DNA of 64,000 bases from an uncultured Halieaceae bacterium (lineage in GTDB: Bacteria > Pseudomonadota > Gammaproteobacteria > Pseudomonadales > Halieaceae): positions 1 through 64,000 of the forward strand of contig CAJXMD010000004.1 in assembly GCA_913056165.1 (NCBI GenBank), given 5' to 3'. Shown piece after piece: positions 1 through 64,000 of the stretch. Each line of letters begins with the position of its first letter. Position 1 is the first letter of the stretch. Both the position numbers and the translations under genes were made by a program. The notes under the pieces were generated by a model. It had not been told where the DNA came from and ran no database searches. It worked only from the letters and a program-made list of their open reading frames with translations.

Positions 1-51
1 ATAAAGTCCAGGACAAGGCCCGCGCGTTAAACACTCCATAAGGAGAGTCGA

Positions 52-327
52 TCATTTCTTGGTGCCACCCAATACCGCCACGAGCTCTTCCACCCGCTCC
101 TTGCGGAGGGTCACGTCATCACCGGTTAACGCGTGGGTGACGCAGGTGTCCACATGGTCCCTGAGAATGACTTGCTCCAAACTGGACAGCGCCGACTTTG
201 CGGCGCGAACCTGACGGATGACATCGATACAGTACCGGTCTTCCTCAACCATCCGGGATACGGCGTTAACCTGTCCCGCAATTTTGGCGAGCCGTGATTG
301 GACTGAATTCTTTGACTTCTCTTTCAT
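52..327 (-). CDS. CsoR/RcnR (DUF156) family metal-sensing transcriptional repressor
   Basis: 91 aa; RLAKIAGQVNAVSRMVEEDRYCIDVIRQ signature with Cys (RYC), His (RDH) and Cys (DTC) in the CsoR-like C-H-C arrangement. Confidence 0.88.
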   Translation of the reverse strand: MKEKSKNSVQSRLAKIAGQVNAVSRMVEEDRYCIDVIRQVRAAKSALSSLEQVILRDHVDTCVTHALTGDDVTLRKERVEELVAVLGGTKK

Positions 328-331
328 ACAT

Positions 332-348
332 ATACCCTAGGGGGGTAT
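332..348. promoter_or_regulatory. Probable CsoR-type operator ATACCCTAGGGGGGTAT
   Basis: ATACCC...GGGTAT inverted repeat with a central G-tract, directly upstream of the CsoR-like gene start; matches the known style of CsoR operators. Confidence 0.7.
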
Positions 349-411
349 GGGTATATAGGTCAAGACCTTTTTTTGTAGACTAGCGCCATGCCTAAGTGAC
401 AAAACATTCGT

Positions 412-2082
412 TCAATGGTCCGCGGTGGCTCCAGTGACCGGCGTGGCCTCCTCCTGCCCGCGCGCGTCGGCGACCATCTGGCCCACATCGGCCAATAAGG
501 CCTTAGCGTCATAAACAACGCCTCGGCTGATGGTTGTGTCAACACCGCCCACACGACCCAGCTCCCCCGTCTCTCGATCAAGGTACATATGGCCCGTTCC
601 GTAAAGCCTTTTAAAATTCGCTACGGGATTACCATCCACCAACAGGATATCCGCACTCTTTCCGGGGGCGATTGAGCCAACAGTGTCAGCCAACCCAAGT
701 AACTCAGCACCATTGCGGGTAGCCGCTTGAATGACCTCAAGAGGATGAAAACCGGCTTCCTGCAGTGGCTCCAGTTCTCTTATGAAAGCAAAGCCATAGA
801 CCTTATAAATAAAGCCTGCATCGGATCCAGCGGCCACACGCCCCCCGGCATTCTTGAAATCATTCACGAAACGCATCCATCGCGTGAAATTATGCCGCCA
901 TGCAACCTCATGAGTGGTCGTCCAATCAAAATGGTAAGACCCATGTAAATGTGGATCGGGCTGGAAAAACGTGGCGAGGGCCGGCCAGGTGTATTGCTCA
1001 TGCCACTCCGCTGTCCGGGCGCGCATCACGTCACGATTAGCCTCATAGATCGTGAAGGTGGGAACCAACGTGAAGTCCAAAGCGACCAACTCGGCGATGG
1101 TATCGTTCCAGGTGGTAGAGCCGGGATCGGCACTTTGTAGCCAGAGGTTACCTGCCTCACCAAATCGCCACTGCTCATCGGAGTAGTTGTAATCGGCCGG
1201 GTAATGCTGGATGGTCCGATCGGTGAACATAGCCTCGGGTAATCCGTACCAGTGCTCCATACTGTCCAGACCTAATCGTGCGCTATCGAGAACATTCATG
1301 TCGTAGACGCCGTTTTGATCGTGATGACTCGCCGTGCCCATGCCCTGCCGCTGGGTCTCATCGTAAACGGCCGATAGGGCTTCGCGAGTACCACCGCGGA
1401 GTTTGACCCCCTTGGCACCCTTCCTCTTTACTGCCCTCACCCACTCGCGAGCGGGTTGATCTGCAGTTACGACGCCACCGATACCCGTCCCCGATGCGCC
1501 CGGGAACATAGCGTAGGGAATTATCCTGGGGGCCACGATAGCCCCCGCATCGCTTAGCTCGGCATGTTTGACAGTCCAATCAAGCCCCATCACCGAACCA
1601 ACATCGCGCACCGTGGTAATGCCGTGAGCTAACCACAACTTAAAAACATATTCGGGCGGTGTAATGGGGCCCGCGAGACCTTGCAACGGATTTCCAATAT
1701 GCACGTGAGCATCTACAAAGCCAGGCAAGGCAGTCTTGCCACGGCCATCTAACCGGATCTCATTGTCGATCGGCGCGGGAGGACGAGAGGTGATTGCCAC
1801 AATCGTATCTTGCTCGATGACGATTGAAACAGGTCCCCTCGGGGGAGACCCAAGCCCATCCACCAACATAACGCGATCGATGACAAGGCGATCAAAAGGC
1901 CCCTGACCCTCGCCGCCCCCCCTCTCCGGAGCAATCGGAGGCAATGGAATTCCCAGGTTGGCGGCCAGCGTGGCGCCCTCCTCTCCCGGGTCGGACTCGG
2001 CGAGTGCGGCAATCGGCAGCAGCGATAAAAAAAGGACCGCATAGAAAACATTCAACATCGAAACCTGCCTCATGGTTCCCAT
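412..2082 (-). CDS. Secreted amidohydrolase family protein
   Basis: 556 aa; N-terminal signal peptide; GKTALPGFVDAHVHIGNP metal-binding motif; C-terminal GSIAPGKSADILLVDGNPVANF typical of amidohydrolases. Confidence 0.85.
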   Translation of the reverse strand: MGTMRQVSMLNVFYAVLFLSLLPIAALAESDPGEEGATLAANLGIPLPPIAPERGGGEGQGPFDRLVIDRVMLVDGLGSPPRGPVSIVIEQDTIVAITSRPPAPIDNEIRLDGRGKTALPGFVDAHVHIGNPLQGLAGPITPPEYVFKLWLAHGITTVRDVGSVMGLDWTVKHAELSDAGAIVAPRIIPYAMFPGASGTGIGGVVTADQPAREWVRAVKRKGAKGVKLRGGTREALSAVYDETQRQGMGTASHHDQNGVYDMNVLDSARLGLDSMEHWYGLPEAMFTDRTIQHYPADYNYSDEQWRFGEAGNLWLQSADPGSTTWNDTIAELVALDFTLVPTFTIYEANRDVMRARTAEWHEQYTWPALATFFQPDPHLHGSYHFDWTTTHEVAWRHNFTRWMRFVNDFKNAGGRVAAGSDAGFIYKVYGFAFIRELEPLQEAGFHPLEVIQAATRNGAELLGLADTVGSIAPGKSADILLVDGNPVANFKRLYGTGHMYLDRETGELGRVGGVDTTISRGVVYDAKALLADVGQMVADARGQEEATPVTGATADH

Positions 2083-2185
2083 CTCCCGTTAGATGATTCA
2101 GCCACTAGAGTACTCGCCCTCTGTAAGAGAACGCCAATCCTTGCCGGAGGCAGAAATCTGGCTAAAAATCCTCTATGGTGTCCCG

Positions 2186-2902
2186 ATGGCCACGCTAGCA
2201 CTCGACAGCCGACACGACCCCGCGGCACTCTCCCGAAACCTGATTGAGACAGGTCGTGTTCAAATTCCAAACTTTGTGACGCAGGAGGCGGCCGACTATC
2301 TCCATAGCTTACTGCACAGTCATGAGCATTGGCATCTCACTTATAATGAAGGCGGCGAAAACTACGAGACGGACGAGCAAACCTTCAAGGCCCTACCACC
2401 CCAGCAACAACACCGTTTCACCGCCAATATTTACCGGCGGGCCCGAGAAGGATTTCAATATTTATTCTGGCAATACTACATTAGTGCCGCGGTAAGCAAT
2501 GGTGAAAATCCTAACCATCCAATGCATGGGATCAACGACTGGGTAAATAGTGAAGAATTTTTGGGCTTCATGCGCACGCTAACCCAGAGGGATGACATCA
2601 CTTACTCCGACAGCTATGCGAGTTGGTACAGCCCGGGGCACTTTCTCACCAAGCACGATGATCGCCACCCGCGACAGCAGCGCGTCGCCGCATGGGTGCT
2701 TAGCATGACACCGGAATGGGATGAGAACTGGGGTGGTCACCTCGCCTTTTTCGATGAGACTGGCAGCATCACTGAGGCGTTCAAACCCGCTTTCAACACC
2801 TTCAATATTTTTCTTGTCCCACAGGACCACGCAGTGCAGTTGATAGCGCCTTACGCGGGCAAGCCAAGGACGAGCTACCTGGGGTGGCTGCAAAGCCATT
2901 AG
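2186..2902 (+). CDS. 2OG-Fe(II) oxygenase (prolyl-hydroxylase-like)
   Basis: ORF 2093-2902; likely start at MATLALDSRHD (2186). HDD...WGGHLAFFDE...F..FLVPQDHAVQLIAPYAGKPRTSYLGWL matches the HxD...H...R pattern. Confidence 0.75.
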   Translation: MATLALDSRHDPAALSRNLIETGRVQIPNFVTQEAADYLHSLLHSHEHWHLTYNEGGENYETDEQTFKALPPQQQHRFTANIYRRAREGFQYLFWQYYISAAVSNGENPNHPMHGINDWVNSEEFLGFMRTLTQRDDITYSDSYASWYSPGHFLTKHDDRHPRQQRVAAWVLSMTPEWDENWGGHLAFFDETGSITEAFKPAFNTFNIFLVPQDHAVQLIAPYAGKPRTSYLGWLQSH

Positions 2903-2965
2903 CATAATGCAGACCGAACTCAGCCAACCGTGATACCCCTAAGCTCCCTGTAGAGACTCGTGCCA

Positions 2966-3460
2966 TCAGGGTTTTAAGTTGCCAGCCCCCGCATAGCCGA
3001 GCTGTCTCCACGCCTCATAGATAACAACCGCCGCGGCGTTGGATAAATTCATACTACGGTTACCCGACACCATGGGAAGTCGGATCACGTGAGCTGCAGA
3101 CAGTCGATCGAGCACCGCCGATGGAAGGCCCTTTGTCTCAGAACCAAGCACCAAGGTATCACCTGATTGGAATTTGAAATCCGTATGATATGCCTGACCC
3201 GATGTTTCGATTGCAACCAACCGTCGCTGCGGAAAAGCCTGTTGGTAATCGTCCAGGGAGGACCAAGCCTTTACCGAGGCGAACTCATGATAATCAAGGC
3301 CGGCGCGTCGCAGGCGCCTGTCGTCCATCTCGAAACCGAGGGGCTCAATCAAATGCAACGCCACACCGGTATTGGCGCAAAGCCGAATTATGTTACCGGT
3401 GTTGGGCGGTATCTCGGGTTGATAAAGGACAAGGTGCAAGTCGTCTGAGATCATGCACAA
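2966..3460 (-). CDS. trmL: tRNA (cytidine(34)-2'-O)-methyltransferase
   Basis: [52 protein letters not shown] and C-terminal [32 protein letters not shown] family. Confidence 0.93.
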
Positions 3461-3528
3461 TATCTCGCTAAATTGATCGCCTCATGAATACCGCCCATCA
3501 TAAACCAAGACCGAGAGGATCCTAATAG

Positions 3529-3807
3529 ATGCTGTACGTCATCAACTGCGAGGACAAGCCTGATTCGTTGGAAGTACGTTTAGAGAACCGGGAGGCCCAT
3601 TTGGACTACCTGAAAAATTTTCAGGACTGCCTCATCATGGCCGGACCGTTCCTGGACACTAAAGAGCAGCCAATCGGCTCTATGCTAATCATGGAGTTTG
3701 CGAACGAGAAAACAGCAACCGACTTCAGTGCAGGAGATCCCTATAACCTTGCCGGGCTCTTTCAGTCAGTGACCATACGGCCTTGGCGCCAAACGTTGCC
3801 GGCCTGA
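3529..3807 (+). CDS. YciI family protein
   Basis: 92 aa; NCEDKPDSLEVRLENREAHLDYL...AGPFLD..EQPIGSMLIMEF; YciI-like fold signature. Confidence 0.85.
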   Translation: MLYVINCEDKPDSLEVRLENREAHLDYLKNFQDCLIMAGPFLDTKEQPIGSMLIMEFANEKTATDFSAGDPYNLAGLFQSVTIRPWRQTLPA

Positions 3808-3931
3808 TTTGGCCCGCTGGGGGAGCGCGACCTCAACCCGGGCACTCCCTCCTAGCCGTAGTTTCGCCAGCGCGGATCGGGGCCACAGCCAGACGCTTAG
3901 CCAAGCAAAGATATCTTTTTTAAATGCGGAG

Positions 3932-4771
3932 TCAATTAGCACCCAACATAGTACTGCGTAACGCCGACCGTAGTTCGGTAATGACCGTCATGTCGATAGC
4001 TGCGTTTTGGCCTGCGGCGATTGCTAGCGAAAGATCCTTTTCTCCAATACCCAGTTGACTCTCAATAAAGGCGAGGTGGGAGGAAGAACGCTGCTCCCGA
4101 GGTAGCTGTGCACCGCTCAAAAAGGCCTCTGTGGTTGGTGTTAAGTTTCCGTTGGCCTTTGTTACAGTCGCCAAATGCTCCCAAGTAATATCATGACTTT
4201 TTGCGAGCCTGTGGGTGATATCACCAATCACTAGCTGTGCCCATGTCATCATATTATTAGCAATCTTCAACGCCATGGCGCTCCCTGTGTCGCCCACGTG
4301 CAAAACATCGGTAGAAAAAATCTGTAGGCTGGGCAAAGCAGTTTGGAAGTCTTCTGTCGACCCTCCAAACATGCTCATAACAAACGGAGCAGTCGATTCC
4401 TGACGGGTGCGAGTAACGGGAACATCAGCCAGCCGAACGCCAGCTTTAGACGCCGCCTCTTTCGCTGCTTGCACCGCTGCCACTTCCAAAGTGCTATGCA
4501 GCAAAATGAGGGCGTCAGATTTAGCCGAGTTCAGAACACCCGTATCGCCAAACAACACGGCTTCAGTTTGCACCCTGTCTCTCACACAAACGTGAATCAA
4601 GTCAGCGCCTTTTGTCGCGGTGGCGACAGAGTCGGCGACATTAGCGCTGTTTTCAAAGGCAGCACAAGCCGCAGGGTCAATGTCGTAAACAGTCAGTTCA
4701 TGGTCACCTTGCGCCAACAGTGCGGCTTGAGAGGCCCCCATACTTCCCAGACCAATAAATGCGAGATTCAT
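3932..4771 (-). CDS. NAD(P)-dependent oxidoreductase, 3-hydroxyisobutyrate dehydrogenase family
   Basis: ORF to 4840, likely start MNLAFIGLGSMGASQA; GxGxMG nucleotide motif; KIANNMMTW-type active-site Lys region. Confidence 0.82.
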   Translation of the reverse strand: MNLAFIGLGSMGASQAALLAQGDHELTVYDIDPAACAAFENSANVADSVATATKGADLIHVCVRDRVQTEAVLFGDTGVLNSAKSDALILLHSTLEVAAVQAAKEAASKAGVRLADVPVTRTRQESTAPFVMSMFGGSTEDFQTALPSLQIFSTDVLHVGDTGSAMALKIANNMMTWAQLVIGDITHRLAKSHDITWEHLATVTKANGNLTPTTEAFLSGAQLPREQRSSSHLAFIESQLGIGEKDLSLAIAAGQNAAIDMTVITELRSALRSTMLGAN

Positions 4772-5029
4772 AGTGTTGTGACCTCGATGAACTGTTGTGT
4801 TATCAATTTGATTCGCAACCAAAACAGGAAAGATCGCCAATTAATGGAATGCTGTGTGGTCTCAGTGTGGCTTCGCAATCACGCTGCCGCGACGATACTG
4901 TATTTCTTGAAGAAATTAACCACTTACGGCCAATAGAACCCGTTCAAGCAAGCGCCTTCAGGGCCTAGTGATGCAGGACTACTTATCACTGGGTCATTTT
5001 TTACTTGGCAAGCTCGCACTGCGGCGCGC

Positions 5030-5851
5030 TCAGGCAATTCCAAGCAGATTATCCCGCTGTCCAACTACCACCTCAGCACAATATCCGTAGTCAACGGGTA
5101 AGTTGTTACCGCTTACGAAACATGCCAACTGGCTGTTCAGCATGACTAGCGCACGGCCCATATCTTCCCCGGTCGCATAACGGCCATTAGATGGTAGGAA
5201 TAGAGCGACGGCATCTTCCGGCACTTGCCCTTCGCCTTTGAGCTGAGTCATGAAGTTGCTGTCGGTGGGTGATGGTGAAATACAGTTAATGCGAATATTC
5301 TTCTCCGCCAGCTGCTTGGCCATACTCATGGTATAGACAATCATGCAGGACTTCGAAAAACTGTAACCATCAGGAAATGCATCGACGTGTTCACTCAACC
5401 ATTTACGGGCTGATACGATCGAATTATCGATGGCCAGAAAATCGTTTATCAGATCAAGACTGTGTTTCCAGCCCATACCAGCGGTAGACGCGATTGATGC
5501 GATGGCGCCACCATCAACGATACGAGGGATCAGACTTTCGGTCAGGTAGCGTAAGCCGGCAAAATTGATCAGCACCGCGTCGTCAGATGAGAACGGTGGG
5601 CTCGGTACTCCTGCACAGTTGAAATGAGCGTAGATACTTTCAGGCAATTGGGACAGTGCCTCGTCCAGAGACTCCTGATTTTTCATGTCAACCTTGATGA
5701 CTTTTTTTACCTCAACACTAACTTCAGCGATGTCGAGCGCATAAACGTTAGCGCCCGCATCCACTAACAGCTGCGCTGCTGCCTTACCCATGCCCGATGC
5801 GGCGCCTGTAATAACAACATCTTTCCCTTGATAGCCAAGAACATCCGTCAT
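5030..5851 (-). CDS. SDR family oxidoreductase (3alpha-HSD/coniferyl-alcohol dehydrogenase-like)
   Basis: VVITGAASGMGKAAAQ; NCAGVP; Ser-Tyr-Lys (YSFSK). Confidence 0.83.
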   Translation of the reverse strand: MTDVLGYQGKDVVITGAASGMGKAAAQLLVDAGANVYALDIAEVSVEVKKVIKVDMKNQESLDEALSQLPESIYAHFNCAGVPSPPFSSDDAVLINFAGLRYLTESLIPRIVDGGAIASIASTAGMGWKHSLDLINDFLAIDNSIVSARKWLSEHVDAFPDGYSFSKSCMIVYTMSMAKQLAEKNIRINCISPSPTDSNFMTQLKGEGQVPEDAVALFLPSNGRYATGEDMGRALVMLNSQLACFVSGNNLPVDYGYCAEVVVGQRDNLLGIA

Positions 5852-5865
5852 TTTTTTCCTCTCAA

Positions 5866-6633
5866 CTAAAATTTAATTTTTTCAACCGCCTGATTGGGGC
5901 GAATCTCCAACAGGTCCACAGCAACACCCGACGGATAGCCCAGCACGTGGACGATCGATTCGGCAACGTGTTCGGCGGTCATTCCCACATCCATCTTCGG
6001 CCCAAGATCGTGCCACTTGTCAACGCTGCGCTTGAGACGAGCAAAATCCCAGCTTTCTGCGAAACCCGTATCAGCTGAACCAGGGCGCAAGCAGGTGACG
6101 CCGATGCCATCCTCCTGAAGCTCAACCCGAAGATCACGTGTAAAACGCTCTACCGCAGCTTTTGTTGACGCATAAATAGACAGCTGCAACATCTCATCGG
6201 TGTGCCAAGCACTTGCTGATGAAACATTGACGATGCGAGGGTTGTCGCTTCCGCGTAGCAATGGGATTGCGGCTTGGCAACAAAAAACGGTACCGACAAA
6301 ATTTGTTTGAACCTGCAGTTGCACCTCGTCTTCATCCAATTCTTCAATTGGATTAGGGCGCGCAATTCCCGCATTGTTCACTACCCCATCCAGTCGACCA
6401 AAACGATTTTTAATCGCCTTGAATGCATCTGATATCGCCGTCAAATTAGCAACATCCGCAGCCAGTGCCATTGCGTTGTCGGCACCTAACTCCTCGACAG
6501 CTCGCTCGAGCGTAGCCGCGGTACGACCCACCAAGCCAACGCGAGCTCCCTGTTGAACAAGAATTTTGGCAGTCGCGAGTCCCATACCCGATCCACCGCC
6601 AGTAATAATGTAAACGCGCCCCTTAAAACTCAT
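5866..6633 (-). CDS. SDR family oxidoreductase
   Basis: VYIITGGGSGMGLATAK; VNNAGIARP; YASTKAAVE. Confidence 0.87.
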   Translation of the reverse strand: MSFKGRVYIITGGGSGMGLATAKILVQQGARVGLVGRTAATLERAVEELGADNAMALAADVANLTAISDAFKAIKNRFGRLDGVVNNAGIARPNPIEELDEDEVQLQVQTNFVGTVFCCQAAIPLLRGSDNPRIVNVSSASAWHTDEMLQLSIYASTKAAVERFTRDLRVELQEDGIGVTCLRPGSADTGFAESWDFARLKRSVDKWHDLGPKMDVGMTAEHVAESIVHVLGYPSGVAVDLLEIRPNQAVEKIKF

Positions 6634-6635
6634 GA

Positions 6636-8105
6636 TCAGTTAGAGACACTAATGGCAATAGTTTTGACTTCGAGATACTCCTCAAAACCTTCCTGCCCCA
6701 TCTCGCGGCCCAGCCCGCTTTGCTTATAGCCCCCGAACGGCGCATCGGCACCGTAAAAGTTACCGCCATTGACATTGACAGTGCCAGTGCGAATACGACG
6801 GGCCACATTCAGTGCACGCTCCTCGCTGGCGGACCAAACGCTACCCGAAAGGCCGAAGTCAGAATCGTTAGCGATGCGCACAGCATCCTCCTCATCTTCA
6901 TAAGCAATAACAACGAGCACTGGCCCGAAAATTTCTTCACGCGCAATCGCCATATCGTTGCTGACATCGACAAACACCGTCGGCTCGACATAGAAGCCCT
7001 TTTCAAGATGCTCCGGCACACCGCCACCGAGCAATAGCCGTGCGCCCTCCTGCCTGCCTTTCTCAATGTAGCCCAATACCCGATCGCGCTGCTTAGCGCT
7101 AACTTGCGGGCCCATAATTGCACCCTCTGCAGTTGGGTCCCCATAGCTGATATAGCCAAAAAAGGCTTGCAGCATTGCCTCAACTTCCGTTTGTCGCTCA
7201 CGCGGCACCAACAATCGGGTGTTCAAGGCACAACCTTGGCCCGCGTGATAGCACACAGACAGTGCGCTCAGCAGACTACTTTGAAGGTCGGCATCATCGA
7301 GAATAATATTGGCTGACTTTCCACCGAGTTCGAGGAACACTTTTTTAACTGTCGCGGCTGCCCGCGCCATGATGTGCTTCCCAACACCGGTTGAGCCGGT
7401 GAAGGACACCATGTCTACTCGGGGGTCGCTGACCAACTGATCACCAACCGTGACCGGATCGGACGACGTAATGACATTGAATACCCCCGCCGGTATATCG
7501 GTGTGCTCTTTCACGATACGCCCTAGTGTCGTTGCCGACCAGGGTGTATCCGGGGCAGGCTTGAGCACAATCGTACAGCCCGCAGCCAACGCCGGGATAC
7601 ACTTAGCAAGATTGATTTGTAAAGGAACATTCCAAGGGGTCACGCAAGCCACCACACCGATGGCCTCGCGCTCAACGAGGCGACGACTCTTGATGCCCAT
7701 CATCTCTGAAACACCAATATCACGACTCCACTGAAACTTCGGGAGATTCTCAAGTGTAAAATCAATAAATCCGATAGGGACCTCGCACTGCGGACCAGCC
7801 ATCCCGCAAATTGCCAAGGGAGCACCGGTCTCCGCGGCGATCTGCTGTTTAAAGTCGTCCATTTCCGCCCGTAAACCCGCCTGAAGTTGACGGATGCACT
7901 CCAACCGAAACGCGTGGTTGGTGGACCAGTCAGTTTCATCAAACGCTCTGCGTGCCGCAGCAATAGCGCGATCCATATCCTCAGGGCCTGCGTCAGCCGC
8001 AACGCCAATCACCTCCTCAGTGACGGGATCGATGTTAGGGTACGTAGCGCCTGAGGCCGCCTCTACTAGCTCACCATCAATGAGCAGCCTACTTTCTGGA
8101 TTCAC
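6636..8105 (-). CDS. Aldehyde dehydrogenase family protein
   Basis: 489 aa; PWNVPLQINLAKCIPALAAGCTIVLKPAPDTP; VSFTGSTGVGKHIM; FLELGGKSANIILDDAD; GQGCALNTRLLV. Confidence 0.93.
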   Translation of the reverse strand: MNPESRLLIDGELVEAASGATYPNIDPVTEEVIGVAADAGPEDMDRAIAAARRAFDETDWSTNHAFRLECIRQLQAGLRAEMDDFKQQIAAETGAPLAICGMAGPQCEVPIGFIDFTLENLPKFQWSRDIGVSEMMGIKSRRLVEREAIGVVACVTPWNVPLQINLAKCIPALAAGCTIVLKPAPDTPWSATTLGRIVKEHTDIPAGVFNVITSSDPVTVGDQLVSDPRVDMVSFTGSTGVGKHIMARAAATVKKVFLELGGKSANIILDDADLQSSLLSALSVCYHAGQGCALNTRLLVPRERQTEVEAMLQAFFGYISYGDPTAEGAIMGPQVSAKQRDRVLGYIEKGRQEGARLLLGGGVPEHLEKGFYVEPTVFVDVSNDMAIAREEIFGPVLVVIAYEDEEDAVRIANDSDFGLSGSVWSASEERALNVARRIRTGTVNVNGGNFYGADAPFGGYKQSGLGREMGQEGFEEYLEVKTIAISVSN

Positions 8106-9001
8106 TTGGCATCTCCTGCGTCTTCAGGGCGAGACTCGTCCACTCCGAGAAACACCCGTTCTATGCGCTCTCTTAAAAATTCTGCTGTCGGCATACTGAC
8201 ACCGTTCTCTGCTGCGCTTTTAAGCGCGCATTCTAAGTCTTTAGCGCCAAGTGCCCCCATCGCGCCGAAATAAGCTTTGCCTTGATCTGGCGAACCACTT
8301 CGAACAAATCCGTTGCGTCCAGCGATAAACATATACATGTTCTCGCTGGTAACACCGTTTGTTTTACCGACTTCGCGCAACACCTCGGGTGATAGACCAC
8401 ATGACTCAGCAAGGCGTGTGGCCTCTGCCATCGCCACCAATTCGGCGTACTGAATGAAATTGTTGCAGAGCTTTAGCGCAATACCAGTGCCAATGGATCC
8501 CGCATGGACGATCGAGTCAGCCGAGGTATTAAACACTGGTGTTACCGCAGCGAGATCTTCATCGGTGCCACCCACCATGTAACACAGGGTGCCCGCAGTA
8601 GCACCATGCGCGCCGCCAGAAATCGGGGCATCGATGAGACGAACGCCGACCTTTTCAGCCTCAAGAGACCACTCCATTAATCGCGCTTGGGTTACTGTAC
8701 TGTGAATAGCAACTCTCGTTCCAGCCACCGCATGGGCCAGGATTCCTTCGTCGCCAAAGAGCAATGCCTCGACTTGCGCATCGTCTCGTACGCAGATGCC
8801 GATGTGCTCGCAGACCTGAGCCAGTTCAGTGACTGTCTCACAGCCTATTGCACCGGCATCGACCAACTCCTGCACGGCTGGAGCATACACGTCATAAACG
8901 TGGGCATTGAACTGGTCACCTATCAGGTGCAAAGCGCTGGGTTTGCCAATATTGCCAAGGCCTATGTATCCGACGTTCATTTTATTCACAGCAACTCCCA
9001 T
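8102..9001 (-). CDS. NAD(P)-dependent oxidoreductase, 3-hydroxyisobutyrate dehydrogenase family
   Basis: MNVGYIGLGNIGKPSALHL; IDAPISGGAHGATAGTL; ALKLCNNFI; overlaps the ALDH start by 4 nt. Confidence 0.87.
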   Translation of the reverse strand: MGVAVNKMNVGYIGLGNIGKPSALHLIGDQFNAHVYDVYAPAVQELVDAGAIGCETVTELAQVCEHIGICVRDDAQVEALLFGDEGILAHAVAGTRVAIHSTVTQARLMEWSLEAEKVGVRLIDAPISGGAHGATAGTLCYMVGGTDEDLAAVTPVFNTSADSIVHAGSIGTGIALKLCNNFIQYAELVAMAEATRLAESCGLSPEVLREVGKTNGVTSENMYMFIAGRNGFVRSGSPDQGKAYFGAMGALGAKDLECALKSAAENGVSMPTAEFLRERIERVFLGVDESRPEDAGDAK

Positions 9002-9335
9002 CGATGGATGACTGAATATGAACCGCTCGCACTATACGCCAGCAACAAAAATGATCAACTTTAATTGACCCATAGGAAACCAAAATTTACTACATTCGGA
9101 CCACGTCCACTTACGCTTGGACTGAGGAGCCAAATATTTATCATCAGGCAAAGAGCCACTGCTCGGAAATCAAGCACCGGCGATTCGTCAAAGCCGCACG
9201 AAAGGAAGGTTATATGGGCATTGCCGGGGAATGTTGTTGGGGCGCGCCTATCACATACATGCAAAAAATCACGCGTAAAGGTCTCACCCAGACAGGCAAT
9301 AAAAAGCCTTTCTATGTGAATTCAACCTGATATAT

Positions 9336-9358
9336 CATTTCACTTGAAATGTTTTTTG
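9336..9358 (+). promoter_or_regulatory. Shared palindromic operator, site 1 (CATTTCA-CT-TGAAATG + T6)
   Basis: Perfect 7-bp arms with 2-nt spacer, 19 bp before the Rieske ATG; recurs upstream of other island operons. Confidence 0.75.
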
Positions 9359-9369
9359 GGTGAAAGACC

Positions 9370-10356
9370 ATGAGCAAACGTTATAACTTTCCGATGCCGT
9401 TCGGCTGGTATCAAGTTGCCTACTCAATCGATCTTGAGGTGCGTCAGTCCAAGCCATTGCACTACTTTGGCCAAGAGATGGTCATGTTCCGCGGCGAAGA
9501 CGGTCGCGTTCGTGTGCTCGATGCGCATTGCCCCCACTTGGGCGCTCACCTCGGCTATGGCGTTCACGATGCAGAAGGTGGCGGCAGAGTTGAAGGTAAT
9601 AATATCGTTTGTCCGTTCCACTCATGGAAGTTCAACGGCGACGGCCAAGTGGAGGAAATCCCATACGCGAAAAACATTCCACCTAAGGTCAAGGATAAGC
9701 AGTGTATTCGCTCGTGGCATGTCGAAGAGAAGAATCAGGTCATCTGGGTGTGGTACCACCCCGATAAAACGGTAGCGCCCAAGTGGAATGTGGCAACAAT
9801 CCCCGAAGCGGATGACCCTTCGCTGGGCTGGTCAAAGGTCGACAGGTCAAAGGTGAAAACCTGGCGTATGAAGACCATCCCTCAGGAAATCGCCGAAAAT
9901 TCAGTTGATTTCGCGCACTTCATCTATGTTCACAAGGTCAAGAGTGATCCGAGTGCCGCTGGAGACTACGACGGCCACCACTGCCAGCGCGTGGTCAAGG
10001 CAAACATGGAGACACCTCGTGGCGTCATTGAAGGCAGCATTAACAGCGAAAACTGGGGGCCAGGCCAGAGCCAGATTCGGTTTACTGGCATTACGGAGAC
10101 CCTGCTGTTCGGCAACCTTGTTCCGGTCGACGAAGAGTTGGTTGAAATCAACTTCACGTTCTTCCAACCGCTGGTCAATGGTGAGGCGCCGAAGGGCGGT
10201 GTTCAAGACGCGATCATCAAGGACTTGATTCGCCAACTGGATGAAGACAAGATTATTTGGGAGAAAAAAGTCTATCGAGAAGCGCCCGCGCTGTGTGACG
10301 GGGACGGTCCTATCGCCCGCTTCCGCAGGTACTACTCACAGTTCTATGCCGAATAG
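9370..10356 (+). CDS. Rieske 2Fe-2S aromatic-ring-hydroxylating-type oxygenase (KshA-like)
   Basis: CPHLGAHLG...CPFHSWKF Rieske ligands; ENSVDFAHFIYVH mononuclear iron motif. Confidence 0.87.
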   Translation: MSKRYNFPMPFGWYQVAYSIDLEVRQSKPLHYFGQEMVMFRGEDGRVRVLDAHCPHLGAHLGYGVHDAEGGGRVEGNNIVCPFHSWKFNGDGQVEEIPYAKNIPPKVKDKQCIRSWHVEEKNQVIWVWYHPDKTVAPKWNVATIPEADDPSLGWSKVDRSKVKTWRMKTIPQEIAENSVDFAHFIYVHKVKSDPSAAGDYDGHHCQRVVKANMETPRGVIEGSINSENWGPGQSQIRFTGITETLLFGNLVPVDEELVEINFTFFQPLVNGEAPKGGVQDAIIKDLIRQLDEDKIIWEKKVYREAPALCDGDGPIARFRRYYSQFYAE

Positions 10357-10527
10357 AGAGGTCGAGTGAGTACATGTGCGCGCTGCCAATGAACCACCTC
10401 CATGCGCTGCCTTGGCACATCTCTCGTCTACATCCTGCGAGATACGCCGACTGAAGACACCCGTTCCGTAGTCTCGGTTACCATTTGGCTCCGCTTCGTT
10501 GATATCCTGCTATTCGATGGCCGTCGG

Positions 10528-11982
10528 TCAACCGGCTAGTGCTGCCTGGCGTCCGGCCAACCTGCCAAAGAAGGTGGCGTCCCCGACCGACATGCCGCTG
10601 GCATAACCCTCACCGGTGCGCGGGATACCAGCGGCGGTGCGACCAGCCGCATACAGTCCTGGAATGACATCACCGTCCGATGTCAACACTTCACCGGTCG
10701 AGCGTGTTTCAAGCCCGCCTAATGTGAATACCGTTGGGTGTAACTTATCGAGGCTGAAATCTACAAGCGCGAACGGCGCTTCTGACAGCGGAGTCAACCA
10801 GTCGGCAGACTTATTGAACAGCGGATCCTCGCCGCGCTCTGCGTGCGCGTTGTAGTAGGCTACGGTCCGTTGCAGGCTACCAGCCGGGAGGCCTGCTTCT
10901 TGTTCAACCTCTTCGATCGTCTCTCCGACAGCAACTATCTCGGTCGTATCGTGGTAGGCAGGCCGGCTGAAGTGCGCATTGTCAATAAAAAGGTATGCCC
11001 GGCGCCCGTGCTGTCGAAAAACGTGCTCTCCCATGCGCGCGAGGTAGACATCCTCGTTGACAAATCGCTGGCCAGCCTGGTTAACAAAAATACCATAGGT
11101 CAATTCTGCCGGGGGGTAATGCGCGACGCCAATAAATGCCTCGCCCATGTTGATCGCATTGCCGCCGGCGGCGACCCCCATAGTGATGCCATCGCCTGTG
11201 TCACCGGGGTTGCCATGGCGTGTCGCAAAGCTCTCTTGACGTGGGATGTGACGTCGGGTCATGCGTTCGTTCATGATGAATCCGCCCATAGTCAGGACGA
11301 CTCCCTTACGCGCTCGGATGTAACGCATCTCATTGTCAATTTTTACCCCGACCCCGCAGACACTGCCATCGCCATCGGTGATCAACTGCCCTACCCGAGC
11401 ATCAACGATTACTTCCGCACCGGCGTCGCGAACTCGCTTTTTAAGCACGCCCATTAATACCTTGCCGCCATTGTGATCCGAATCCGCCGGCAAATGACCA
11501 CGGGGCACTGGCTCACACACCAAATTGAATGGCCAGGCGCGCTCGTTACCAGTGTATTGGAGAGAATCACCCGTCATTGCAACGACATCTCTGCCACCGA
11601 AAAAACCTCGTTTGTAGGGCACACCTTGCGCCTCCATCCAATCAAAATGCTCGGCTGCACCTTCGGTATAGGCGGTCAAACGCTCCGGATCATGGTTTTC
11701 GCCGAAGCACTGGAGTAGGTACGCTCTGAAGTTTTCGTTGCTGTCTTCAAAGCCCAGTTCGCGCTGAAGCGAGGTACCGCCACTGCCACCGAGATACATC
11801 TCGCAGGCTGATAGCTCAGTCGAGCCGCCACCATCACTAAAGCGCTCTAGAACAATGACATCCGCTCCATTTTGCCGTGCTTCGAGAGCTGCGCACGCCC
11901 CTGCGCCCCCAAAGCCGCAGACCACGACATCAGTCTCCCTATAAAAATGCGGTACCTCACCCAGTGCAACTGTCTTCTTCAT
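10528..11982 (-). CDS. FAD-dependent oxidoreductase (KstD/fumarate reductase flavoprotein family)
   Basis: DVVVCGFGGAGACAALEARQNGADVIVLERFSDGGGSTELS; C-terminal GLYAAGRTAAGIPRTGEGYASGMSVGDATFFGRLAG. ORF start 12003; MKKTVALGE at 11982 is an alternative start. Confidence 0.85.
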   Translation of the reverse strand: MKKTVALGEVPHFYRETDVVVCGFGGAGACAALEARQNGADVIVLERFSDGGGSTELSACEMYLGGSGGTSLQRELGFEDSNENFRAYLLQCFGENHDPERLTAYTEGAAEHFDWMEAQGVPYKRGFFGGRDVVAMTGDSLQYTGNERAWPFNLVCEPVPRGHLPADSDHNGGKVLMGVLKKRVRDAGAEVIVDARVGQLITDGDGSVCGVGVKIDNEMRYIRARKGVVLTMGGFIMNERMTRRHIPRQESFATRHGNPGDTGDGITMGVAAGGNAINMGEAFIGVAHYPPAELTYGIFVNQAGQRFVNEDVYLARMGEHVFRQHGRRAYLFIDNAHFSRPAYHDTTEIVAVGETIEEVEQEAGLPAGSLQRTVAYYNAHAERGEDPLFNKSADWLTPLSEAPFALVDFSLDKLHPTVFTLGGLETRSTGEVLTSDGDVIPGLYAAGRTAAGIPRTGEGYASGMSVGDATFFGRLAGRQAALAG

Positions 11983-12017
11983 TGAGCAACTCCATGCATT
12001 CATTTAGAATAAAATAT

Positions 12018-12040
12018 TATTTCAACTGAAATGTTTTTTG
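12018..12040. promoter_or_regulatory. Shared palindromic operator, site 2 (TATTTCA-AC-TGAAATG + T6GG)
   Basis: 13/14 to CATTTCANNTGAAATG; lies in the divergent region between the flavoproteins at 10528-11982(-) and 12250-13911(+). Confidence 0.72.
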
Positions 12041-12249
12041 GATAGTCTTAACCTGTTACGTTTATGGCTCCCGGGGAGGGAGTAATCCCAACAGCAACCA
12101 CCCTTGAATACTTCACACGGCCTTATCTCATCATGAAGACATGCCACAGGCGCACCCAAACCCCTGATTCGAGTGGTCTACTTGCAGCATGCTAGACCTC
12201 ATCACCCGGATTAGCTTTTTATAAAGCCCACCATCAAAAGAGGACCCAG

Positions 12250-13911
12250 TTGGTGAACAACACAAATACTGACGCACTAGCCGGAACCAACGTAAATTTA
12301 ACGCCACTGAAGACATCCGAATTTGCTCAGTTTGACGACGAATTCGACTTGATTGTAGTGGGCTATGGTGGCGCCGGTGCAACTGCCGCGCTGCAGGGGC
12401 TCGAAAATGGTGCGTCCGTCGCTCTAATTGATCGTTTCAGCGGCGGTGGTGCAACGGCTATTTGCGGCTCGGTAATCTATGCAGGTGGAGGTACCGATCT
12501 GCAAAAACACCTTGGGATACAAGACTCCGCAAAAAATATGTTCAATTACCTACGCAATGAGACCTTGGGCATCGTCTCAGATGAAACTTTACAGCGCTTC
12601 TGCGAAGACAGCGCTGCTAATATGCGGTGGCTACAGAAGCATGGACTCAGGTTCAGTGGTGACGTATTCACAGAGAAAACCACCTACCCCGTCGATGGAT
12701 ACAGTCTCTACTTTTCAGGCAATGAGCTAGATCCGTCATACCGCCAAGATAGTGAGCCTGTCGCACGCGGGCACATTCCAGACGGCATTGGAAAGTACGC
12801 GGCCTTTGGCCCAGCATTTTTTAATCCGATCGCCCGGTCCTTGGAGGCAATGGGCCCGAGAGTATTTAATCAATGCCGGGTCGATCGCCTGATTGTTGAT
12901 GAGCTAGATCGCGTCGTGGGCGTTGAGGCAACCGATCTCTCGCAATCTCATCTTGCTGCGTTGATGCATCGCATATGGAGCAAAGCCGCCACAGCTGTCC
13001 ACATGTACTATCCGCCCTTGGCTGATTTTTTTCGCCGCAAATTAGCGGCGATAGAGAGAAAGCATAACAAACACCGTATCAGGCTTCGTGCTAAGCAAGG
13101 CGTTATTTTGTCGACGGGAGGATTCGTCTTCAATCAACAGATGGTGAAACATCACATGCCTGAATTTATCGATGGCTTACGACTAGGAACTACCGGTGAT
13201 GACGGTTCGGGCATTGCGCTGGGTAGTTCTGTCGGGGGCCGGCTGGCCAACATGCATAAGGGCAGCGGCTGGCGATTTATCAATCCGCCGGCAGACTGGC
13301 CCAAGGCGATTCTAGTCAATCGCAAGGGCGAGCGCTACGTGAGTGAGACCCTCTATGGCGCTGCCATTGGCACTCGAATGTTCGAAGACCACCAAGGCGA
13401 AGCTATCCTCATCATGGATTCAACGCATTATGCGCGGTGCCTCAAACAGGTAAATTTGAAAACGGCCCGCCCCATTACAATTCTCCAATTTAAGGACGCA
13501 ACCCGCAAAGCAATCAGGGCAAATACCTTAGACGAACTTGCCGAAGCACTCGGCATTGACGCCACCGGTCTTCGTCGGACGGTAGACCTCTACAATGCAA
13601 ACGCAGATGCTGGCGAAATGGATGCTTTCGGCAAGTCACCGGATAAAATGGCACCCATACTGACCGCACCGTTTTATGCAATTGATCTATCACCGACAGG
13701 CGGCGGAATTACCCCTGTGATCACTCTTGGCGGTCTCGCGGTCGATGAAGCTACGGGTCAGGTTCTGAATCAAGATGACAAGCCCATTGAGGGCTTGTAC
13801 GCGGCGGGTAGAACAGCTGTTGGCGTTGCCTCCAACAACTATGTGACAGGTCTTTCAGTAGCAGACTGTGTCTTTTCTGGACGCCGGGCCGCCAACCACG
13901 CCACCAACTAG
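12250..13911 (+). CDS. FAD-dependent oxidoreductase (3-ketosteroid dehydrogenase-like)
   Basis: 553 aa, TTG start; DLIVVGYGGAGATAALQGLENGASVALIDRFSGGGATAICG; C-terminal GLYAAGRTAVGVASNNYVTGLSVADCVFSGRRAANHA. Confidence 0.85.
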   Translation: MVNNTNTDALAGTNVNLTPLKTSEFAQFDDEFDLIVVGYGGAGATAALQGLENGASVALIDRFSGGGATAICGSVIYAGGGTDLQKHLGIQDSAKNMFNYLRNETLGIVSDETLQRFCEDSAANMRWLQKHGLRFSGDVFTEKTTYPVDGYSLYFSGNELDPSYRQDSEPVARGHIPDGIGKYAAFGPAFFNPIARSLEAMGPRVFNQCRVDRLIVDELDRVVGVEATDLSQSHLAALMHRIWSKAATAVHMYYPPLADFFRRKLAAIERKHNKHRIRLRAKQGVILSTGGFVFNQQMVKHHMPEFIDGLRLGTTGDDGSGIALGSSVGGRLANMHKGSGWRFINPPADWPKAILVNRKGERYVSETLYGAAIGTRMFEDHQGEAILIMDSTHYARCLKQVNLKTARPITILQFKDATRKAIRANTLDELAEALGIDATGLRRTVDLYNANADAGEMDAFGKSPDKMAPILTAPFYAIDLSPTGGGITPVITLGGLAVDEATGQVLNQDDKPIEGLYAAGRTAVGVASNNYVTGLSVADCVFSGRRAANHATN

Positions 13912-13985
13912 GGCTGCTCATAGACGTGAAGGCGATTCAAGCGAAACCTCTTCGCAACGAGTAACACGCATATGGAGTACCTGCC

Positions 13986-14528
13986 ATGACAGACAAAAAT
14001 AACAGCCTACCTATTGATGCCAGTAGCATGCAGCAGCTGCTGGATCACCAGCTGATCACCGACCAACTCCATCGTTATGCAAGAGCGATGGATCGAATTG
14101 ACAACACACTTGGACGTTCGGTATTCCACGAAGATGCTTTGGCCGACTACGGTGAAATTTATCAAGGCACAGGCCACGGCTTTGTCGAGTGGGTAAGCGA
14201 AATGCATAAAACACTGCTCACGCACGCGCATCTGCTGGGCAACATATTGATCTGCATCGATGGTAATCGAGCTGGAAGCGAAACCTATGTTTCTGTCGAG
14301 GCGCGTTTCGCCGATGAGAATCAGCTACTCATAGGTTTGACGTCGCGCGGACGATACATTGACCAGTGGGAGAAGCGCGAGGATGGCGTGTGGCGCATTT
14401 CTCACCGCCGATATATACAGGAAATGGATGCCTCTGCTCCCGTGACATCGACATATGACACCGCCGGTTCACGCGATAAAGAGGATCCTAGCTACGAAGT
14501 ACTTAACTTGGACGCTAGGCAGACTTGA
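13986..14528 (+). CDS. NTF2-like/SnoaL-like protein
   Basis: QLLDHQLITDQLHRYARAMDRIDNTLGRSVFHEDALADYGEIYQG...GVWRISHRRYIQEMD typical of SnoaL-like domains. Confidence 0.8.
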   Translation: MTDKNNSLPIDASSMQQLLDHQLITDQLHRYARAMDRIDNTLGRSVFHEDALADYGEIYQGTGHGFVEWVSEMHKTLLTHAHLLGNILICIDGNRAGSETYVSVEARFADENQLLIGLTSRGRYIDQWEKREDGVWRISHRRYIQEMDASAPVTSTYDTAGSRDKEDPSYEVLNLDARQT

Positions 14529-14733
14529 CCGCCAAGGAAGCCCAACTGGAAGCGCGGCGCGACAAGCGCAAATACGAGTTGATACTGGATAGGCTGATTT
14601 TCGCTAAGCCGCCCACAATGATAAAGAAACCAAATACCTGAACACACAAAACCTCTGGCAATATGAATATCCTCGCCTTAGCGGGGCATATCCGCTAGAG
14701 TCAAAGACACCTAGCAGAGACGTTTTTATCATC

Positions 14734-15750
14734 GTGAATAACGAAGCAATCTGGTTCCGATATCGAAACAACCTCCCCCGCTTACTCCTTGCCATCACCC
14801 GGCATATCCACACTGAAACCATGCGGATAATGGAAGAAAACAAGGGATACAAGGGTTTGAGAGTTAGCTTTGCTCCCTACATGTCAACCATCGGCGCCGG
14901 GAACACGAAGCTAAGCACCCTGGCCAAAGAGCTTGGAATCACAAAGCAGGCCGCCTCACAAACTCTGACCGAGCTTGAAAGAATGGGGTACATAACACGC
15001 ATAACCTCTGCAAAAGATGGTCGCTCAAAACAACTTCAAATAACCCCCCGCGGTGTTAGCATGCTTGATGATGGCTTGCTGGCGTATCAAACCGTCGAAA
15101 GTGAACTCAAGCAAGTCACACCTCAGGCAGAGCTAAAGTCTGCGTCTGAATCCCTACGCAGCATCTGCCTCCAACTAAATCTCGTCCCCACTATCAGCGA
15201 GGGAACGCACCCCGGGGTCCTTACTCTTGGCGTATTTATCTCGCGAGTAAGTGATTTCGCCCAGCAGCAACTCATGCATCTGGCCGTCTTAAAGGGGCAC
15301 AGTAGCTTGAAGCTATCCTATTCGCATGTACTGTCATTATTGCGCCCAAGCGGTACTAGGCTCCAAGATATCGTCAGGATAAGAGGGCTGAGTAAACAAG
15401 CTATCAGTATTATTGCGAATGAGTTGTCTAATAATGGGTATCTCGAACGTCGTCCCGATCCAGAGTTACCGCGCCAGCAAAGAGTCCATCTGACTAACAA
15501 GGGTTATGAATTGATTCGCGATTCGGTTGGCTTTGTAGATCAACTGGACCAAACATTTTCTGACAGCCTGGGTGAAGTAAGATTCAGTGAACTCCAGCGA
15601 TGTTTATCTAATATCTATGTCGGTCTCAAACTCGACCAATTGGAGTTCGGCGATTTATTTGACCCCGAACTCGAGAAGCACGCTCAAGAGCTCCATGACA
15701 CACTAGGACCGGAGCGAGCACGCTCCTTGGGCCGACTGCTGCTCTCTTGA
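14734..15750 (+). CDS. Tandem-domain MarR family transcriptional regulator
   Basis: 338 aa with two MarR winged helices: TKLSTLAKELGITKQAASQTLTELERMGYITR...DGRSKQLQITPRGVSML and TRLQDIVRIRGLSKQAISIIANELSNNGYLERRPDP..RQQRVHLTNKGYELI. Confidence 0.85.
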   Translation: MNNEAIWFRYRNNLPRLLLAITRHIHTETMRIMEENKGYKGLRVSFAPYMSTIGAGNTKLSTLAKELGITKQAASQTLTELERMGYITRITSAKDGRSKQLQITPRGVSMLDDGLLAYQTVESELKQVTPQAELKSASESLRSICLQLNLVPTISEGTHPGVLTLGVFISRVSDFAQQQLMHLAVLKGHSSLKLSYSHVLSLLRPSGTRLQDIVRIRGLSKQAISIIANELSNNGYLERRPDPELPRQQRVHLTNKGYELIRDSVGFVDQLDQTFSDSLGEVRFSELQRCLSNIYVGLKLDQLEFGDLFDPELEKHAQELHDTLGPERARSLGRLLLS

Positions 15751-15868
15751 TGAATGGCCAACCCAAAAAATATCTAGCACGGCGGTAACAGTAATATGGG
15801 TCGGATGAGTGATTAACCGTCGCCCTGAGCGCGATACGCGGCGACAGTAATGCCGCTGGCCGATTTAA

Positions 15869-16018
15869 CCACCCCAATTTTCAAGCGTCAGGCGCACGTT
15901 CGTAGGCGTCGAAAAGCGCTACAGCGTCTACGATGCTGAATATTCACCCGAACAGGGAGTCGATCACAGTTTCAATTTGATGATCGTGGAACGCCGCGGA
16001 ATTACCCGGTCAGATTAG
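15869..16018 (+). pseudogene. Possible 3' gene remnant without a start codon
   Basis: Open frame after TAA (15866) to TAG (16016-16018): PPQFSSVRRTFVGVEKRYSVYDAEYSPEQGVDHSFNLMIVERRGITRSD; protein-like composition, family not identified. Confidence 0.35.
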
Positions 16019-16638
16019 GTCACCGGATATAACATCTGGATAATTTGAGCCTTTAGCCGTTTAACATAAGGGCTGGGAGAAAAACTCTGGGGCTCCAGAG
16101 CCATCTCGATAAGGATTCCTGTTAGCAGGCAATGAACCATGTAGATGGACTCCTGTAAAACCGTATCAGAAACATCGGCATCGTAAAAAATAGTTCGCGC
16201 CATCTCCATGTGCGCATCGCGACTGCGACTAATGGAAAGATCGTTACTCGCCTTACCGTGCCCACGCGTTGCTAGCAAAATTTCCATCGTCGCCATATAT
16301 TCGTCGCCCTGGTAGTGGTACCAAGCTGCGTCCACATATTTCGCGACGCGACGCTCCGCACTGCCGGTTGTAAACCGCTTTGAACTGAGCGTTTCCTGAA
16401 ATTTGATATGTGATCGTTGCAAGACCTCTTCTAGGATGTCCTCTTTGGAGCCAAAATGATGCTGCACGGCACCCCAGGTAATTCCCGCGCGTTTGGCGAT
16501 CTGCGCTGAACTCGCTGCCGAGAAGCCTTTCTCCTTAATCAGGCCCACCACGGCATTGATAATTTTGTCCTGCGTTGCCTTGCTCTTGGCGGCCTGAAGA
16601 CCGATAGAATTAACGTCAGCCAAGGTAGGTTTGCTCAC
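16015..16638 (-). CDS. TetR/AcrR family transcriptional regulator
   Basis: KIINAVVGLIKEKGFSAASSAQIAKRAGITWGAVQHHFGSKEDILEEVLQRS HTH domain; divergent from the P450 gene. Confidence 0.9.
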   Translation of the reverse strand: MSKPTLADVNSIGLQAAKSKATQDKIINAVVGLIKEKGFSAASSAQIAKRAGITWGAVQHHFGSKEDILEEVLQRSHIKFQETLSSKRFTTGSAERRVAKYVDAAWYHYQGDEYMATMEILLATRGHGKASNDLSISRSRDAHMEMARTIFYDADVSDTVLQESIYMVHCLLTGILIEMALEPQSFSPSPYVKRLKAQIIQMLYPVT

Positions 16639-16828
16639 TTTAATGCTCCTAATTCAAAACGTGCCAAGTTTACACCACAGGCAAACCTGTGGGTCCCGGT
16701 GATCGATTTTCACCTCTGTTAACCCCACGCGGTATTTTGCACCCCCCTTTTGAGTGATTCTACAGGCGCTGAGGAGGCTGGGATTACCCGCTATTGTGCC
16801 CTTTCCCGTAGGTCTTTTAAATGAAAAA

Positions 16829-16850
16829 CAATTCTTGTAAAATGTTTTAT
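16829..16850 (+). promoter_or_regulatory. Shared palindromic operator, site 3 (CAATTCT-TG-TAAAATG + TTTTAT)
   Basis: 11/14 to consensus; between tetR(-) and P450(+), 32 bp from the P450 ATG. Confidence 0.55.
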
Positions 16851-16876
16851 TCGCCAGCCGAACAATTGGGGTTAAT

Positions 16877-18220
16877 ATGACTAAGGCAAGGAATACAATT
16901 CCGTTTGTGAGCGGTTCAAAGGGTGCTGAAAACGGCGGTCATTTCGATGAATTCTGTGCTCACCCCGCATTCTTCTTGCTTCGTGCATTTCAAGAATGTG
17001 GCGAGCTAGCCGAGTTTGATATGGGCGGTACCAATACCGTGTTAATGGTTGGTCCCGAAGCGCATGAAGCCGTTTTCCGCGCTGATGACATCAAAGTAAG
17101 TGCGCCCCAAGCCTATCAATTCATGGTGCCAATTTTTGGAGAAGGCGTTCAGTACGGCGCTCCTATTGATATTGAGCGACAACAGTTGCGAATGCATTCA
17201 CGCGGCCTCGCTAGTGAAAAAATGAATCACTATGCCCCTATCATCGCCCAAGAGACTCGTGACTGGATTGCATCTTGGCCCGACAGTGGCGAGATGGATT
17301 TCTACGAGGGTTTCGCTGACCTTACGATCAAAACATCAACCCACTGTCTGCTGGGTTCTGAATTCCGCAATACGCTCACCGAGGAATTCGCATCCCTCTA
17401 CCATACGTTGGGGGCGGCAGCTGACGCCGGGGGATTGGGTGATCCGGGAGCTCAGAAGGCGGCATACGCGGCGCGCGACGCAGCGCGTGCACGGCTGGAA
17501 GAGCTCATCAGTGAGTATGTTGCCAGACGACGAGAGAACAACGAAATTCATCAAGATTTGCTGCAAGTTTACATGGATACGACCTACCCGGATGGCCGTC
17601 ATCTCACTGTCAGCGAAATAGCGGGTATGGTGGTCTGGTTCATGTTTGCTGGTCATCATACGAGCGCCAACACCGCCGCATGGACAATAGTCGAGCTAGC
17701 GCGAAACCCTGAGCTCGCCGAGTTAGTTATCCAAGAGATCGACAACTTTGTCAGTACCGGTGACCAATTCGATGTAAGAACCTTACGCCGAATGTCTAAG
17801 TTGGAAGGCTTTGTTCGTGAAACACTGCGAGTTCACCCGCCACTGAATACGCTTACGCGCCGAGTGGTGGAAGACTTCGAATATAAAGGTTATGTCATTA
17901 AAGCAGGGAAAAACGTAATGCTAAGTCCTTACGTTGCCCACCGGCTTGAAAGCTCTTTCGTTAACGCTGAGGCCTTCGTACCCGATCGTCCGCTACCCGA
18001 AAATCCATTTGCGTTAATCCCGTTTGGCGGTGGCCAGCGCAAGTGCATCGGAAATGCTTTCGCATTTCTGCAAGTCAAGGTCATCTTCACAGTCCTGCTC
18101 AATGAATTTGAATTTGAATTAGCTGGTCCGTCCGGCGAGTATGCCGAGATTATGCCTTCGCTCATTCTTCGCCCATCTGAGCCTTGCGTTTTGCGCTATC
18201 GTCGCCGAAAAACCGGTTAA
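16877..18220 (+). CDS. Cytochrome P450, CYP51 (sterol 14alpha-demethylase)-like
   Basis: 447 aa; YQFMVPIFGEGVQY; I-helix MVVWFMFAGHHTSANTAAW; ETLRVHPPLNTLTRRV; heme loop PFGGGQRKCIGNAFAFLQVKVIF; similar to recalled mycobacterial CYP51 throughout. Confidence 0.85.
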   Translation: MTKARNTIPFVSGSKGAENGGHFDEFCAHPAFFLLRAFQECGELAEFDMGGTNTVLMVGPEAHEAVFRADDIKVSAPQAYQFMVPIFGEGVQYGAPIDIERQQLRMHSRGLASEKMNHYAPIIAQETRDWIASWPDSGEMDFYEGFADLTIKTSTHCLLGSEFRNTLTEEFASLYHTLGAAADAGGLGDPGAQKAAYAARDAARARLEELISEYVARRRENNEIHQDLLQVYMDTTYPDGRHLTVSEIAGMVVWFMFAGHHTSANTAAWTIVELARNPELAELVIQEIDNFVSTGDQFDVRTLRRMSKLEGFVRETLRVHPPLNTLTRRVVEDFEYKGYVIKAGKNVMLSPYVAHRLESSFVNAEAFVPDRPLPENPFALIPFGGGQRKCIGNAFAFLQVKVIFTVLLNEFEFELAGPSGEYAEIMPSLILRPSEPCVLRYRRRKTG

Positions 18221-18245
18221 CTAGACCGATCCGAGGAAAAATTTA

Positions 18246-18464
18246 ATGCCAAAATATCGAGTAGAAGTCGACCAAATGCTCTGCCAAGGCCACGGTATTT
18301 GCACAGAGGAGTGCCCAGAGAATTTTGAGGTTATGGACGTTGAAACCGGCTATCCCAAGGTCAACATAAAAAACGAAACGCCTGGAGAAGATATTCTAGC
18401 GCGTGTGCAAGACGCCGTTATGTACTGTCCAAATCAAGCGCTTAAACTAATCGAGATAGAATAA
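18246..18464 (+). CDS. P450-type ferredoxin (3Fe-4S/4Fe-4S)
   Basis: 72 aa; CQGHGICTEECPENF...YCPNQAL (CxxHxxCxxxCP...CP); directly downstream of the P450. Confidence 0.9.
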   Translation: MPKYRVEVDQMLCQGHGICTEECPENFEVMDVETGYPKVNIKNETPGEDILARVQDAVMYCPNQALKLIEIE

Positions 18465-18479
18465 TATCCAGCAGCGCGT

Positions 18480-18896
18480 TCACCCGAGTCGCTCGATCAC
18501 TATCGTCCTGAACAGGTTATCTGAGTCAGCCTCATAGGTTCCGCGCAGCTTGAGTTCAAATGACTCCCCCGCAGCCACCTGCATGCCCAAAAAGTCTTCT
18601 ACGTCAACTTTCGCTGTAAAGCGATCAATGATCGCTACTATCGCTATTTGTCCATCAATATGAATAGAAGTTGGCGTCATCTTGTCATGAAAAATACCGA
18701 TGATTTGACGATAGGTTGCAAGAACAGCCTCCGCGCCTTTCATGACTCCGGCCTCCGAAGTCAGCTCGACCTCCGGGTGATAGTAGGATGCCAGTGAGTC
18801 GACATTTTCGGTGTTGTAAGTCTGGTAATAGCACTCCATGTAGTGTGTATCCACGGGATCATCTCCGGTTGTGCTCTGAGAACCACGCCACCGCAT
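18480..18896 (-). CDS. NTF2-like/SnoaL-like protein
   Basis: YYQTYNTENVDSLASYYHPEVELTSEAGVMKGAEAVLATYRQIIGIFHDKMTPTSIHIDG; true start may be MECYYQTY (18839). Confidence 0.75.
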   Translation of the reverse strand: MRWRGSQSTTGDDPVDTHYMECYYQTYNTENVDSLASYYHPEVELTSEAGVMKGAEAVLATYRQIIGIFHDKMTPTSIHIDGQIAIVAIIDRFTAKVDVEDFLGMQVAAGESFELKLRGTYEADSDNLFRTIVIERLG

Positions 18897-19887
18897 CTCG
18901 TACCGTTTCTTCTATGGCACGCGGCGCCCAACCAAGCTCCTGACGCGCCTTGGAATTGTCGAGCTCGGTGAATACCTCAGATAATTTGATCGAGCTGCGA
19001 CAGAAACGCTGGTCTTTGCGCCTCAGAATCCAGGAAAAAAACTCATTGATGGCTGCCATTCTGTAAGCAGTCTTCATTTTCATGATTTTTGGGGGCGTCT
19101 TACCAAGTTCGGTAGCGGCAAGACCATAAAGTCTCTCCTGAGATACAAACTCATTGGAGACAATGTATCGCTCACCCACTCGACCATACTGTTCAGCTCG
19201 TAACATAGCATCTGCGGTATCTCGAATATCAACTGTCGGCGAGCTGCATTCCAGAGCCGCCGGCAGCGTGCCTTTTGCGGCTTCCCATAAGGCGCCGCCA
19301 TGAGGTGTCGGCAGGAAGTCACCCGGTCCATAGGTGTTCGCCACACACATCGAAATAGCCGGGAAATCGTCTTTATGGCAGGCATCTAACAGAATGTTCT
19401 CGGCATCAACACGCGCCCGCGGATACGGAGACGCCTCATCCCACCAGTCGAACGCCACGGTTTCATCCGAGGGCTTGCCGTTCTTACCTTTTACACCGAC
19501 CGTCACCATGCTACTGGTGAAAATAAGCCGCTTGATGCCAGCGTTTTTTGCCGCCGCCAGTGCCGTACGCAAACCCTCGACATTGGTCTTGAAAAGCACC
19601 GTTGGATCGCTGAGCCAGGAGCGCGCGTCGACGATGCTGTAAAACACGGTGCCGCAACCACGCATCGCCGCTTCCATTGACGCCTGATCAGAAACATCAC
19701 CGTAGAATATCTCGACATCAAGCCCCGTGATCGACGACAGATCGCTGGTTTTTCGCACCATCGCGCGAACCTTGCGCCCGCGCTCCAACAGGGCTCGAAC
19801 CGTATGACTGCCCACAAAACCAGTGGCCCCAGCAACGAGTGCAGGGGCTTTACACAGCTCCGTATATTCGTTCACTTCGGGATTCAT
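18859..19887 (-). CDS. NAD-dependent epimerase/dehydratase, 3beta-HSD-like
   Basis: ALVAGATGFVGSHTVRALLERGRKVRAMVR; VFYSIVDARSW; YPRARVDAENILLDA. Confidence 0.85.
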   Translation of the reverse strand: MNPEVNEYTELCKAPALVAGATGFVGSHTVRALLERGRKVRAMVRKTSDLSSITGLDVEIFYGDVSDQASMEAAMRGCGTVFYSIVDARSWLSDPTVLFKTNVEGLRTALAAAKNAGIKRLIFTSSMVTVGVKGKNGKPSDETVAFDWWDEASPYPRARVDAENILLDACHKDDFPAISMCVANTYGPGDFLPTPHGGALWEAAKGTLPAALECSSPTVDIRDTADAMLRAEQYGRVGERYIVSNEFVSQERLYGLAATELGKTPPKIMKMKTAYRMAAINEFFSWILRRKDQRFCRSSIKLSEVFTELDNSKARQELGWAPRAIEETVRDAVAWFSEHNRR

Positions 19888-20300
19888 TGCTCGCTGTTTT
19901 CCATTTGCGCTGATACCGCCTCAGCATCCCAGTATGCTTTCAGACTGGTCAGCAGACCGCTGTCGTTAACTTCGTATACAACCACCATTTCAATCGACAC
20001 TTTCAGACCATTCAGATTATTAGCGGCGGTTATCGTCGCTGCGCAGACATCAGAACCACAGGCAATACGCTTGTGCGAGGTAAGAATGAGATCCGCCGGC
20101 CCGATCATCAGGTCCCAGAACGCTGAAATGCGCTCCCCTCCCCTGAAACCCTTACCCTCAGGGTCATGTAATGACGGTCCGACCGGGTCAAAAACTATCG
20201 CATCATCGGCAAACAGGGCCAGCCATTTGGCTTTATCGCCCTCCATTGCTGCCTTGAGGGACATTAGGTGTGCGCGGATTGCAGGTGTATCAGTCGGCAT
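19884..20300 (-). CDS. NTF2-like/SnoaL-like protein
   Basis: 138 aa; IRAHLMSLKAAMEGDKAKWLALFADDAIVFDPVGPSLHDPEGKGFRGGERISAFWD; overlaps the epimerase start. Confidence 0.8.
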   Translation of the reverse strand: MPTDTPAIRAHLMSLKAAMEGDKAKWLALFADDAIVFDPVGPSLHDPEGKGFRGGERISAFWDLMIGPADLILTSHKRIACGSDVCAATITAANNLNGLKVSIEMVVVYEVNDSGLLTSLKAYWDAEAVSAQMENSEQ

Positions 20301-21210
20301 TGTTCAATCCCATTTTCCGGAGTGTGGCTGCCGCAACTTCACGCGCCGCGGCCGCAACGTTATTGCGCGAGTATCCGAGTTCGTCGACCTCTGGTTGGTA
20401 GTGAACAACCGCATTGCGCCCAGCGTAAAGAATGATGTCAGGAAACAGCGGATGCTCGTCACGTGAGACAGGAAGATCACAAGGTTTGCCCACCCCATCA
20501 CAAAACAGTTCAAGGTAGGCTTTCCAGCTGAGATTTTCATCACCAACCAGATAGTTCTTGCCGCCGATACCGTGCAGCAGCGCTCCTTCGATCGCCTCGG
20601 ACATCGATTGCGATGCGATGAAATTCATACCCCCATCAGGAGCAACCATCGGCACTCCCTCAAGTGACCCGAGTCCAAACATCACCAGTGCCTCCAGATG
20701 CGGTATGGCCGCACCGGGCGCATAACCGAGGATAAACGGCGCATCCAGACTGCAGACATTGAAACCCTCATCATTCAACGCAACCGAATCCCGCTGCGAC
20801 AGGTAACGTGACCGAACATAGCCGTCGGTCTCAATCAACTCGGGAACGATGTGCGGATAATAGCTACCCACTAACACGCATCGTTGTATGCCCGCCTGCT
20901 TTGCGCGTTGCATGAAAGCAGGCACTGCAACCGAATTGACATCATGAAAATAGACAGTGGGATCTGTGCCAGGGGTCAAATGACGAGGGTCATTTGCAGC
21001 ACAAAACACGAGACCCTCGAAGGCTTGCAGGGTCTGATCGCTGATGCTGTTGTCTACGTAACTTCCAGGTATGTGCGCGAAGGTACTCATCTCAGTGCCT
21101 GAAGCAGGCTCACCACGTGATGAAATTGTTACCTCGTGTCCCCGAGCGCGGAGATACAGCGCTGCGTGAGCGCCAGTAAGACCTGTACCGCCAACGATCA
21201 GAATTTTCAT
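20290..21210 (-). CDS. NAD-dependent epimerase/dehydratase
   Basis: MKILIVGGTGLTGAHAALYLRARGHEVTISSR extended-SDR N-terminus. Confidence 0.82.
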   Translation of the reverse strand: MKILIVGGTGLTGAHAALYLRARGHEVTISSRGEPASGTEMSTFAHIPGSYVDNSISDQTLQAFEGLVFCAANDPRHLTPGTDPTVYFHDVNSVAVPAFMQRAKQAGIQRCVLVGSYYPHIVPELIETDGYVRSRYLSQRDSVALNDEGFNVCSLDAPFILGYAPGAAIPHLEALVMFGLGSLEGVPMVAPDGGMNFIASQSMSEAIEGALLHGIGGKNYLVGDENLSWKAYLELFCDGVGKPCDLPVSRDEHPLFPDIILYAGRNAVVHYQPEVDELGYSRNNVAAAAREVAAATLRKMGLNNAD

Positions 21211-21256
21211 GTTCGTTATCCCCTATACCTTTGTAGAGAGCCACAAGCTGCCAAAA

Positions 21257-21274
21257 TGTCAATGCAAATTGACA
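21257..21274. promoter_or_regulatory. Inverted repeat TGTCAAT-GCAA-ATTGACA, candidate operator
   Basis: Perfect 7-bp arms in the divergent intergenic region between 20290-21210(-) and 21324-21857(+). Confidence 0.5.
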
Positions 21275-21323
21275 GTAAGTATACGCATATTTACCATCTC
21301 GCAGTGTACTAGAGAAGCATCGT

Positions 21324-21857
21324 ATGGAGGGAATTCAAATGGAAGACATCGCCACCTTACGCGACAAGGACGCCATCCGCGAACTGGCCCTACTTTACTG
21401 CCGTGGCGTTGACCGAAAAGACCCTGAGCTGCTTCGCGAGCTATATGCCGATGGTGCCACAGACACCCATGGCAACGACTTTGACGGCAGCGCCCAAGAC
21501 TTCGTCGCGTTTTTGGAAAAATCATTTCCAATCATGCCCTACAGCGGACACCATGTGTGCAACCACCTTATCTCGCTCGATGGTGACACTGCCGAAGGGG
21601 AAGTCTACGCATTGGCGTACCATATTCTGCAGGGCGAAAAACCCGATGAATGGGTAGAGCATTTTCTCAGCGTGCGCTACCTTGACCACTACCAGCGAGA
21701 GAGCGACGGCAAGTGGCGTTTCGCCAGCCGTGTAGTGCATTATGACATCCAACGAATCGGACCCTGTGAGCCTCCATTGCACCAGCTAGACGCTATCGAT
21801 GATCCTAGCTTCAACGTTCTCGCATCACGCTTGTTTGCAAGAGGTCCAAGAGCCTGA
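21324..21857 (+). CDS. NTF2-like/SnoaL-like protein
   Basis: DKDAIRELALLYCRGVDRKDPELLRELYADGATDTHGNDFDG...HYQRESDGKWRFASRVVHYD; likely start MEDIATL. Confidence 0.85.
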   Translation: MEGIQMEDIATLRDKDAIRELALLYCRGVDRKDPELLRELYADGATDTHGNDFDGSAQDFVAFLEKSFPIMPYSGHHVCNHLISLDGDTAEGEVYALAYHILQGEKPDEWVEHFLSVRYLDHYQRESDGKWRFASRVVHYDIQRIGPCEPPLHQLDAIDDPSFNVLASRLFARGPRA

Positions 21858-21873
21858 ACGGTCATATTAACTA

Positions 21874-22308
21874 ATGAATAATATCGAAACCAACAAGCAA
21901 CTCACACGAGCTTTCTTCGAAGCACTGCAGACTGGAGACGGCCATCAGATAGCAGATTTTTACGCTGATAACGGTCGCGTTGTCACAATGGGCAACACGC
22001 TGATTTCAGGGTCTCACGAAAAGGAGGAGATCCGCCAATTTGCAGCAGGTGTGCTGGAGGCATTTCCTAATGGACTCGTGTTTTCGGTGCACACGCTGAC
22101 TGCAGAAAACGATCGCGTCGCTGTCGAAGCATCCTCCCGCGGCATACATTCATCCGGCCTTCCTTACGAAAACCACTACCATTTCCTGTTCACCTGGAGA
22201 GACGGCAAGCTGATGGAATTGAAGGAATACATGGACACTGAAGTCATTACCGACGTGCTCTGCGCAGGCCATCGCCCCCAGCCCGCCACCACTGGAGAAC
22301 ACGCATGA
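21874..22308 (+). CDS. NTF2-like/SnoaL-like protein (ketosteroid isomerase-related)
   Basis: QLTRAFFEALQTGDGHQIADFYADNGRVVTMGNTLISG...GKLMELKEYMDTEVITDVL. Confidence 0.85.
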   Translation: MNNIETNKQLTRAFFEALQTGDGHQIADFYADNGRVVTMGNTLISGSHEKEEIRQFAAGVLEAFPNGLVFSVHTLTAENDRVAVEASSRGIHSSGLPYENHYHFLFTWRDGKLMELKEYMDTEVITDVLCAGHRPQPATTGEHA

Positions 22309-22829
22309 CAGTACTCAGCGACGCGACACTGCGAGCCACTGCGGATAAACTGATCGCTGCTCATGCTGAAGCCTCACGCACCAACGAGTGGACATTCTTT
22401 GTTGATGAGCTCTACGCGCCCAACTGCATCTACACGTGCGAGTATGCTGGCGTTATGCGTGTGGTCGCCAACGGCATCGATGAAATCAAGGCAACCCACT
22501 ATGGGCGCGATATGCAGGTCGGCTGGGAAGGCTGGACGTTTCCATACGAGAATGTCTACACCGGCACGAGCAACCGCCTAGTCACCCACTGGTATAACCG
22601 AGGTCCGGGACGAAGGACGGATGGCAGTTTTTTTCAAACCCCGGGCATCTCGTTTATCACTCTCGACGAAGACGCCAGGATCTGCGAACAGTTCGATATG
22701 TTTGATCTCGCCCACCAGATGCTGTTGTGCGACGAGCTCGAGGCTGCTGGTTTACTATCCGCCACGCTCAAGCAGCAATGGGTCCTGCCGATGAAAGAGC
22801 GGCTTATAAATCAACTCGGCGATCAATAA
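22305..22829 (+). CDS. NTF2-like family protein
   Basis: 174 aa; start overlaps the upstream stop (ATGA); WTFFVDELYAPNCIYTCEYAGVMRVVANGIDEIKATHYGRDM. Confidence 0.75.
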   Translation: MTVLSDATLRATADKLIAAHAEASRTNEWTFFVDELYAPNCIYTCEYAGVMRVVANGIDEIKATHYGRDMQVGWEGWTFPYENVYTGTSNRLVTHWYNRGPGRRTDGSFFQTPGISFITLDEDARICEQFDMFDLAHQMLLCDELEAAGLLSATLKQQWVLPMKERLINQLGDQ

Positions 22830-23584
22830 GGAAGCGTCACAGACGCCGCATTATCAACGGGCACAGCCACACCATTTATGTGGCAAGCATCGTCCGATGC
22901 GAGAAACAGAATCGTCCTGGCGATATCCTCCGGCTCGCACATGTAATGCCCCGTACTCGCGCGCACAGCAGCGAGCATCTGCTCACGGAGCTCGCCCTGC
23001 ACTTCAGGAGGGAACATCGGCGGATCAATCGCACCCGGATGAACGCTGTTACAACGCACCTTATTTCGCTCGCTGACACAATGCACCGCAACGCTCTGGG
23101 TTAGAGATGCGACCGCTGCTTTGCTAGCAGCGTATACCGGAGTGATCGGACTGCCGCCAAGTGCGGCAAATGATGAGAGATTAATGATCGAACCGCCACC
23201 ACTGGCACTCAGTATAGGTAGCATGTGCTTCACTGACAGAAATACACTTTGCGCATTGACCGCAAACGACCGATTCCAGTTCTCGAGCGTTTCCTCGGTA
23301 ATCGGATTGGCCACACACATAGCCGCGTTGTTGACCACGATATCCAGGCGCCCGTATTCACCCTGAACTCTCGCTGCGAGCGCCTGCCACTGCCCCTCGT
23401 CGGAGACGTCCTGCTTCAGGAACAGACCACCTCTACGCTCGACCTGATTGATCGGAGCCATGTCACCGAGATCGGTACAGATGACTGTCGCGCCCTCTTG
23501 CGCAAACAGTCGAGCCGTTGCGCCACCAACGTTACCAGCGGCGCCAGTCACGATTGCCACCTTATCCTTGAGTCTGTCGACCAT
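22823..23584 (-). CDS. SDR family oxidoreductase
   Basis: KVAIVTGAAGNVGGATARLFAQEGA; VNNAAMC; YAASKAAV. Confidence 0.88.
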   Translation of the reverse strand: MVDRLKDKVAIVTGAAGNVGGATARLFAQEGATVICTDLGDMAPINQVERRGGLFLKQDVSDEGQWQALAARVQGEYGRLDIVVNNAAMCVANPITEETLENWNRSFAVNAQSVFLSVKHMLPILSASGGGSIINLSSFAALGGSPITPVYAASKAAVASLTQSVAVHCVSERNKVRCNSVHPGAIDPPMFPPEVQGELREQMLAAVRASTGHYMCEPEDIARTILFLASDDACHINGVAVPVDNAASVTLPY

Positions 23585-23614
23585 GTTTCAATCCTGCATT
23601 ACTGAGGTAAATAG

Positions 23615-24439
23615 TTAATGAGCAACATCTCCATAAAAGGCTTTTGACATTTTCTCCATAAGCGCCAAACGTTGCCGACGCTCATCTTCGACTTTGTGGG
23701 CATGTGCATCGTTACCCTGGAACGCGAATACATGTAGCGGCGTATCACCGAAGCGTTGCAGCAAGGTTTCGATAACATCATCCGGCTCAAGCAATCCCGG
23801 CACAGACAGGTTGCGTTCATCGAGCAATTTGTTAAGTGATGGCGTATTCATCGCCCCACACACCGCGCAGATAACGTCCACACCCTTGGGTGACAGTTCC
23901 GCCCACAATGATTCAGCGAAATTGAGTCCAAAGGCCTTGGTAGCACTGTAAACAACACCACCTGCCTGTCCACCCAACGCAGCGCCGGATGACATCACGA
24001 TAATCCCGCCACAGCCTCGCTCCACCATCGTTGCCGCGAAGTGATGCGCCGGCTCCACCAGAGCCGTGATATTACGTTGTAACATTTCCTGCCAAGCCAG
24101 GAGCGGTGCCGTCAGAAACGCTGCTCCATGGGGATCACTGCCTGCATTTGATACGAACAGTCCGATATCAAGGCCATCTGCGGCATCAATAACGCGCTGA
24201 CCAGCACCTGGCTGATACAGGTCGATACTGGCGGTGCGTGTCTCGACCCCATATTGCTGTTTCAATTCCTGCGACAGTGCGCTCAATGGGCCCTCGCGTC
24301 GCGCAATCAACACGATATTGAGGCCAAGACTGGCCAGCTTGCGAGCAAACGCCGCGCCGGTGCCGTCTGAAGCACCCGTGATGATGGCCCATGGACCGTA
24401 GGCCGCGATAAATGCGGACGGGGCGTTCAGTTTGCTCAT
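23615..24439 (-). CDS. SDR family oxidoreductase (17beta-HSD12-like)
   Basis: WAIITGASDGTGAAFARKLASLGLNIVLIARR; VSNAGSDPHG; YSATKAFGLNFAESLWAEL; ORF to 24499, likely start MSKLNAPS. Confidence 0.85.
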   Translation of the reverse strand: MSKLNAPSAFIAAYGPWAIITGASDGTGAAFARKLASLGLNIVLIARREGPLSALSQELKQQYGVETRTASIDLYQPGAGQRVIDAADGLDIGLFVSNAGSDPHGAAFLTAPLLAWQEMLQRNITALVEPAHHFAATMVERGCGGIIVMSSGAALGGQAGGVVYSATKAFGLNFAESLWAELSPKGVDVICAVCGAMNTPSLNKLLDERNLSVPGLLEPDDVIETLLQRFGDTPLHVFAFQGNDAHAHKVEDERRQRLALMEKMSKAFYGDVAH

Positions 24440-24627
24440 AGTTCTACCCTGGGATGATGATGTGTCCATGATGCTCCTGCGGGCGTGCAGCGCCAGCAAT
24501 CAGACTGAGTCTCGGAACCATTATATTCGGTGTGCATGTCAGGTATCGGCATCGTCCAAATGCGCGCTGGTCGGGACAGCGTTAGATGAGACGATGATGC
24601 CGCTATCAAGCTATCGAGGATGACAAC

Positions 24628-25011
24628 ATGACCACGGCCTATTGGAGCGTACTGATCGCGGCCTACCTTCCGATTATCTGGACTGCAGCCGCCAAATTTA
24701 CTGGAGGAGACTTCAAGGACGCCGAAAACCGGTCTCCGAGAGACTTTCTTGAGACCCTAACCGGATGGCGAAAGCGTGCCCATTGGGCACAGTTAAATGG
24801 TTTTGAGGCGTTTCCGCCCTTTGCCGCTGCCGTCATCATTGCGCACCAGCAACACGCCCCCCAGACCACGATAGATCTGCTCGCTGTGGCGTTTGTAGCG
24901 CTCAGGGTGCTTCACGGGGTTTTCTATATAGGAGACCTAGGCTACCCGCGCAGTATTACCTGGTTCGGAGCCGTCGGCTGCGTCATCGCTCTGTTTGCCA
25001 TCAGCACTTGA
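24628..25011 (+). CDS. MAPEG family membrane protein
   Basis: 127 aa hydrophobic; RAHWAQLNGFEAFPPFAAAVIIA...ALRVLHGVFYIGD. Confidence 0.82.
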   Translation: MTTAYWSVLIAAYLPIIWTAAAKFTGGDFKDAENRSPRDFLETLTGWRKRAHWAQLNGFEAFPPFAAAVIIAHQQHAPQTTIDLLAVAFVALRVLHGVFYIGDLGYPRSITWFGAVGCVIALFAIST

Positions 25012-25191
25012 GGGGCATCTGGATACGACCTTCGCTCAAGGCATTCAATCAATGCCCATCAGATCCGATGGGGTCTGAATGAACGGTAGTAGAGCCGATT
25101 TAGCGCCTGCGTAGCTGCTGTCTGTTCGGACTATGCAGTGGACCCTTACTTCGATGGGTTAGCGCTTGTTCAAACAAGATGTTTAAAATAA

Positions 25192-25213
25192 CATTTCAAT
25201 CGTTACGTTTTTC
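25192..25213 (+). promoter_or_regulatory. Shared palindromic operator, site 4 (CATTTCA-AT-CGTTACG + T5CG)
   Basis: 10/14 to consensus with one perfect half-site; 41 bp before the ATG at 25249. Confidence 0.5.
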
Positions 25214-25248
25214 GACATTTCGCAGAGCCCAGATTAGGAGACCGCCCA

Positions 25249-26019
25249 ATGAGTTCAGCAGATTTCCCAGATGGCATTGCCCTTGTAATCGGTGGCAGCG
25301 GCGGATCCGGCGCCGTCATCTGTGAAGAGCTGGCCCGTGCGGGTAGCGACGTCGCATTGACCTACCACGGCAATGAGCAACGCGCGGCAGAAACGACTGA
25401 TCGCCTCAAAGCGATGGGGCGCCATGCTGAATACCACCAGCTATCAATCGGAGACAGCAAGCGCGTCAAGGCAATGATTGATGAGATCGCCTCAAGGCAC
25501 CGCATCCACACTGTGGTGGTGGCGGCAGGCTCTGACATCGAGCAGCTGATGATCCGTGACCTGACACCGGAAAAGTGGAAAGCGGTTGTCGATGCCGATC
25601 TTAATGGGTTTTTCAATATCGTACATGCATCCCTACCCCATATGAAAGCCGGTGGTGGCGGTTCTTATGTGCACATAAGCTCTGCCGGTTTGCACAAGTG
25701 GCCGGAACGTGACGTATTGTCGGTCGCGCCTAAGGCTGCGATTGAGTGGCTGATTCAGGGGATTGCCAAGGAAGAAGGTCAATTCGGCATCCGCGCCAAT
25801 AGCGTCGCAATAGGCGTTATCAACGCCGGTATCTTCAAACGCCTCTGGGCCGACGGCACCTTCGATGAACAATGGAAAGATGCCGTACAGGCTGGCCTTT
25901 GCGTGAAGCGCTGGGGCGAACCAGATGAAGTCGCCCATGCAGTTGTCTACCTTGCCTCCCAGCGTGCCGCTTACGTCACCGGACAGATCCTCTCTGTCGA
26001 CGGTGGCTACGGCGTCTGA
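25249..26019 (+). CDS. SDR family oxidoreductase
   Basis: ALVIGGSGGSGAVICEELARAGSDVALTYHGN; C-terminal AAYVTGQILSVDGGYGV. Catalytic Tyr region atypical (HISSAGLHKWPERDVLSVAPKAA). Confidence 0.83.
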   Translation: MSSADFPDGIALVIGGSGGSGAVICEELARAGSDVALTYHGNEQRAAETTDRLKAMGRHAEYHQLSIGDSKRVKAMIDEIASRHRIHTVVVAAGSDIEQLMIRDLTPEKWKAVVDADLNGFFNIVHASLPHMKAGGGGSYVHISSAGLHKWPERDVLSVAPKAAIEWLIQGIAKEEGQFGIRANSVAIGVINAGIFKRLWADGTFDEQWKDAVQAGLCVKRWGEPDEVAHAVVYLASQRAAYVTGQILSVDGGYGV

Positions 26020-26044
26020 TGCAGCTTATTGAGGGATTGCAAGC

Positions 26045-27043
26045 ATGAAAGTCCTGGTTACCGGCGCAACCGGATTTATCGGCAGCCATATCGTCGACCA
26101 GGCGGTCAACGCTGGATACCAGGTAGGCGTACTGGCGCGCAATCCAGACAAGCAGCGTAGCGTTCTCGCCAAACTCGGTGTCGATCTCGACAGCGTCAAT
26201 GTGCACCAAGGTGATGTACTCGACGCAGACTGGGCGTCATTGCTGCCCGGCTACGAAGCGCTAATACACAGCGCTGGCATGATGTCCAAGAACATGGCTG
26301 ATGCCAACAAACTCTGGGCGCTCAATGTAACTGCCAGCGACCTGTTGCTTAAATCCGCAGTGGACCTCGGGCTGGATCCTGTCATTCACCTGTCCAGCTT
26401 TATGGCCATGTTTCCGCCGCAAGGCGACGTTATCAAGGCCGACGACCCGGTTAAAGAGCCCGACTCGATGTACGCCAAGACCAAGGCGCAGGCTGAACGC
26501 GACGCACGCGCTCTGCAGGCCACCGGGGCACCTGTTGTTTGCGTTTATCCCGCATCCGTGAACGGCCCGCAAGACCCCACCGTCGGCAGCGGTCAGGAAT
26601 TTATCGCCAATGGGATCAACGAAGGAAAAATGTTGGTGACCGAAGGTGGACTGACATTCACCGACGTTCGTGACCTTGCCCTGCTGGTAACACGCCTGCT
26701 GGAACCCGGCAAAGGCCCTCGCCGCATCATGTCAACAGCCGACTACCTGACGCACCAGCAAATTCTGGACCTGATGAGCGAATTGTCAGGAAAAGAAATC
26801 GCGGCTGTACGGATGCCAGGCTGGCTAATGCGCATGATCGGCCGCATCGCAGACATCAAGCAGAAGCTATTCAGAGGCCCCACGCCGGAGCTTACCTACG
26901 AAACCGCCATGGTGCTGACCAAATGTGTTCCGCAAGCTGACGCCGAGGCTAGAGCTATTCTTGGTAACGATATTATCGGCGCGGATCAATGTCTTCGCGA
27001 TATGGTTCGATGGATGATAGAGCAAGGCATCATAAAAAGATAA
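26045..27043 (+). CDS. NAD-dependent epimerase/dehydratase, 3beta-HSD/sterol-4-carboxylate dehydrogenase-like
   Basis: MKVLVTGATGFIGSHIVDQAVNAGYQVGVLARNP; MYAKTKAQAERDARAL (YxxxK). Confidence 0.85.
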   Translation: MKVLVTGATGFIGSHIVDQAVNAGYQVGVLARNPDKQRSVLAKLGVDLDSVNVHQGDVLDADWASLLPGYEALIHSAGMMSKNMADANKLWALNVTASDLLLKSAVDLGLDPVIHLSSFMAMFPPQGDVIKADDPVKEPDSMYAKTKAQAERDARALQATGAPVVCVYPASVNGPQDPTVGSGQEFIANGINEGKMLVTEGGLTFTDVRDLALLVTRLLEPGKGPRRIMSTADYLTHQQILDLMSELSGKEIAAVRMPGWLMRMIGRIADIKQKLFRGPTPELTYETAMVLTKCVPQADAEARAILGNDIIGADQCLRDMVRWMIEQGIIKR

Positions 27044-27057
27044 AAGGAGATAATGCG

Positions 27058-27924
27058 ATGGCAAACGGATACTGGCTCTCCAAAAACCCGGATAAGGCCT
27101 GGGCAGAAAAGTTTTTCCTGACCGTCATTCCGTGGTGGTTTTTCTACAACATGTTGATGGTCCAAATGGGATGGCTTCAAACCGGCACTTTTTGGAACTT
27201 CATGCAGAACTTCCTGATGTGGTTCCCGTACTGCGTAATGGTTCCGTGGTTTCTACGTCGCAACTCTGGAATCCCATGGCACGAAAGTTACTGGTTTAAG
27301 TTTAACCTGTATCTATTTTGGCTGATTTTCTTCGTTACCTACTTTCACACCGAGTATTTTTTTGAGGTGCTAGGCCTGCGCTACCGCTTCCCTGAAGTAA
27401 CGCTGTACTTAGACTCAGCACTGGTTGGGCCAGCGGAAAGTACGGCCTTGGAAACTTTCCAGAAAATACCCCCTTCCATGTATTTCAACTCAATCGTTTT
27501 CTTTATCGTCTATCACGTCAGTGCGGTGATTGTCATGCGACGCATTCGAACAATGACGATCGGCTGGAGCTCCGGTGCATCAAAATTCATTGCTTGGTGC
27601 GCAATTGTTGGACTGATCTCGGCTTTCTGGGGGTGGGGCGAAACCTACATGTATTTCGTCATGATCGCACACCCAGAAGACCCCGCTTCCGTGAACGTCT
27701 GGTACGAAAATCTCCATAATATGCTTTGGATCGGTTCGTGGTACTACGCACTTTACTTCGTTGTCTCGTTCCCCAATATCTATCGGCTGGATGAAGACGC
27801 CACTGGCGAACGGTGGTCAATTAGTAGAACGTTAATTGAGGCCACTTTCGCCTCGATGATCATGCTGCTGCTGATCGACCTCGCAACGTGGGGTCTGATG
27901 TTAGCGGAGATAAAGATTTACTAA
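27058..27924 (+). CDS. Cycloeucalenol cycloisomerase-like integral membrane protein
   Basis: YWLSKNPDKAWAEKFFLTVIPWWF; YWFKFNLYLFWLIFFVTYFHTEYFFEVLGLRYRFP; VFFIVYHVSAVIVMRRIR; YYALYFVVSFPNIYRLDEDATGERWSISRTLIEATFASMIMLLLIDL resemble recalled plant CPI1 segments in the same order. ORF starts 26989; MANGYW (27058) follows an RBS-like AAAGGAGA. Confidence 0.68.
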   Translation: MANGYWLSKNPDKAWAEKFFLTVIPWWFFYNMLMVQMGWLQTGTFWNFMQNFLMWFPYCVMVPWFLRRNSGIPWHESYWFKFNLYLFWLIFFVTYFHTEYFFEVLGLRYRFPEVTLYLDSALVGPAESTALETFQKIPPSMYFNSIVFFIVYHVSAVIVMRRIRTMTIGWSSGASKFIAWCAIVGLISAFWGWGETYMYFVMIAHPEDPASVNVWYENLHNMLWIGSWYYALYFVVSFPNIYRLDEDATGERWSISRTLIEATFASMIMLLLIDLATWGLMLAEIKIY

Positions 27925-28176
27925 CCCTAGATGTGCGGCGGGTGTCACGGTTGATTCCCGCCGCCCCTCTTGGCTCATCAGAGGTTACTGCCGGAAACCA
28001 CATTGCCCAGAGCATCGAAGATGGCGCTTCAACCCTTTTCATGATGTGCCTAACTTGATCTGCCGATTTAAGGCCGCCGCTTTTGATCAACACCCTAGTC
28101 AACTCCCGAAAGGTCCCGATAGACACACCAGTGATCATAGACACAAAGTAGGATATCGCTATCAATCCTGATCCGG

Positions 28177-29376
28177 TTAGATCCGCTGCAGTTTCAGCGG
28201 CACAAGCAACAGTGCTGACGGAACCAGCATCGAGGCGAAAACAAGAAAAACGATAGTAAAACTACCGGTCGAATCGAAGATCCTCCCCGCCAACCCATAG
28301 CTTGGCATGATGCATAAGGTCAGGACGGGCCCCATCAAACCCATTGCCCGACCATAGCTTTGTACACCAAAAATCAATGCCATCATTGCTCCCCACGAGG
28401 GGAGCATGCCGCCACTGGCAAGGCCTTGCATAACTGCAGCGACAATGAGCACGGGATAAGATGGCTGGAGGGCTAGTACGATAAACCCGGAGAGTGCCAG
28501 TAACTGTGCAGCTGCAAGAGCAACTTTCGGGGTAAGCCTATCAGCCGCCATCCCAAAAATAACCTTGCCAACGAGACCTGCAATTGCAATGCTCATTAGC
28601 AATGTTGCCGCACTCGACTTGGGATACCCTAAATCACTCATAAAGGGTCCGATATTCGACATCAATCCTGAGTAGGCACTGAATAATAAGCCGAGACTAA
28701 GGCCAAGAAACCAGAAGCCGCGGCTGCTTACAATTTGTCGCGTGGTCAATCCAGCCTCAGCCGTCATGCCCTCCTCACGGGGAGCCAACTCAGCTGTCAA
28801 TCCCACATCACTCGGTTTACCACGTATCAACAGCGCCACGAGAGGCACTAAAACAAACATAACAGCTAACGACATATTTTCTAGCGCTACTCGCCAGCCA
28901 TCATTACTGATCGAGGTAGCCACAAATTTAGGTACTAGAATGCCACCACAAGATGTTCCCACAGCAGCAACCCCGAGCGCCTTGCCGCGACGGATGGTGA
29001 ACCAACGCGAAATTACTGCGGATGTCGCCGTTGTGGTGGCGAGAGAGGTTGCGATTGAGGCGATAATGGCGAACACCACAACGAACGCCGTGATCGATGT
29101 CGCCATCGACAGTACCCATAACCCAATACCGAAGAACGCGGCACCCGAAGTCATTAACCAACGAACAGGAACTCGGTCAATCAAAATGCCCGCGACGGGT
29201 GAGACAAAGAGATTTAATACTGTCATACCGGTCATGGCATACATCACAGCTTCAAGCCCAACACCGAATTCCTCGCGTACGGCTGGGACCAACAAGCTAA
29301 AGCTATAGGTTACAAAGCCAACGATAAACAGGTGGGAAACAAATGCTCCACTAACAACACGCCAACCATAAAACAT
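28177..29376 (-). CDS. MFS transporter
   Basis: 399 aa, multiple hydrophobic segments; FYGWRVVSGAFVSHLFIVGFVTYSFSLLVPAV. Confidence 0.88.
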   Translation of the reverse strand: MFYGWRVVSGAFVSHLFIVGFVTYSFSLLVPAVREEFGVGLEAVMYAMTGMTVLNLFVSPVAGILIDRVPVRWLMTSGAAFFGIGLWVLSMATSITAFVVVFAIIASIATSLATTTATSAVISRWFTIRRGKALGVAAVGTSCGGILVPKFVATSISNDGWRVALENMSLAVMFVLVPLVALLIRGKPSDVGLTAELAPREEGMTAEAGLTTRQIVSSRGFWFLGLSLGLLFSAYSGLMSNIGPFMSDLGYPKSSAATLLMSIAIAGLVGKVIFGMAADRLTPKVALAAAQLLALSGFIVLALQPSYPVLIVAAVMQGLASGGMLPSWGAMMALIFGVQSYGRAMGLMGPVLTLCIMPSYGLAGRIFDSTGSFTIVFLVFASMLVPSALLLVPLKLQRI

Positions 29377-29474
29377 CGTTACATTTCCAATGGGTCAAAA
29401 CCGCACATAAGTAGGCAATCCCAATCTCGCTAGCTTCAGGTGAGACAAGCCACAGAGGCAAACGAAAACAGGCA

Positions 29475-29506
29475 TAAAAAACCCCTACATCCTTCGGAAG
29501 CAGGGG
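29475..29506 (-). terminator. Rho-independent terminator
   Basis: Minus-strand read: CCCCTGCTTCC-gaa-GGATGTAGGGG followed by TTTTTT; downstream of the ADC-like gene. Confidence 0.8.
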
Positions 29507-29532
29507 CGATCGCTAATTGGCTGAGTTTCGCG

Positions 29533-30318
29533 CTAGGCAGACTTAGGGCCACCCATAGTGCCAGGCCAGCGTGAACCCGAAATAGTATCGGAGAATGGCC
29601 AGAAGCCTTTGGGGTCCAGAGGGCCCTCGAGGGTTACCTCGCGCCCTAGAAATTCGGGCCACCATAGGTGTGCAGAGAGCTGTTCACGCATTGGGAGCAG
29701 CCGGGCAAAGGGGTCCCAGGGGCTATCCCGAAGCACTAATTGGCCTTTAACCTCTTCACGCCAAGCGGTGCCAAACTTGCTCCAGACGCGAACCACATGG
29801 GGCGGAAAGTCGTATCCACGGTCTTCGTCAGGCATGATGCCAACCGCACGCGAAACCTTAATCCACCACTCATTCTGCTCGAACTCTTCCTGCGGCGCAT
29901 TCACGCCCGTTGATTCACCTGAAAATTCGAAAAATGTGTATCCCTGATGAGTACAGCGAGCACTCACCTGATTGCCCATGCGGAAATAGTCAGTAGTACA
30001 AGGATACTTGGGCTGACCATTCAGTTCTTGACTGATGAAGATTGCTGACTCTTGATCTATGCCATAGCCAAGGGTGTATTCGCCCTGTATGCCGTTGTAG
30101 TCGGCATTCACCGTTGTGAGGATGCCGTATTCAGGCACATCCGGCACCGGAACGTTGTAGATGGTCATGTTGACATTAGGCTCGGCTCCAACCGTAATAC
30201 CTGGAGGCAATAATGCCGCGATTTTATCTGGATCCGTGCGATAGACGACCTTCAACATCGGCCAGTTGCTTATATCTCCCGGATTGCCTTGCGGCGCCGA
30301 TTTATTTTGCTCACTCAT
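29533..30318 (-). CDS. Acetoacetate decarboxylase family protein
   Basis: 261 aa; LLPPGITVGAEPNVNMTIYNVPV; ISQELNGQPKYPCTTDYFRMGNQVSA with candidate Schiff-base Lys in the GQPK motif. Confidence 0.8.
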   Translation of the reverse strand: MSEQNKSAPQGNPGDISNWPMLKVVYRTDPDKIAALLPPGITVGAEPNVNMTIYNVPVPDVPEYGILTTVNADYNGIQGEYTLGYGIDQESAIFISQELNGQPKYPCTTDYFRMGNQVSARCTHQGYTFFEFSGESTGVNAPQEEFEQNEWWIKVSRAVGIMPDEDRGYDFPPHVVRVWSKFGTAWREEVKGQLVLRDSPWDPFARLLPMREQLSAHLWWPEFLGREVTLEGPLDPKGFWPFSDTISGSRWPGTMGGPKSA

Positions 30319-30371
30319 TGTTTTTCCCTTTTTGTGTGTTTAACCCCGATGTTCTTGCCGCGTGGAGTCGA

Positions 30372-31253
30372 TTAAAACCCGGAGCGCTCGGTTGTAGGCG
30401 TTGTTCTACTCATGATCATTTCAGTGCGGGCTTGAATCATCGCGTCGGTTTCAGGCGTTGTCTTCAACAACCAAAAAGCGTCAGTTTCCAGGCCCTGTAA
30501 TGCCATCTCTGCAACCTCATCGGGATGCGTGGTCTGCATTTCGATACCGTACTCCGCCGCCATTTTCTTCATATCATCGACAGAGTTAATGCCTGTGGCA
30601 TTGCCATCCACTCCAGTTTTGAGGGACTCAGGCCGTACTCGCCCCGAGTTGAAAAGCCCAGTATCAACAACATGCGGTCCAGGGAATAAAGCGCTGACCT
30701 TTATCGGTAGACCACCGGCCTGCACCTGATAGTGTAGATTTTCGGTAATGGTGTGCACTGCCGCTTTCGATGCTGTATAGATAGGTTGGTCCGGGTAGAT
30801 CACAAGCCCGCCGTTGCCCGACCCGGTAACAACAAAATGCGCTGGCTCACCTTGTGCAATCAAGACCGGCATAAACGCACGAATGGAGTTGATGACGCCC
30901 CAAATGTTGACGTTGAAACACCATTGCCAATCTTTCTCTGGGTAATCCCAAATAGCCCCTGCTTCGCCCGCACCAATACCTGCGTTGGCAAACACCAAGT
31001 GAACACCACCGAAAACGCTCTGTGCTGTCGCCGCCAATGCGTTCAAACTCTCAATATCGGTAACATCACAATGGCTTACCGTAGCAGCAATACCCTCTGC
31101 AGCAAGGTCCGCAGACACAAGTTCCATGGCTGCGGCATCGACATCGCCAATCACAATCTTGGCGCCACGACGACCCAGAGCGAATGCCAACGACCTGCCC
31201 ACACCGCTAGCGCCACCGGTAATTACTGCAACTTTAGCAGTGAAATCTTTCAT
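30372..31253 (-). CDS. SDR family oxidoreductase
   Basis: KVAVITGGASGVGRSLAFALGRRGAKIVIGDVD; FANAGIG; YTASKAAVHTITE; start MKDFTAK overlaps the upstream Rieske stop. Confidence 0.9.
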   Translation of the reverse strand: MKDFTAKVAVITGGASGVGRSLAFALGRRGAKIVIGDVDAAAMELVSADLAAEGIAATVSHCDVTDIESLNALAATAQSVFGGVHLVFANAGIGAGEAGAIWDYPEKDWQWCFNVNIWGVINSIRAFMPVLIAQGEPAHFVVTGSGNGGLVIYPDQPIYTASKAAVHTITENLHYQVQAGGLPIKVSALFPGPHVVDTGLFNSGRVRPESLKTGVDGNATGINSVDDMKKMAAEYGIEMQTTHPDEVAEMALQGLETDAFWLLKTTPETDAMIQARTEMIMSRTTPTTERSGF

Positions 31254-32224
31254 GAACCCGTGCCTCCCGCCTCGGGTAAATAAAACTGACGAGCCCACTT
31301 ACGAAATAGCACCAAGTCCTGATCTTCACGACAAAAAATGGGCTTGCGCTTATGCACCTTGTTCTCCCAGATTGGCATGTCCTGCTGAATGCCTTCAATG
31401 ATGCCGGTCATCACGTTATCCCCGGCCAAATCCTCGATTTCTCGTCGTACTGTTAATGTCCAACGCAGTAGCGTGGTTTCTCGGTCAATTGGCTGAGCAC
31501 TGTTATAGACCACCATTTCTGCATTGGGGCCGTAGACATTGCGCACAAAAGCCAAGCCCATTTGAAATACTTTAGAGTGCAACTTCGATATGACGCCGCC
31601 ACCAACATCAACATCAGCACGTAAGTGTAATGTGCGGCCGTCCTCATCAACCGTGACCTCGGACGGAGGCGTATCGGGCTGACGGTGGACATACCGAAAA
31701 TGCACGGGATCACAGGTATTTTCAGCGATGTCTTGCATCGACGCCGGAATTTTAATCTCGTGATAGCGAGGAGAGGTCCAATTGGGATCCTCAAGTTCCG
31801 GAAAGTCAGGGAGTTCGAACTGAGGTGCTGTGTTTTGCGGGTGAAACCACATATAGATCTCACCGTTCTTCTCGACTGAATCCCAGATCCGAAGTTTGGC
31901 CCGATCTGGAATGGCATCACAATACGGGATCTCAACACAGTCGCCCTTAGCATCAAAACGCCAACCGTGGAATGGGCACTGCAGTGATTCCCCCACTACC
32001 TTACCGTTGACCCCTAGGTGTGCGCCCAAATGCGGACAGAACGCATCCTGAATCACTGCCACGCCGTTTCGCGTTCTATACAAGGCAAGTTCACGATCAA
32101 ACGCGAACACCCTTGTGACTTCGCCGACTTGAAGGTCTCTACTCTTAGCCACAGAAAACCAGCCCATGGGGAATTCAGGCGTAGTGTTAATAATAGATTC
32201 ACAGGGTTCGACAATCTGGTTCAT
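31250..32224 (-). CDS. Rieske 2Fe-2S oxygenase (KshA-like)
   Basis: CPHLGAHLGVNGKVVGESLQCPFHGWRF; QDIAENTCDPVHFRYVH. Confidence 0.88.
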   Translation of the reverse strand: MNQIVEPCESIINTTPEFPMGWFSVAKSRDLQVGEVTRVFAFDRELALYRTRNGVAVIQDAFCPHLGAHLGVNGKVVGESLQCPFHGWRFDAKGDCVEIPYCDAIPDRAKLRIWDSVEKNGEIYMWFHPQNTAPQFELPDFPELEDPNWTSPRYHEIKIPASMQDIAENTCDPVHFRYVHRQPDTPPSEVTVDEDGRTLHLRADVDVGGGVISKLHSKVFQMGLAFVRNVYGPNAEMVVYNSAQPIDRETTLLRWTLTVRREIEDLAGDNVMTGIIEGIQQDMPIWENKVHKRKPIFCREDQDLVLFRKWARQFYLPEAGGTGS

Positions 32225-32256
32225 ACACGTCCCTCCGGGGTGGGCTCTACAAAAAC

Positions 32257-33483
32257 TTACTGAAATATACTGACGTCTGGTCCAATCTCATTGGCAATGG
32301 TTTGTAGACGGTTTCGATCAAGACCAAACCAATCAATCGCGTTTTCGCCAAGGATCTTCCTACCATCTCCCTCGGGGATCCCCGAGAAGGTCTTGGTGTA
32401 GTACTCCTGAGTGTGGGGCCAGGTCCCCTCGGGATGCGGGTAATCGCTACCCCACATCAAACGCTCGACGCCGATTCTGTCTCGCAAACCCAGATCCGTG
32501 CGACCAATACAAGAGGCGCCTATTGCAATATTTCGCGCAAAATAGTCACTCGGGGCCATGGAAAGATGACTACGGAAATTACCCATTTTTAACGAGTATT
32601 CCGCATCGTTGTAGGCGTGATCCAAAACCTCTAACCAATGAGGCAATGTGAAAATACCTCCCTCGGTCATAACAGCTTTCAGTCTTGGGTAACGCTCGAA
32701 GACACCACCCCAAATGAGGTAGGTAAAGGGCCTTGCCAACCACCACATCACCTCGGAAACAAAGATACCCATGGCGCCGGGCATAGCCTCCTTGTCCTCT
32801 ACCGCGGGCCATTCTGGCCCAAAATATTCGTGAGTCGAGGCTGGTCCTGAATGGACGTGCACAATCACATCAAGATCCTCACAAATCTCCCAAAACGGGT
32901 CATACTTGCGATGGTGGTACGCTGGGTTATCGCCCCACATCGTTGGGATCATGACATTCTTTAATCCGTTATCGACGCACCACTTGACCGCCTCGACCGC
33001 CTGCTGCACGTCCCAGAGAAGCGGGATGGAGGCAACGCCTATGTGTCGCGCGGGATCATTAGCGCAAAACTCAGCGAGCCAACGGTTATGGGCCATAGCG
33101 CCGGCCCACTGCAGCTCCGGATTGGCTTCTCGTGGGGAGAGACCTAGTCCCGCCCCAAATGGAGGTGTATTCATCTCCGTAATGCCATCGGGAAAAATAA
33201 CCTCAGCTGCGATACCGTCGTTAGCGAGCATCTTCAGTCGCTCATCGTAGTCCCAAGCACCCGTAAGCTGTTGCTGAATCGGCGCGCGCCACTCATCGTT
33301 GATCTCTTTAATCAAAAAGCTCTGCTCAGCCTTTGACATTTGTTCGACTTGTATGGGGACGGCCATGTCCATAATTTCATGGTATTTGGACTCGACGTAA
33401 GGCTTGTAGTCAGCGATCTGCAAACCTGCGTGACAATCAGTGGACACAACTATTAAACGCTCAGACACGGGGAAATACCTCAA
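32257..33483 (-). CDS. Amidohydrolase family protein (amidohydrolase_2/TIM-barrel)
   Basis: LIVVSTDCHAGLQIADYKPYV; RLMWGSDYPHPEGTWPHTQEYY; GENAIDWFGLD. Confidence 0.87.
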   Translation of the reverse strand: MRYFPVSERLIVVSTDCHAGLQIADYKPYVESKYHEIMDMAVPIQVEQMSKAEQSFLIKEINDEWRAPIQQQLTGAWDYDERLKMLANDGIAAEVIFPDGITEMNTPPFGAGLGLSPREANPELQWAGAMAHNRWLAEFCANDPARHIGVASIPLLWDVQQAVEAVKWCVDNGLKNVMIPTMWGDNPAYHHRKYDPFWEICEDLDVIVHVHSGPASTHEYFGPEWPAVEDKEAMPGAMGIFVSEVMWWLARPFTYLIWGGVFERYPRLKAVMTEGGIFTLPHWLEVLDHAYNDAEYSLKMGNFRSHLSMAPSDYFARNIAIGASCIGRTDLGLRDRIGVERLMWGSDYPHPEGTWPHTQEYYTKTFSGIPEGDGRKILGENAIDWFGLDRNRLQTIANEIGPDVSIFQ

Positions 33484-33552
33484 AAATTTCTCTTAAAAAC
33501 TACAGTTATCAATATCCTTTCGCACATTAAGGGCGGTTGAATTACACCGCCA

Positions 33553-35808
33553 TCAGTTAAAACTGTACGTAATGTCCAGACCATAAGTTCTAGGTTGATA
33601 ATACGTACCTGCAACGACCACGCCCAGTGCCGGCATGTTGTTCGGCTCGTCAACATCAGTCAGGTTACGGCCCCACAACGCCAACGACACGACGCCTCCA
33701 GCAAATTTAATATCATCGATTGAGACGCGCGCATTAAAACGAGTAAGCGCCTTATTTTTACCGTCCGCAAACGGAACCGGTCTCGTCCCCATCCATTCCG
33801 AGGACCGGTACGACGCATCAACGTGAAAGCGTAGCGCGGAGTTTCCGAAAACCGGCCCTGTTTCATAATCTGCCATTAAACTTCCAGTCCAATGGGGCCG
33901 CAAATGCGGCGCAATCGGGCCTCCCAGAAGCGCAAAATTGACATCGGTAAATTCAAAGTCGAGATACCCAAGATTCAAACCTAGCTGCAAGTCAGCCACT
34001 GGCAGCCACTTGCCCTCGAATTCGAAACCACGAGCTTCTGAGTCGCCCGCGTTAACAAGTACTTGGGAAGCTGGAACCGGCGGATCAACTTGCAGACCAG
34101 ACGTACCAAATTGCTGGTTGGTATACTCCACATGAAAGGCAGACAGGTTGGCCATCAGCTTACCCCCGAGGAACAGTCCTTTAAAGCCTGCCTCATAGGA
34201 ACGAGCCTCTTCTGATTCGTAAGCCACGCTCGATACCAACCCCCCCGAAATGTAGCCCGTAGAGGCTTTGGCATACATCATCAGGTCATCTGACATATAG
34301 TAATTAGCACCCAACAGCCAAGTGAACTCATCCTCGTCATAGTTCGAGTAAACGATGCCCAGGCCAACGGACTCCAGCGTACGGTCGACATAATCTTTTT
34401 TGTCACGGGTCGCTCTGCCACCGACAACCAGCTCGAGATGCTCATTAGTCCGGTACTCTAGCTGGCTGTACACCGCAGTAGAGTCAGCATCAACTTGTGA
34501 CTGATTCGAGGGCGTAAATCCGGGAAATAAATTGCCGCCGAAAATGCCGTTTTGCATATTACGATACCCACCCGCCAAGGACTCCAATCCGTAATACAGG
34601 AAACCCGATGTGAGGGTAAATTTGTCCGTGTCCCAAATCACTTGAAACTCTTCTTGCGTCTCTTCTTTATCAACGCCGCCGGTTACCACAAATGCCAGCG
34701 CCACTGTTTGCTCCAGTGGCTGACCGAGTGACGGCAAATAAAGGCCCATACCATCCAGCGTTTGACCGGGAACCTCAACCAACCCCTCACGGTATGACAG
34801 AATATTTCTAACGCTTAGGGTATCGCTGAGAGCATACTCTACCGTCAGGTTATGCCCCTCCGCTTCCAAGTAACTTGGAAGATGGATTGGGTTGTTTACT
34901 TGATCGGGACGACCAAGACTGAATGATGGCTGCCACATAAAATCCTGATATATACCTGGCATTACCCCGATGATCCCAACTGCCGAGGGAGTCATTTCAC
35001 GCTCGCTGTGGTCAAACTTATAGGTGATGTCTAGGTTGTCGATGAGGTCAAGCTGAACGGCCAGGGAGATCGCATCAACATTTTCATCACCAAGGCGCTC
35101 GGGCGAGGTCTCAACCCCTCCGCCAAATGGCGTAAGATCATATGTCGCCCCCGCGGCCAAATTATCAACGGGCCCATCGATCTCAGAGTGAGTGTAATTT
35201 AGCGAAGCGCGAAGCAATCCAATCTGGGGCGTGTCGATGCGTGTTTTGGATTGAAAGTGCCCGTAATTGCCAACCGTCAATTGCTGTCTAAAGCCGAATT
35301 CGCCTGGAGGGTTCCGCGTTATGAAGTGGATAGCCCCACCAGAAGTATTTCGCCCAAAAAGCGTTCCTTGAGGGCCCCGCAGAACCTCGATTCGCTCAAT
35401 GTCAGCATAGTTGACGACTGCACCACTTCCGCCCTTGAGGTAAACACCATCAAGGTAAGTTGCTACTCCGCTATCGGCACCCAGCGCCGTCCCGCTCGCC
35501 TCTAGGCCTCGCATCTGGTACTTGATGGACTGGGTACCACCAGAGCCTTCAACGGCTGAAAGGTTGGGCACCATTAAGCCAATATCCAGCAAGTTGTCGA
35601 TACGAAGATTTTCGATATCGCGCGAGCTGAACGCGGTAATGGAAATTGGTACTTCTTGCAGAGTCTGCTCCCGTCGCTGCGAGGTAACCACGATTTCTTC
35701 TAGAGCCAGCTGCTCGGAGGCAACCGGCAACGCGGTCATAGCGAAGGGCACGTGTAACGTAGCAAAAATCGCGCCTCTGACCGCACTGCTTAAGTTATTT
35801 CTACTCAT
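33553..35808 (-). CDS. TonB-dependent receptor
   Basis: 751 aa; plug motifs EEIVVTSQRREQTLQEVPISITAFSSRDIENL and RIEVLRGPQGTLFGRNTSGGAIHFIT; C-terminal aromatic residue. Confidence 0.95.
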   Translation of the reverse strand: MSRNNLSSAVRGAIFATLHVPFAMTALPVASEQLALEEIVVTSQRREQTLQEVPISITAFSSRDIENLRIDNLLDIGLMVPNLSAVEGSGGTQSIKYQMRGLEASGTALGADSGVATYLDGVYLKGGSGAVVNYADIERIEVLRGPQGTLFGRNTSGGAIHFITRNPPGEFGFRQQLTVGNYGHFQSKTRIDTPQIGLLRASLNYTHSEIDGPVDNLAAGATYDLTPFGGGVETSPERLGDENVDAISLAVQLDLIDNLDITYKFDHSEREMTPSAVGIIGVMPGIYQDFMWQPSFSLGRPDQVNNPIHLPSYLEAEGHNLTVEYALSDTLSVRNILSYREGLVEVPGQTLDGMGLYLPSLGQPLEQTVALAFVVTGGVDKEETQEEFQVIWDTDKFTLTSGFLYYGLESLAGGYRNMQNGIFGGNLFPGFTPSNQSQVDADSTAVYSQLEYRTNEHLELVVGGRATRDKKDYVDRTLESVGLGIVYSNYDEDEFTWLLGANYYMSDDLMMYAKASTGYISGGLVSSVAYESEEARSYEAGFKGLFLGGKLMANLSAFHVEYTNQQFGTSGLQVDPPVPASQVLVNAGDSEARGFEFEGKWLPVADLQLGLNLGYLDFEFTDVNFALLGGPIAPHLRPHWTGSLMADYETGPVFGNSALRFHVDASYRSSEWMGTRPVPFADGKNKALTRFNARVSIDDIKFAGGVVSLALWGRNLTDVDEPNNMPALGVVVAGTYYQPRTYGLDITYSFN

Positions 35809-35918
35809 TTTTATTTTTCTCCAGTAAACACTGGGTGTAAGTCGCCGCCACCCAAATGACGCATATGTTTTTTCACCGTGTTGGCCTTTGAGCTGCTATT
35901 TACCAATTGAAATTGGCC

Positions 35919-35942
35919 AAAAAAAACATTTCACTTCAAATT
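35919..35942 (-). promoter_or_regulatory. Shared palindromic operator, site 5 (minus read AATTTGA-AG-TGAAATG + T8GG)
   Basis: 12/14 to consensus; T-tract oriented toward the TonB receptor gene. Confidence 0.7.
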
Positions 35943-35963
35943 ATTTCATATAAAATGTTTTTT
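35942..35963 (+). promoter_or_regulatory. Shared palindromic operator, site 6 (TATTTCA-TA-TAAAATG + T6G)
   Basis: 12/14 to consensus; abuts site 5 with the opposite T-tract orientation, pointing toward the MFS gene. Confidence 0.7.
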
Positions 35964-36249
35964 GACCAGACCAGAGTTGCGGGTGAGGGTCGCCAAAGGC
36001 GACAGGTGTATTAAAGGCACCGTTGCAGAAAAAGGAGCGCAACCGGGGACATTGATATGAAAAACTCGCTCCCCCATCGCAGGCAGCCCCTTGCCGTCTC
36101 TCGCCTCACCCGCCACCAGCGCAATAAATCTATAGAGCGGTGCGTGAGGAATCTCGTTACGGGTTACTCTTTGCCTCGTTTTCAGAGGCTGCCGATACAG
36201 GCCTGATTAAGTTGTGACTGTGGATGCAAAGGAAATATGGAGTCCATGA

Positions 36250-37557
36250 ATGACTAACAACAAAACAACAAATCCCATCACGCTAACGCCCTCTGACGGT
36301 TACACACGATACGTGTTGGCGCTGATTTTCTTCGTCACGGTTTTTAACACCTGCGATCGGACAATTCTCTCGGTTATGGTCGATGAAATAAGTAGCGACC
36401 TCGGGCTTGATGATCGCCAGATGGGGTTTTTGATGGGGCCAGCCTTTGCATTGACCTATTTCCTGGCAGGGATTCCTCTGGCTCGGTTGGCAGATAAGTG
36501 GTCTCGAACCAAGGTGGTTTCAATTTCTCTATTTACATGGAGCCTCATGACTGCCCTAGGAGGGAAGGCACAGACCTTTCTGCAATTCGCGATTACCCGC
36601 ATTGGCGTTGGCTTTGGAGAAGCCGGCGCAAGCCCAGCGAATCAAGCGCTCATATCAGAATACGTCGTACCTGAAAAACGTGCTCGGGCAATGGCAATGC
36701 TAACGGTGGGTTCAATTGCTGGTCTAGCGCTCGGAACCATATATGGAGGATGGGCAAGCACAAACTATGGCTGGCGCTTCGCGCTCATAAGCGTTGGAGT
36801 TCCTGGCGTCTTGCTCGCCCTCGTCTTCCTACTAACCATTCGAGACTATCGTGCCCAAGGGGTTCCCAAGCTAGACGGAAATTTGTGGCAGCAACTCAAA
36901 GCGCTCTATGCAATACGACCCTTCGTCTACCTAACACTATCAGCTTGCCTGGTGTCTATCCCGGCAATGGGGCGTGCACTATGGGAACTGACCTTTCTGC
37001 GTCGGGTGTATGAGTTTTCCGCCACTGAAGCGGGGCTATGGTATTTCGTGACCGGTGCTTTTCCCACCGCTGTAGGCGCCCTCGGCTTTGGCATTCTACT
37101 TGACCGGCTAGGGAGAAAAGACAGGCGCTGGTTCGTGTGGTTACCTGGTCTGGCTTCATTGGCACTGATCCCTTTGACACTCACCTTCTATCTTTATCCG
37201 ACACAACCCGTGATCTTCGGCATAATGCCTGAAGCTTTTATATGGTCGATTGCCGCTTCGTTACTTGCTGCGGCGTGGACACCAGCAACCATGACACTTA
37301 CCACTCAATTAGTGCCCCCGCACTCACGCTCTGTTGCTGCGGCGGTCTGGTCAATGCTCGCAAGTCTCATTGGTACTGGTCTGGGCCCTTTGTTAGTCGG
37401 TGACCTCAGTGCACGCCTGGAGCCGGAGCACGGGGCCGAGTCGATCCGCTATGCACTCATTGTTCTGAGCTTTACGCCCACGCTGGCAGCACTCATGTTC
37501 TGGCAAACTGGACGAGCTATGCAGCGTTCGGGAGCGCTGGACATACAACCCTCTTAG
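36250..37557 (+). CDS. MFS transporter (spinster-like)
   Basis: 435 aa; YVLALIFFVTVFNTCDRTILSVMVDEISSDLGLDDRQMGFLMGPAFALTYFLAGIPLARLADKWSR. Confidence 0.9.
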   Translation: MTNNKTTNPITLTPSDGYTRYVLALIFFVTVFNTCDRTILSVMVDEISSDLGLDDRQMGFLMGPAFALTYFLAGIPLARLADKWSRTKVVSISLFTWSLMTALGGKAQTFLQFAITRIGVGFGEAGASPANQALISEYVVPEKRARAMAMLTVGSIAGLALGTIYGGWASTNYGWRFALISVGVPGVLLALVFLLTIRDYRAQGVPKLDGNLWQQLKALYAIRPFVYLTLSACLVSIPAMGRALWELTFLRRVYEFSATEAGLWYFVTGAFPTAVGALGFGILLDRLGRKDRRWFVWLPGLASLALIPLTLTFYLYPTQPVIFGIMPEAFIWSIAASLLAAAWTPATMTLTTQLVPPHSRSVAAAVWSMLASLIGTGLGPLLVGDLSARLEPEHGAESIRYALIVLSFTPTLAALMFWQTGRAMQRSGALDIQPS

Positions 37558-37627
37558 GTCAAAAACCTCCTCAGGGTCGCGACGGCAACCCCGAGGCCGA
37601 GCACATCACTACCGATACAATCGACGG

Positions 37628-38704
37628 TTACTGTAAACGTTTAGGCATATCTGCTACACGCAAATCCGCCGCGCCAAGGATCCCTGACCGAGCAGAGACA
37701 GCGGCTGGCAAAGCATTGACTGCAGCCATCGCTGTCGAGAGACCCGACGGATTTTTGCCATCCGGGCTTCGCTCTCGCTCAAAACTCTGTCTTGGCTCAA
37801 TGGTACAGCGCACTGATGGGTCTCCCTCCAGTGTGACGCGCCACAGCGTGTCGTCTTCTAAATCCCCTTCATTCGGGTAACCTGGGCCAAGATCGTAACG
37901 AGTAAACCAGAATGTTTCCTGAACAACACGTTCCTTGCCTCCAGAAATTCCTGCCCATCGCCAGCGCTGCCCCGCCACTGTACCTGCAGGGATAACGCCT
38001 GCCGGCACTTCGAAATCGTAGTCGGTAAGCACAAACTCGCGTGTTTGGGTAACCTCCTCAACCGGACATCCCAAATCTTCAGCCAGTGCTGCCACCGACT
38101 GCCTAAAAAAGGTGCACATGACTTCCAAGTTTTCGGCCCCCTCGGTAGCGATCTGCTCAGGAGTTTTGCCAAAACCCATAATAGCAAGCACGTTCAGCGC
38201 CGGGTAATTCCCGCAGTTGGCGTACTCCTGAATATTGACGTGATCAATGCGCTGACACAGCTGACCCATCAGTAACGGCAAAGATTCGTCCACCCAACCC
38301 GGATTGATACCGGTTGTGAAGAGGCTGCTGTTACCTTCATTACAGGCGTTCAAGAGGCGTTCTTCAGTCGCTGGATCCGCGTAACGTGGATGCATTAACC
38401 CCGTCGTCGTGACCACTGTTTTTCCGCTTTGCAGGAATCCAGCTATATGGTCTAGATTTGGGGTCAGCATCATGTAACACACAGCATCCGCTTCCAAACG
38501 TATGAGCTCTTCGTAATTTGCGGTCGCGACTACACCACAAGCATCTTGACCGGCAATCAAACCAGCGTCTTTTCCTGCTTTTTCCTCGCTGTGAACCAGC
38601 AATCCTACTAGCTCCATTGCTGGGTTCTGGAGAATATCCGCCAACGCTAGGGCACCGGCCGTACCGGTGCCACAGTGGATAACACGCAAGGGCTGCTTAT
38701 TCAT
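37628..38704 (-). CDS. Dihydrodipicolinate reductase-like NAD(P)-dependent protein
   Basis: LRVIHCGTGTAGALALADILQNPAMELVGLLVHSEEKAGKDAGLIAG; TTGINPGWVDESLPLLMGQL. Confidence 0.75.
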   Translation of the reverse strand: MNKQPLRVIHCGTGTAGALALADILQNPAMELVGLLVHSEEKAGKDAGLIAGQDACGVVATANYEELIRLEADAVCYMMLTPNLDHIAGFLQSGKTVVTTTGLMHPRYADPATEERLLNACNEGNSSLFTTGINPGWVDESLPLLMGQLCQRIDHVNIQEYANCGNYPALNVLAIMGFGKTPEQIATEGAENLEVMCTFFRQSVAALAEDLGCPVEEVTQTREFVLTDYDFEVPAGVIPAGTVAGQRWRWAGISGGKERVVQETFWFTRYDLGPGYPNEGDLEDDTLWRVTLEGDPSVRCTIEPRQSFERERSPDGKNPSGLSTAMAAVNALPAAVSARSGILGAADLRVADMPKRLQ

Positions 38705-39008
38705 TTTTCATTATCCTTTAGTCGTTGCTCTTCAATGGTACAGGCAAACTCTGCTTGCAGCTTGAACCGGAAAGCCAAGAACGAATACAAAACGAAACTA
38801 ATGTGGCATATCAGTTTTTCTGCCTCCGATTCCATGCGGCCGCCATCACGAAACCCATCGCTCTTGGCTGCGGTCCTCATTGGGCCATCAGCATTTCTCG
38901 ATTAGTGGCAACCTACACCTTTAATCAATATAAGTTGACCCTAGGACAACATTACATTACTTTTGTAAAAAGTAAATCACGTTCTTGATTTATAACGCGG
39001 GGAAAACA

Positions 39009-39749
39009 ATGAATTTTGACTTCAACTATGATTGGCTTGCCAGCTTCGTATGCTTCGCCGGCCTAGTGCTAACAAGTATGGTTGGCCGCGCGATCGCCTT
39101 TCGCATTCCAGCTTTAAAGCAAACGCTGGAGGTAAATGTTGCTGAAAACCAAGAGAAGTGGCACGAACAGGGAAAGAAGTACCACCATCGGGTGAAATCC
39201 AGCAAGCAAATTGGTTTCGCTATTAACCTCTTTTTTTATGTTGCAATCCTGCCATTCATTGCGTCGATGTCGCCTCAATCCATCTGGAAAATTCTCCTAG
39301 ATGTTGTCCTGATACTGATGGTTTACGACCTGTTCTACTATGTCGTCCACCGTTTCCTTTTTCACGGTGAAGGGTATTTCCGCCGGGTCCATGCGGTTCA
39401 CCACCAGGCTCGGAGTCGCGTTAGCTCTATTGACTCGCACCTGCTCCATCCAATGGAAATTTTTATCGGAATTGCGCTGTATTTCCTCACGATATCGCTG
39501 TTGGCCATACTGGGTTTGGCACCTTTCCACGTTGTCACGATCATCATATCGACGGTGGTCTACGTTGAACTGAACCAAATAAATCACTGCCGGATAGACC
39601 TGCAAGGGTTCCCTTATCGGCTGATCAACTGGATTGCGATGAAGCACGACGCTCATCACATCAATATGCACAAGGGTAACTTTGCGACCATCACGTTGCT
39701 GTACGACAAAATGTTCGGCACTTATGAAATCCACCCTCTGGAAAAATAA
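39009..39749 (+). CDS. Sterol desaturase/fatty acid hydroxylase superfamily protein
   Basis: His boxes HRFLFH, HAVHHQ, NHC, HDAHHINMH; ORF 38985, likely start MNFDFNYDW. Confidence 0.9.
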   Translation: MNFDFNYDWLASFVCFAGLVLTSMVGRAIAFRIPALKQTLEVNVAENQEKWHEQGKKYHHRVKSSKQIGFAINLFFYVAILPFIASMSPQSIWKILLDVVLILMVYDLFYYVVHRFLFHGEGYFRRVHAVHHQARSRVSSIDSHLLHPMEIFIGIALYFLTISLLAILGLAPFHVVTIIISTVVYVELNQINHCRIDLQGFPYRLINWIAMKHDAHHINMHKGNFATITLLYDKMFGTYEIHPLEK

Positions 39750-39978
39750 TTCGCGACGCTATCAGCGGAGCGAGATGGAATTGGGTAGATCAACCCAGAC
39801 ATCACGTACGCTGTATCTAGGCCATTAAGTGAGTAGCTGGGCCGGATAGCCCACCTCAGCCGGAAAATGGCGTCTGGCGAGGGCTTTTTCACCTAGCACA
39901 ACGATCTAAACCAAACGGACTACGGCAATCGGGGTTGCCTGTCCTTGCTTGTAATTTGGCTCCAAGCTATCCTGTAAA

Positions 39979-39999
39979 CATTAGTGGTGAAATGTTTTT
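39979..39999 (+). promoter_or_regulatory. Shared palindromic operator, site 7 (CATTAGT-GG-TGAAATG + T5)
   Basis: 11/14 to consensus with one perfect half-site; upstream of the TonB receptor gene at 40132. Confidence 0.55.
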
Positions 40000-40131
40000 C
40001 AGCATGGCCGGCTAGCCCCGTGCAAGCTATGCGGTGCCACACTAATGAGCGTTACCAAAATGAATGAAGACACATGGGCCAGTGCAAAGCCAAAAGATTA
40101 ATAAGAGTAAAATTAACTTCAGGGACATCTC

Positions 40132-42519
40132 ATGATTAAACTACCCCATCAAAAATTCAGAAAAACTGCTCTTGCTACAGCTCTAGCGACTGCGTCGTTT
40201 TCCGTGCCAACACTGACGGTAGCTCAGGAATCCGCAATGCTCGAGGAGGTGATTGTCACTGCTCGAAAGCGCGCAGAAAACCTCCAAGAAGTCCCATTTA
40301 GCGTCTCAGCATTCACAGGCGATCAATTGCGCGATGCTCAAATTGACAACATGGTTGAGGTCGGTCGCCTCAGCCCTAACGTTCAAATCAATGAAACCAA
40401 CTCACTGGGCAGCGGGTCCTTAACCGTGTACATACGGGGTATTGGTGCGAACCCCAGCTATGAACAAGGGGTGGGGCTGTACGTGGACGATGTTTATCAC
40501 CCACGCCAGACCGGTGCGCTGATGGAACTGTATGACGTTGAGCGCATTGAAATACTGAAAGGCCCACAGGGGAACTTATACGGACGCAATACAATTGGCG
40601 GCGCCATCAAATATATCACCCGCGATCCGAGTGAGGAGTTCGAGGGAAGCTTGGAGCTCAAGTATGGAGACGAAAGCTACACCCGTCTGAAAGGCAGCAT
40701 ATCGGGCCCGTTAACCGACACGTTGGGTGGGACCTTTGCGTTTTCGCGATCAACTCGCGACGGCTGGCAAATGAATGAAGCCACGGGGCAAGAGTATTGG
40801 GACTTGGATACCGCCTCATACAGAGGTGCGTTGCTATGGGCGCCCACAGACAACTTCAAAGTCAAATTTACCGCTGAATACGTTGACGATCAGTCACTGC
40901 CTTATGTGCCGCAACGAGTCTCACTGAATGAGGGAACACTGAATATTTTGTCGTTAATCACAACCACGGCAAACCAGATCTTCTTCCCCGGCGCCGCGCC
41001 CAATGCGGAGCCCCATGACCTAGCAATGCCGACGGATGAGGACACCTTCCGCAGCAGCTTTGATGCAGGCTTCAAACAGCGTTTTCTAGAGCTCAACAAC
41101 TACGCACTGACCGCGAGCTGGGACATTAATGACCAGCTCACCCTCAAGTCGGTTACTGCACAGCGCGAGACGAGCGCCACTCAGCCCTATGATCATGACG
41201 TGAGCACCCAGCAGTGGATTGATACTTTGCGTAGCGATATCGACACCACGGACTTTAGCCAAGAGTTTCAACTTAACTACACCAGCGAAAACGTCGCTGC
41301 TGTAGTGGGTTACTACTATTTGGATGGCGACTATGATCAAGGCAGCGCCTTCACACCACAAACACCTTATCTCAGAGGCACTACAAACCAGTCCAAAGAC
41401 ACCTATTACCAGAAGCGAACGCTCAGTTCCCACTCTGTGTATGGGAACGTCGATTGGAATGTGACTGAGAAATTCCAGCTTTCCTTAGGTGCACGCTGGA
41501 CGGAAGATGAAATTGAGGAAGAATCAAAATCATGGACAACCAATGGCTACTACCCGTTGGCCATCACGCAATTTACAGGGCCATTGCCACTGGCGATTGC
41601 GCCGGGTGCAGAAGCTGCTGTGGAGGGCATTTTCCCCTACGTTGGCGGTATGTGGATCACTCCTTACACTCGCTACTTTGAGCTAACCGTGCCCGAAGAC
41701 ACCTATGGCAAGGACACATTCGATGAAATCACAACGACGGTGCGCGCCAAGTATCAAATCAGCGACAACTTGATGGTCTACGCAGGTTATGCTGAAGGGT
41801 TCAAGGCCGGTGGTTTTAACCGGAACTCCGCCATCGCAAACCGCTTCGAACCAGAAACCGTGAATACCTATTCGGCTGGTTTTAAATCGACGCTGCTCGA
41901 TGGCACGTTGCGGTTTAATGCGGAATATTTCCACAACGAGTACGACGAGATGCAAACCCTCGCGGTGACATTGATAAATGGTGACCTGAGCAGCGTTACC
42001 CGCAACGTGGGTGCTGCAACCATTTCCGGGTTTGAAGTGGAGACCATGTGGCTGACACCGCTAGACGGCTTTATGCTAAGTGCAAACATTGGTTACTTGG
42101 ACAGCGAAATTGATCAACTTTTGCTTGATAACGCTGACGGTACTACCAGCAACGTAGCTGATACGCACGAACTTGGCTACGCGCCAGAGTTGACCGCCTC
42201 GATTCGCGCGATGTACAACACCGACGTCGGCAGTCTAGGTGAACTCACCTTCGCCGTGGATTACGCCTATCAAGATGATATGTATGTTGAGTCTCCGATT
42301 AACTTGGAAGACCCCTTAGACGCTTCTAAGTTTGCAAATGCATACGGCACTTGGAACGCCATGATCGCACTTGAGACTGAAAATTGGCGCTTTGCGGTAG
42401 AAGGTAAAAACTTGACTGACGAGCGAGAACTCGTGAGCGCCTTTGACATCTCTTTGATGACTGTCGGTGGTTATAACGCTCCACGTTTCTGGGCAGCATC
42501 GGCGGAGTACAAGTTCTAA
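40132..42519 (+). CDS. TonB-dependent receptor
   Basis: 795 aa; LEEVIVTARKRAENLQEVPFSVSAFTGDQLRDAQI; RIEILKGPQGNLYGRNTIGGAIKYIT; C-terminal FWAASAEYKF. Confidence 0.95.
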   Translation: MIKLPHQKFRKTALATALATASFSVPTLTVAQESAMLEEVIVTARKRAENLQEVPFSVSAFTGDQLRDAQIDNMVEVGRLSPNVQINETNSLGSGSLTVYIRGIGANPSYEQGVGLYVDDVYHPRQTGALMELYDVERIEILKGPQGNLYGRNTIGGAIKYITRDPSEEFEGSLELKYGDESYTRLKGSISGPLTDTLGGTFAFSRSTRDGWQMNEATGQEYWDLDTASYRGALLWAPTDNFKVKFTAEYVDDQSLPYVPQRVSLNEGTLNILSLITTTANQIFFPGAAPNAEPHDLAMPTDEDTFRSSFDAGFKQRFLELNNYALTASWDINDQLTLKSVTAQRETSATQPYDHDVSTQQWIDTLRSDIDTTDFSQEFQLNYTSENVAAVVGYYYLDGDYDQGSAFTPQTPYLRGTTNQSKDTYYQKRTLSSHSVYGNVDWNVTEKFQLSLGARWTEDEIEEESKSWTTNGYYPLAITQFTGPLPLAIAPGAEAAVEGIFPYVGGMWITPYTRYFELTVPEDTYGKDTFDEITTTVRAKYQISDNLMVYAGYAEGFKAGGFNRNSAIANRFEPETVNTYSAGFKSTLLDGTLRFNAEYFHNEYDEMQTLAVTLINGDLSSVTRNVGAATISGFEVETMWLTPLDGFMLSANIGYLDSEIDQLLLDNADGTTSNVADTHELGYAPELTASIRAMYNTDVGSLGELTFAVDYAYQDDMYVESPINLEDPLDASKFANAYGTWNAMIALETENWRFAVEGKNLTDERELVSAFDISLMTVGGYNAPRFWAASAEYKF

Positions 42520-42549
42520 GCCAGCATAATAGTTAAGGGCACAGTAAAA

Positions 42550-42580
42550 CCTCCATGGAACATCCATGGAGGTTTTTTTT
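42550..42580 (+). terminator. Rho-independent terminator
   Basis: CCTCCATGGA-ACA-TCCATGGAGG followed by TTTTTTTT; perfect 10-bp stem downstream of the TonB receptor. Confidence 0.95.
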
Positions 42581-42715
42581 CGCGATTTTAGTCTGCCAGG
42601 AAGCTCGAACCAATCCTGCATAAAGGATCTACGACTGTACCCCAACGATAGACCTAATCTCTCCCTTTAGAGCTGAGAGCCGGCAATCACAAGAGCATTC
42701 TGACAGACCGCACTC

Positions 42716-44596
42716 TCAGTTAGGTGAAAACCAAATCGCAGATGTGACCGCGCGCTCTTGATGGACAGCGGGTTGTGGAGGCTCTACCCCCAAGGATTTC
42801 GCATCGTAGGTTGACCATCGCGGCGTTGGTATCTCGATGACCCTTGCGTAATAAAACGCTTCTTGATCAGGATCAAAATCAGGGTCTGTCCATACGGCAG
42901 ATAACTGGGCTTCGCCTATGCTGTTGACATAGCTAGCCCTGCTGATATCAACGGTATTACCTAAAGCGGGTAAAACACCGTCGGCATCTAAAGCGCGATT
43001 CCCAGCCCAAGCCACATCAACGACTCGCTCCATCGATTTGCCTGCGGCTGTAACCCATCCTTTTATGATTTGAATTCGGTCGAGATTCGCGGTTTGCGGG
43101 TCACGAGCAGCCCAAACAGTAAAAGTGGGGGCACTGCCAGCCAGAGACGGAGGGAGAACGCCACCCATTGGCACTCCGTCCGCCTGTGCGATCTCTACCC
43201 ATTCGGGGCTATCTAGGATATCAGCTGAATAATTCCAGCCCCCAAAAAACCGGACCAAAATTCTTGGCCCCGAGGTGGCATACGTTTCCTTGCGCAACAT
43301 GGCATCGAACAAGGAGCCTCGGGTATTTTCCTCGGCCCAGACTGCGGCCAAACCACCACTCCCCCATGAAGGACCACCGGGTAAGTCCTGGGGCAGAAAC
43401 ATATTGGTGCGCAATCGGGTAGCTGCGCTGCCGTCAAGAATAGGCAATTTTCCGTGATAGCTGTCTTCCTCTACCGGAGAGCTGGCATTGTGGCCGTCGG
43501 AACTGCCAATGACACCGAATTTATATGGATTAAAGCCCTCGCTATGAGACATTTCGATTCCAGTACGCAGCGCATCCCTCGCATAGCTGCCTTTCGGTTC
43601 TGAAATATCCGCGTCCTGCGCCAATCTGATGTCAACAATTTCAAAATCAGCAAAGTCATCCTTCGGTGAGAGCTGTGGGTGCGTCTCCGATGACCCTTTT
43701 ACTTGAAATATTTCACTCAGTGGCTCGTTACGCATGCGCTCAGAGGCGTATGCAGCCGTCATAGCCGCGCCACCGAATGTAGCTGAACCATACATCCTGC
43801 CATTGCTGGCATTTCCATTATGGGGTATTGCAAATACGCTCGCGCCACTATTCCGCTGTCGCTCAAGCTCTGCCCACAAATCTTCAGGGTCGTTTGAATT
43901 CAGCGAGCTGTAGGGAACATCCGGGACGTTAGCGTCACGATAAATAACATTGCGATGAAGGTTGTCTTTGTCTGGCGCGGAGCTCCACTCATAGGCTATG
44001 AAAGCTGTAAATTCGCCTGGCAAGTTGTGAGCCTCAGCCGCATTTATCGTTTCCGCCCACGCGCCTCGCGTAGCACCCGTGCCATGCGTGGCCGCCACTT
44101 CCTCTAAGTCAAAGCCTGACACTGTCCTATACCACGCAAGCGTATTTAGCAGCTTGCCGTCATTACGAATGCGGTCACTAAAGCTTTTTTCATTAAGCGG
44201 TGTTGCAGGACTGGCGTCTCTAAGAACGCCTAAATACTCAGAGTGGTCCGTAACAGCTGCAAAATCGAGCGGACGCCGTAGTTTGATCCCATAACCACCA
44301 GCGTGGCGGATCTCACCGCCACGCGCAAACGTGTATGCGTCATTAGGTAAGGCACGAACCCCCATCAACCACGCGTCGGTGGAGTAGCTAGTATGAATAT
44401 GGAGATCGCCCCAATATAGATTGCCCTGGGGATTGAGCTCCGTAGTTGCTTTCTGCGGAATCGGTGCCGCATTCCTCGCATCAAATTCAGGGTGAATTCC
44501 GGGGTCTTCCACTGGACCACAACCAAACAATAACAGCGTGACACTGAATCCGACGAGTGATGTAACGCACGAGTGGAGGGAACTTGTATCGGTCAT
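42716..44596 (-). CDS. DUF3604 domain-containing lipoprotein
   Basis: 626 aa; lipobox LLLFGC; NLYWGDLHIHTSYSTDAWL...GGEIRHAGGYGIKLRRPLDFAAVTDHSEYLG. Confidence 0.88.
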   Translation of the reverse strand: MTDTSSLHSCVTSLVGFSVTLLLFGCGPVEDPGIHPEFDARNAAPIPQKATTELNPQGNLYWGDLHIHTSYSTDAWLMGVRALPNDAYTFARGGEIRHAGGYGIKLRRPLDFAAVTDHSEYLGVLRDASPATPLNEKSFSDRIRNDGKLLNTLAWYRTVSGFDLEEVAATHGTGATRGAWAETINAAEAHNLPGEFTAFIAYEWSSAPDKDNLHRNVIYRDANVPDVPYSSLNSNDPEDLWAELERQRNSGASVFAIPHNGNASNGRMYGSATFGGAAMTAAYASERMRNEPLSEIFQVKGSSETHPQLSPKDDFADFEIVDIRLAQDADISEPKGSYARDALRTGIEMSHSEGFNPYKFGVIGSSDGHNASSPVEEDSYHGKLPILDGSAATRLRTNMFLPQDLPGGPSWGSGGLAAVWAEENTRGSLFDAMLRKETYATSGPRILVRFFGGWNYSADILDSPEWVEIAQADGVPMGGVLPPSLAGSAPTFTVWAARDPQTANLDRIQIIKGWVTAAGKSMERVVDVAWAGNRALDADGVLPALGNTVDISRASYVNSIGEAQLSAVWTDPDFDPDQEAFYYARVIEIPTPRWSTYDAKSLGVEPPQPAVHQERAVTSAIWFSPN

Positions 44597-44629
44597 TCTT
44601 ATAACTCCGAAAGGTGTTCTCGAACAGTC

Positions 44630-45541
44630 TCAATCCTCCGCTAGTGACGTATAGGCTTTGACCATAACATCGCTTATTTCAGAGACTATTTGGGCTCTTG
44701 ATTTACCGATATTGTCCATGACATTTTGTTCATCGGATTCATGGGAGTAAGCGCGAGGTCCACTGCCAAATGACGCAAACAGTCGCTCTGCCACCTGCTC
44801 GGGCGTCTTCGGCGAATTGAGGTTACGCCCTGATTCGCCATCTTCTGAATCAAGTCGAGATTCACCCTGACTATTTATAAAATCTTTCATACGCGCCAAG
44901 AATTTTGGCGTAGCAGTGGCGCCAACTACGTAGGTGAATGCCTCTATACCGTGTTCTCCCAACTCATACCAAAGCCCTTCTCCCAATAGAATCTCATAGG
45001 ACTTTGCTGCGCCATAACTGACAAACCGCGCTATTCCCTGTTCTCCAGCCCTGGAGCCCACAAGGACAATTGCACCCCTACCACGCAAAATCATTGACTG
45101 AGATATGTGATGAGTTAGCGCCGTCGGGGTGGTGCAATTTACAACAATGTTGCGTTGGTGCTCGGCAAAGGAAATGTCGGTGAATACACCTTGAGGTTCG
45201 GCTGCCGCATTATAAATAAAGAGGCCTAGATCAATGGCATCCAGCACGCTGAAAATTTTAGGCCAACTGTCAACTTCAGCTAAATCAGCAACAATCCAGC
45301 GGACTTCGACACCATAATCTGCCGTCAGCCTCGCAGCTACCTGCTTCAACAGATGTTCCCTTCGGGCTAATAAAACAATGTTAAATCCACGTTTTGCAGC
45401 TTCCGTCGCAAACGCTGCCCCCAAACCTTCCGATGAGCCCGCTACAAAGGCCCATTCGCCATACTTCTCGGTCCATCGTGTTTCATGAAGCATCGTCATC
45501 GATAAGCCCCTAATCGACTCGTCGGCAACCCTAATGGGCAA
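44630..45541 (-). CDS. SDR family oxidoreductase (17beta-HSD12-like)
   Basis: WAFVAGSSEGLGAAFATEAAKRGFNIVLLARREHLL; YNAAAEPQG; YGAAKSYEILLGEGLWYEL; likely start MTMLHETRW. Confidence 0.85.
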   Translation of the reverse strand: MPIRVADESIRGLSMTMLHETRWTEKYGEWAFVAGSSEGLGAAFATEAAKRGFNIVLLARREHLLKQVAARLTADYGVEVRWIVADLAEVDSWPKIFSVLDAIDLGLFIYNAAAEPQGVFTDISFAEHQRNIVVNCTTPTALTHHISQSMILRGRGAIVLVGSRAGEQGIARFVSYGAAKSYEILLGEGLWYELGEHGIEAFTYVVGATATPKFLARMKDFINSQGESRLDSEDGESGRNLNSPKTPEQVAERLFASFGSGPRAYSHESDEQNVMDNIGKSRAQIVSEISDVMVKAYTSLAED

Positions 45542-45678
45542 GTTACTTAGTCATGTATAAAGCCCGGCATAAGCCACCTCACAAATACAGTGAGACAATA
45601 CAGAAAGCCATATCGCAGAGATAGAAAGCGACTTAGACGTTCAGCATTTAGTGCCAAACACCTACGCGGATAAGCGGG

Positions 45679-45972
45679 CTAGAACTCGAATTGGCTGGTA
45701 GCGTACGATGCCATGACCTCGCCACAGACTGGAAATATAACCTCAGCGTGAGCAGGATGTGACGCGTAAACTAAAAAGTCATCCTTGCTCGAAAACTCAG
45801 CAACCACTGCCAATCCGGCGTTACCCTCTAGCAACTCGAGATCAAGGCCGCATCGGAATGCTTTGACTTCTGAAATTAGTGCTGGCAGCTGTTCAAAGGC
45901 TTCCAGCACCTTTTGTTTTCGTACTGTGTCAGTGTCTTCTTTAAAATAAATCAAAGTAATGTGCTGAATCAT
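45679..45972 (-). CDS. Dabb (stress-responsive alpha/beta barrel) domain protein
   Basis: 97 aa; MIQHITLIYFKEDTDTVRKQKVLEAFEQLP...DDFLVYASHPAHAEV. Confidence 0.82.
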   Translation of the reverse strand: MIQHITLIYFKEDTDTVRKQKVLEAFEQLPALISEVKAFRCGLDLELLEGNAGLAVVAEFSSKDDFLVYASHPAHAEVIFPVCGEVMASYATSQFEF

Positions 45973-47168
45973 GCCCCTACCGCCTTTTTCTTCTTCGACG
46001 CCACTTCGTCTTCATGCTTTTGGATTGCGTCTTGGATCCCGCCCATATAGCTCTCCATGAATCGATCAGCATTTGACGACGCCCACTCCAGCGACGGCGT
46101 GCGATTATCATTGCAGTGTTGAAAATGTGGCATTACGTAGCGAGCAATTAGCTCGTAAGATTTCTTTGTGGCCTCGTAACTAGCAGCGTTATGTGCAAGT
46201 GATAAGAAAGCGCCAAAGCCGCCTGACTGCTCTTGTAGCTTCTTTATATGCTCGACCAAATCATCAGGCGTCCCAACCAAGCCAACACCAAAAGCACCTA
46301 GACCGCCACCACACCAGGTCTCGATTGCCTCATCTAAATCTTTGACTTGGGGGAACAAAGAACCGCCGAACTTGTGGAAATAATTGAACATGTCCATCAA
46401 GCCATATTCTAGATCGCGTCGAGCCTGCTCGCGCGTTTCTGCGATGTGAAAGGGCGCAACCACTCGCCACGTGCTGCGGTCGACCTTCTGACCGTACTCG
46501 TTGGCCTTAGATTCGCAAATACTCCAGCTATCAGCTAACGCTTCAAAACCCTTGGGACTCGACGCAGCCACTGACAGCATGCCTGCACCATATTGCCCGG
46601 CAAGCCGCGCACCTGATGGTGAGATTGCCGAGGCCACCACTACTTCAAGATCCTCCTGATACGGAAGGATGTGCATTCTCGCTTCACGTAATGTGAACCA
46701 GTCGGTCTCCGCCGTCACAGTTTCGCCATTCAATAATTTCACCAGGACATCCAACGACTCACCCATGCGGTCACGCAATCTAGCCGGGTCAACGCCCATC
46801 ATATAAGCATCGGCTATTAACTGGCCCGGGCCCACCCCGAATATGACTCGTCCCCGCGTCTGGTGATCGAGCTGCGCAATTCGGTCCGCCAGAATCAAAG
46901 GCTGATGGTAAGACAGGGAACTCACACCGGTAGCTAACTTAATTTGCTTGGTCCGCTCTGCCGCGGTAGCAATAAATACCTCTGGCGATGCGATGCACTC
47001 ATAAGCACCCGAATGATGCTCACCAATCCATGCTTCGTCATAATCCATCTCGTCCAGGAACTTGACCAGATCAAGGTCTCGCTCCAGAGCAAATGTTGGG
47101 CTGGTTCTGTTGTTATGAAAAGGCGCGAAAAACGCTCCAAACCGCATCTTTTTTGGTTTATACGTCAT
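45969..47168 (-). CDS. LLM class flavin-dependent oxidoreductase (luciferase-like monooxygenase)
   Basis: MRFGAFFAPFHNNRTSPTFALERDLDLVKFLDEMDYDEAWIGEHHSGAYECIASPEVFIATAAERTKQIKLATGVSSLSYHQPLILADRIAQLDHQTRGR; ORF to 47180, MTYKPKK start at 47168. Confidence 0.92.
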   Translation of the reverse strand: MTYKPKKMRFGAFFAPFHNNRTSPTFALERDLDLVKFLDEMDYDEAWIGEHHSGAYECIASPEVFIATAAERTKQIKLATGVSSLSYHQPLILADRIAQLDHQTRGRVIFGVGPGQLIADAYMMGVDPARLRDRMGESLDVLVKLLNGETVTAETDWFTLREARMHILPYQEDLEVVVASAISPSGARLAGQYGAGMLSVAASSPKGFEALADSWSICESKANEYGQKVDRSTWRVVAPFHIAETREQARRDLEYGLMDMFNYFHKFGGSLFPQVKDLDEAIETWCGGGLGAFGVGLVGTPDDLVEHIKKLQEQSGGFGAFLSLAHNAASYEATKKSYELIARYVMPHFQHCNDNRTPSLEWASSNADRFMESYMGGIQDAIQKHEDEVASKKKKAVGA

Positions 47169-47186
47169 GATGCTCTCCATCTAAAA

Positions 47187-47208
47187 CATATCATCTACAA
47201 TGTTTTTT
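47187..47208. promoter_or_regulatory. Shared palindromic operator, site 8 (AAAACATATCA-TC-TACAATGTTTTTT)
   Basis: 11/14 to consensus; A- and T-tracts on both flanks; 19 bp upstream of the LLM start. Confidence 0.55.
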
Positions 47209-47260
47209 ACTATATCTCCACAAGATGACTAACGCAAGCCTTGGGTGCAAAGAATTCAGC

Positions 47261-48934
47261 CTACTGATGACCACTTAAGTGGCCAGCGGCGACGTAGCCA
47301 AACGTCATAGCTGGGCCAAGTGTCGCTCCGGCACCCGGATAAGAGCGACCCATCGGAGACGCAGCGCTGTTACCAACTGCGTAAAGGCCGGCTATGGGGG
47401 TACGGCTATCATCGAGTACCTGTGCTGAGGCATTTGTTAGCAAGCCACCCTTGGTACCAATATCGCCAGGAAAAACCTCGATGCCGTAGTAAGGCGACTC
47501 AGCCAATTGGGCAAGACACGGATTCGGACCGAGCCGAACATCGCCATACAGGAGGTCATAACTGTCTTCTCCACGATGAAAATCCTGGTCGACACCAGAA
47601 TTGGCATAGCCATTAAATTGACCAACCGTAGACGATAGCGCAGCGCCATCTATACCAAGTTTTTGTCCCAATTCCAGCAACGTGCTGCCTGAAACTAATA
47701 ACTCATTTCGAACTTTTCTTGGTTGCATAAAGTCCATTCGCATTGCACTCGGCAGAAGTGGACCAAACGGATACTCTCGCCTATAACGGCTGTCAAAAAT
47801 CGCGTAACAGGGCAAGTTGTTTTCTTTGTACATAGCTTGAACAGCGGTTGTGTAGGCAACCGATTCATTCACAAACCGCTTACCCTCTTGATTAACAAGA
47901 ATACATCCCGGCATCGAGCGCTCGGTAAATAGCATGCGAGCACGATCCTCACCATCAATATTGATTGTCGGCCCCCACCACGCTTCATCCATTAAATGCG
48001 TAGCGGCACCCACTTTTTCTCCCGCACGAATAAGATCACCCGTGTTACCGGGATATGCAGCAGACCACCCAGAATCAGTAGGCCCAGGAAGGAATTTCGC
48101 ACGCATCGCGCTATTGTGCTCAAACCCTCCGGCCGCAATCACGACGCCACGTTTCGCTCTGATCCTTTTAATTTTGCCTTGCTGCTGTATTTCGACACCG
48201 GTAACACGTCCGTCATTAGTAATTAACTGTGAAACCGGGCTGTTTAGCCAGATTGGTATCTCACGATCGTCGAGGGAGTGGCGCAGGCGCGCAATCAGTG
48301 CATTCCCCATTACCAAGCGACGAGAGCGCCTGCCTTTGAGTCGTGCAGGAAGATCAGAAAAGTATTCGATAGCCAGTTTAAGAGCCACCTTCCACCAACC
48401 AGGTGCCTTGCTCAGAAGAACCGCACCTTCCTGATTGGTATAGCCCATCATGCCCATAACTCTGGTCTGTATATGCGGAAAGCCTAACGTTTCGAATGAC
48501 TTTCCTAAGTCGCGGGCATGGTAAGGCAGTGGATCAATTGAACGCCCCCCAGTACGAGACCCAGCCACATCCTGATAATAATCAGCATAGTAAATCATCG
48601 ACTCAAAGGCAGCGCGGGTGTCCTTTTCGAGGTAACGCAACATCTTGGGTCCCTCACGCACGAATGCCTCAATTACAGTTTGATCTACATCGTCACCCGC
48701 TAAAGCCAGGAGATACTCCATCGCATCTTCTGAACTATCTTTGATCCCAGCCTGGATCATCAAGTGGTTATTGGGGATCCAAAGCCCGCCACCAGAACTG
48801 GCAGATGTTCCTCCATAAAACTCGGTCTTTTCCACAACCAGCACGTTGCTTCCCAAGTCGTGTGCGCGGCACGCTGCTGTAAGGCCACCAGCACCGCTCC
48901 CCGCCACAATAACGTCGTACTCCCCATCCCACAT
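47261..48934 (-). CDS. FAD-dependent 3-ketosteroid dehydrogenase-like protein (KstD family)
   Basis: MWDGEYDVIVAGSGAGGLTAACRAHDLGSNVLVVEKTEFYGGTSASSGGGLWIPNN; C-terminal GLYAVGNSAASPMGRSYPGAGATLGPAMTFGYVAAGH. ORF start 48994 overlaps operator site 9, so M at 48934 is preferred. Confidence 0.88.
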   Translation of the reverse strand: MWDGEYDVIVAGSGAGGLTAACRAHDLGSNVLVVEKTEFYGGTSASSGGGLWIPNNHLMIQAGIKDSSEDAMEYLLALAGDDVDQTVIEAFVREGPKMLRYLEKDTRAAFESMIYYADYYQDVAGSRTGGRSIDPLPYHARDLGKSFETLGFPHIQTRVMGMMGYTNQEGAVLLSKAPGWWKVALKLAIEYFSDLPARLKGRRSRRLVMGNALIARLRHSLDDREIPIWLNSPVSQLITNDGRVTGVEIQQQGKIKRIRAKRGVVIAAGGFEHNSAMRAKFLPGPTDSGWSAAYPGNTGDLIRAGEKVGAATHLMDEAWWGPTINIDGEDRARMLFTERSMPGCILVNQEGKRFVNESVAYTTAVQAMYKENNLPCYAIFDSRYRREYPFGPLLPSAMRMDFMQPRKVRNELLVSGSTLLELGQKLGIDGAALSSTVGQFNGYANSGVDQDFHRGEDSYDLLYGDVRLGPNPCLAQLAESPYYGIEVFPGDIGTKGGLLTNASAQVLDDSRTPIAGLYAVGNSAASPMGRSYPGAGATLGPAMTFGYVAAGHLSGHQ

Positions 48935-48991
48935 AACTCTGTCCAAGCTCGTAATGTGTGCCAGTATTTTGATTTCAGGGTAGCATAAAAA

Positions 48992-49007
48992 CATTTCAGT
49001 TGTTATG
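48992..49007. promoter_or_regulatory. Shared palindromic operator, site 9 (CATTTCA-GT-TGTTATG)
   Basis: 12/14 to consensus; A-tract toward the kstD-like gene (-); lies between it and the PQQ dehydrogenase gene (+). Confidence 0.6.
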
Positions 49008-49066
49008 CTATATTTTGGTTATATACACCCACTAATCAAAACTCTTTTACGCGGGGCTACAATCAG

Positions 49067-51064
49067 ATGCGTCGACCTAGCCACCATATCAGTCTCGCCA
49101 TGGCGGCTTGCCTTGGGCTCCTTCTATTAGGTTGCGGAACCGAACACACCAACTTCTCTGGGCCTATTAGCGACTGGCCGACCATTGGCGGCAACCCGGA
49201 AGCACAACGTTTCAGCATTCTCAACCAGATAACACCTGACAATGTGGGGGATCTGGAAGTTGCGTGGACCTATCACACCGGAGATGTCAGTGCCGGCACT
49301 GACATTCATGGAGCAACCACCTTCGAGGCAACGCCCATCGTCGTGAATGACACCATGTACTTTTGCACCGGTTACAATCGTGTCATAGCACTGGATCCTG
49401 AAACTGGCCAAGAACGGTGGACCTATGATCCGCAAGTTGATCTAACAGGCGTTTACACGCCCACATGCCGTGGAGTTGCATTCTGGCAAGAGCGAACAAC
49501 CGCTGCTCAAGCTAAGGCCTGCGGCAAGCGCATCGTATCAGCCACACTTGATGCTCGGCTGTTCACTGTCGACGCTGAAAGCGGCGAGCCGTGCGGTGAA
49601 TTTGGCGAAGCCGGTTTTGTAGATTTAAAAGCCAACTTGGGCGACCTTCGACTCGCTGAGTATTACGTTACCTCCGCACCACTTGTCATTAACGATCTCG
49701 TCGTCACCAATGCATTCGTTAAGGATGGTCAACGAGTAGACTCACCTCCCGGCGTGATCAGAGCCTTCGACATCAGAACCGGCGAACTTCGATGGGCATT
49801 TGATCCGGTGCCTCCGAGCATGGATGGTGTAACCGCAGAGGATGCGCTTGCAGGCAAAAACTTCACCCGCGGCACGGCAGCCAGCTGGGGTAATATGTCG
49901 GCCGATGTCGAAAATGGCCTCATATTTTTGCCCATGGGGGGAGCCCAACCTGACCACTACGGAGGAACTGAGCGAGGCCAGAAAGACTATTTTGGCACAT
50001 CAGTAGTAACCCTGGACGCGGACACCGGCATGCCCGTCTGGCACTTTCAAGCGGTACATCACGATATTTGGGACTACGATATCGCCGCGCAGCCCGTGCT
50101 GTTTGAGCACAGAGGGTCCAGATCAGGTGTAATTACAGCCACCAAGACAGGCCACATTTTCCTACTCGATCGAACAACCGGTGCGCCGTTATTTCCGGTC
50201 GAAGAACGACCCGTTCCAAAGACGTTTGTCGAGGGCGAATACACCTCACCAACACAGCCCTTCCCAACCTTGCCAAAGCCAATCCATCCGCAAACACTTA
50301 CCGAAGATGATATTTGGGGACTATATCCCGGCGATCGTGAAGCGTGCCTTCAACATTTCCGTGAAATGGATTATCGCGGCATCTTCACTCCGCCGGCGTT
50401 CAACAAGGCCACATTGCAATGGCCAGGCCTCGGTGGAGGTGTGAATTGGGGCTCAGTATCGGTTAACGTGCGTGAAAGGATCATGATCGCAAACACAATG
50501 CGTGTCCCGTACACCATCAAATTAATCCCCCGCGAAAATGCCGTGGAGCTAGATGGTACCGATTTAGTAGGCGCAAACGCCCAAGAAGGCACCCCTTATG
50601 TCGTCATAAGAGGTGGCTTTGTTTCTCCCAATAACACGCCTTGCACAGCGCCGCCTTGGGGAGTTCTCACCGCCGTAGATCTGGATACCGGAGAAACACT
50701 TTGGGAGGAGCCACTCGGAAATCTTGAAGAGCTATCGCCGCTAGGCCTAGGTCGTGTTTTGGATTGGGGCACACCAAATACCGGAGGAAGCCTACAGACC
50801 GACACTGGGCTCGTCTTTATCGGTGCCACACTCGACGGCTATTTCAGAGCCTTTGATGTGCACACTGGAGAAACACTGTGGGAAGAGAAGCTTCCGGCGC
50901 CGGCACAGGCGAGCCCAATGACATATCGCCTTAACAAGGACAGCAAGCAATATGTAGTGATTGCCGCTGGAGGGCACGGGCCACTGGCGTATGCGGCCAA
51001 GGGCCCAGATAAATTGGGCGAGCTATTAGGGGATGCACTCGTAGCCTTTCGACTACCGGACTGA
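49067..51064 (+). CDS. PQQ-dependent dehydrogenase (quinoprotein), putative lipoprotein
   Basis: 665 aa; lipobox LLLLGC; DWPTIGGNPEAQRFSILNQITPDNVGDLEVAWTYHTGD; repeated GxxxAxDxxTGexxW propeller motifs. Confidence 0.92.
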   Translation: MRRPSHHISLAMAACLGLLLLGCGTEHTNFSGPISDWPTIGGNPEAQRFSILNQITPDNVGDLEVAWTYHTGDVSAGTDIHGATTFEATPIVVNDTMYFCTGYNRVIALDPETGQERWTYDPQVDLTGVYTPTCRGVAFWQERTTAAQAKACGKRIVSATLDARLFTVDAESGEPCGEFGEAGFVDLKANLGDLRLAEYYVTSAPLVINDLVVTNAFVKDGQRVDSPPGVIRAFDIRTGELRWAFDPVPPSMDGVTAEDALAGKNFTRGTAASWGNMSADVENGLIFLPMGGAQPDHYGGTERGQKDYFGTSVVTLDADTGMPVWHFQAVHHDIWDYDIAAQPVLFEHRGSRSGVITATKTGHIFLLDRTTGAPLFPVEERPVPKTFVEGEYTSPTQPFPTLPKPIHPQTLTEDDIWGLYPGDREACLQHFREMDYRGIFTPPAFNKATLQWPGLGGGVNWGSVSVNVRERIMIANTMRVPYTIKLIPRENAVELDGTDLVGANAQEGTPYVVIRGGFVSPNNTPCTAPPWGVLTAVDLDTGETLWEEPLGNLEELSPLGLGRVLDWGTPNTGGSLQTDTGLVFIGATLDGYFRAFDVHTGETLWEEKLPAPAQASPMTYRLNKDSKQYVVIAAGGHGPLAYAAKGPDKLGELLGDALVAFRLPD

Positions 51065-51273
51065 CCACAGATTTCTGTAGAAGCTGAGACTAAACCGTGA
51101 GATTAACGGAATCGTAGCGACCCGAACCCTCGGCACCAACTTAACACGGGCTATCGTGGAAAAGCATATCTTTGCGGGACTCACCACAACGTTGTTCCCG
51201 TAAACTGGCAAACCAGTGCAAGCGGTGTTCCGACGACCTTACACTACCTATACTGATACCGATGGAGACAAAA

Positions 51274-51660
51274 ATGAGCGAACAAACAAGACGTGAGCGT
51301 GGTGTAGAAAAGATCAAGGATGTCTATGCCGGCGACGTACAAGTCCCCGGAGAAGGTTTTGCATTTTCTGACGTCATGCTCGAGCAACTATTTGCGGAGA
51401 TTTGGACGCGCGATACTTTATCAATGCGCGACAAACGCATCCTGTTGCTCGGCATCATCGCTGAAAAAGGCGAGAAAGAAACATTCAAGATTCAAATCAA
51501 AGCTTCTTTAAAGCGTGGTGAAATGAATGCAGATGAAGCTCGTGAGCTTTTGTTATTCATCGCACAGTATTCCGGCTACCCCCGCGCTGCGGCCATGCTT
51601 GCGCCAATGGAAGCCGCAATCGCTGAAGTCGCATCAGAGCAGTCTCATGAAACAAGCTGA
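51274..51660 (+). CDS. Carboxymuconolactone decarboxylase family protein
   Basis: SEQTRRERGVEKIKDVYAGD...FAEIWTRDTLSMRDKRILLLGIIAEKGEKETFKIQIKASLKRGEMNADEARELLLFIAQYSGYPRA; ORF 51172, start at MSEQTRRE. Confidence 0.85.
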   Translation: MSEQTRRERGVEKIKDVYAGDVQVPGEGFAFSDVMLEQLFAEIWTRDTLSMRDKRILLLGIIAEKGEKETFKIQIKASLKRGEMNADEARELLLFIAQYSGYPRAAAMLAPMEAAIAEVASEQSHETS

Positions 51661-51830
51661 TACTACGACGAGTGCCTTGAGCTAGTCCTCGGTAACGAAT
51701 TCAGATTTACCATCCGCACCTACGGAATTCGACTGCACGAGCCTCACTAGGCTCGACTCATTCTCGAGTATTGGGGTGTTGAGAACAGGTCGTTACCGAC
51801 ACCCCCCCCGGAGGGGGGCATCATCAGTTA

Positions 51831-51907
51831 TGGCCCGCCCGGAGAGATTCGAACTCCCGACACCCAGGTTCGAAGCCTGGTGCTCTATCCAGCTGAGCTA
51901 CGGGCGG
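51831..51907 (-). tRNA. tRNA-Arg (anticodon TCG)
   Basis: Minus-strand CCGCCCGTAGCTCAGCTGGATAGAGCACCAGGCTTCGAACCTGGGTGTCGGGAGTTCGAATCTCTCCGGGCGGGCCA; 7-bp acceptor stem, CTTCGAA anticodon loop, TTCGAAT T-loop, encoded CCA. Confidence 0.97.
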
Positions 51908-51991
51908 AGGGCGTGAAGAATAGGCAGGCTGAACTTGATAGTCAAGGATGCTCTGTCATACTGCCGCCCCCACCACCACGGGATGCCATCG

Positions 51992-52846
51992 ATGTCCGAC
52001 AACGCCCACCAACCACCCAAAGTATGGACCTGGGACGCCGAGAGCGGCGGTCGCTTCGCCGGGATTAACCGTCCTGTCTCGGGCGCCACTCATGAGAAGG
52101 ATTTGCCCGTCGGTGAACACCCTCTACAGCTTTATTCATTGGGTACGCCCAATGGCGTGAAAGTCACGCTGATGCTTGAGGAGTTGTTGGAGCTGGGCAT
52201 CAGCGACGCCGAGTACGATGCCTGGCCCATCAATATTCTCTCGGGGGATCAATTTTCATCAGGCTTTGTCGCGGTGAACCCAAACTCAAAAATACCGGCC
52301 CTCCTCGATCGCAGCGGCGAATCCCCCATACGCATTTTTGAGTCGGGCGCCATTTTGGTCCACTTGGCCGAGAAGTTTGGCCACTTTCTTCCACCCGAGG
52401 CAGACGCCCGCGCGGAAGTGATGAGCTGGTTATTCTGGCTGCAGGGGTCGGCTCCCTTTCTCGGCGGGGGCTTCGGCCACTTTTATGCCTATGCCCCCGA
52501 AAAATGGCAGTACCCCATCGACCGCTACGCCATGGAGGTGAAGCGACACCTGGATTTACTCGATAAAACCCTCGCGGAAAGGCCCTACCTTGCCGGCGAT
52601 GATTATACGGTCGCAGACATTGCCACCTGGCCCTGGTATGGCGCCCTGGCCAAGGGCTTGCTTTATGAGGCCGGTACGTTCCTCGATGTAGCCAGCTATA
52701 CCCATGTACAGCGCTGGACCCAGGCAATTGGCGAGCGACCCGCGGCCAAACGCGGAATTCTGGTCAACCGCGCCTGGGGCGATGAAAACAAGCAGCTTCC
52801 AGAGCGCCACAGCGCCTCGGATTTTGACAAGATCGACTGGCGATAA
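51992..52846 (+). CDS. yghU: Glutathione S-transferase, YghU-like
   Basis: PPKVWTWDAESGGRFAGINRPVSGATHEKDLPVGEHPLQLYSLGTPNGVKVTLMLEELLELG...FSSGFVAVNPNSKIPALLD; ORF 51935, start likely MSDNAHQ. Confidence 0.9.
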   Translation: MSDNAHQPPKVWTWDAESGGRFAGINRPVSGATHEKDLPVGEHPLQLYSLGTPNGVKVTLMLEELLELGISDAEYDAWPINILSGDQFSSGFVAVNPNSKIPALLDRSGESPIRIFESGAILVHLAEKFGHFLPPEADARAEVMSWLFWLQGSAPFLGGGFGHFYAYAPEKWQYPIDRYAMEVKRHLDLLDKTLAERPYLAGDDYTVADIATWPWYGALAKGLLYEAGTFLDVASYTHVQRWTQAIGERPAAKRGILVNRAWGDENKQLPERHSASDFDKIDWR

Positions 52847-52968
52847 TCCTTTTTAGATTGATTTCGTGGCTAGCAGGATTATTCGATGCTAGACTGCGAT
52901 GCCGGAGACGACAGCACCAAACCGGATAAAAAGCGTCGTCCAAATCCACTGCGTCGAGGGGGAATTCG

Positions 52969-53322
52969 ATGTCAGACCTGAGCGCCGTCGCGAACGCGAC
53001 ACTCTTTCATGACGAAAACAAAGACTTGCTTGCGCGTATGCTAGAGCAGGCTCTTGAGCAGCCGCTTGTACCCATGGAACCCGCGGCTGCAAAGCAATAC
53101 ATGGAGCAAGTTGCACAACGAACTGCCTCTGATAACAGCACCGCACTGACGCTTTTTCAAATGGTGCAAATGAGCAGCAGCGAATCGACCTATGTCATGC
53201 GTGTAGCGCTGTTTGATAACCAGCAGGCGATGGGGCTCGATATCATGGACGCAGAAAACGGCCAGTTTTTTATCCCGGAAGCCTGCCCCGTTTGCCAATT
53301 GGCAGCGCCTACCCTGAATTAA
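52969..53322 (+). CDS. Hypothetical protein
   Basis: 117 aa ORF directly upstream of, and co-directional with, the MFS gene; no recognised domain. Confidence 0.55.
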   Translation: MSDLSAVANATLFHDENKDLLARMLEQALEQPLVPMEPAAAKQYMEQVAQRTASDNSTALTLFQMVQMSSSESTYVMRVALFDNQQAMGLDIMDAENGQFFIPEACPVCQLAAPTLN

Positions 53323-53329
53323 AATCTTC

Positions 53330-54517
53330 ATGACCGAGCGAGCCACCTACGCGACCCTCGTAGGCATGGTGGCCTACGCTGCTATTGCCACCGATCTCTA
53401 CTTGCCTGCTATCCCGGCGATGATTGACGCCTTTGGCGCAACAGAAGCACAGGGACAGCTGACACTGTCGATCTTTATGTTAGGCATGGCTGCAGGGCAG
53501 CTTATTTTTGGACCACTCTCGGATTACTATGGTCGAATCCCCGTTATCACCGCAGGCACGGCACTTTTTGTAGCCACCTCCGTAGGCTGTGCACTGGCAA
53601 CCAATATGGAAGTCATGTGGCTGGCCCGACTGGCGCAAGGGCTTGCAGCGGCCAGCGGACCTGTCATCGCCCGAGCTATTGTTCGTGATCGCTATCATGG
53701 TGATCGTGCAGCGCAGGTAATGTCCATGCTAGGGGCCGCAATGGCGGTGATCCCTCTTATCGCGCCAACGGTGGGGTCCTGGGTGCTGGTATGGTTCCAC
53801 TGGCGCGCAACCTTTGTGGCGCTAGCTCTGTTTGGCGTTCTTATCCTTGTTGGACTCAGAACCTTCAAAGAATCCGCCCCCGCCATCGGCGAAGGCAGCA
53901 TCCGGTTGATCCCGGTACTTCAACTTTTTGGCGTATGCCTGCGCAACCGCCAGTTCATTGGTTTTCAACTCTGTGGAACCGCCACCTACGCGGCCATTCT
54001 GGCCTACCTCTCGACCGTGGCCTACTTCATGCGCGACGTGTTTGCGCTGCCCCCCGCTTATTTTGGCTACGCGTTCGCGGCGTCTGTTTCCGGTTTCATG
54101 GCGGGAGCACTACTCTGTTCGAGACTGGTGATGTATCTAGGGCTCTTGCGGGTGATGTCCATCGGTGTCCTGCTCTGCCTCATTGCTGCTGCAAACCAGC
54201 GGTTTCTCGCCCCTAATGGTGCTGAGAGCGCCTGGGGATTGGCAATCAGTTCGTGCCTTATCTTTTTTGGCATAGGCCTCACCTCCGCTAACGCGGCCAT
54301 GGGGGCGGTATCTTTATTTCCAAAAACCGCTGGTGCAGCATCGGCAGTCTACGGCTTCGTCCACTCGGTGATAGCTGCATTGGTCGGATTTGTTGCGGGT
54401 ATTCTCTACGATGGCACTCTCGTTCCAACTGCCAACATCATGCTGATTTGTGCGGCCGTGGGCGTGCTTAGTCTCCCGCTCACTCGACAAAACCCGGCGT
54501 CCGTGGCTTCCACCTAA
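53330..54517 (+). CDS. Bcr/CflA family multidrug MFS transporter
   Basis: AAIATDLYLPAIPAMIDAFGATEAQGQLTLSIFMLGMAAGQLIFGPLSDYYGRIPV. Confidence 0.92.
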   Translation: MTERATYATLVGMVAYAAIATDLYLPAIPAMIDAFGATEAQGQLTLSIFMLGMAAGQLIFGPLSDYYGRIPVITAGTALFVATSVGCALATNMEVMWLARLAQGLAAASGPVIARAIVRDRYHGDRAAQVMSMLGAAMAVIPLIAPTVGSWVLVWFHWRATFVALALFGVLILVGLRTFKESAPAIGEGSIRLIPVLQLFGVCLRNRQFIGFQLCGTATYAAILAYLSTVAYFMRDVFALPPAYFGYAFAASVSGFMAGALLCSRLVMYLGLLRVMSIGVLLCLIAAANQRFLAPNGAESAWGLAISSCLIFFGIGLTSANAAMGAVSLFPKTAGAASAVYGFVHSVIAALVGFVAGILYDGTLVPTANIMLICAAVGVLSLPLTRQNPASVAST

Positions 54518-54600
54518 AGGGTATTTTCTGACCGAATCGGGCAGTAGATAATCTGGCCCTACCTCTCTCGTTTTTCACCGTCAAAGGACGTTAGCCAGCG

Positions 54601-55947
54601 ATGCACGAGCTCAATAAAGACATGGAAGTATTAACTCAAGCGATCATCCGCTATGCCGTGGAGCGTGTCCGAATGGACCCTCCTACGCTGGATGCCGCAC
54701 GCCCTGAATCAGAGCTGCAGGCCATGGTGGGGCAAACCATCACCCAAGATGGCCTGGGAGGATTGGAGGCTCTGCGCTTATTCACCGATGTGCTTGCTCC
54801 CGCCTGTATCTCGGTTGACCATCCAAGGCTGCTGGCTTTTGTTCCCGCTGCACCAACCGAGGCCGCAACTCTTTTTGATCTTGTTGTGGGCGCCTCCAGC
54901 ATTTTTGGTGGGACCTGGCTGGAAGGGGCTGGCGGCGTCTACGCAGAAAATCAGGCTCTTCGCTGGATTGCAGACCTTGCGGGGTTTCCCGCTGAAGCTG
55001 GTGGCGTATTTGTTAGCGGTGGTACCGCGGGCAACCTGTCCGCGTTAACCGCTGCACGCCATGACTGGCGACGATTAAACGAGGATAAGCGACAGATTCG
55101 GGGATTGGTCATCTCGTCACGGGGTGCCCATGCTTCTATCGCACAGGCGACGTACGTCATGGACGTAGATCTAATAGAAACTGGTGGACATCGATTAACC
55201 GGTGAAGACGTGGCCGCTGTTATTGCAAACCTTGCGCCCGAGGATAGGGCTCGCTTGTTTGCCGTCGCCTGCACTGCGGGCACGACCAACCTGGGCATTA
55301 TCGATGATATGACTGGCATCGCCGATGTCTGTGAGCGTGAAGACCTTTGGATGCATGTGGACGGCGCTTATGGCGCCGCCGGGCTCGCCGCCCCTTCGGT
55401 ACGGCAGGATTTCAACGGCATCGAGCGCGCTGACAGCTTTATCGTCGACCCCCACAAATGGCTTTTCGCTCCTTTTGACTGCTGCGCACTGCTTTATCGC
55501 GACCCTGCGACTGCGCGACGGGCCCATCAACAAAAGGGCGACTATCTAGAAGTGCTCTACGATGGCGTCTGGAATCCATCGGACTACGCTCATCATCTGT
55601 CCCGGCGGGCACGCGGACTGCCGCTGTGGTTCAGCTTGGCCACCCACGGAACCGAGGCTTATACCGTGGCAGTCGAAAAAACCATCGATGTCGCCAAGAA
55701 AGCCGCTACGATGATCGAACAGCACCCGCGGCTCGAGATGGTGGTTGAGCAGCATCTGTCGATCTGCGTCTTTCGCCGTCCGGGCTGGAGTCCTGAGGAG
55801 TACAGCGCCTGGAGCGAAAAATTGATGGAGGATGGCCTCGCATTCGTGACCACCACCAAGCACGATGGCGAAACCGTATTAAGATTCTGCATCGTAAATC
55901 CGCGCACCACAGTGGACGATATTAGGTTAATTCTTGATACGCTGTAG
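54601..55947 (+). CDS. Pyridoxal-dependent decarboxylase (group II)
   Basis: GVFVSGGTAGNLSALTAAR; HVDGAYGAAGL; SFIVDPHKWLFAPFDCCALLYRD (PLP Lys). Confidence 0.93.
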   Translation: MHELNKDMEVLTQAIIRYAVERVRMDPPTLDAARPESELQAMVGQTITQDGLGGLEALRLFTDVLAPACISVDHPRLLAFVPAAPTEAATLFDLVVGASSIFGGTWLEGAGGVYAENQALRWIADLAGFPAEAGGVFVSGGTAGNLSALTAARHDWRRLNEDKRQIRGLVISSRGAHASIAQATYVMDVDLIETGGHRLTGEDVAAVIANLAPEDRARLFAVACTAGTTNLGIIDDMTGIADVCEREDLWMHVDGAYGAAGLAAPSVRQDFNGIERADSFIVDPHKWLFAPFDCCALLYRDPATARRAHQQKGDYLEVLYDGVWNPSDYAHHLSRRARGLPLWFSLATHGTEAYTVAVEKTIDVAKKAATMIEQHPRLEMVVEQHLSICVFRRPGWSPEEYSAWSEKLMEDGLAFVTTTKHDGETVLRFCIVNPRTTVDDIRLILDTL

Positions 55948-55949
55948 CC

Positions 55950-56810
55950 ATGACGCAGCATTTGCCCTATCGCTGGGACTTACTATCCCGCTATCGTTTC
56001 ATCGAGCTCATTGCCTTGTGGGAGGGGCGACTCACCACTCGCCATTTGGTCGAGACCTTCGGTATCGGACGCCAACAAGCGAGTAAGGACATCAACGTCT
56101 ACAACCGCGAAGTAGGCGCGGGGAATCTTGTTTACAACAAATATCTAAAAGGCTACGAACCTGCACCCTCGTTTAGCCCAGCAGTAACCCGCGGCTTGTC
56201 AGAGGAGTATCTCCAACTGCTCGCCCACCGCAGTGAACTCCACCAGACCTTCAGTGACATCGCTTTGCCCACCCATCAGGTTGACGTGCTCTCTCCTCCA
56301 ATTCGGCCGGTCTCTCCAGACACTCTTAGGCCCCTTGTGCTCGCAGCCAGAGAGCGGCAGCGAATTGAGGTGGACTATGTCTCTCTCAACAATCCCGATC
56401 GCGAGGGCCGCATCATTGCGCCACACACACTCGTGTGGACAGGATTGCGCTGGCATGTAAGAGGTTGGTGTGAAAAAAATCGCGATTTCAGGGACTTCGT
56501 GCTGAGTCGCTTCAGAGATACGCCCGAGTTACTGGGTCAATCCGACATAAATCCCGCCAACGATACGGACTGGCATCGGTTCATTGATATAAAGCTCACG
56601 CCAGACCCGCGCTTGAGCGAAGAACAAAAAAAGGTGGTTGCGGTGGACTATGGCATGGAAAACGGCGAGCTCAACGTTCGGGTTCGGGCCCGACTGGTGA
56701 ACTACCTTCTGCAGTTACTCAACATCAATGCCGGAGAACACTTCGAGGATCCAAGAGCACAACAAGTTATTATTGCTAATAGTTCGGAGGTATCCCCTTG
56801 GCTGCTCTGA
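55950..56810 (+). CDS. WYL domain-containing transcriptional regulator
   Basis: 286 aa; N-terminal HTH RLTTRHLVETFGIGRQQASKDI; IEVDYVSLNNPDREGRIIAPHTLVWTGLRWHVRGWCEKNRDFRDFVLSRF. Confidence 0.88.
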   Translation: MTQHLPYRWDLLSRYRFIELIALWEGRLTTRHLVETFGIGRQQASKDINVYNREVGAGNLVYNKYLKGYEPAPSFSPAVTRGLSEEYLQLLAHRSELHQTFSDIALPTHQVDVLSPPIRPVSPDTLRPLVLAARERQRIEVDYVSLNNPDREGRIIAPHTLVWTGLRWHVRGWCEKNRDFRDFVLSRFRDTPELLGQSDINPANDTDWHRFIDIKLTPDPRLSEEQKKVVAVDYGMENGELNVRVRARLVNYLLQLLNINAGEHFEDPRAQQVIIANSSEVSPWLL

Positions 56811-56973
56811 CCCTACACAAGGTCGCTCAAGGTGGCAGCGGACGGCGCTTTCTTCAACCGACGTCAGTAATTCATCACATTCGGTAGACAATCTAAAAGT
56901 CCATTCTTTCGCCATATTACACTTGGTCGGAGAATCCCCTATCCTGCACTTTCTCAATACAGGACCCATCCTC

Positions 56974-57672
56974 TTGAGCACACTGGGCATTGACGGCTGT
57001 CGATTCGGATGGCTTGGAATTTGGCATAAACCCGAGGGCTTTGTCTGGCAGATCGAAGCGTCTGTCTGGGACCTCATTGCGACACGAGCATGTCGTCGCG
57101 CCTTCATTGATATTCCCATCGGACTAAGCAGCAAGGAACGTCGTCGCTGCGATAGCGCCGCGAGAGAGTTTCTTGGAAGGGCCTTTTCAAGCTCTGTCTT
57201 TCCAACCCCTGTGCGTGGCGTACTATCTGCAAAATCTTACGCGCAGGCCAACACCTGTCATCGGGAAATATGCGGTCGTGGACTCAGCAAACAAAGCTTT
57301 TTCATACTGCCCAAAATCCATGAGGTGGATAGTCTTTTTAAAAAAGACAAAAAGTGGCAAGGGAAACTTCGCGAGGCACATCCTGAAGTGGCCTTTAAAG
57401 CAATCAATGGCGCCGATCTCCACTCCAAGAAAAAGACGGCCGCCGGATTCAGGGAGCGCCTAGACTTGCTCAGTGCTCTTGATCCACAGGTCCCCGAGCT
57501 AGCCGATGAAATCCTGTCACAAACCAAACGCAGCCAGGTTCTTCCCGATGATGTGCTCGACGCGATCTGTCTAGCCGTTATGCCACAAGCTGGCCGCCTC
57601 AAAACACTTCCGAAAACCCCGGATATCGACAGTCAGGGGCTGCCGATGGAAATCTGTTACTTCGAACGCTGA
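56974..57672 (+). CDS. DUF429 domain-containing protein
   Basis: GIDGCRFGWLGIWHKPEG...RRAFIDIPIGLSSKERRRCDSAAREFLGRAFSSSVFPTPVRGVL; ORF from 56728, TTG start at 56974 avoids overlap with the WYL gene. Confidence 0.8.
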   Translation: MSTLGIDGCRFGWLGIWHKPEGFVWQIEASVWDLIATRACRRAFIDIPIGLSSKERRRCDSAAREFLGRAFSSSVFPTPVRGVLSAKSYAQANTCHREICGRGLSKQSFFILPKIHEVDSLFKKDKKWQGKLREAHPEVAFKAINGADLHSKKKTAAGFRERLDLLSALDPQVPELADEILSQTKRSQVLPDDVLDAICLAVMPQAGRLKTLPKTPDIDSQGLPMEICYFER

Positions 57673-58583
57673 CGGGCCACAAGCGGACCGGCTACGTCCC
57701 AGGTCTTCACCATGACCACTCCCGCGAGCAGCCCCATGAACCCACCAATCAAGGTCGGCAACATCCACCCAATCATCTCTACTCCTGCAGCCCACCCTTC
57801 GACCCAATCAGTCACAGCGTGACTGGCGTGGAGCAGAATACCGCCGCCCACCAAAAACATGGCGAGCGTCCCCACCACTGTCAACGTCTTCATTAATCGC
57901 GGGGCAAACCAAAGCAATCCCCTCCCGACTCCGCGTATAGCATCAGCCACCACACCCTCATCGGAGCGGCGAAGAAGGAGAAGACCCGCGTCGTCTATTT
58001 TCACGATTGCCCCCACCAGCCCGTACACCCCCACTGTCATCAAACTCGCGATGCCAGAAAGAACCAAAAGCTGAATAAGCAGCTCCTCAGCTTCGACCAC
58101 ACCAAGCGTCAGGACAATAATTTCTGCGGAGAGAATAAAGTCGGTGCGAATAGCACCATTGATTTTTTCTCTCTCGAAGGCCACCAAATCCGCAGAGGAG
58201 CCGGATAGACGGTCAGCCACCTCGTCTAATTCAGTTTCAGCGTGAGCTTTGGTACTGTAATGGAGGATTTTCTCCGCGCCTTCAAAGCATAGGTAGAGCC
58301 CACCGCAGACAAGCAGGGGCGTGATCAACCCGGGAACAAATAGCGAAATGAGCATCGCTGCCGGCACGAGAATCAGCTTATTTTTAAATGAACCCTTAGC
58401 AACAGCCCAGACCACCGCAAGCTCACGCTCTGGCCTGACACCAAGCACTTTCTCCGCATTGACCGCCAGATCATCTCCAAGCACGCCAGCGGTTTTCTTG
58501 ACCGCCACTTTGGTCATGACCGACACGTCATCCAGTACCGTAGCAATGTCGTCTAGTAGCGCGAGCAGACTTCCCAGGGCCAT
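57657..58583 (-). CDS. DUF808 family inner membrane protein (YedI-like)
   Basis: GSLLALLDDIATVLDDVSVMTKVAVKKTAGVLGDDLAVNAEKVLGV..RELAVVWAVAKGSFKNKLILVP. Confidence 0.92.
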   Translation of the reverse strand: MALGSLLALLDDIATVLDDVSVMTKVAVKKTAGVLGDDLAVNAEKVLGVRPERELAVVWAVAKGSFKNKLILVPAAMLISLFVPGLITPLLVCGGLYLCFEGAEKILHYSTKAHAETELDEVADRLSGSSADLVAFEREKINGAIRTDFILSAEIIVLTLGVVEAEELLIQLLVLSGIASLMTVGVYGLVGAIVKIDDAGLLLLRRSDEGVVADAIRGVGRGLLWFAPRLMKTLTVVGTLAMFLVGGGILLHASHAVTDWVEGWAAGVEMIGWMLPTLIGGFMGLLAGVVMVKTWDVAGPLVARQRSK

Positions 58584-58588
58584 GAGGC

Positions 58589-60727
58589 CTATCCTTTCCG
58601 TCTGCGCTTGGAGGCTTGATTCATCGTCGATTTCGGATAGCGCGGCAACTTTCCGGCTGCCAAATAACGGTGGATACTTTCCTGAGACCGGATCGTCGGA
58701 GCTCGCTTTTCTGGCTTCCGGAACCGATTGCTTTGGTCGGCATCGAGAATGCGGGCCTTGACGTTATCATGCCATTGCTGGTCGAGCACATCCTGAATGA
58801 TTTTCTGCGCATCTCGATCGACAACAGGACAAAGTACTTCAACCCGATAATCGATATTACGTGTCATCAAATCGGCCGACCCAATATAGTATTTTGGTTT
58901 CCCACGATTATGGAAGACATACGCTCGCGCATGCTCAAGGTAGCGATCCACAATGCTGATAGCTTTAATGTTTTCTGACAGGCCTTTGACTCCAGGCTTG
59001 ATCTGACACATACCGCGCACGATGAGTCTTACCTCGACGCCCGCCTGACTCGCCTCATAGAGCTTATTGGTGAGCTCTTGATCAACGAGGTTGTTGCACT
59101 TGAAAAAAATGAAACCGCGGTAACCGTCTCTTGCGTGCGCGATCTCTCGCTCGACCATCGACAGCAACGCAGGACGAGAGCTATGAGGTGACACCAGTAA
59201 TTTCTGGTATTCCTGACGACGGTAGTTATATTTGAGAAATTCAAACACCTGCGCTACATCACGGCCTATCTCCTGATCAAATGTCAGGAGCGAAAAATCG
59301 GTATAAAGTTGTGCGGTCTTTTCGTTGAAGTTGCCCGTGCCAACGTGGCTGTAATACTTGAGCTCTTTACCTTCCTGACGCTCAATTAGGAAGAGCTTGC
59401 TGTGCACTTTCAGTCCTGGAATTCCAAAGATAACCTCGATACCCGCATCGGTAAGGCGCTGTGCCCATGTGATGTTTGCCTGCTCATCAAAGCGGGCCGC
59501 AAGTTCAACCACGGCCTGAACGGTTTTACCGTTATTCTTGGCATTAATCAGCGCATCCACGACCTGAGAATTTTTCGCTACGCGGTACAGGCAGATTCGT
59601 ACCGCACGCACATCCGGGTCTACCGCCGCGGTCTTCAGCACGTCAATGATGTACTCGAAAGGATGGTAGGGATAATACAGAAGGACATCCTTTTCACGGA
59701 TATTGGCAAACACACTCGCATCATCCTCAAGGCGGGAAATTCTGATCTGCCCCATGGATTTAAACTCAAGGTATTTGGGACCCACATTGGGAAATTGAAT
59801 AAAGTCCTTCGAGTTGTGATAGCGCCCGCCGGCAATCAGGCTGTCATACTTCCCAAATCCAAAACGCCTACGCAGGTAATCAAGTAAGTCTGGGGGCATC
59901 TTTTCATCGTAGACAAAACGTACTGCATCGGCGCGCCGTCTCTGTTTGAGACTTGACGCCATTTTTTCTATCAAACTCTCATTGATGCTCGCATCAAGTT
60001 CCAGCTCAGCATCCCTCGAAAACTTGAAACAGTAGGCCGAGCTCGCCTTTATATCGAAAACACCTCTAAACACCTGAGGCAGGCAGGCCCTGATAACGTT
60101 GTCGAGCGCTATAAACACCCGACTAGCCTTTTTCCCACGCTTGGGCACTTCAATAAAACGCCCGAGGGCCGCCGTTGGTACCTCAAGAAGAGCAAACTGC
60201 CGCCCTTGACGAGTTTTAAGATCCACCGCGAGATAGAGTGACTCATCTGTCAACAGGGGGATAGGTTGGTCATCACGCAACAGAATTGGCTCAAGCTCCG
60301 GTAATACTTTGTCATGAAAAAAGCTTTCAACGAAGGCCAACTGGTGAGACTCCAGCTGTCGCTCATTGATAAGAAAAATCCCCTTGGTATACAACTCGCG
60401 CAGGATTTTCGAATAGGCCGCGTCAAATTCCTGTTGCAAACTGAGAACCTGAAACTGGATGGCTGCAAGCAGTTTTTTGGCTTGCTGCTTTTGCTGACCT
60501 GATGACAGCGAAATCCACCGACGCACTTCGGCAACGCGTACACGAAAGAATTCATCTAGATTATTTGAAAATATCCCAAGATAACGAACCCGCTGGATGA
60601 GCGGTACGTTACGATCTTTCGCTTCCTGCAAAACCCGTGCATTAAAGTTGAGCCAGCTAAGCTCACGCGGGTACATGGTGGGCTCATCCAGTTCTTCGAT
60701 CAACTGCTGTGTTGGTGTTGGCTTCAT
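58589..60727 (-). CDS. ppk1: Polyphosphate kinase 1
   Basis: YPRELSWLNFNARVLQEAKDRNVPLIQRVRYLGIFSNNLDEFFRVRVAEVRR; LKVHSKLFLIERQEGKELKYYSHVGTGNFNEKTAQLYTDFSLLT. Confidence 0.97.
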   Translation of the reverse strand: MKPTPTQQLIEELDEPTMYPRELSWLNFNARVLQEAKDRNVPLIQRVRYLGIFSNNLDEFFRVRVAEVRRWISLSSGQQKQQAKKLLAAIQFQVLSLQQEFDAAYSKILRELYTKGIFLINERQLESHQLAFVESFFHDKVLPELEPILLRDDQPIPLLTDESLYLAVDLKTRQGRQFALLEVPTAALGRFIEVPKRGKKASRVFIALDNVIRACLPQVFRGVFDIKASSAYCFKFSRDAELELDASINESLIEKMASSLKQRRRADAVRFVYDEKMPPDLLDYLRRRFGFGKYDSLIAGGRYHNSKDFIQFPNVGPKYLEFKSMGQIRISRLEDDASVFANIREKDVLLYYPYHPFEYIIDVLKTAAVDPDVRAVRICLYRVAKNSQVVDALINAKNNGKTVQAVVELAARFDEQANITWAQRLTDAGIEVIFGIPGLKVHSKLFLIERQEGKELKYYSHVGTGNFNEKTAQLYTDFSLLTFDQEIGRDVAQVFEFLKYNYRRQEYQKLLVSPHSSRPALLSMVEREIAHARDGYRGFIFFKCNNLVDQELTNKLYEASQAGVEVRLIVRGMCQIKPGVKGLSENIKAISIVDRYLEHARAYVFHNRGKPKYYIGSADLMTRNIDYRVEVLCPVVDRDAQKIIQDVLDQQWHDNVKARILDADQSNRFRKPEKRAPTIRSQESIHRYLAAGKLPRYPKSTMNQASKRRRKG

Positions 60728-60794
60728 CTGGTCTGGGCTCGTTTCAACTCTGACACAATTGCATACACATGCCGTCTTGACGCGGGTAGTGCAG

Positions 60795-61661
60795 TTAGGG
60801 CTTTAGGGTTAACGTATCCATACAAAGCAGTGCAAGCACGTCTTCCGCGGTATTGCCCATTAGCTTTGCTTTAACGCCTCGTCGTCCCACAGTGCCCATC
60901 ACCACCAATCTTGCACGCTTGGCGTTGGCTTCCGACACGATGGTCTTTGCGATCGGCCCGCGCTTTAATTTGAACGCGCTCACGGGCAGGCCTGAGTCCT
61001 TCGCGAGTTTTTCTACCACGGGCTGGAGCTCCCACTGCCGATTTTTTGCATAAGTTCTGGGATCAATCAGATCAAGGTCAGACAACACTGTAGGAACGTC
61101 GATGACACATAAAACCGTCAATTCAGCCTCAAGCATTTCAGCATAATGACGAGCCGTTAAGAGAACTTCGATATTCAGGTTCTGTTTTTCACGACTCGAC
61201 GCATCCAGATCTACGGTTGCCATGATGATTGCGTTTTTCTTGAACTTTTTCTCACTGACTAAAAGCAGGGGCACCGGCGCCTCGCGAAGCAATTGCCAAT
61301 CTGTAGAGAGATGTCCTACCGATTCAGACTGGTGACGAGTTTTCACAATTGCCGCATAGTCCCCGGCCGCTCGCTTACATATCCATTGAGCAACATCCTC
61401 AGACCAAATTACGTTTACTTTTACTCCTTGAGCAGACCCCGCGTATTTCTCAATTCGCTTGGTCAGAGAATCCCGGCGCTCTGAGATAATCTGTTTCTTA
61501 ACCCCAGCCTTGGCTTTGGCATCGAGCTTTAACCGCTTTAAGTCAGTGTATACAAAGGCAACAATCTCAGGCTTCAGATCCATTGCCTCTGCCAGTTGCA
61601 GCCCTCTTGGTGTTGCCAGACACTTGTCTTCAATATCCGCGATGATTAACAGCTTACTCAT
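60795..61661 (-). CDS. Universal stress protein family (tandem UspA)
   Basis: MSKLLIIADIEDKCLATPRGL...; second domain ends ANAKRARLVVMGTVGRRGVKAKLMGNTAEDVL; ORF to 61694. Confidence 0.88.
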   Translation of the reverse strand: MSKLLIIADIEDKCLATPRGLQLAEAMDLKPEIVAFVYTDLKRLKLDAKAKAGVKKQIISERRDSLTKRIEKYAGSAQGVKVNVIWSEDVAQWICKRAAGDYAAIVKTRHQSESVGHLSTDWQLLREAPVPLLLVSEKKFKKNAIIMATVDLDASSREKQNLNIEVLLTARHYAEMLEAELTVLCVIDVPTVLSDLDLIDPRTYAKNRQWELQPVVEKLAKDSGLPVSAFKLKRGPIAKTIVSEANAKRARLVVMGTVGRRGVKAKLMGNTAEDVLALLCMDTLTLKP

Positions 61662-61739
61662 GCTGACTCCTTGTCGTTTTTCTTGCCCTGCCAACTATCC
61701 TACCTGATACTCGGTGACACAATAACCTACACCGAACAA

Positions 61740-61761
61740 AGCCCCTCCAGTGGGCGGGGCT
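61740..61761 (-). terminator. Possible Rho-independent terminator
   Basis: Minus read AGCCCCGCCCACTGGAGGGGCT then TTGTT; overlaps the stop region of the hydrolase gene. Confidence 0.45.
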
Positions 61762-62593
61762 ACTGACCTCTCAACAGAAACTGTTTGATCAGTTCAGAAC
61801 ACGCCTCTGGCTTTTCGAGGGGGATCAGGTGGCCACCCTCCAGCGTGTGAAGCTCAAGCTCCGGCATTACACGCTGCCACTGCCGTTTCACCAGCGGACG
61901 CACAACGCTACTTGCATCCCCCACGATGCCGCAGATTGGCTTATGAATTTTTCGCAGAGACCCCATAAAACTTGGCGCAGAGCGATAAACGCAGGCTTCC
62001 CAGGCTCCAGACCAACGCAGGACAATCGATCCATCATCGCGCGAGGCATGCCCTGCCCTGACGTAATCCCAGAGTACTTCGTCGCTGATCCCGCTAAAGG
62101 GCCGCTTTGATCGATAAAAATCAAAAGCCTCCTGATAGCCAGAGAATTCATGGGGCCTGTTTTGGGCTTTTGTGACCATGGGGAGATCTCGACCGAGGCC
62201 TCTCATAAGCACCTGATTAACGAACCACCACCCCCAGGGCACCAGTACCGGATCAATTACCACGAGCTTGCTGCACAGGTCGGGGCGCGCCAAGGCGGTT
62301 TGCATGCTAATCACCGCCCCCATGGAGTGCCCCGCGAGCACCACTGGAACTCCCCCTGCAGCGTCCAAGGTACTTATTAAGTCGGCAGCGTACTGACTCC
62401 ACGGCAGGTATGTTGGGGGTTGCCGATCAGACCAAAAGGGACGGTGTTCTATCGTATAGATATCAAACGTATCTTCTAAAGGATCCAAGAGAGCCTTGTA
62501 AGCCTCTGGCGGGTACCCGTTGGCATGAGAAAAAACGAGGGTCGGCTTGACCCCAGTCAAAGAGAAAGAAGCCAACGGCTTGAGCGTCTGCAT
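61760..62593 (-). CDS. Alpha/beta hydrolase
   Basis: LVFSHANGYPPEAYKALLDPL; VLAGHSMGAVISMQTAL nucleophile elbow; C-terminal LEGGHLIPLEKPEACSELI. Confidence 0.9.
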   Translation of the reverse strand: MQTLKPLASFSLTGVKPTLVFSHANGYPPEAYKALLDPLEDTFDIYTIEHRPFWSDRQPPTYLPWSQYAADLISTLDAAGGVPVVLAGHSMGAVISMQTALARPDLCSKLVVIDPVLVPWGWWFVNQVLMRGLGRDLPMVTKAQNRPHEFSGYQEAFDFYRSKRPFSGISDEVLWDYVRAGHASRDDGSIVLRWSGAWEACVYRSAPSFMGSLRKIHKPICGIVGDASSVVRPLVKRQWQRVMPELELHTLEGGHLIPLEKPEACSELIKQFLLRGQ

Positions 62594-62711
62594 GACGATA
62601 ACTCTTAATTAGCTGGACAGCGTATCGGCTGGCACCCTAACCTCGACCACTTAGGCTAAGAGCGCGACGCAAAGCCGCCACCAAAAGCCCAAGCACAGGA
62701 AAGACTCTGCA

Positions 62712-64000
62712 ATGAATACTGCTCCCAAGTTCCCAGCGATTTTACTGCTCTCGCTGTATCTCTGCACCACCATCTCCGTCAGGGCGAGTCATCATGAAGA
62801 GTCTCCTTCTTTGGCCCTCGGCAAGCCGGATGCTCATGCCGTGACCGTTCATGACCTGGCCATTTTAGGTGCTCGGGTTATCGACCCCGAGACAAGAGTT
62901 GACGCTGTCTTGAACGTAGGTATACGCAACGGCATCATCAAGACGATCACTGCGGAGCCCCTGCAGTCAGCCCAAGTCATTGATGGCCGCGGACAGGTGC
63001 TTTCTCCCGGCTTTATCGATATCCACAGCCATTCACCAACCCTGCTCGGCCAACATCTGAGCCTGCTCGACGGGGTGACCACCCAACTCGATCTGGAGGC
63101 TGGGGCTTGGCCTGTCACCGCTTACGGCGATCATTTCACGGGGGGCGCACAGCTTAACTATGGCGCCTCGGTGTCTCACGCCGCTGTGAGATGGAAAGTC
63201 ATCAATGGAATTGACCAGCCTTACGTCTTTGTTGGCACCAAACCGGCCCAACTTCCCATCGAGGCCTGGACTACACCCGCCACAGACGCCCAGCTCGAAG
63301 AAATTCGCAGAGCCCTTGAGCAGGGTCTTCGGGGTGGAGGGCTGGGTGTAGGAGTCCTGCTGGACTATATGAAAGACGCGATAAGTCCCGAAGAACTTCG
63401 CCTTATTTTTGAAACTGCCGGCGCCTTCCATCAACCGGTTACGGTCCATGTGCGCCGTGGAATGCCTGGTGACCCGGACGGACTTGATGAAGTGCTCGCC
63501 CTAGCGCTTGAAACGAAGGCACCCACACTCATTTGTCACATCACTCATTCAGCCATGGGTGGGCTGAGTGAATGGCTCGCAAAAATTGACTCGGCGAACG
63601 AGGCGGGAGCGCAGGTCACCACTGAAACCTTGTCCTGGCCCGCTGGGGGGACCGGCATTAACGCAGATGTTTTTCGCCTGAGGGACTGGCGAGCGATTTT
63701 TGATATCGACTACAGCGACGTACAGTGGGTGGAAACTGGCGAGTGGCTGACCGAGGAAACGTTCAAACGTTACCAGCAAGAGCAGCCCTATGGCATGGTG
63801 AATCACCACTATGTAAAAGAGGCCTGGATTGAGCAGGCGCTGCGCTGGCCAGACATGATTGTCTCGTCCGATGCACTACCTGCTATGAGTCTGTCTCAGA
63901 AAACCAATCCCAATATTGCTGGGACCTACAGCCGTTTATTGGGCCACTATGCTCGCGATCGCAATACGCTGAGCCTAATAGAAGCCATAGGACGAGCAAC
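62712..64000 (+). CDS. Amidohydrolase/N-acyl-D-amino-acid deacylase family protein (truncated by window end)
   Basis: Open from ATG 62712 to the window edge: signal peptide MNTAPKFPAILLLSLYL, DLAILGARVIDPETRVDAVLNVGIRNG, GQVLSPGFIDIHSHSPTLLGQH. Confidence 0.85.
   Translation, partial: MNTAPKFPAILLLSLYLCTTISVRASHHEESPSLALGKPDAHAVTVHDLAILGARVIDPETRVDAVLNVGIRNGIIKTITAEPLQSAQVIDGRGQVLSPGFIDIHSHSPTLLGQHLSLLDGVTTQLDLEAGAWPVTAYGDHFTGGAQLNYGASVSHAAVRWKVINGIDQPYVFVGTKPAQLPIEAWTTPATDAQLEEIRRALEQGLRGGGLGVGVLLDYMKDAISPEELRLIFETAGAFHQPVTVHVRRGMPGDPDGLDEVLALALETKAPTLICHITHSAMGGLSEWLAKIDSANEAGAQVTTETLSWPAGGTGINADVFRLRDWRAIFDIDYSDVQWVETGEWLTEETFKRYQQEQPYGMVNHHYVKEAWIEQALRWPDMIVSSDALPAMSLSQKTNPNIAGTYSRLLGHYARDRNTLSLIEAIGRA

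Follow-up and report, generated by a model that had tools for sequence, protein, structure and literature searches.

The CYP51 proteins are generally viewed as a P450 family whose single conserved function is to remove the sterol 14alpha-methyl group during sterol synthesis. The reason why sterol-degrading bacteria such as mycobacteria retain a CYP51 is an open question on which the locus described here bears. The described systems most like this locus include the CYP51-ferredoxin fusion of Methylococcus capsulatus (PDB 6mcw, 7jj1, 7snm), mycobacterial CYP51B1 with its Fdx (Rv0764c/Rv0763c), the operons of marine gammaproteobacteria with the gene order Bsr-CYP51-Fd-SdmB-like, and the plant segment that processes the sterol nucleus (SMO, 3betaHSD/D, CPI, CYP51 and C14 reductase). 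The CYP51 of M. tuberculosis (Mtb) is supported by Mtb Fdx, and the motif CxxHxxC(x)nCP defines the 3Fe-4S P450 ferredoxins (PMC9868604). In bacteria, the NTF2-fold 8,14-sterol reductase (8,14-Bsr) is often co-localised with canonical ferredoxin-linked CYP51 genes (PMC13277303). We describe here a P450-ferredoxin pair encoded in a window of 64,000 nucleotides from the metagenome-assembled genome (MAG) of an uncultured Halieaceae bacterium. Searches of open-access literature on the breakdown of cycloartenol, on sterol P450s of Halieaceae and on CPI in bacteria found no report of its P450 subfamily.

The P450 gene (16877-18220, + strand; 447 aa) encodes the motifs MFAGHHTS, YQFMVPIFGEGV and CIGNAFAFLQVK. 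It is followed 25 bp later, in the same direction, by a gene for a single-cluster ferredoxin (18246-18464, + strand; 72 aa), which contains CQGHGICTEECP and, distally, a CP; the gap holds a purine-rich GAGGAAAA upstream of the ferredoxin ATG. The positions, motifs and spacing given for both genes in the initial annotation proved exact. Pfam places the P450 in PF00067 (211.7 bits) and the ferredoxin in Fer4_15 (41.5 bits); no NCBIfam P450 model scored near its cutoff on the window. The best PDB sequence matches of the P450 are M. capsulatus CYP51 (E 1.9e-102) and mycobacterial CYP51 (E 1e-94 to 3e-91), and those of the ferredoxin are Mtb Fdx and the ferredoxin domain of the Methylococcus fusion. 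The CxxHxxC(x)nCP motif, the length of about 70 aa and the Fer4_15 domain all identify the ferredoxin as Mtb Fdx-type, and an extra Cys23 is common to the Halieaceae members of subclade A and some members of clade C (both defined below), others being without it. Adjacency of the two genes is kept in 11/11 subclade A and 11/15 subclade B relatives. Such matches are not due to chance; with the conserved adjacency they bear out the annotation of the ferredoxin as dedicated, and it is probably the cognate electron donor of the P450. As in mycobacteria, a separate ferredoxin gene lies just downstream of the P450 in a host that apparently does not make sterols. The Methylococcus enzyme has the I-helix His-His-Thr and the kind of ferredoxin in common with the window pair, but there the two proteins are fused, and the window host has neither a cyclase nor a Bsr partner for the P450.

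An AlphaFold2 model of the P450 (mean pLDDT 91.5) retrieved only CYP51 structures among its best 50 PDB fold matches, with the Methylococcus enzyme first (TM 0.91-0.94, about 40% identity). Rooted on the human-type side, the tree places the P450 inside the ferredoxin-linked bacterial CYP51 clade (support 99/96), where it is surrounded by the Methylococcus and mycobacterial types. Two remote P450s were placed outside. Subclade A, to which the window P450 belongs, forms with subclade B and a deltaproteobacterial branch a superclade of 30 rows (100/100), and this joins clade C, the canonical CYP51s of Halieaceae and other gammaproteobacteria, together with a Cellvibrionales pair (100/99). The relative order of the Methylococcus, mycobacterial and C plus A/B groups is weak (82/65), and a long branch leads to human CYP51. 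In the A/B superclade the named hosts comprise Parahaliea, Haliea and Sediminihaliea (Halieaceae), Spongiibacteraceae, Rhodospirillales MAGs and Croceicoccus estronivorus; those of the deltaproteobacterial branch are myxococcal MAGs.

By the naming convention for P450 families, about 40% identity to an established member suffices. The window P450 is 40-41% identical to the M. capsulatus enzyme and 44% to the Methylotuvimicrobium buryatense homologue, which makes it a CYP51, borderline given the 36-37% to Mtb (also the value in the fold comparison). The clade C enzymes belong to the same larger clade and have the same ferredoxin type; they share 46-50% identity with the window P450 and differ in keeping the canonical pocket. 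Mycobacterial CYP51B1, too, has a canonical pocket. Placement outside CYP51 in a robust tree, the outcome named beforehand as contrary to a CYP51-like assignment, did not occur: the P450 nests in the bacterial clade and is, by phylogeny, a member of the CYP51 family. Yet it is no ordinary CYP51, and the account with the best support places it in a divergent, catabolic subfamily, driven by ferredoxin and acting on an imported sterol. The remaining P450s in this genome, scanned as short fragments, yielded no informative name.

Active-site and pocket residues were compared clade by clade in an alignment with Methylococcus (Mca), mycobacterial and human CYP51; the reference PDB sequences were taken from printed alignments, and the human sequence was checked against PDB 4uhl. 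The window P450 keeps Y80, F87-G88, A258, G259, R328, C390, the ExxR motif and H261-T262, the last being the I-helix His-Thr signature that is invariant across all groups. Within the B'-helix/BC-loop signature Y-x6-F-G-x-x-V-x-[YF]-[DA], Y80, F87, G88 and Y93 are retained, Mtb V88 is replaced by Q92, and Mtb D90 corresponds to G94 in all A, B and delta-type rows. The Asp at this position is not universal in CYP51, as the trypanosome enzymes illustrate. These two substitutions are fixed or nearly so in subclades A and B, as are Mtb S252 to W254, M253 to F255, I322 to N324 (11/15 in B) and M325 to T/S327. At the F'' position of Mca Y186, where canonical bacterial CYP51s carry Tyr or Phe, both subclades have L187 or another non-aromatic residue, and the hydrophobic and aromatic sterol contacts of helix F'' and the beta1-4 entry are not conserved (Y/F to L187, I to N324, M to T327). 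G94 and W254, the latter in place of a small residue, also fall on or beside positions that touch the sterol in solved CYP51s. In the Methylococcus CYP51-lanosterol complex the sterol 3-OH bonds Y186 and the main chain of L324 (PMC9519919), which puts several of the changes where the A-ring sits. In 12/12 subclade A rows Gly (G179) replaces the helix-F acid (Mca E178); subclade B has Glu or Asp there, and almost every canonical bacterial clade has Glu. This acid, linked to the I-helix His, is part of the CYP51 proton switch, and its release is reported to be a requirement for proton delivery in the eukaryotic enzymes (PMC9519919). F82 aligns with the B'-helix Phe/Leu position, at which mycobacterial CYP51B1 also has Phe (F78), and a plant-like Phe there goes with a preference for the C4-monomethyl sterol obtusifoliol (PMC11089504). 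The position is variable, being Tyr in freshwater members of subclade A and Met in subclade B, and F82 serves as a clue to a C4-monomethyl substrate that falls short of proof.

The loci also differ in their partners. Counting gaps up to about 1 kb as adjacent, 8,14-Bsr accompanies the CYP51 gene at 20/22 loci of clade C, 2/2 of the Cellvibrionales pair, 10/12 of the Methylococcus type and 6/8 of the mycobacterial type. No genuine Bsr was found in the operons of the 26 A/B relatives, which against 38/44 canonical loci gives a p of 8e-14, a nominal value computed per locus on loci that are related. The window does encode a distant paralogue, an NTF2-fold protein 4 kb from the P450 gene (22305-22829, + strand) that has no Pfam match and is 25% identical to Bsr (phmmer E 2.5e-13 to 4.8e-11 with 47 window proteins searched). 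The protein retains the key residues Y37, Y43, Y81, D131 and D134 (window numbering; Y37, Y43, Y80, D133 and D136 in Bsr) and has Phe at the Bsr Y78 equivalent, a substitution tolerated in published 8,14-Bsr (PMC13277303). Its orthologues, mostly 64-81% conserved, occur in about 54/120 family genomes. Many of these lack such a P450, which weakens the case for a dedicated CYP51 partner, and the protein looks like a general steroid gene. Among the NTF2/SnoaL proteins of the window, it alone matches Bsr sequences or a Bsr-only profile. Five more small SnoaL/NTF2-like proteins, an unusual number, are encoded together in one cluster (13986-14528, 18480-18896, 19884-20300, 21324-21857 and 21874-22308).

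A luciferase-like flavin monooxygenase (45969-47180, - strand) is instead the usual neighbour of the P450 subfamily. In many A loci and four B loci the gene adjoins the P450 or sits close by, and its product is 70-87% conserved alongside the subfamily in Halieaceae, Spongiibacteraceae and Rhodospirillales; it was not found near canonical CYP51 genes. Several genomes, clade C hosts among them, carry both a subclade B P450 and a canonical CYP51, about 4-5 kb apart in G084 and G044, so the two probably do different jobs. In two Halieaceae loci, a canonical operon of the order Bsr-CYP51-Fd-SdmB-like and a subclade B gene stand within about 5 kb of each other (9474-11384 and 14713-16071 in L044; 6237-7583, with the P450 at 12327, in L045).

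The sterol-contact changes, the loss of the helix-F acid and the lack of an 8,14-reductase neighbour mean that a C-14 (or C-4) methyl oxidase, as initially annotated, is not established. Because features tied to 14-demethylation were tested and found wanting, we do not file the P450 as a proven sterol 14alpha-demethylase. The same evidence makes possible, if somewhat doubtful, a neofunctionalised CYP51 paralogue that would oxidise an exogenous steroid elsewhere, at the C-4 methyl or by hydroxylation without C-C cleavage, or would take a 3-oxo or A-ring-modified catabolic intermediate as its substrate. It would account for the replacement of Mca Y186 and I323/L324/M326 by L187 and N324/T325/T327 at the pocket end that receives the sterol 3-OH in the lanosterol complex, for the missing helix-F acid of subclade A, for the contrast in Bsr between canonical and A/B loci, for the coexistence of subclade B and canonical genes, and for the luciferase-like neighbour. 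It fits less well with the catalytic residues, the fold and F82, all of which are CYP51-like, and with subclade A genomes, which have no other CYP51 for the 14-step.

A further gene of the window also speaks for 14-demethylation. The product of 26989-27924 (+ strand; start probably the ATG at 27058) appears homologous to the plant cyclopropyl-sterol (cycloeucalenol) isomerase CPI1, with 30% identity to the Arabidopsis protein over about 297 columns (E 2e-31) and no match to any Pfam or NCBIfam model. Full-length homologues occur in 7/9 subclade A genomes and 0/about 111 others in the family sample (p 6e-10), and none was found in 368 other gammaproteobacterial genomes. Freshwater relatives (L120, L121) encode the homologue directly or closely downstream of the P450-ferredoxin pair, while one genome (G006) has the pair and the luciferase-like gene and lacks it. 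In two other lineages (L142, the CPI-bearing clade C operon, and L144) the homologue ends a canonical Bsr-CYP51-Fd-SdmB run. An SdmB-like NAD-dependent epimerase/3beta-HSD-type enzyme, scoring below the curated cutoff, is encoded just before it in the window (26045-27043, + strand), and homologues of this protein adjoin CYP51 and CPI genes in relatives. Because CPI acts before CYP51 in the plant pathway, the pairing of CPI and P450 is chemically coherent and fits 14-demethylation better than oxidation elsewhere. The requirement for CPI in plants has been documented (PMC8172173).

Phylogeny, the catalytic residues and the association with CPI together make the 14alpha-methyl the likeliest target, and we regard it as evenly poised whether the P450 acts as a catabolic CYP51-family demethylase for exogenous 14-methyl sterols. 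The substrate would probably be without a 4beta-methyl (obtusifoliol-like), formed from a 9,19-cyclopropyl sterol, for instance cycloeucalenol, through ring opening by the CPI homologue; the adjacent ferredoxin would feed electrons to the P450 from a reductase that is not local. Tentatively, we propose that the gene cluster carries out a so far undescribed bacterial nuclear demethylation of foreign cyclopropyl 14-methyl sterols of the cycloartenol/cycloeucalenol type. In this route the CPI homologue would open the cyclopropane, and its product would pass to a catabolic CYP51 whose pocket has been re-cut; the subfamily may be the first CYP51 branch specialised for degradation. Like the plant segment, the cluster has a member or distant relative for several steps; it differs in being bacterial and apparently catabolic, in having an NTF2-type reductase candidate, and in that its candidates for the C-4 step, in a putative role, are a Rieske oxygenase and a fatty-acid-hydroxylase superfamily protein. 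The Rieske protein (9370-10356, + strand) has a KshA_C domain and is weakly similar to the SdmA model, far below its cutoff. The hydroxylase (38985-39749, + strand), conserved in relatives, belongs to the superfamily of the eukaryotic C-4 sterol methyl oxidase.

Expression of the P450 appears to be tied to that of uptake and oxidation genes. The intergenic region between the P450 and a divergent TetR-family regulator (16015-16638, - strand) contains a palindrome, AAACATTT-N6-AAATGTTT, that is conserved in relatives; the operator-like site itself, AAACAATTCTTGTAAAATGTTT, occupies 16826-16847, 29 bp before the P450 start. Further sites lie upstream of the Rieske gene (9333-9354), of the luciferase-like gene (47184-47205), of a TonB-dependent receptor gene (33553-35808, - strand; two overlapping sites at 35924-35945 and 35939-35960, together 35924-35960) and of a second TonB-dependent receptor gene (40132-42519, + strand; 39976-39997, one mismatch), both receptors having been assigned by reading the translation. 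A weaker site with three mismatches (12015-12036) is found just upstream of an FAD_binding_2 flavoprotein gene identified by profile match (10528-12003, - strand). The window thus contains seven palindromes with <=3 mismatches where 0.35 would be expected. Only six sites with <=2 mismatches exist in the whole 2.43-Mb genome, and every one of them falls within the window, preceding the P450, Rieske, luciferase-like and two TonB receptor genes, one of the latter by a double site. Most relatives have this palindrome ahead of the P450 or of its luciferase-like neighbour. The sites are direct evidence, at the sequence level, for co-regulation of the P450 with genes of uptake and oxidation. The TetR protein, 70-78% conserved and encoded next to or near the P450 in relatives, is the candidate regulator that would bind the palindrome. 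The TonB receptors may import the foreign sterol, and the luciferase-like, Rieske, flavin and SDR enzymes, the CPI homologue and the P450 would then strip and rearrange its nucleus before this enters steroid-ring degradation; import, substrate, methyl position and the order of steps are all our inferences. A shared operator connects the P450 subfamily with genes for uptake and oxidation, and a CPI homologue co-occurs with it, which makes catabolic use of a CYP51 directly testable; cultured Parahaliea/Haliea-type hosts offer natural CYP51 paralogues with a re-cut pocket. The locus also suggests how marine bacteria may attack sterols with 14-methyl and cyclopropyl groups, for example those from algae and protists.

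The proposal that the substrate is exogenous was first argued from the window alone, and it holds across the whole genome and 19 relatives. No match to the squalene/oxidosqualene cyclase domain (SQHop_cyclase_C) was found in the MAG (86.7% complete); of 19 further Halieaceae genomes that carry A, B or C P450s, the majority >90% complete, 18 lack the cyclase and one has a 23-bit fragment. Two genomes with fused CYP51-ferredoxin genes, used as positive controls, scored strongly in the same search. The only squalene-epoxidase-family match, of 21 bits, was taken as UbiH-like, since E. coli also matches in that search. With no convincing cyclase in the genome or its relatives, the host appears unable to make sterols and the substrate is probably an exogenous sterol. 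The working controls lead us to rule out endogenous sterol synthesis, and an ordinary biosynthetic CYP51 of the Methylococcus kind, to which the rank of that enzyme as the closest solved relative might point, is barely credible beside these searches and a catabolic regulon with TonB receptors.

The catabolic genes occupy about 1-51830 of the window and end at a tRNA-Arg(tcg) (51831-51907, - strand), an edge defined by synteny with congeners. To its right the genes are syntenic in congeners, and the PPK encoded there is 88% identical to that of a congener; to its left the catabolic genes are absent from that place. The PPK match and the synteny up to the tRNA make contamination or misbinning unlikely. 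As the cluster is missing from the tRNA-Arg site in congeners, and the P450 from all 20 listed same-genus genomes, the cluster is most likely an acquired island. A search for an att repeat of the tRNA-Arg 3' end found none, and no integrase was noticed among the window ORFs. Many of its genes belong to broad families (SDR, ALDH, SnoaL-like, amidohydrolase, DUF3604), as would be expected of a general catabolic island for hydrophobic compounds with a P450 acting on another triterpenoid or a xenobiotic. We think such a non-sterol substrate unlikely, since a 3-ketosteroid delta1-dehydrogenase (KstD)-like flavoprotein found by profile match (47261-48994, - strand) and the KshA-type, Bsr-family and CPI homologue genes all indicate steroids. 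Seven KshA_C Rieske matches were counted in the genome, the best of them on a different contig, and together with the KstD-like gene they fit steroid degradation. That contig (G000:C53; loci L002, L219 and L220) holds the strongest match (178 bits) along with another such match and, at the contig edge, a partial P450, and is probably the core steroid-degradation locus. Fused CYP51-ferredoxin genes were also observed in Halieaceae genomes that hold subclade B and clade C members (L053, 9118-10878; L054, 9177-10862); they fall near the mycobacterial-type branch in the tree and have Bsr nearby.

What the first reader, a model, noticed from the sequence alone, without database searches (positions are those of the whole stretch)
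27058..27924. Cycloeucalenol cycloisomerase-like protein in a bacterial sterol-type gene cluster
Seen: a multi-pass membrane ORF whose segments YWLSKNPDKAWAEKFFL, YWFKFNLYLFWLIFFVTYFHTEYFFEVLGLRYRFP, FYxxYHVS..VMRRIR and YALYFVVSFPNIYRLDE...W.ISR occur in the order expected for plant CPI1. Known: cycloeucalenol cycloisomerase opens the 9,19-cyclopropane ring of plant/algal sterols, and obtusifoliol 14alpha-demethylase (CYP51) acts next. Inference: this enzyme may open the cyclopropane ring of imported cycloartane-type sterols. The plant sequence was recalled, not aligned.
Basis: partly seen in the sequence, partly recalled or inferred. Interest (0 to 1): 0.9.

Follow-up and report, generated by a model that had tools for sequence, protein, structure and literature searches.

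The report
Bacterial cyclopropyl-sterol isomerase beside CYP51
A marine bacterium that shows no sign of making sterols carries a membrane protein that looks like the plant enzyme that opens the three-membered ring of algal and plant sterols, beside other sterol-trimming genes, which suggests that it eats these sterols and must open the ring first.

Summary
The ORF is real: 288 aa, ATG at 27058 behind AAGGAG, 14 bp after an SdmB-like dehydrogenase gene. It belongs to a coherent bacterial membrane-protein family (78 matching loci, 23 invariant columns, AlphaFold pLDDT 93) that has no Pfam, NCBIfam or PDB counterpart. No tool held a verified plant CPI1. A recalled Arabidopsis sequence matches the family profile at E 3e-62 (0 of 1000 shuffles); that is a strong lead, not a test.

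The P450 9 kb upstream is CYP51 (E 1e-102 to solved CYP51s) with its own ferredoxin. Across the family, CYP51 lies within 10 kb in 25 of 27 well-covered clade II loci. Seventeen of 18 loci that have an 8,14-sterol-reductase-like gene (all six published residues kept) have it within about 250 bp of the CPI-like gene. CYP51 occurs in 33 of 40 CPI-bearing genomes, against 5 of 368 Gammaproteobacteria and 0 of 36 congeners. 34 of 40 CPI-bearing genomes, the window's genome and 36 congeners have no triterpene cyclase.

Best reading: a catabolic CPI opens the cyclopropane ring of imported cycloartane sterols so that CYP51 can act. Weak points: no enzymatic proof, and Solimonas-type genomes have the gene without CYP51.

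The parts
27058..27924 (+). CPI-like multi-pass membrane protein, 288 aa (P0001)
   Evidence: translation; family alignment; AlphaFold pLDDT 93, about 7 long membrane helices
27044..27049 (+). ribosome binding site AAGGAG, 8 bp before the ATG
26045..27043 (+). extended SDR, 3beta-HSD/SdmB/HpnA-like; same operon, 14 bp upstream of the CPI-like gene
   Evidence: SdmB model 101 bits (cut-off 600, not met)
25249..26019 (+). short-chain dehydrogenase, first gene of the putative three-gene operon
16877..18220 (+). CYP51 sterol 14alpha-demethylase
   Evidence: E 2e-102 to Cytochrome P450 51 (7jj1/6mcw), E 3e-91 to M. tuberculosis CYP51; FAGHHTS motif; Phe at the Mtb F78 position
18246..18464 (+). ferredoxin (72 aa), 25 bp after CYP51; in relatives it is fused to CYP51
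   Evidence: fusions in L061 and L065
22305..22829 (+). NTF2-type protein, divergent 8,14-sterol-reductase-like (Y37, Y43, F79, Y81, D131, D134)
   Evidence: against residues published in PMC13277303
18859..19887 (-). SdmB/HpnA-like NAD-dependent dehydrogenase
   Evidence: SdmB model 170 bits (cut-off 600), HpnA 245 bits (cut-off 368)
9370..10356 (+). Rieske oxygenase with KshA_C domain (SdmA/KshA-like)
31250..32224 (-). Rieske oxygenase with KshA_C domain (SdmA/KshA-like)
47261..48994 (-). KstD-like 3-ketosteroid dehydrogenase
   Evidence: 588 bits to 3-ketosteroid-delta-1-dehydrogenase model (cut-off 789)
33553..35808 (-). TonB-dependent receptor, candidate sterol uptake
40132..42519 (+). 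TonB-dependent receptor, candidate uptake

Best explanation
The ORF encodes a bacterial cyclopropyl-sterol isomerase, a relative of plant cycloeucalenol cycloisomerase, used in sterol breakdown rather than synthesis. Proposed pathway: algal or plant 9beta,19-cyclosterols (cycloartenol or cycloeucalenol type) are imported, possibly by TonB receptors. The membrane enzyme protonates C19, the C9-C19 bond breaks, and the C8 proton is lost, giving a delta-8 14alpha-methylsterol such as obtusifoliol. CYP51 with its ferredoxin removes the 14alpha-methyl; an NTF2-type 8,14-reductase-like protein handles the resulting diene; Rieske and SdmB-like enzymes remove C4 methyls; KstD/KshA-type enzymes start ring breakdown. 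Shown here: the family, its gene linkage, co-occurrence with CYP51 and absence of a cyclase. Inferred: the reaction, the substrate, the order of steps and uptake.
For: Family of 78 bacterial loci; profile match of the recalled CPI1 (unverified lead). CYP51 within 10 kb in 25 of 27 full-flank clade II loci and anywhere in 33 of 40 CPI genomes (one of them weak, 28% identity), against 5 of 368 other Gammaproteobacteria and 0 of 36 congeners; Fisher p 2e-36, without correction for kinship. 8,14-Bsr-like gene in 18 loci, 17 of them within about 250 bp, all six published residues kept (PMC13277303). SdmB-like gene within 50 bp in 10 clade I loci and the window. Spongiibacter pelagi: CYP51-ferredoxin fusion, SdmB-like, Bsr-like, CPI, TonB receptor in a row on one strand. 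No cyclase in the own genome, 36 congeners or 34 of 40 CPI genomes. Six KshA_C Rieske proteins in a 2.4 Mb genome.
Against: No verified plant CPI could be compared. E99 and D119, near-invariant in bacteria, are His and a gap in the recalled plant sequence. Seven CPI genomes (Solimonas, Hydrocarboniphaga, Sphingomonas) have no CYP51. In the window CPI and CYP51 are 9 kb apart and not in one operon. The window's genome is about 87% complete, so absences are not absolute. SdmA and SdmB curated cut-offs are not met.
Confidence: 0.68

Rival explanations
1. A homologous membrane sterol isomerase with a different reaction, for instance moving a ring double bond in lanosterol-type 14-methylsterols before or after CYP51, with no cyclopropane substrate.
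For: CPI1 orthologues exist in eukaryotes on the lanosterol route (Capsaspora; also cited for sponges and Salpingoeca; PMC4967820). E99 and D119 differ from the recalled plant sequence. The family also serves CYP51 modules whose B'-helix residue is Leu or Met, as in lanosterol-type enzymes.
Against: 20 of the 23 invariant bacterial columns are kept in the recalled CPI1. The window's CYP51 has Phe at the position linked to obtusifoliol preference, and obtusifoliol is the product of CPI.
Confidence: 0.18
2. Part of de novo sterol synthesis from cycloartenol made by the bacterium itself.
For: Four Myxococcota-type genomes with the gene carry an oxidosqualene-type cyclase; Stigmatella is reported to make sterols from cycloartenol (PMC8172173).
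Against: No cyclase in the own genome, in 36 congeners, or in 34 of 40 CPI genomes. The one squalene-epoxidase hit is weak (E 1e-4) and the same model also rings in E. coli, which makes no sterols. The cyclases found have HGWPVSDC or HPWPVSDC, that is Val where cycloartenol synthase has Ile.
Confidence: 0.04
3. Not an enzyme: a membrane sterol-binding or transport partner of the CYP51 module.
For: Multi-pass membrane protein next to soluble sterol enzymes; no fold match to any enzyme.
Against: Many invariant polar residues (K81, Y100, Y109, Y152, H153, E195, T196, Y216, Y230), and the match of the recalled CPI1, a known enzyme.
Confidence: 0.07

Closest known systems
Plant cycloeucalenol cycloisomerase CPI1 (EC 5.5.1.9)
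   Same: Length, multi-pass topology, motif order, 32 of 41 near-invariant columns in a recalled sequence; pathway neighbour CYP51
   Different: Bacterial; sits in a breakdown setting without cyclase; has E99 and a D119..G124 loop that the recalled plant protein lacks; about 30% identity to the recalled sequence
CYP51-ferredoxin plus 8,14-Bsr gene pair of methanotrophs, myxobacteria and Mycobacteriales (PMC13277303)
   Same: Same CYP51 type with ferredoxin, same NTF2 protein with Y37, Y43, Y78, Y80, D133, D136
   Different: Here a CPI-like gene is an additional conserved neighbour; the passages of that paper found or read here do not mention it, and its one use of 'cycloartenol' is a reference title
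SdmA/SdmB bacterial C4-demethylation enzymes
   Same: Rieske/KshA and extended-SDR folds in the same cluster
   Different: Scores far below the curated equivalog cut-offs
Mycobacterial transformation of cycloartenol to C19 steroids (Lee 1991, cited in PMC13277303)
   Same: Bacterium acting on exogenous cycloartenol
   Different: The paper itself was not read here; no gene for ring opening is known to me from it

Membership tests
Cycloeucalenol cycloisomerase (CPI1) | Significant sequence similarity to a verified CPI | not testable with these tools
   No eukaryotic sequences held; recalled CPI1 gives E 2.9e-62 against the A3 profile, a lead only
Cycloeucalenol cycloisomerase (CPI1) | Match to a curated CPI profile | tested here: inconclusive
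   No Pfam or NCBIfam match; no CPI model was seen in these libraries
Cycloeucalenol cycloisomerase (CPI1) | Same fold as CPI | tested here: inconclusive
   Good model, but no match in PDB or BFVD; no CPI structure turned up to compare with
Cycloeucalenol cycloisomerase (CPI1) | About 280 aa multi-pass membrane protein | tested here: met
Cycloeucalenol cycloisomerase (CPI1) | Works in a pathway with 14alpha-demethylation | tested here: met
   Linkage and co-occurrence with CYP51, with exceptions in Nevskiaceae and a Sphingomonas
Cycloeucalenol cycloisomerase (CPI1) | Opens the 9beta,19-cyclopropane ring | not testable with these tools
   Needs a biochemical assay
CYP51 (for 16877-18220) | Best matches are CYP51s over the full length, with the heme and HHTS motifs | tested here: met
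8,14-Bsr (for 22305-22829) | NTF2-type with Y37, Y43, Y78, Y80, D133, D136 | tested here: inconclusive
   Five of six kept in the window copy and Y78 is Phe, a change reported as harmless; all six kept in 18 relatives; the published protein itself was not aligned
SdmA / SdmB | NCBIfam equivalog cut-off (600 bits) | tested here: not met
   65-70 bits for the Rieske proteins, 101-170 bits for the dehydrogenases

The most novel reading that the evidence does not exclude
The bacterial family is the older one: a sterol-eating bacterium's ring-opening isomerase, travelling with CYP51 and the 8,14-reductase, was passed to eukaryotes and became plant CPI, so that this step of the cycloartenol route is of bacterial catabolic origin.
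Probability: 0.12. Interest if true: 0.8.

Novelty: new variant of a known kind. Interest (0 to 1): 0.63.

Why it matters
Bacterial breakdown of ordinary sterols such as cholesterol is well described, but how bacteria deal with the 9,19-cyclopropane ring and the 14-methyl group of algal and plant sterol intermediates is open. A conserved CPI-like/CYP51/8,14-reductase module in bacteria without cyclases would name the genes, explain why non-sterol-making bacteria keep CYP51, and give a bacterial test system for an enzyme family with no solved structure found here. It also warns against reading CPI or CYP51 genes in metagenomes as evidence of sterol synthesis.

Tried and rejected
Pfam and NCBIfam scans of the protein and of all 77 relatives: only weak DUF5657 and noise. 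PDB sequence and profile search: nothing. Foldseek against PDB and BFVD: best E 2.0, TM at most 0.27. Single-sequence AlphaFold: useless, pLDDT 46. Searches for viral and plasmid relatives: none. A text search for CPI peptide strings to authenticate the recalled plant sequence: none. Literature on bacterial CPI: none found in the open-access library. De novo sterol synthesis in this organism was rejected for lack of a cyclase.

Full report
WHAT IS THERE. The reported ORF is real. window:27058-27924 (+) gives 288 aa with every quoted segment in order. The ATG has AAGGAG 8 bp upstream and lies 14 bp after the stop of an extended SDR gene (26045-27043); a second SDR (25249-26019) precedes that, so the three probably form one operon. 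The longer 311-aa ORF from 26989 overlaps the upstream gene, and relatives begin at the later ATG.

FAMILY. No Pfam, NCBIfam or PDB sequence family covers it. One scan of GTDB genomes gave 78 loci in Gammaproteobacteria (Parahaliea, Haliea, Solimonas, Nevskia, Hydrocarboniphaga, Spongiibacter, Ketobacter, HdN1), Myxococcota and Alphaproteobacteria (Zavarzinia, sphingomonads). Viral and plasmid collections gave none. It is rare: the window's genome only among 369 sampled genomes of the class, and 0 of 36 congeners. The 77-row alignment has 23 invariant columns: P63 K81 Y95 F96 Y100 F101 F102 L105 G106 Y109 G124 P138 M141 F149 Y152 H153 R161 E195 T196 Y216 G226 Y230 F234. AlphaFold with this alignment gives pLDDT 93, pTM 0.91, with about seven long membrane helices. 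Nothing similar is in the PDB (to April 2026) or BFVD, so if the family is CPI its fold has no solved example there. The tree splits it into clade I (with the window, inside a fully supported group with Halieaceae) and clade II.

IS IT CPI? No tool holds plant proteins. Against the bacterial profile it scores 206 bits, E 2.9e-62 in a set of 1001 in which none of 1000 shuffles scored, and it keeps 32 of 41 near-invariant columns. It is not an echo of the query: P0001 ranks only 54th of 78 as its match, clade II myxobacterial sequences being among the closest, and where clade II differs from P0001 it agrees with clade II at 24 columns and with P0001 at 8. I treat it as a strong lead and not as a test. 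Differences: near-invariant E99 is His and the D119..G124 loop is missing. The Nannocystis homologue (L084) also has His and no D119, so these residues are not family-wide.

NEIGHBOURS. The P450 at 16877-18220 is CYP51: E 2e-102 to solved 'Cytochrome P450 51' (7jj1/6mcw) and 3e-91 to the M. tuberculosis enzyme over the full length. A 4Fe-4S-type ferredoxin follows 25 bp later. A paper from May 2026 describes 8,14-Bsr, an NTF2-type sterol reductase found with just this kind of CYP51 plus ferredoxin, and names Y37, Y43, Y78, Y80, D133 and D136 as pocket residues (PMC13277303). An NTF2-type gene near CPI in 18 relatives keeps all six, at exactly those numbers in L069. The window's copy (22305-22829) keeps five and has Phe for Y78, a change the paper found harmless. 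The published sequence itself was not available for alignment.

LINKAGE. CYP51 lies within 10 kb of the CPI-like gene in 25 of 27 clade II loci with full flanks. 17 of 18 Bsr-like genes lie within about 250 bp of it. In 10 clade I loci an SdmB-like gene lies within 50 bp. In Spongiibacter pelagi the order on one strand is CYP51-ferredoxin fusion, SdmB-like, Bsr-like, CPI, TonB receptor. Genome-wide, CYP51 is in 33 of 40 CPI genomes (one weak, 28% identity), 5 of 368 other Gammaproteobacteria and 0 of 36 congeners. Fisher p is 2e-36, but relatives are not independent and the background is gammaproteobacterial while many carriers are Myxococcota. Exceptions: seven genomes of Solimonas, Hydrocarboniphaga and Sphingomonas have CPI and no CYP51. 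There a KshA-type Rieske gene is often beside CPI, and in L017 another P450 lies within 1 kb.

SYNTHESIS OR BREAKDOWN? PF13243 finds no triterpene cyclase in the own genome, in 36 congeners or in 34 of 40 CPI genomes. Two of the six positives score as squalene-hopene cyclases. The other four are in Myxococcota-type genomes, and their HGWPVSDC or HPWPVSDC motif has Val where human lanosterol synthase has V453 and, from my own knowledge, cycloartenol synthase has Ile. The own genome has seven P450 matches and six full KshA_C Rieske genes in 2.4 Mb, a KstD-like gene and two TonB receptors in the window. This is the make-up of a steroid degrader.

MECHANISM. CYP51 acts on delta-8 14alpha-methylsterols; in plants CPI must open the ring first (established knowledge). 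The window's CYP51 has Phe at the M. tuberculosis F78 position (AYQFMVPIFGEG). In trypanosomes this B'-helix residue sets substrate preference, and the T. brucei form is obtusifoliol-specific (Lepesheva 2004 and 2006, seen as references in PMC6099924; that the two positions correspond is my own knowledge). Clade II CYP51s mostly have Leu or Met there. So the window's pathway probably runs through C4-monomethyl sterols: cycloeucalenol to obtusifoliol by CPI, then CYP51. That the protein protonates C19 and loses H8 is inferred from plant CPI.

NOVELTY. Searches of 5.4 million open papers for cycloeucalenol with bacteria, myxobacteria or Gammaproteobacteria, and for cycloartenol with steroid degradation, found no description of a bacterial CPI. 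CPI in organisms without a cycloartenol route is documented in eukaryotes (Capsaspora, PMC4967820).

Noticed in passing
L061:6555-13384: Five genes in a row on one strand: CYP51-ferredoxin fusion, SdmB-like, 8,14-Bsr-like, CPI-like, TonB receptor (Spongiibacter pelagi).
   Followed up: yes
L017, L021, L026, L027, L030, L034: Solimonas and Hydrocarboniphaga carry the CPI-like gene near a KshA-type Rieske gene but have no CYP51 in the genome; how they would remove a 14-methyl is unexplained.
   Followed up: partly
L084 and L094: Nannocystis pusilla has a divergent CPI homologue (His at position 99, no D119) and an oxidosqualene-type cyclase with Val at the lanosterol/cycloartenol position.
   Followed up: partly
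window 13986-22829: Six NTF2/SnoaL-type genes within 9 kb (13986, 18480, 19884, 21324, 21874, 22305); only the last resembles 8,14-Bsr.
   Followed up: partly
window 38985-39749: Fatty acid hydroxylase/sterol desaturase superfamily membrane protein; homologues recur near CPI in 11 loci.
   Followed up: no
L025: A MAG record titled Klebsiella pneumoniae (CAMAXE010000001.1) carries the cluster and groups with environmental Gammaproteobacteria; the title looks wrong.
   Followed up: no
window 24628-25011: MAPEG family membrane protein inside the cluster, role unknown.
   Followed up: no
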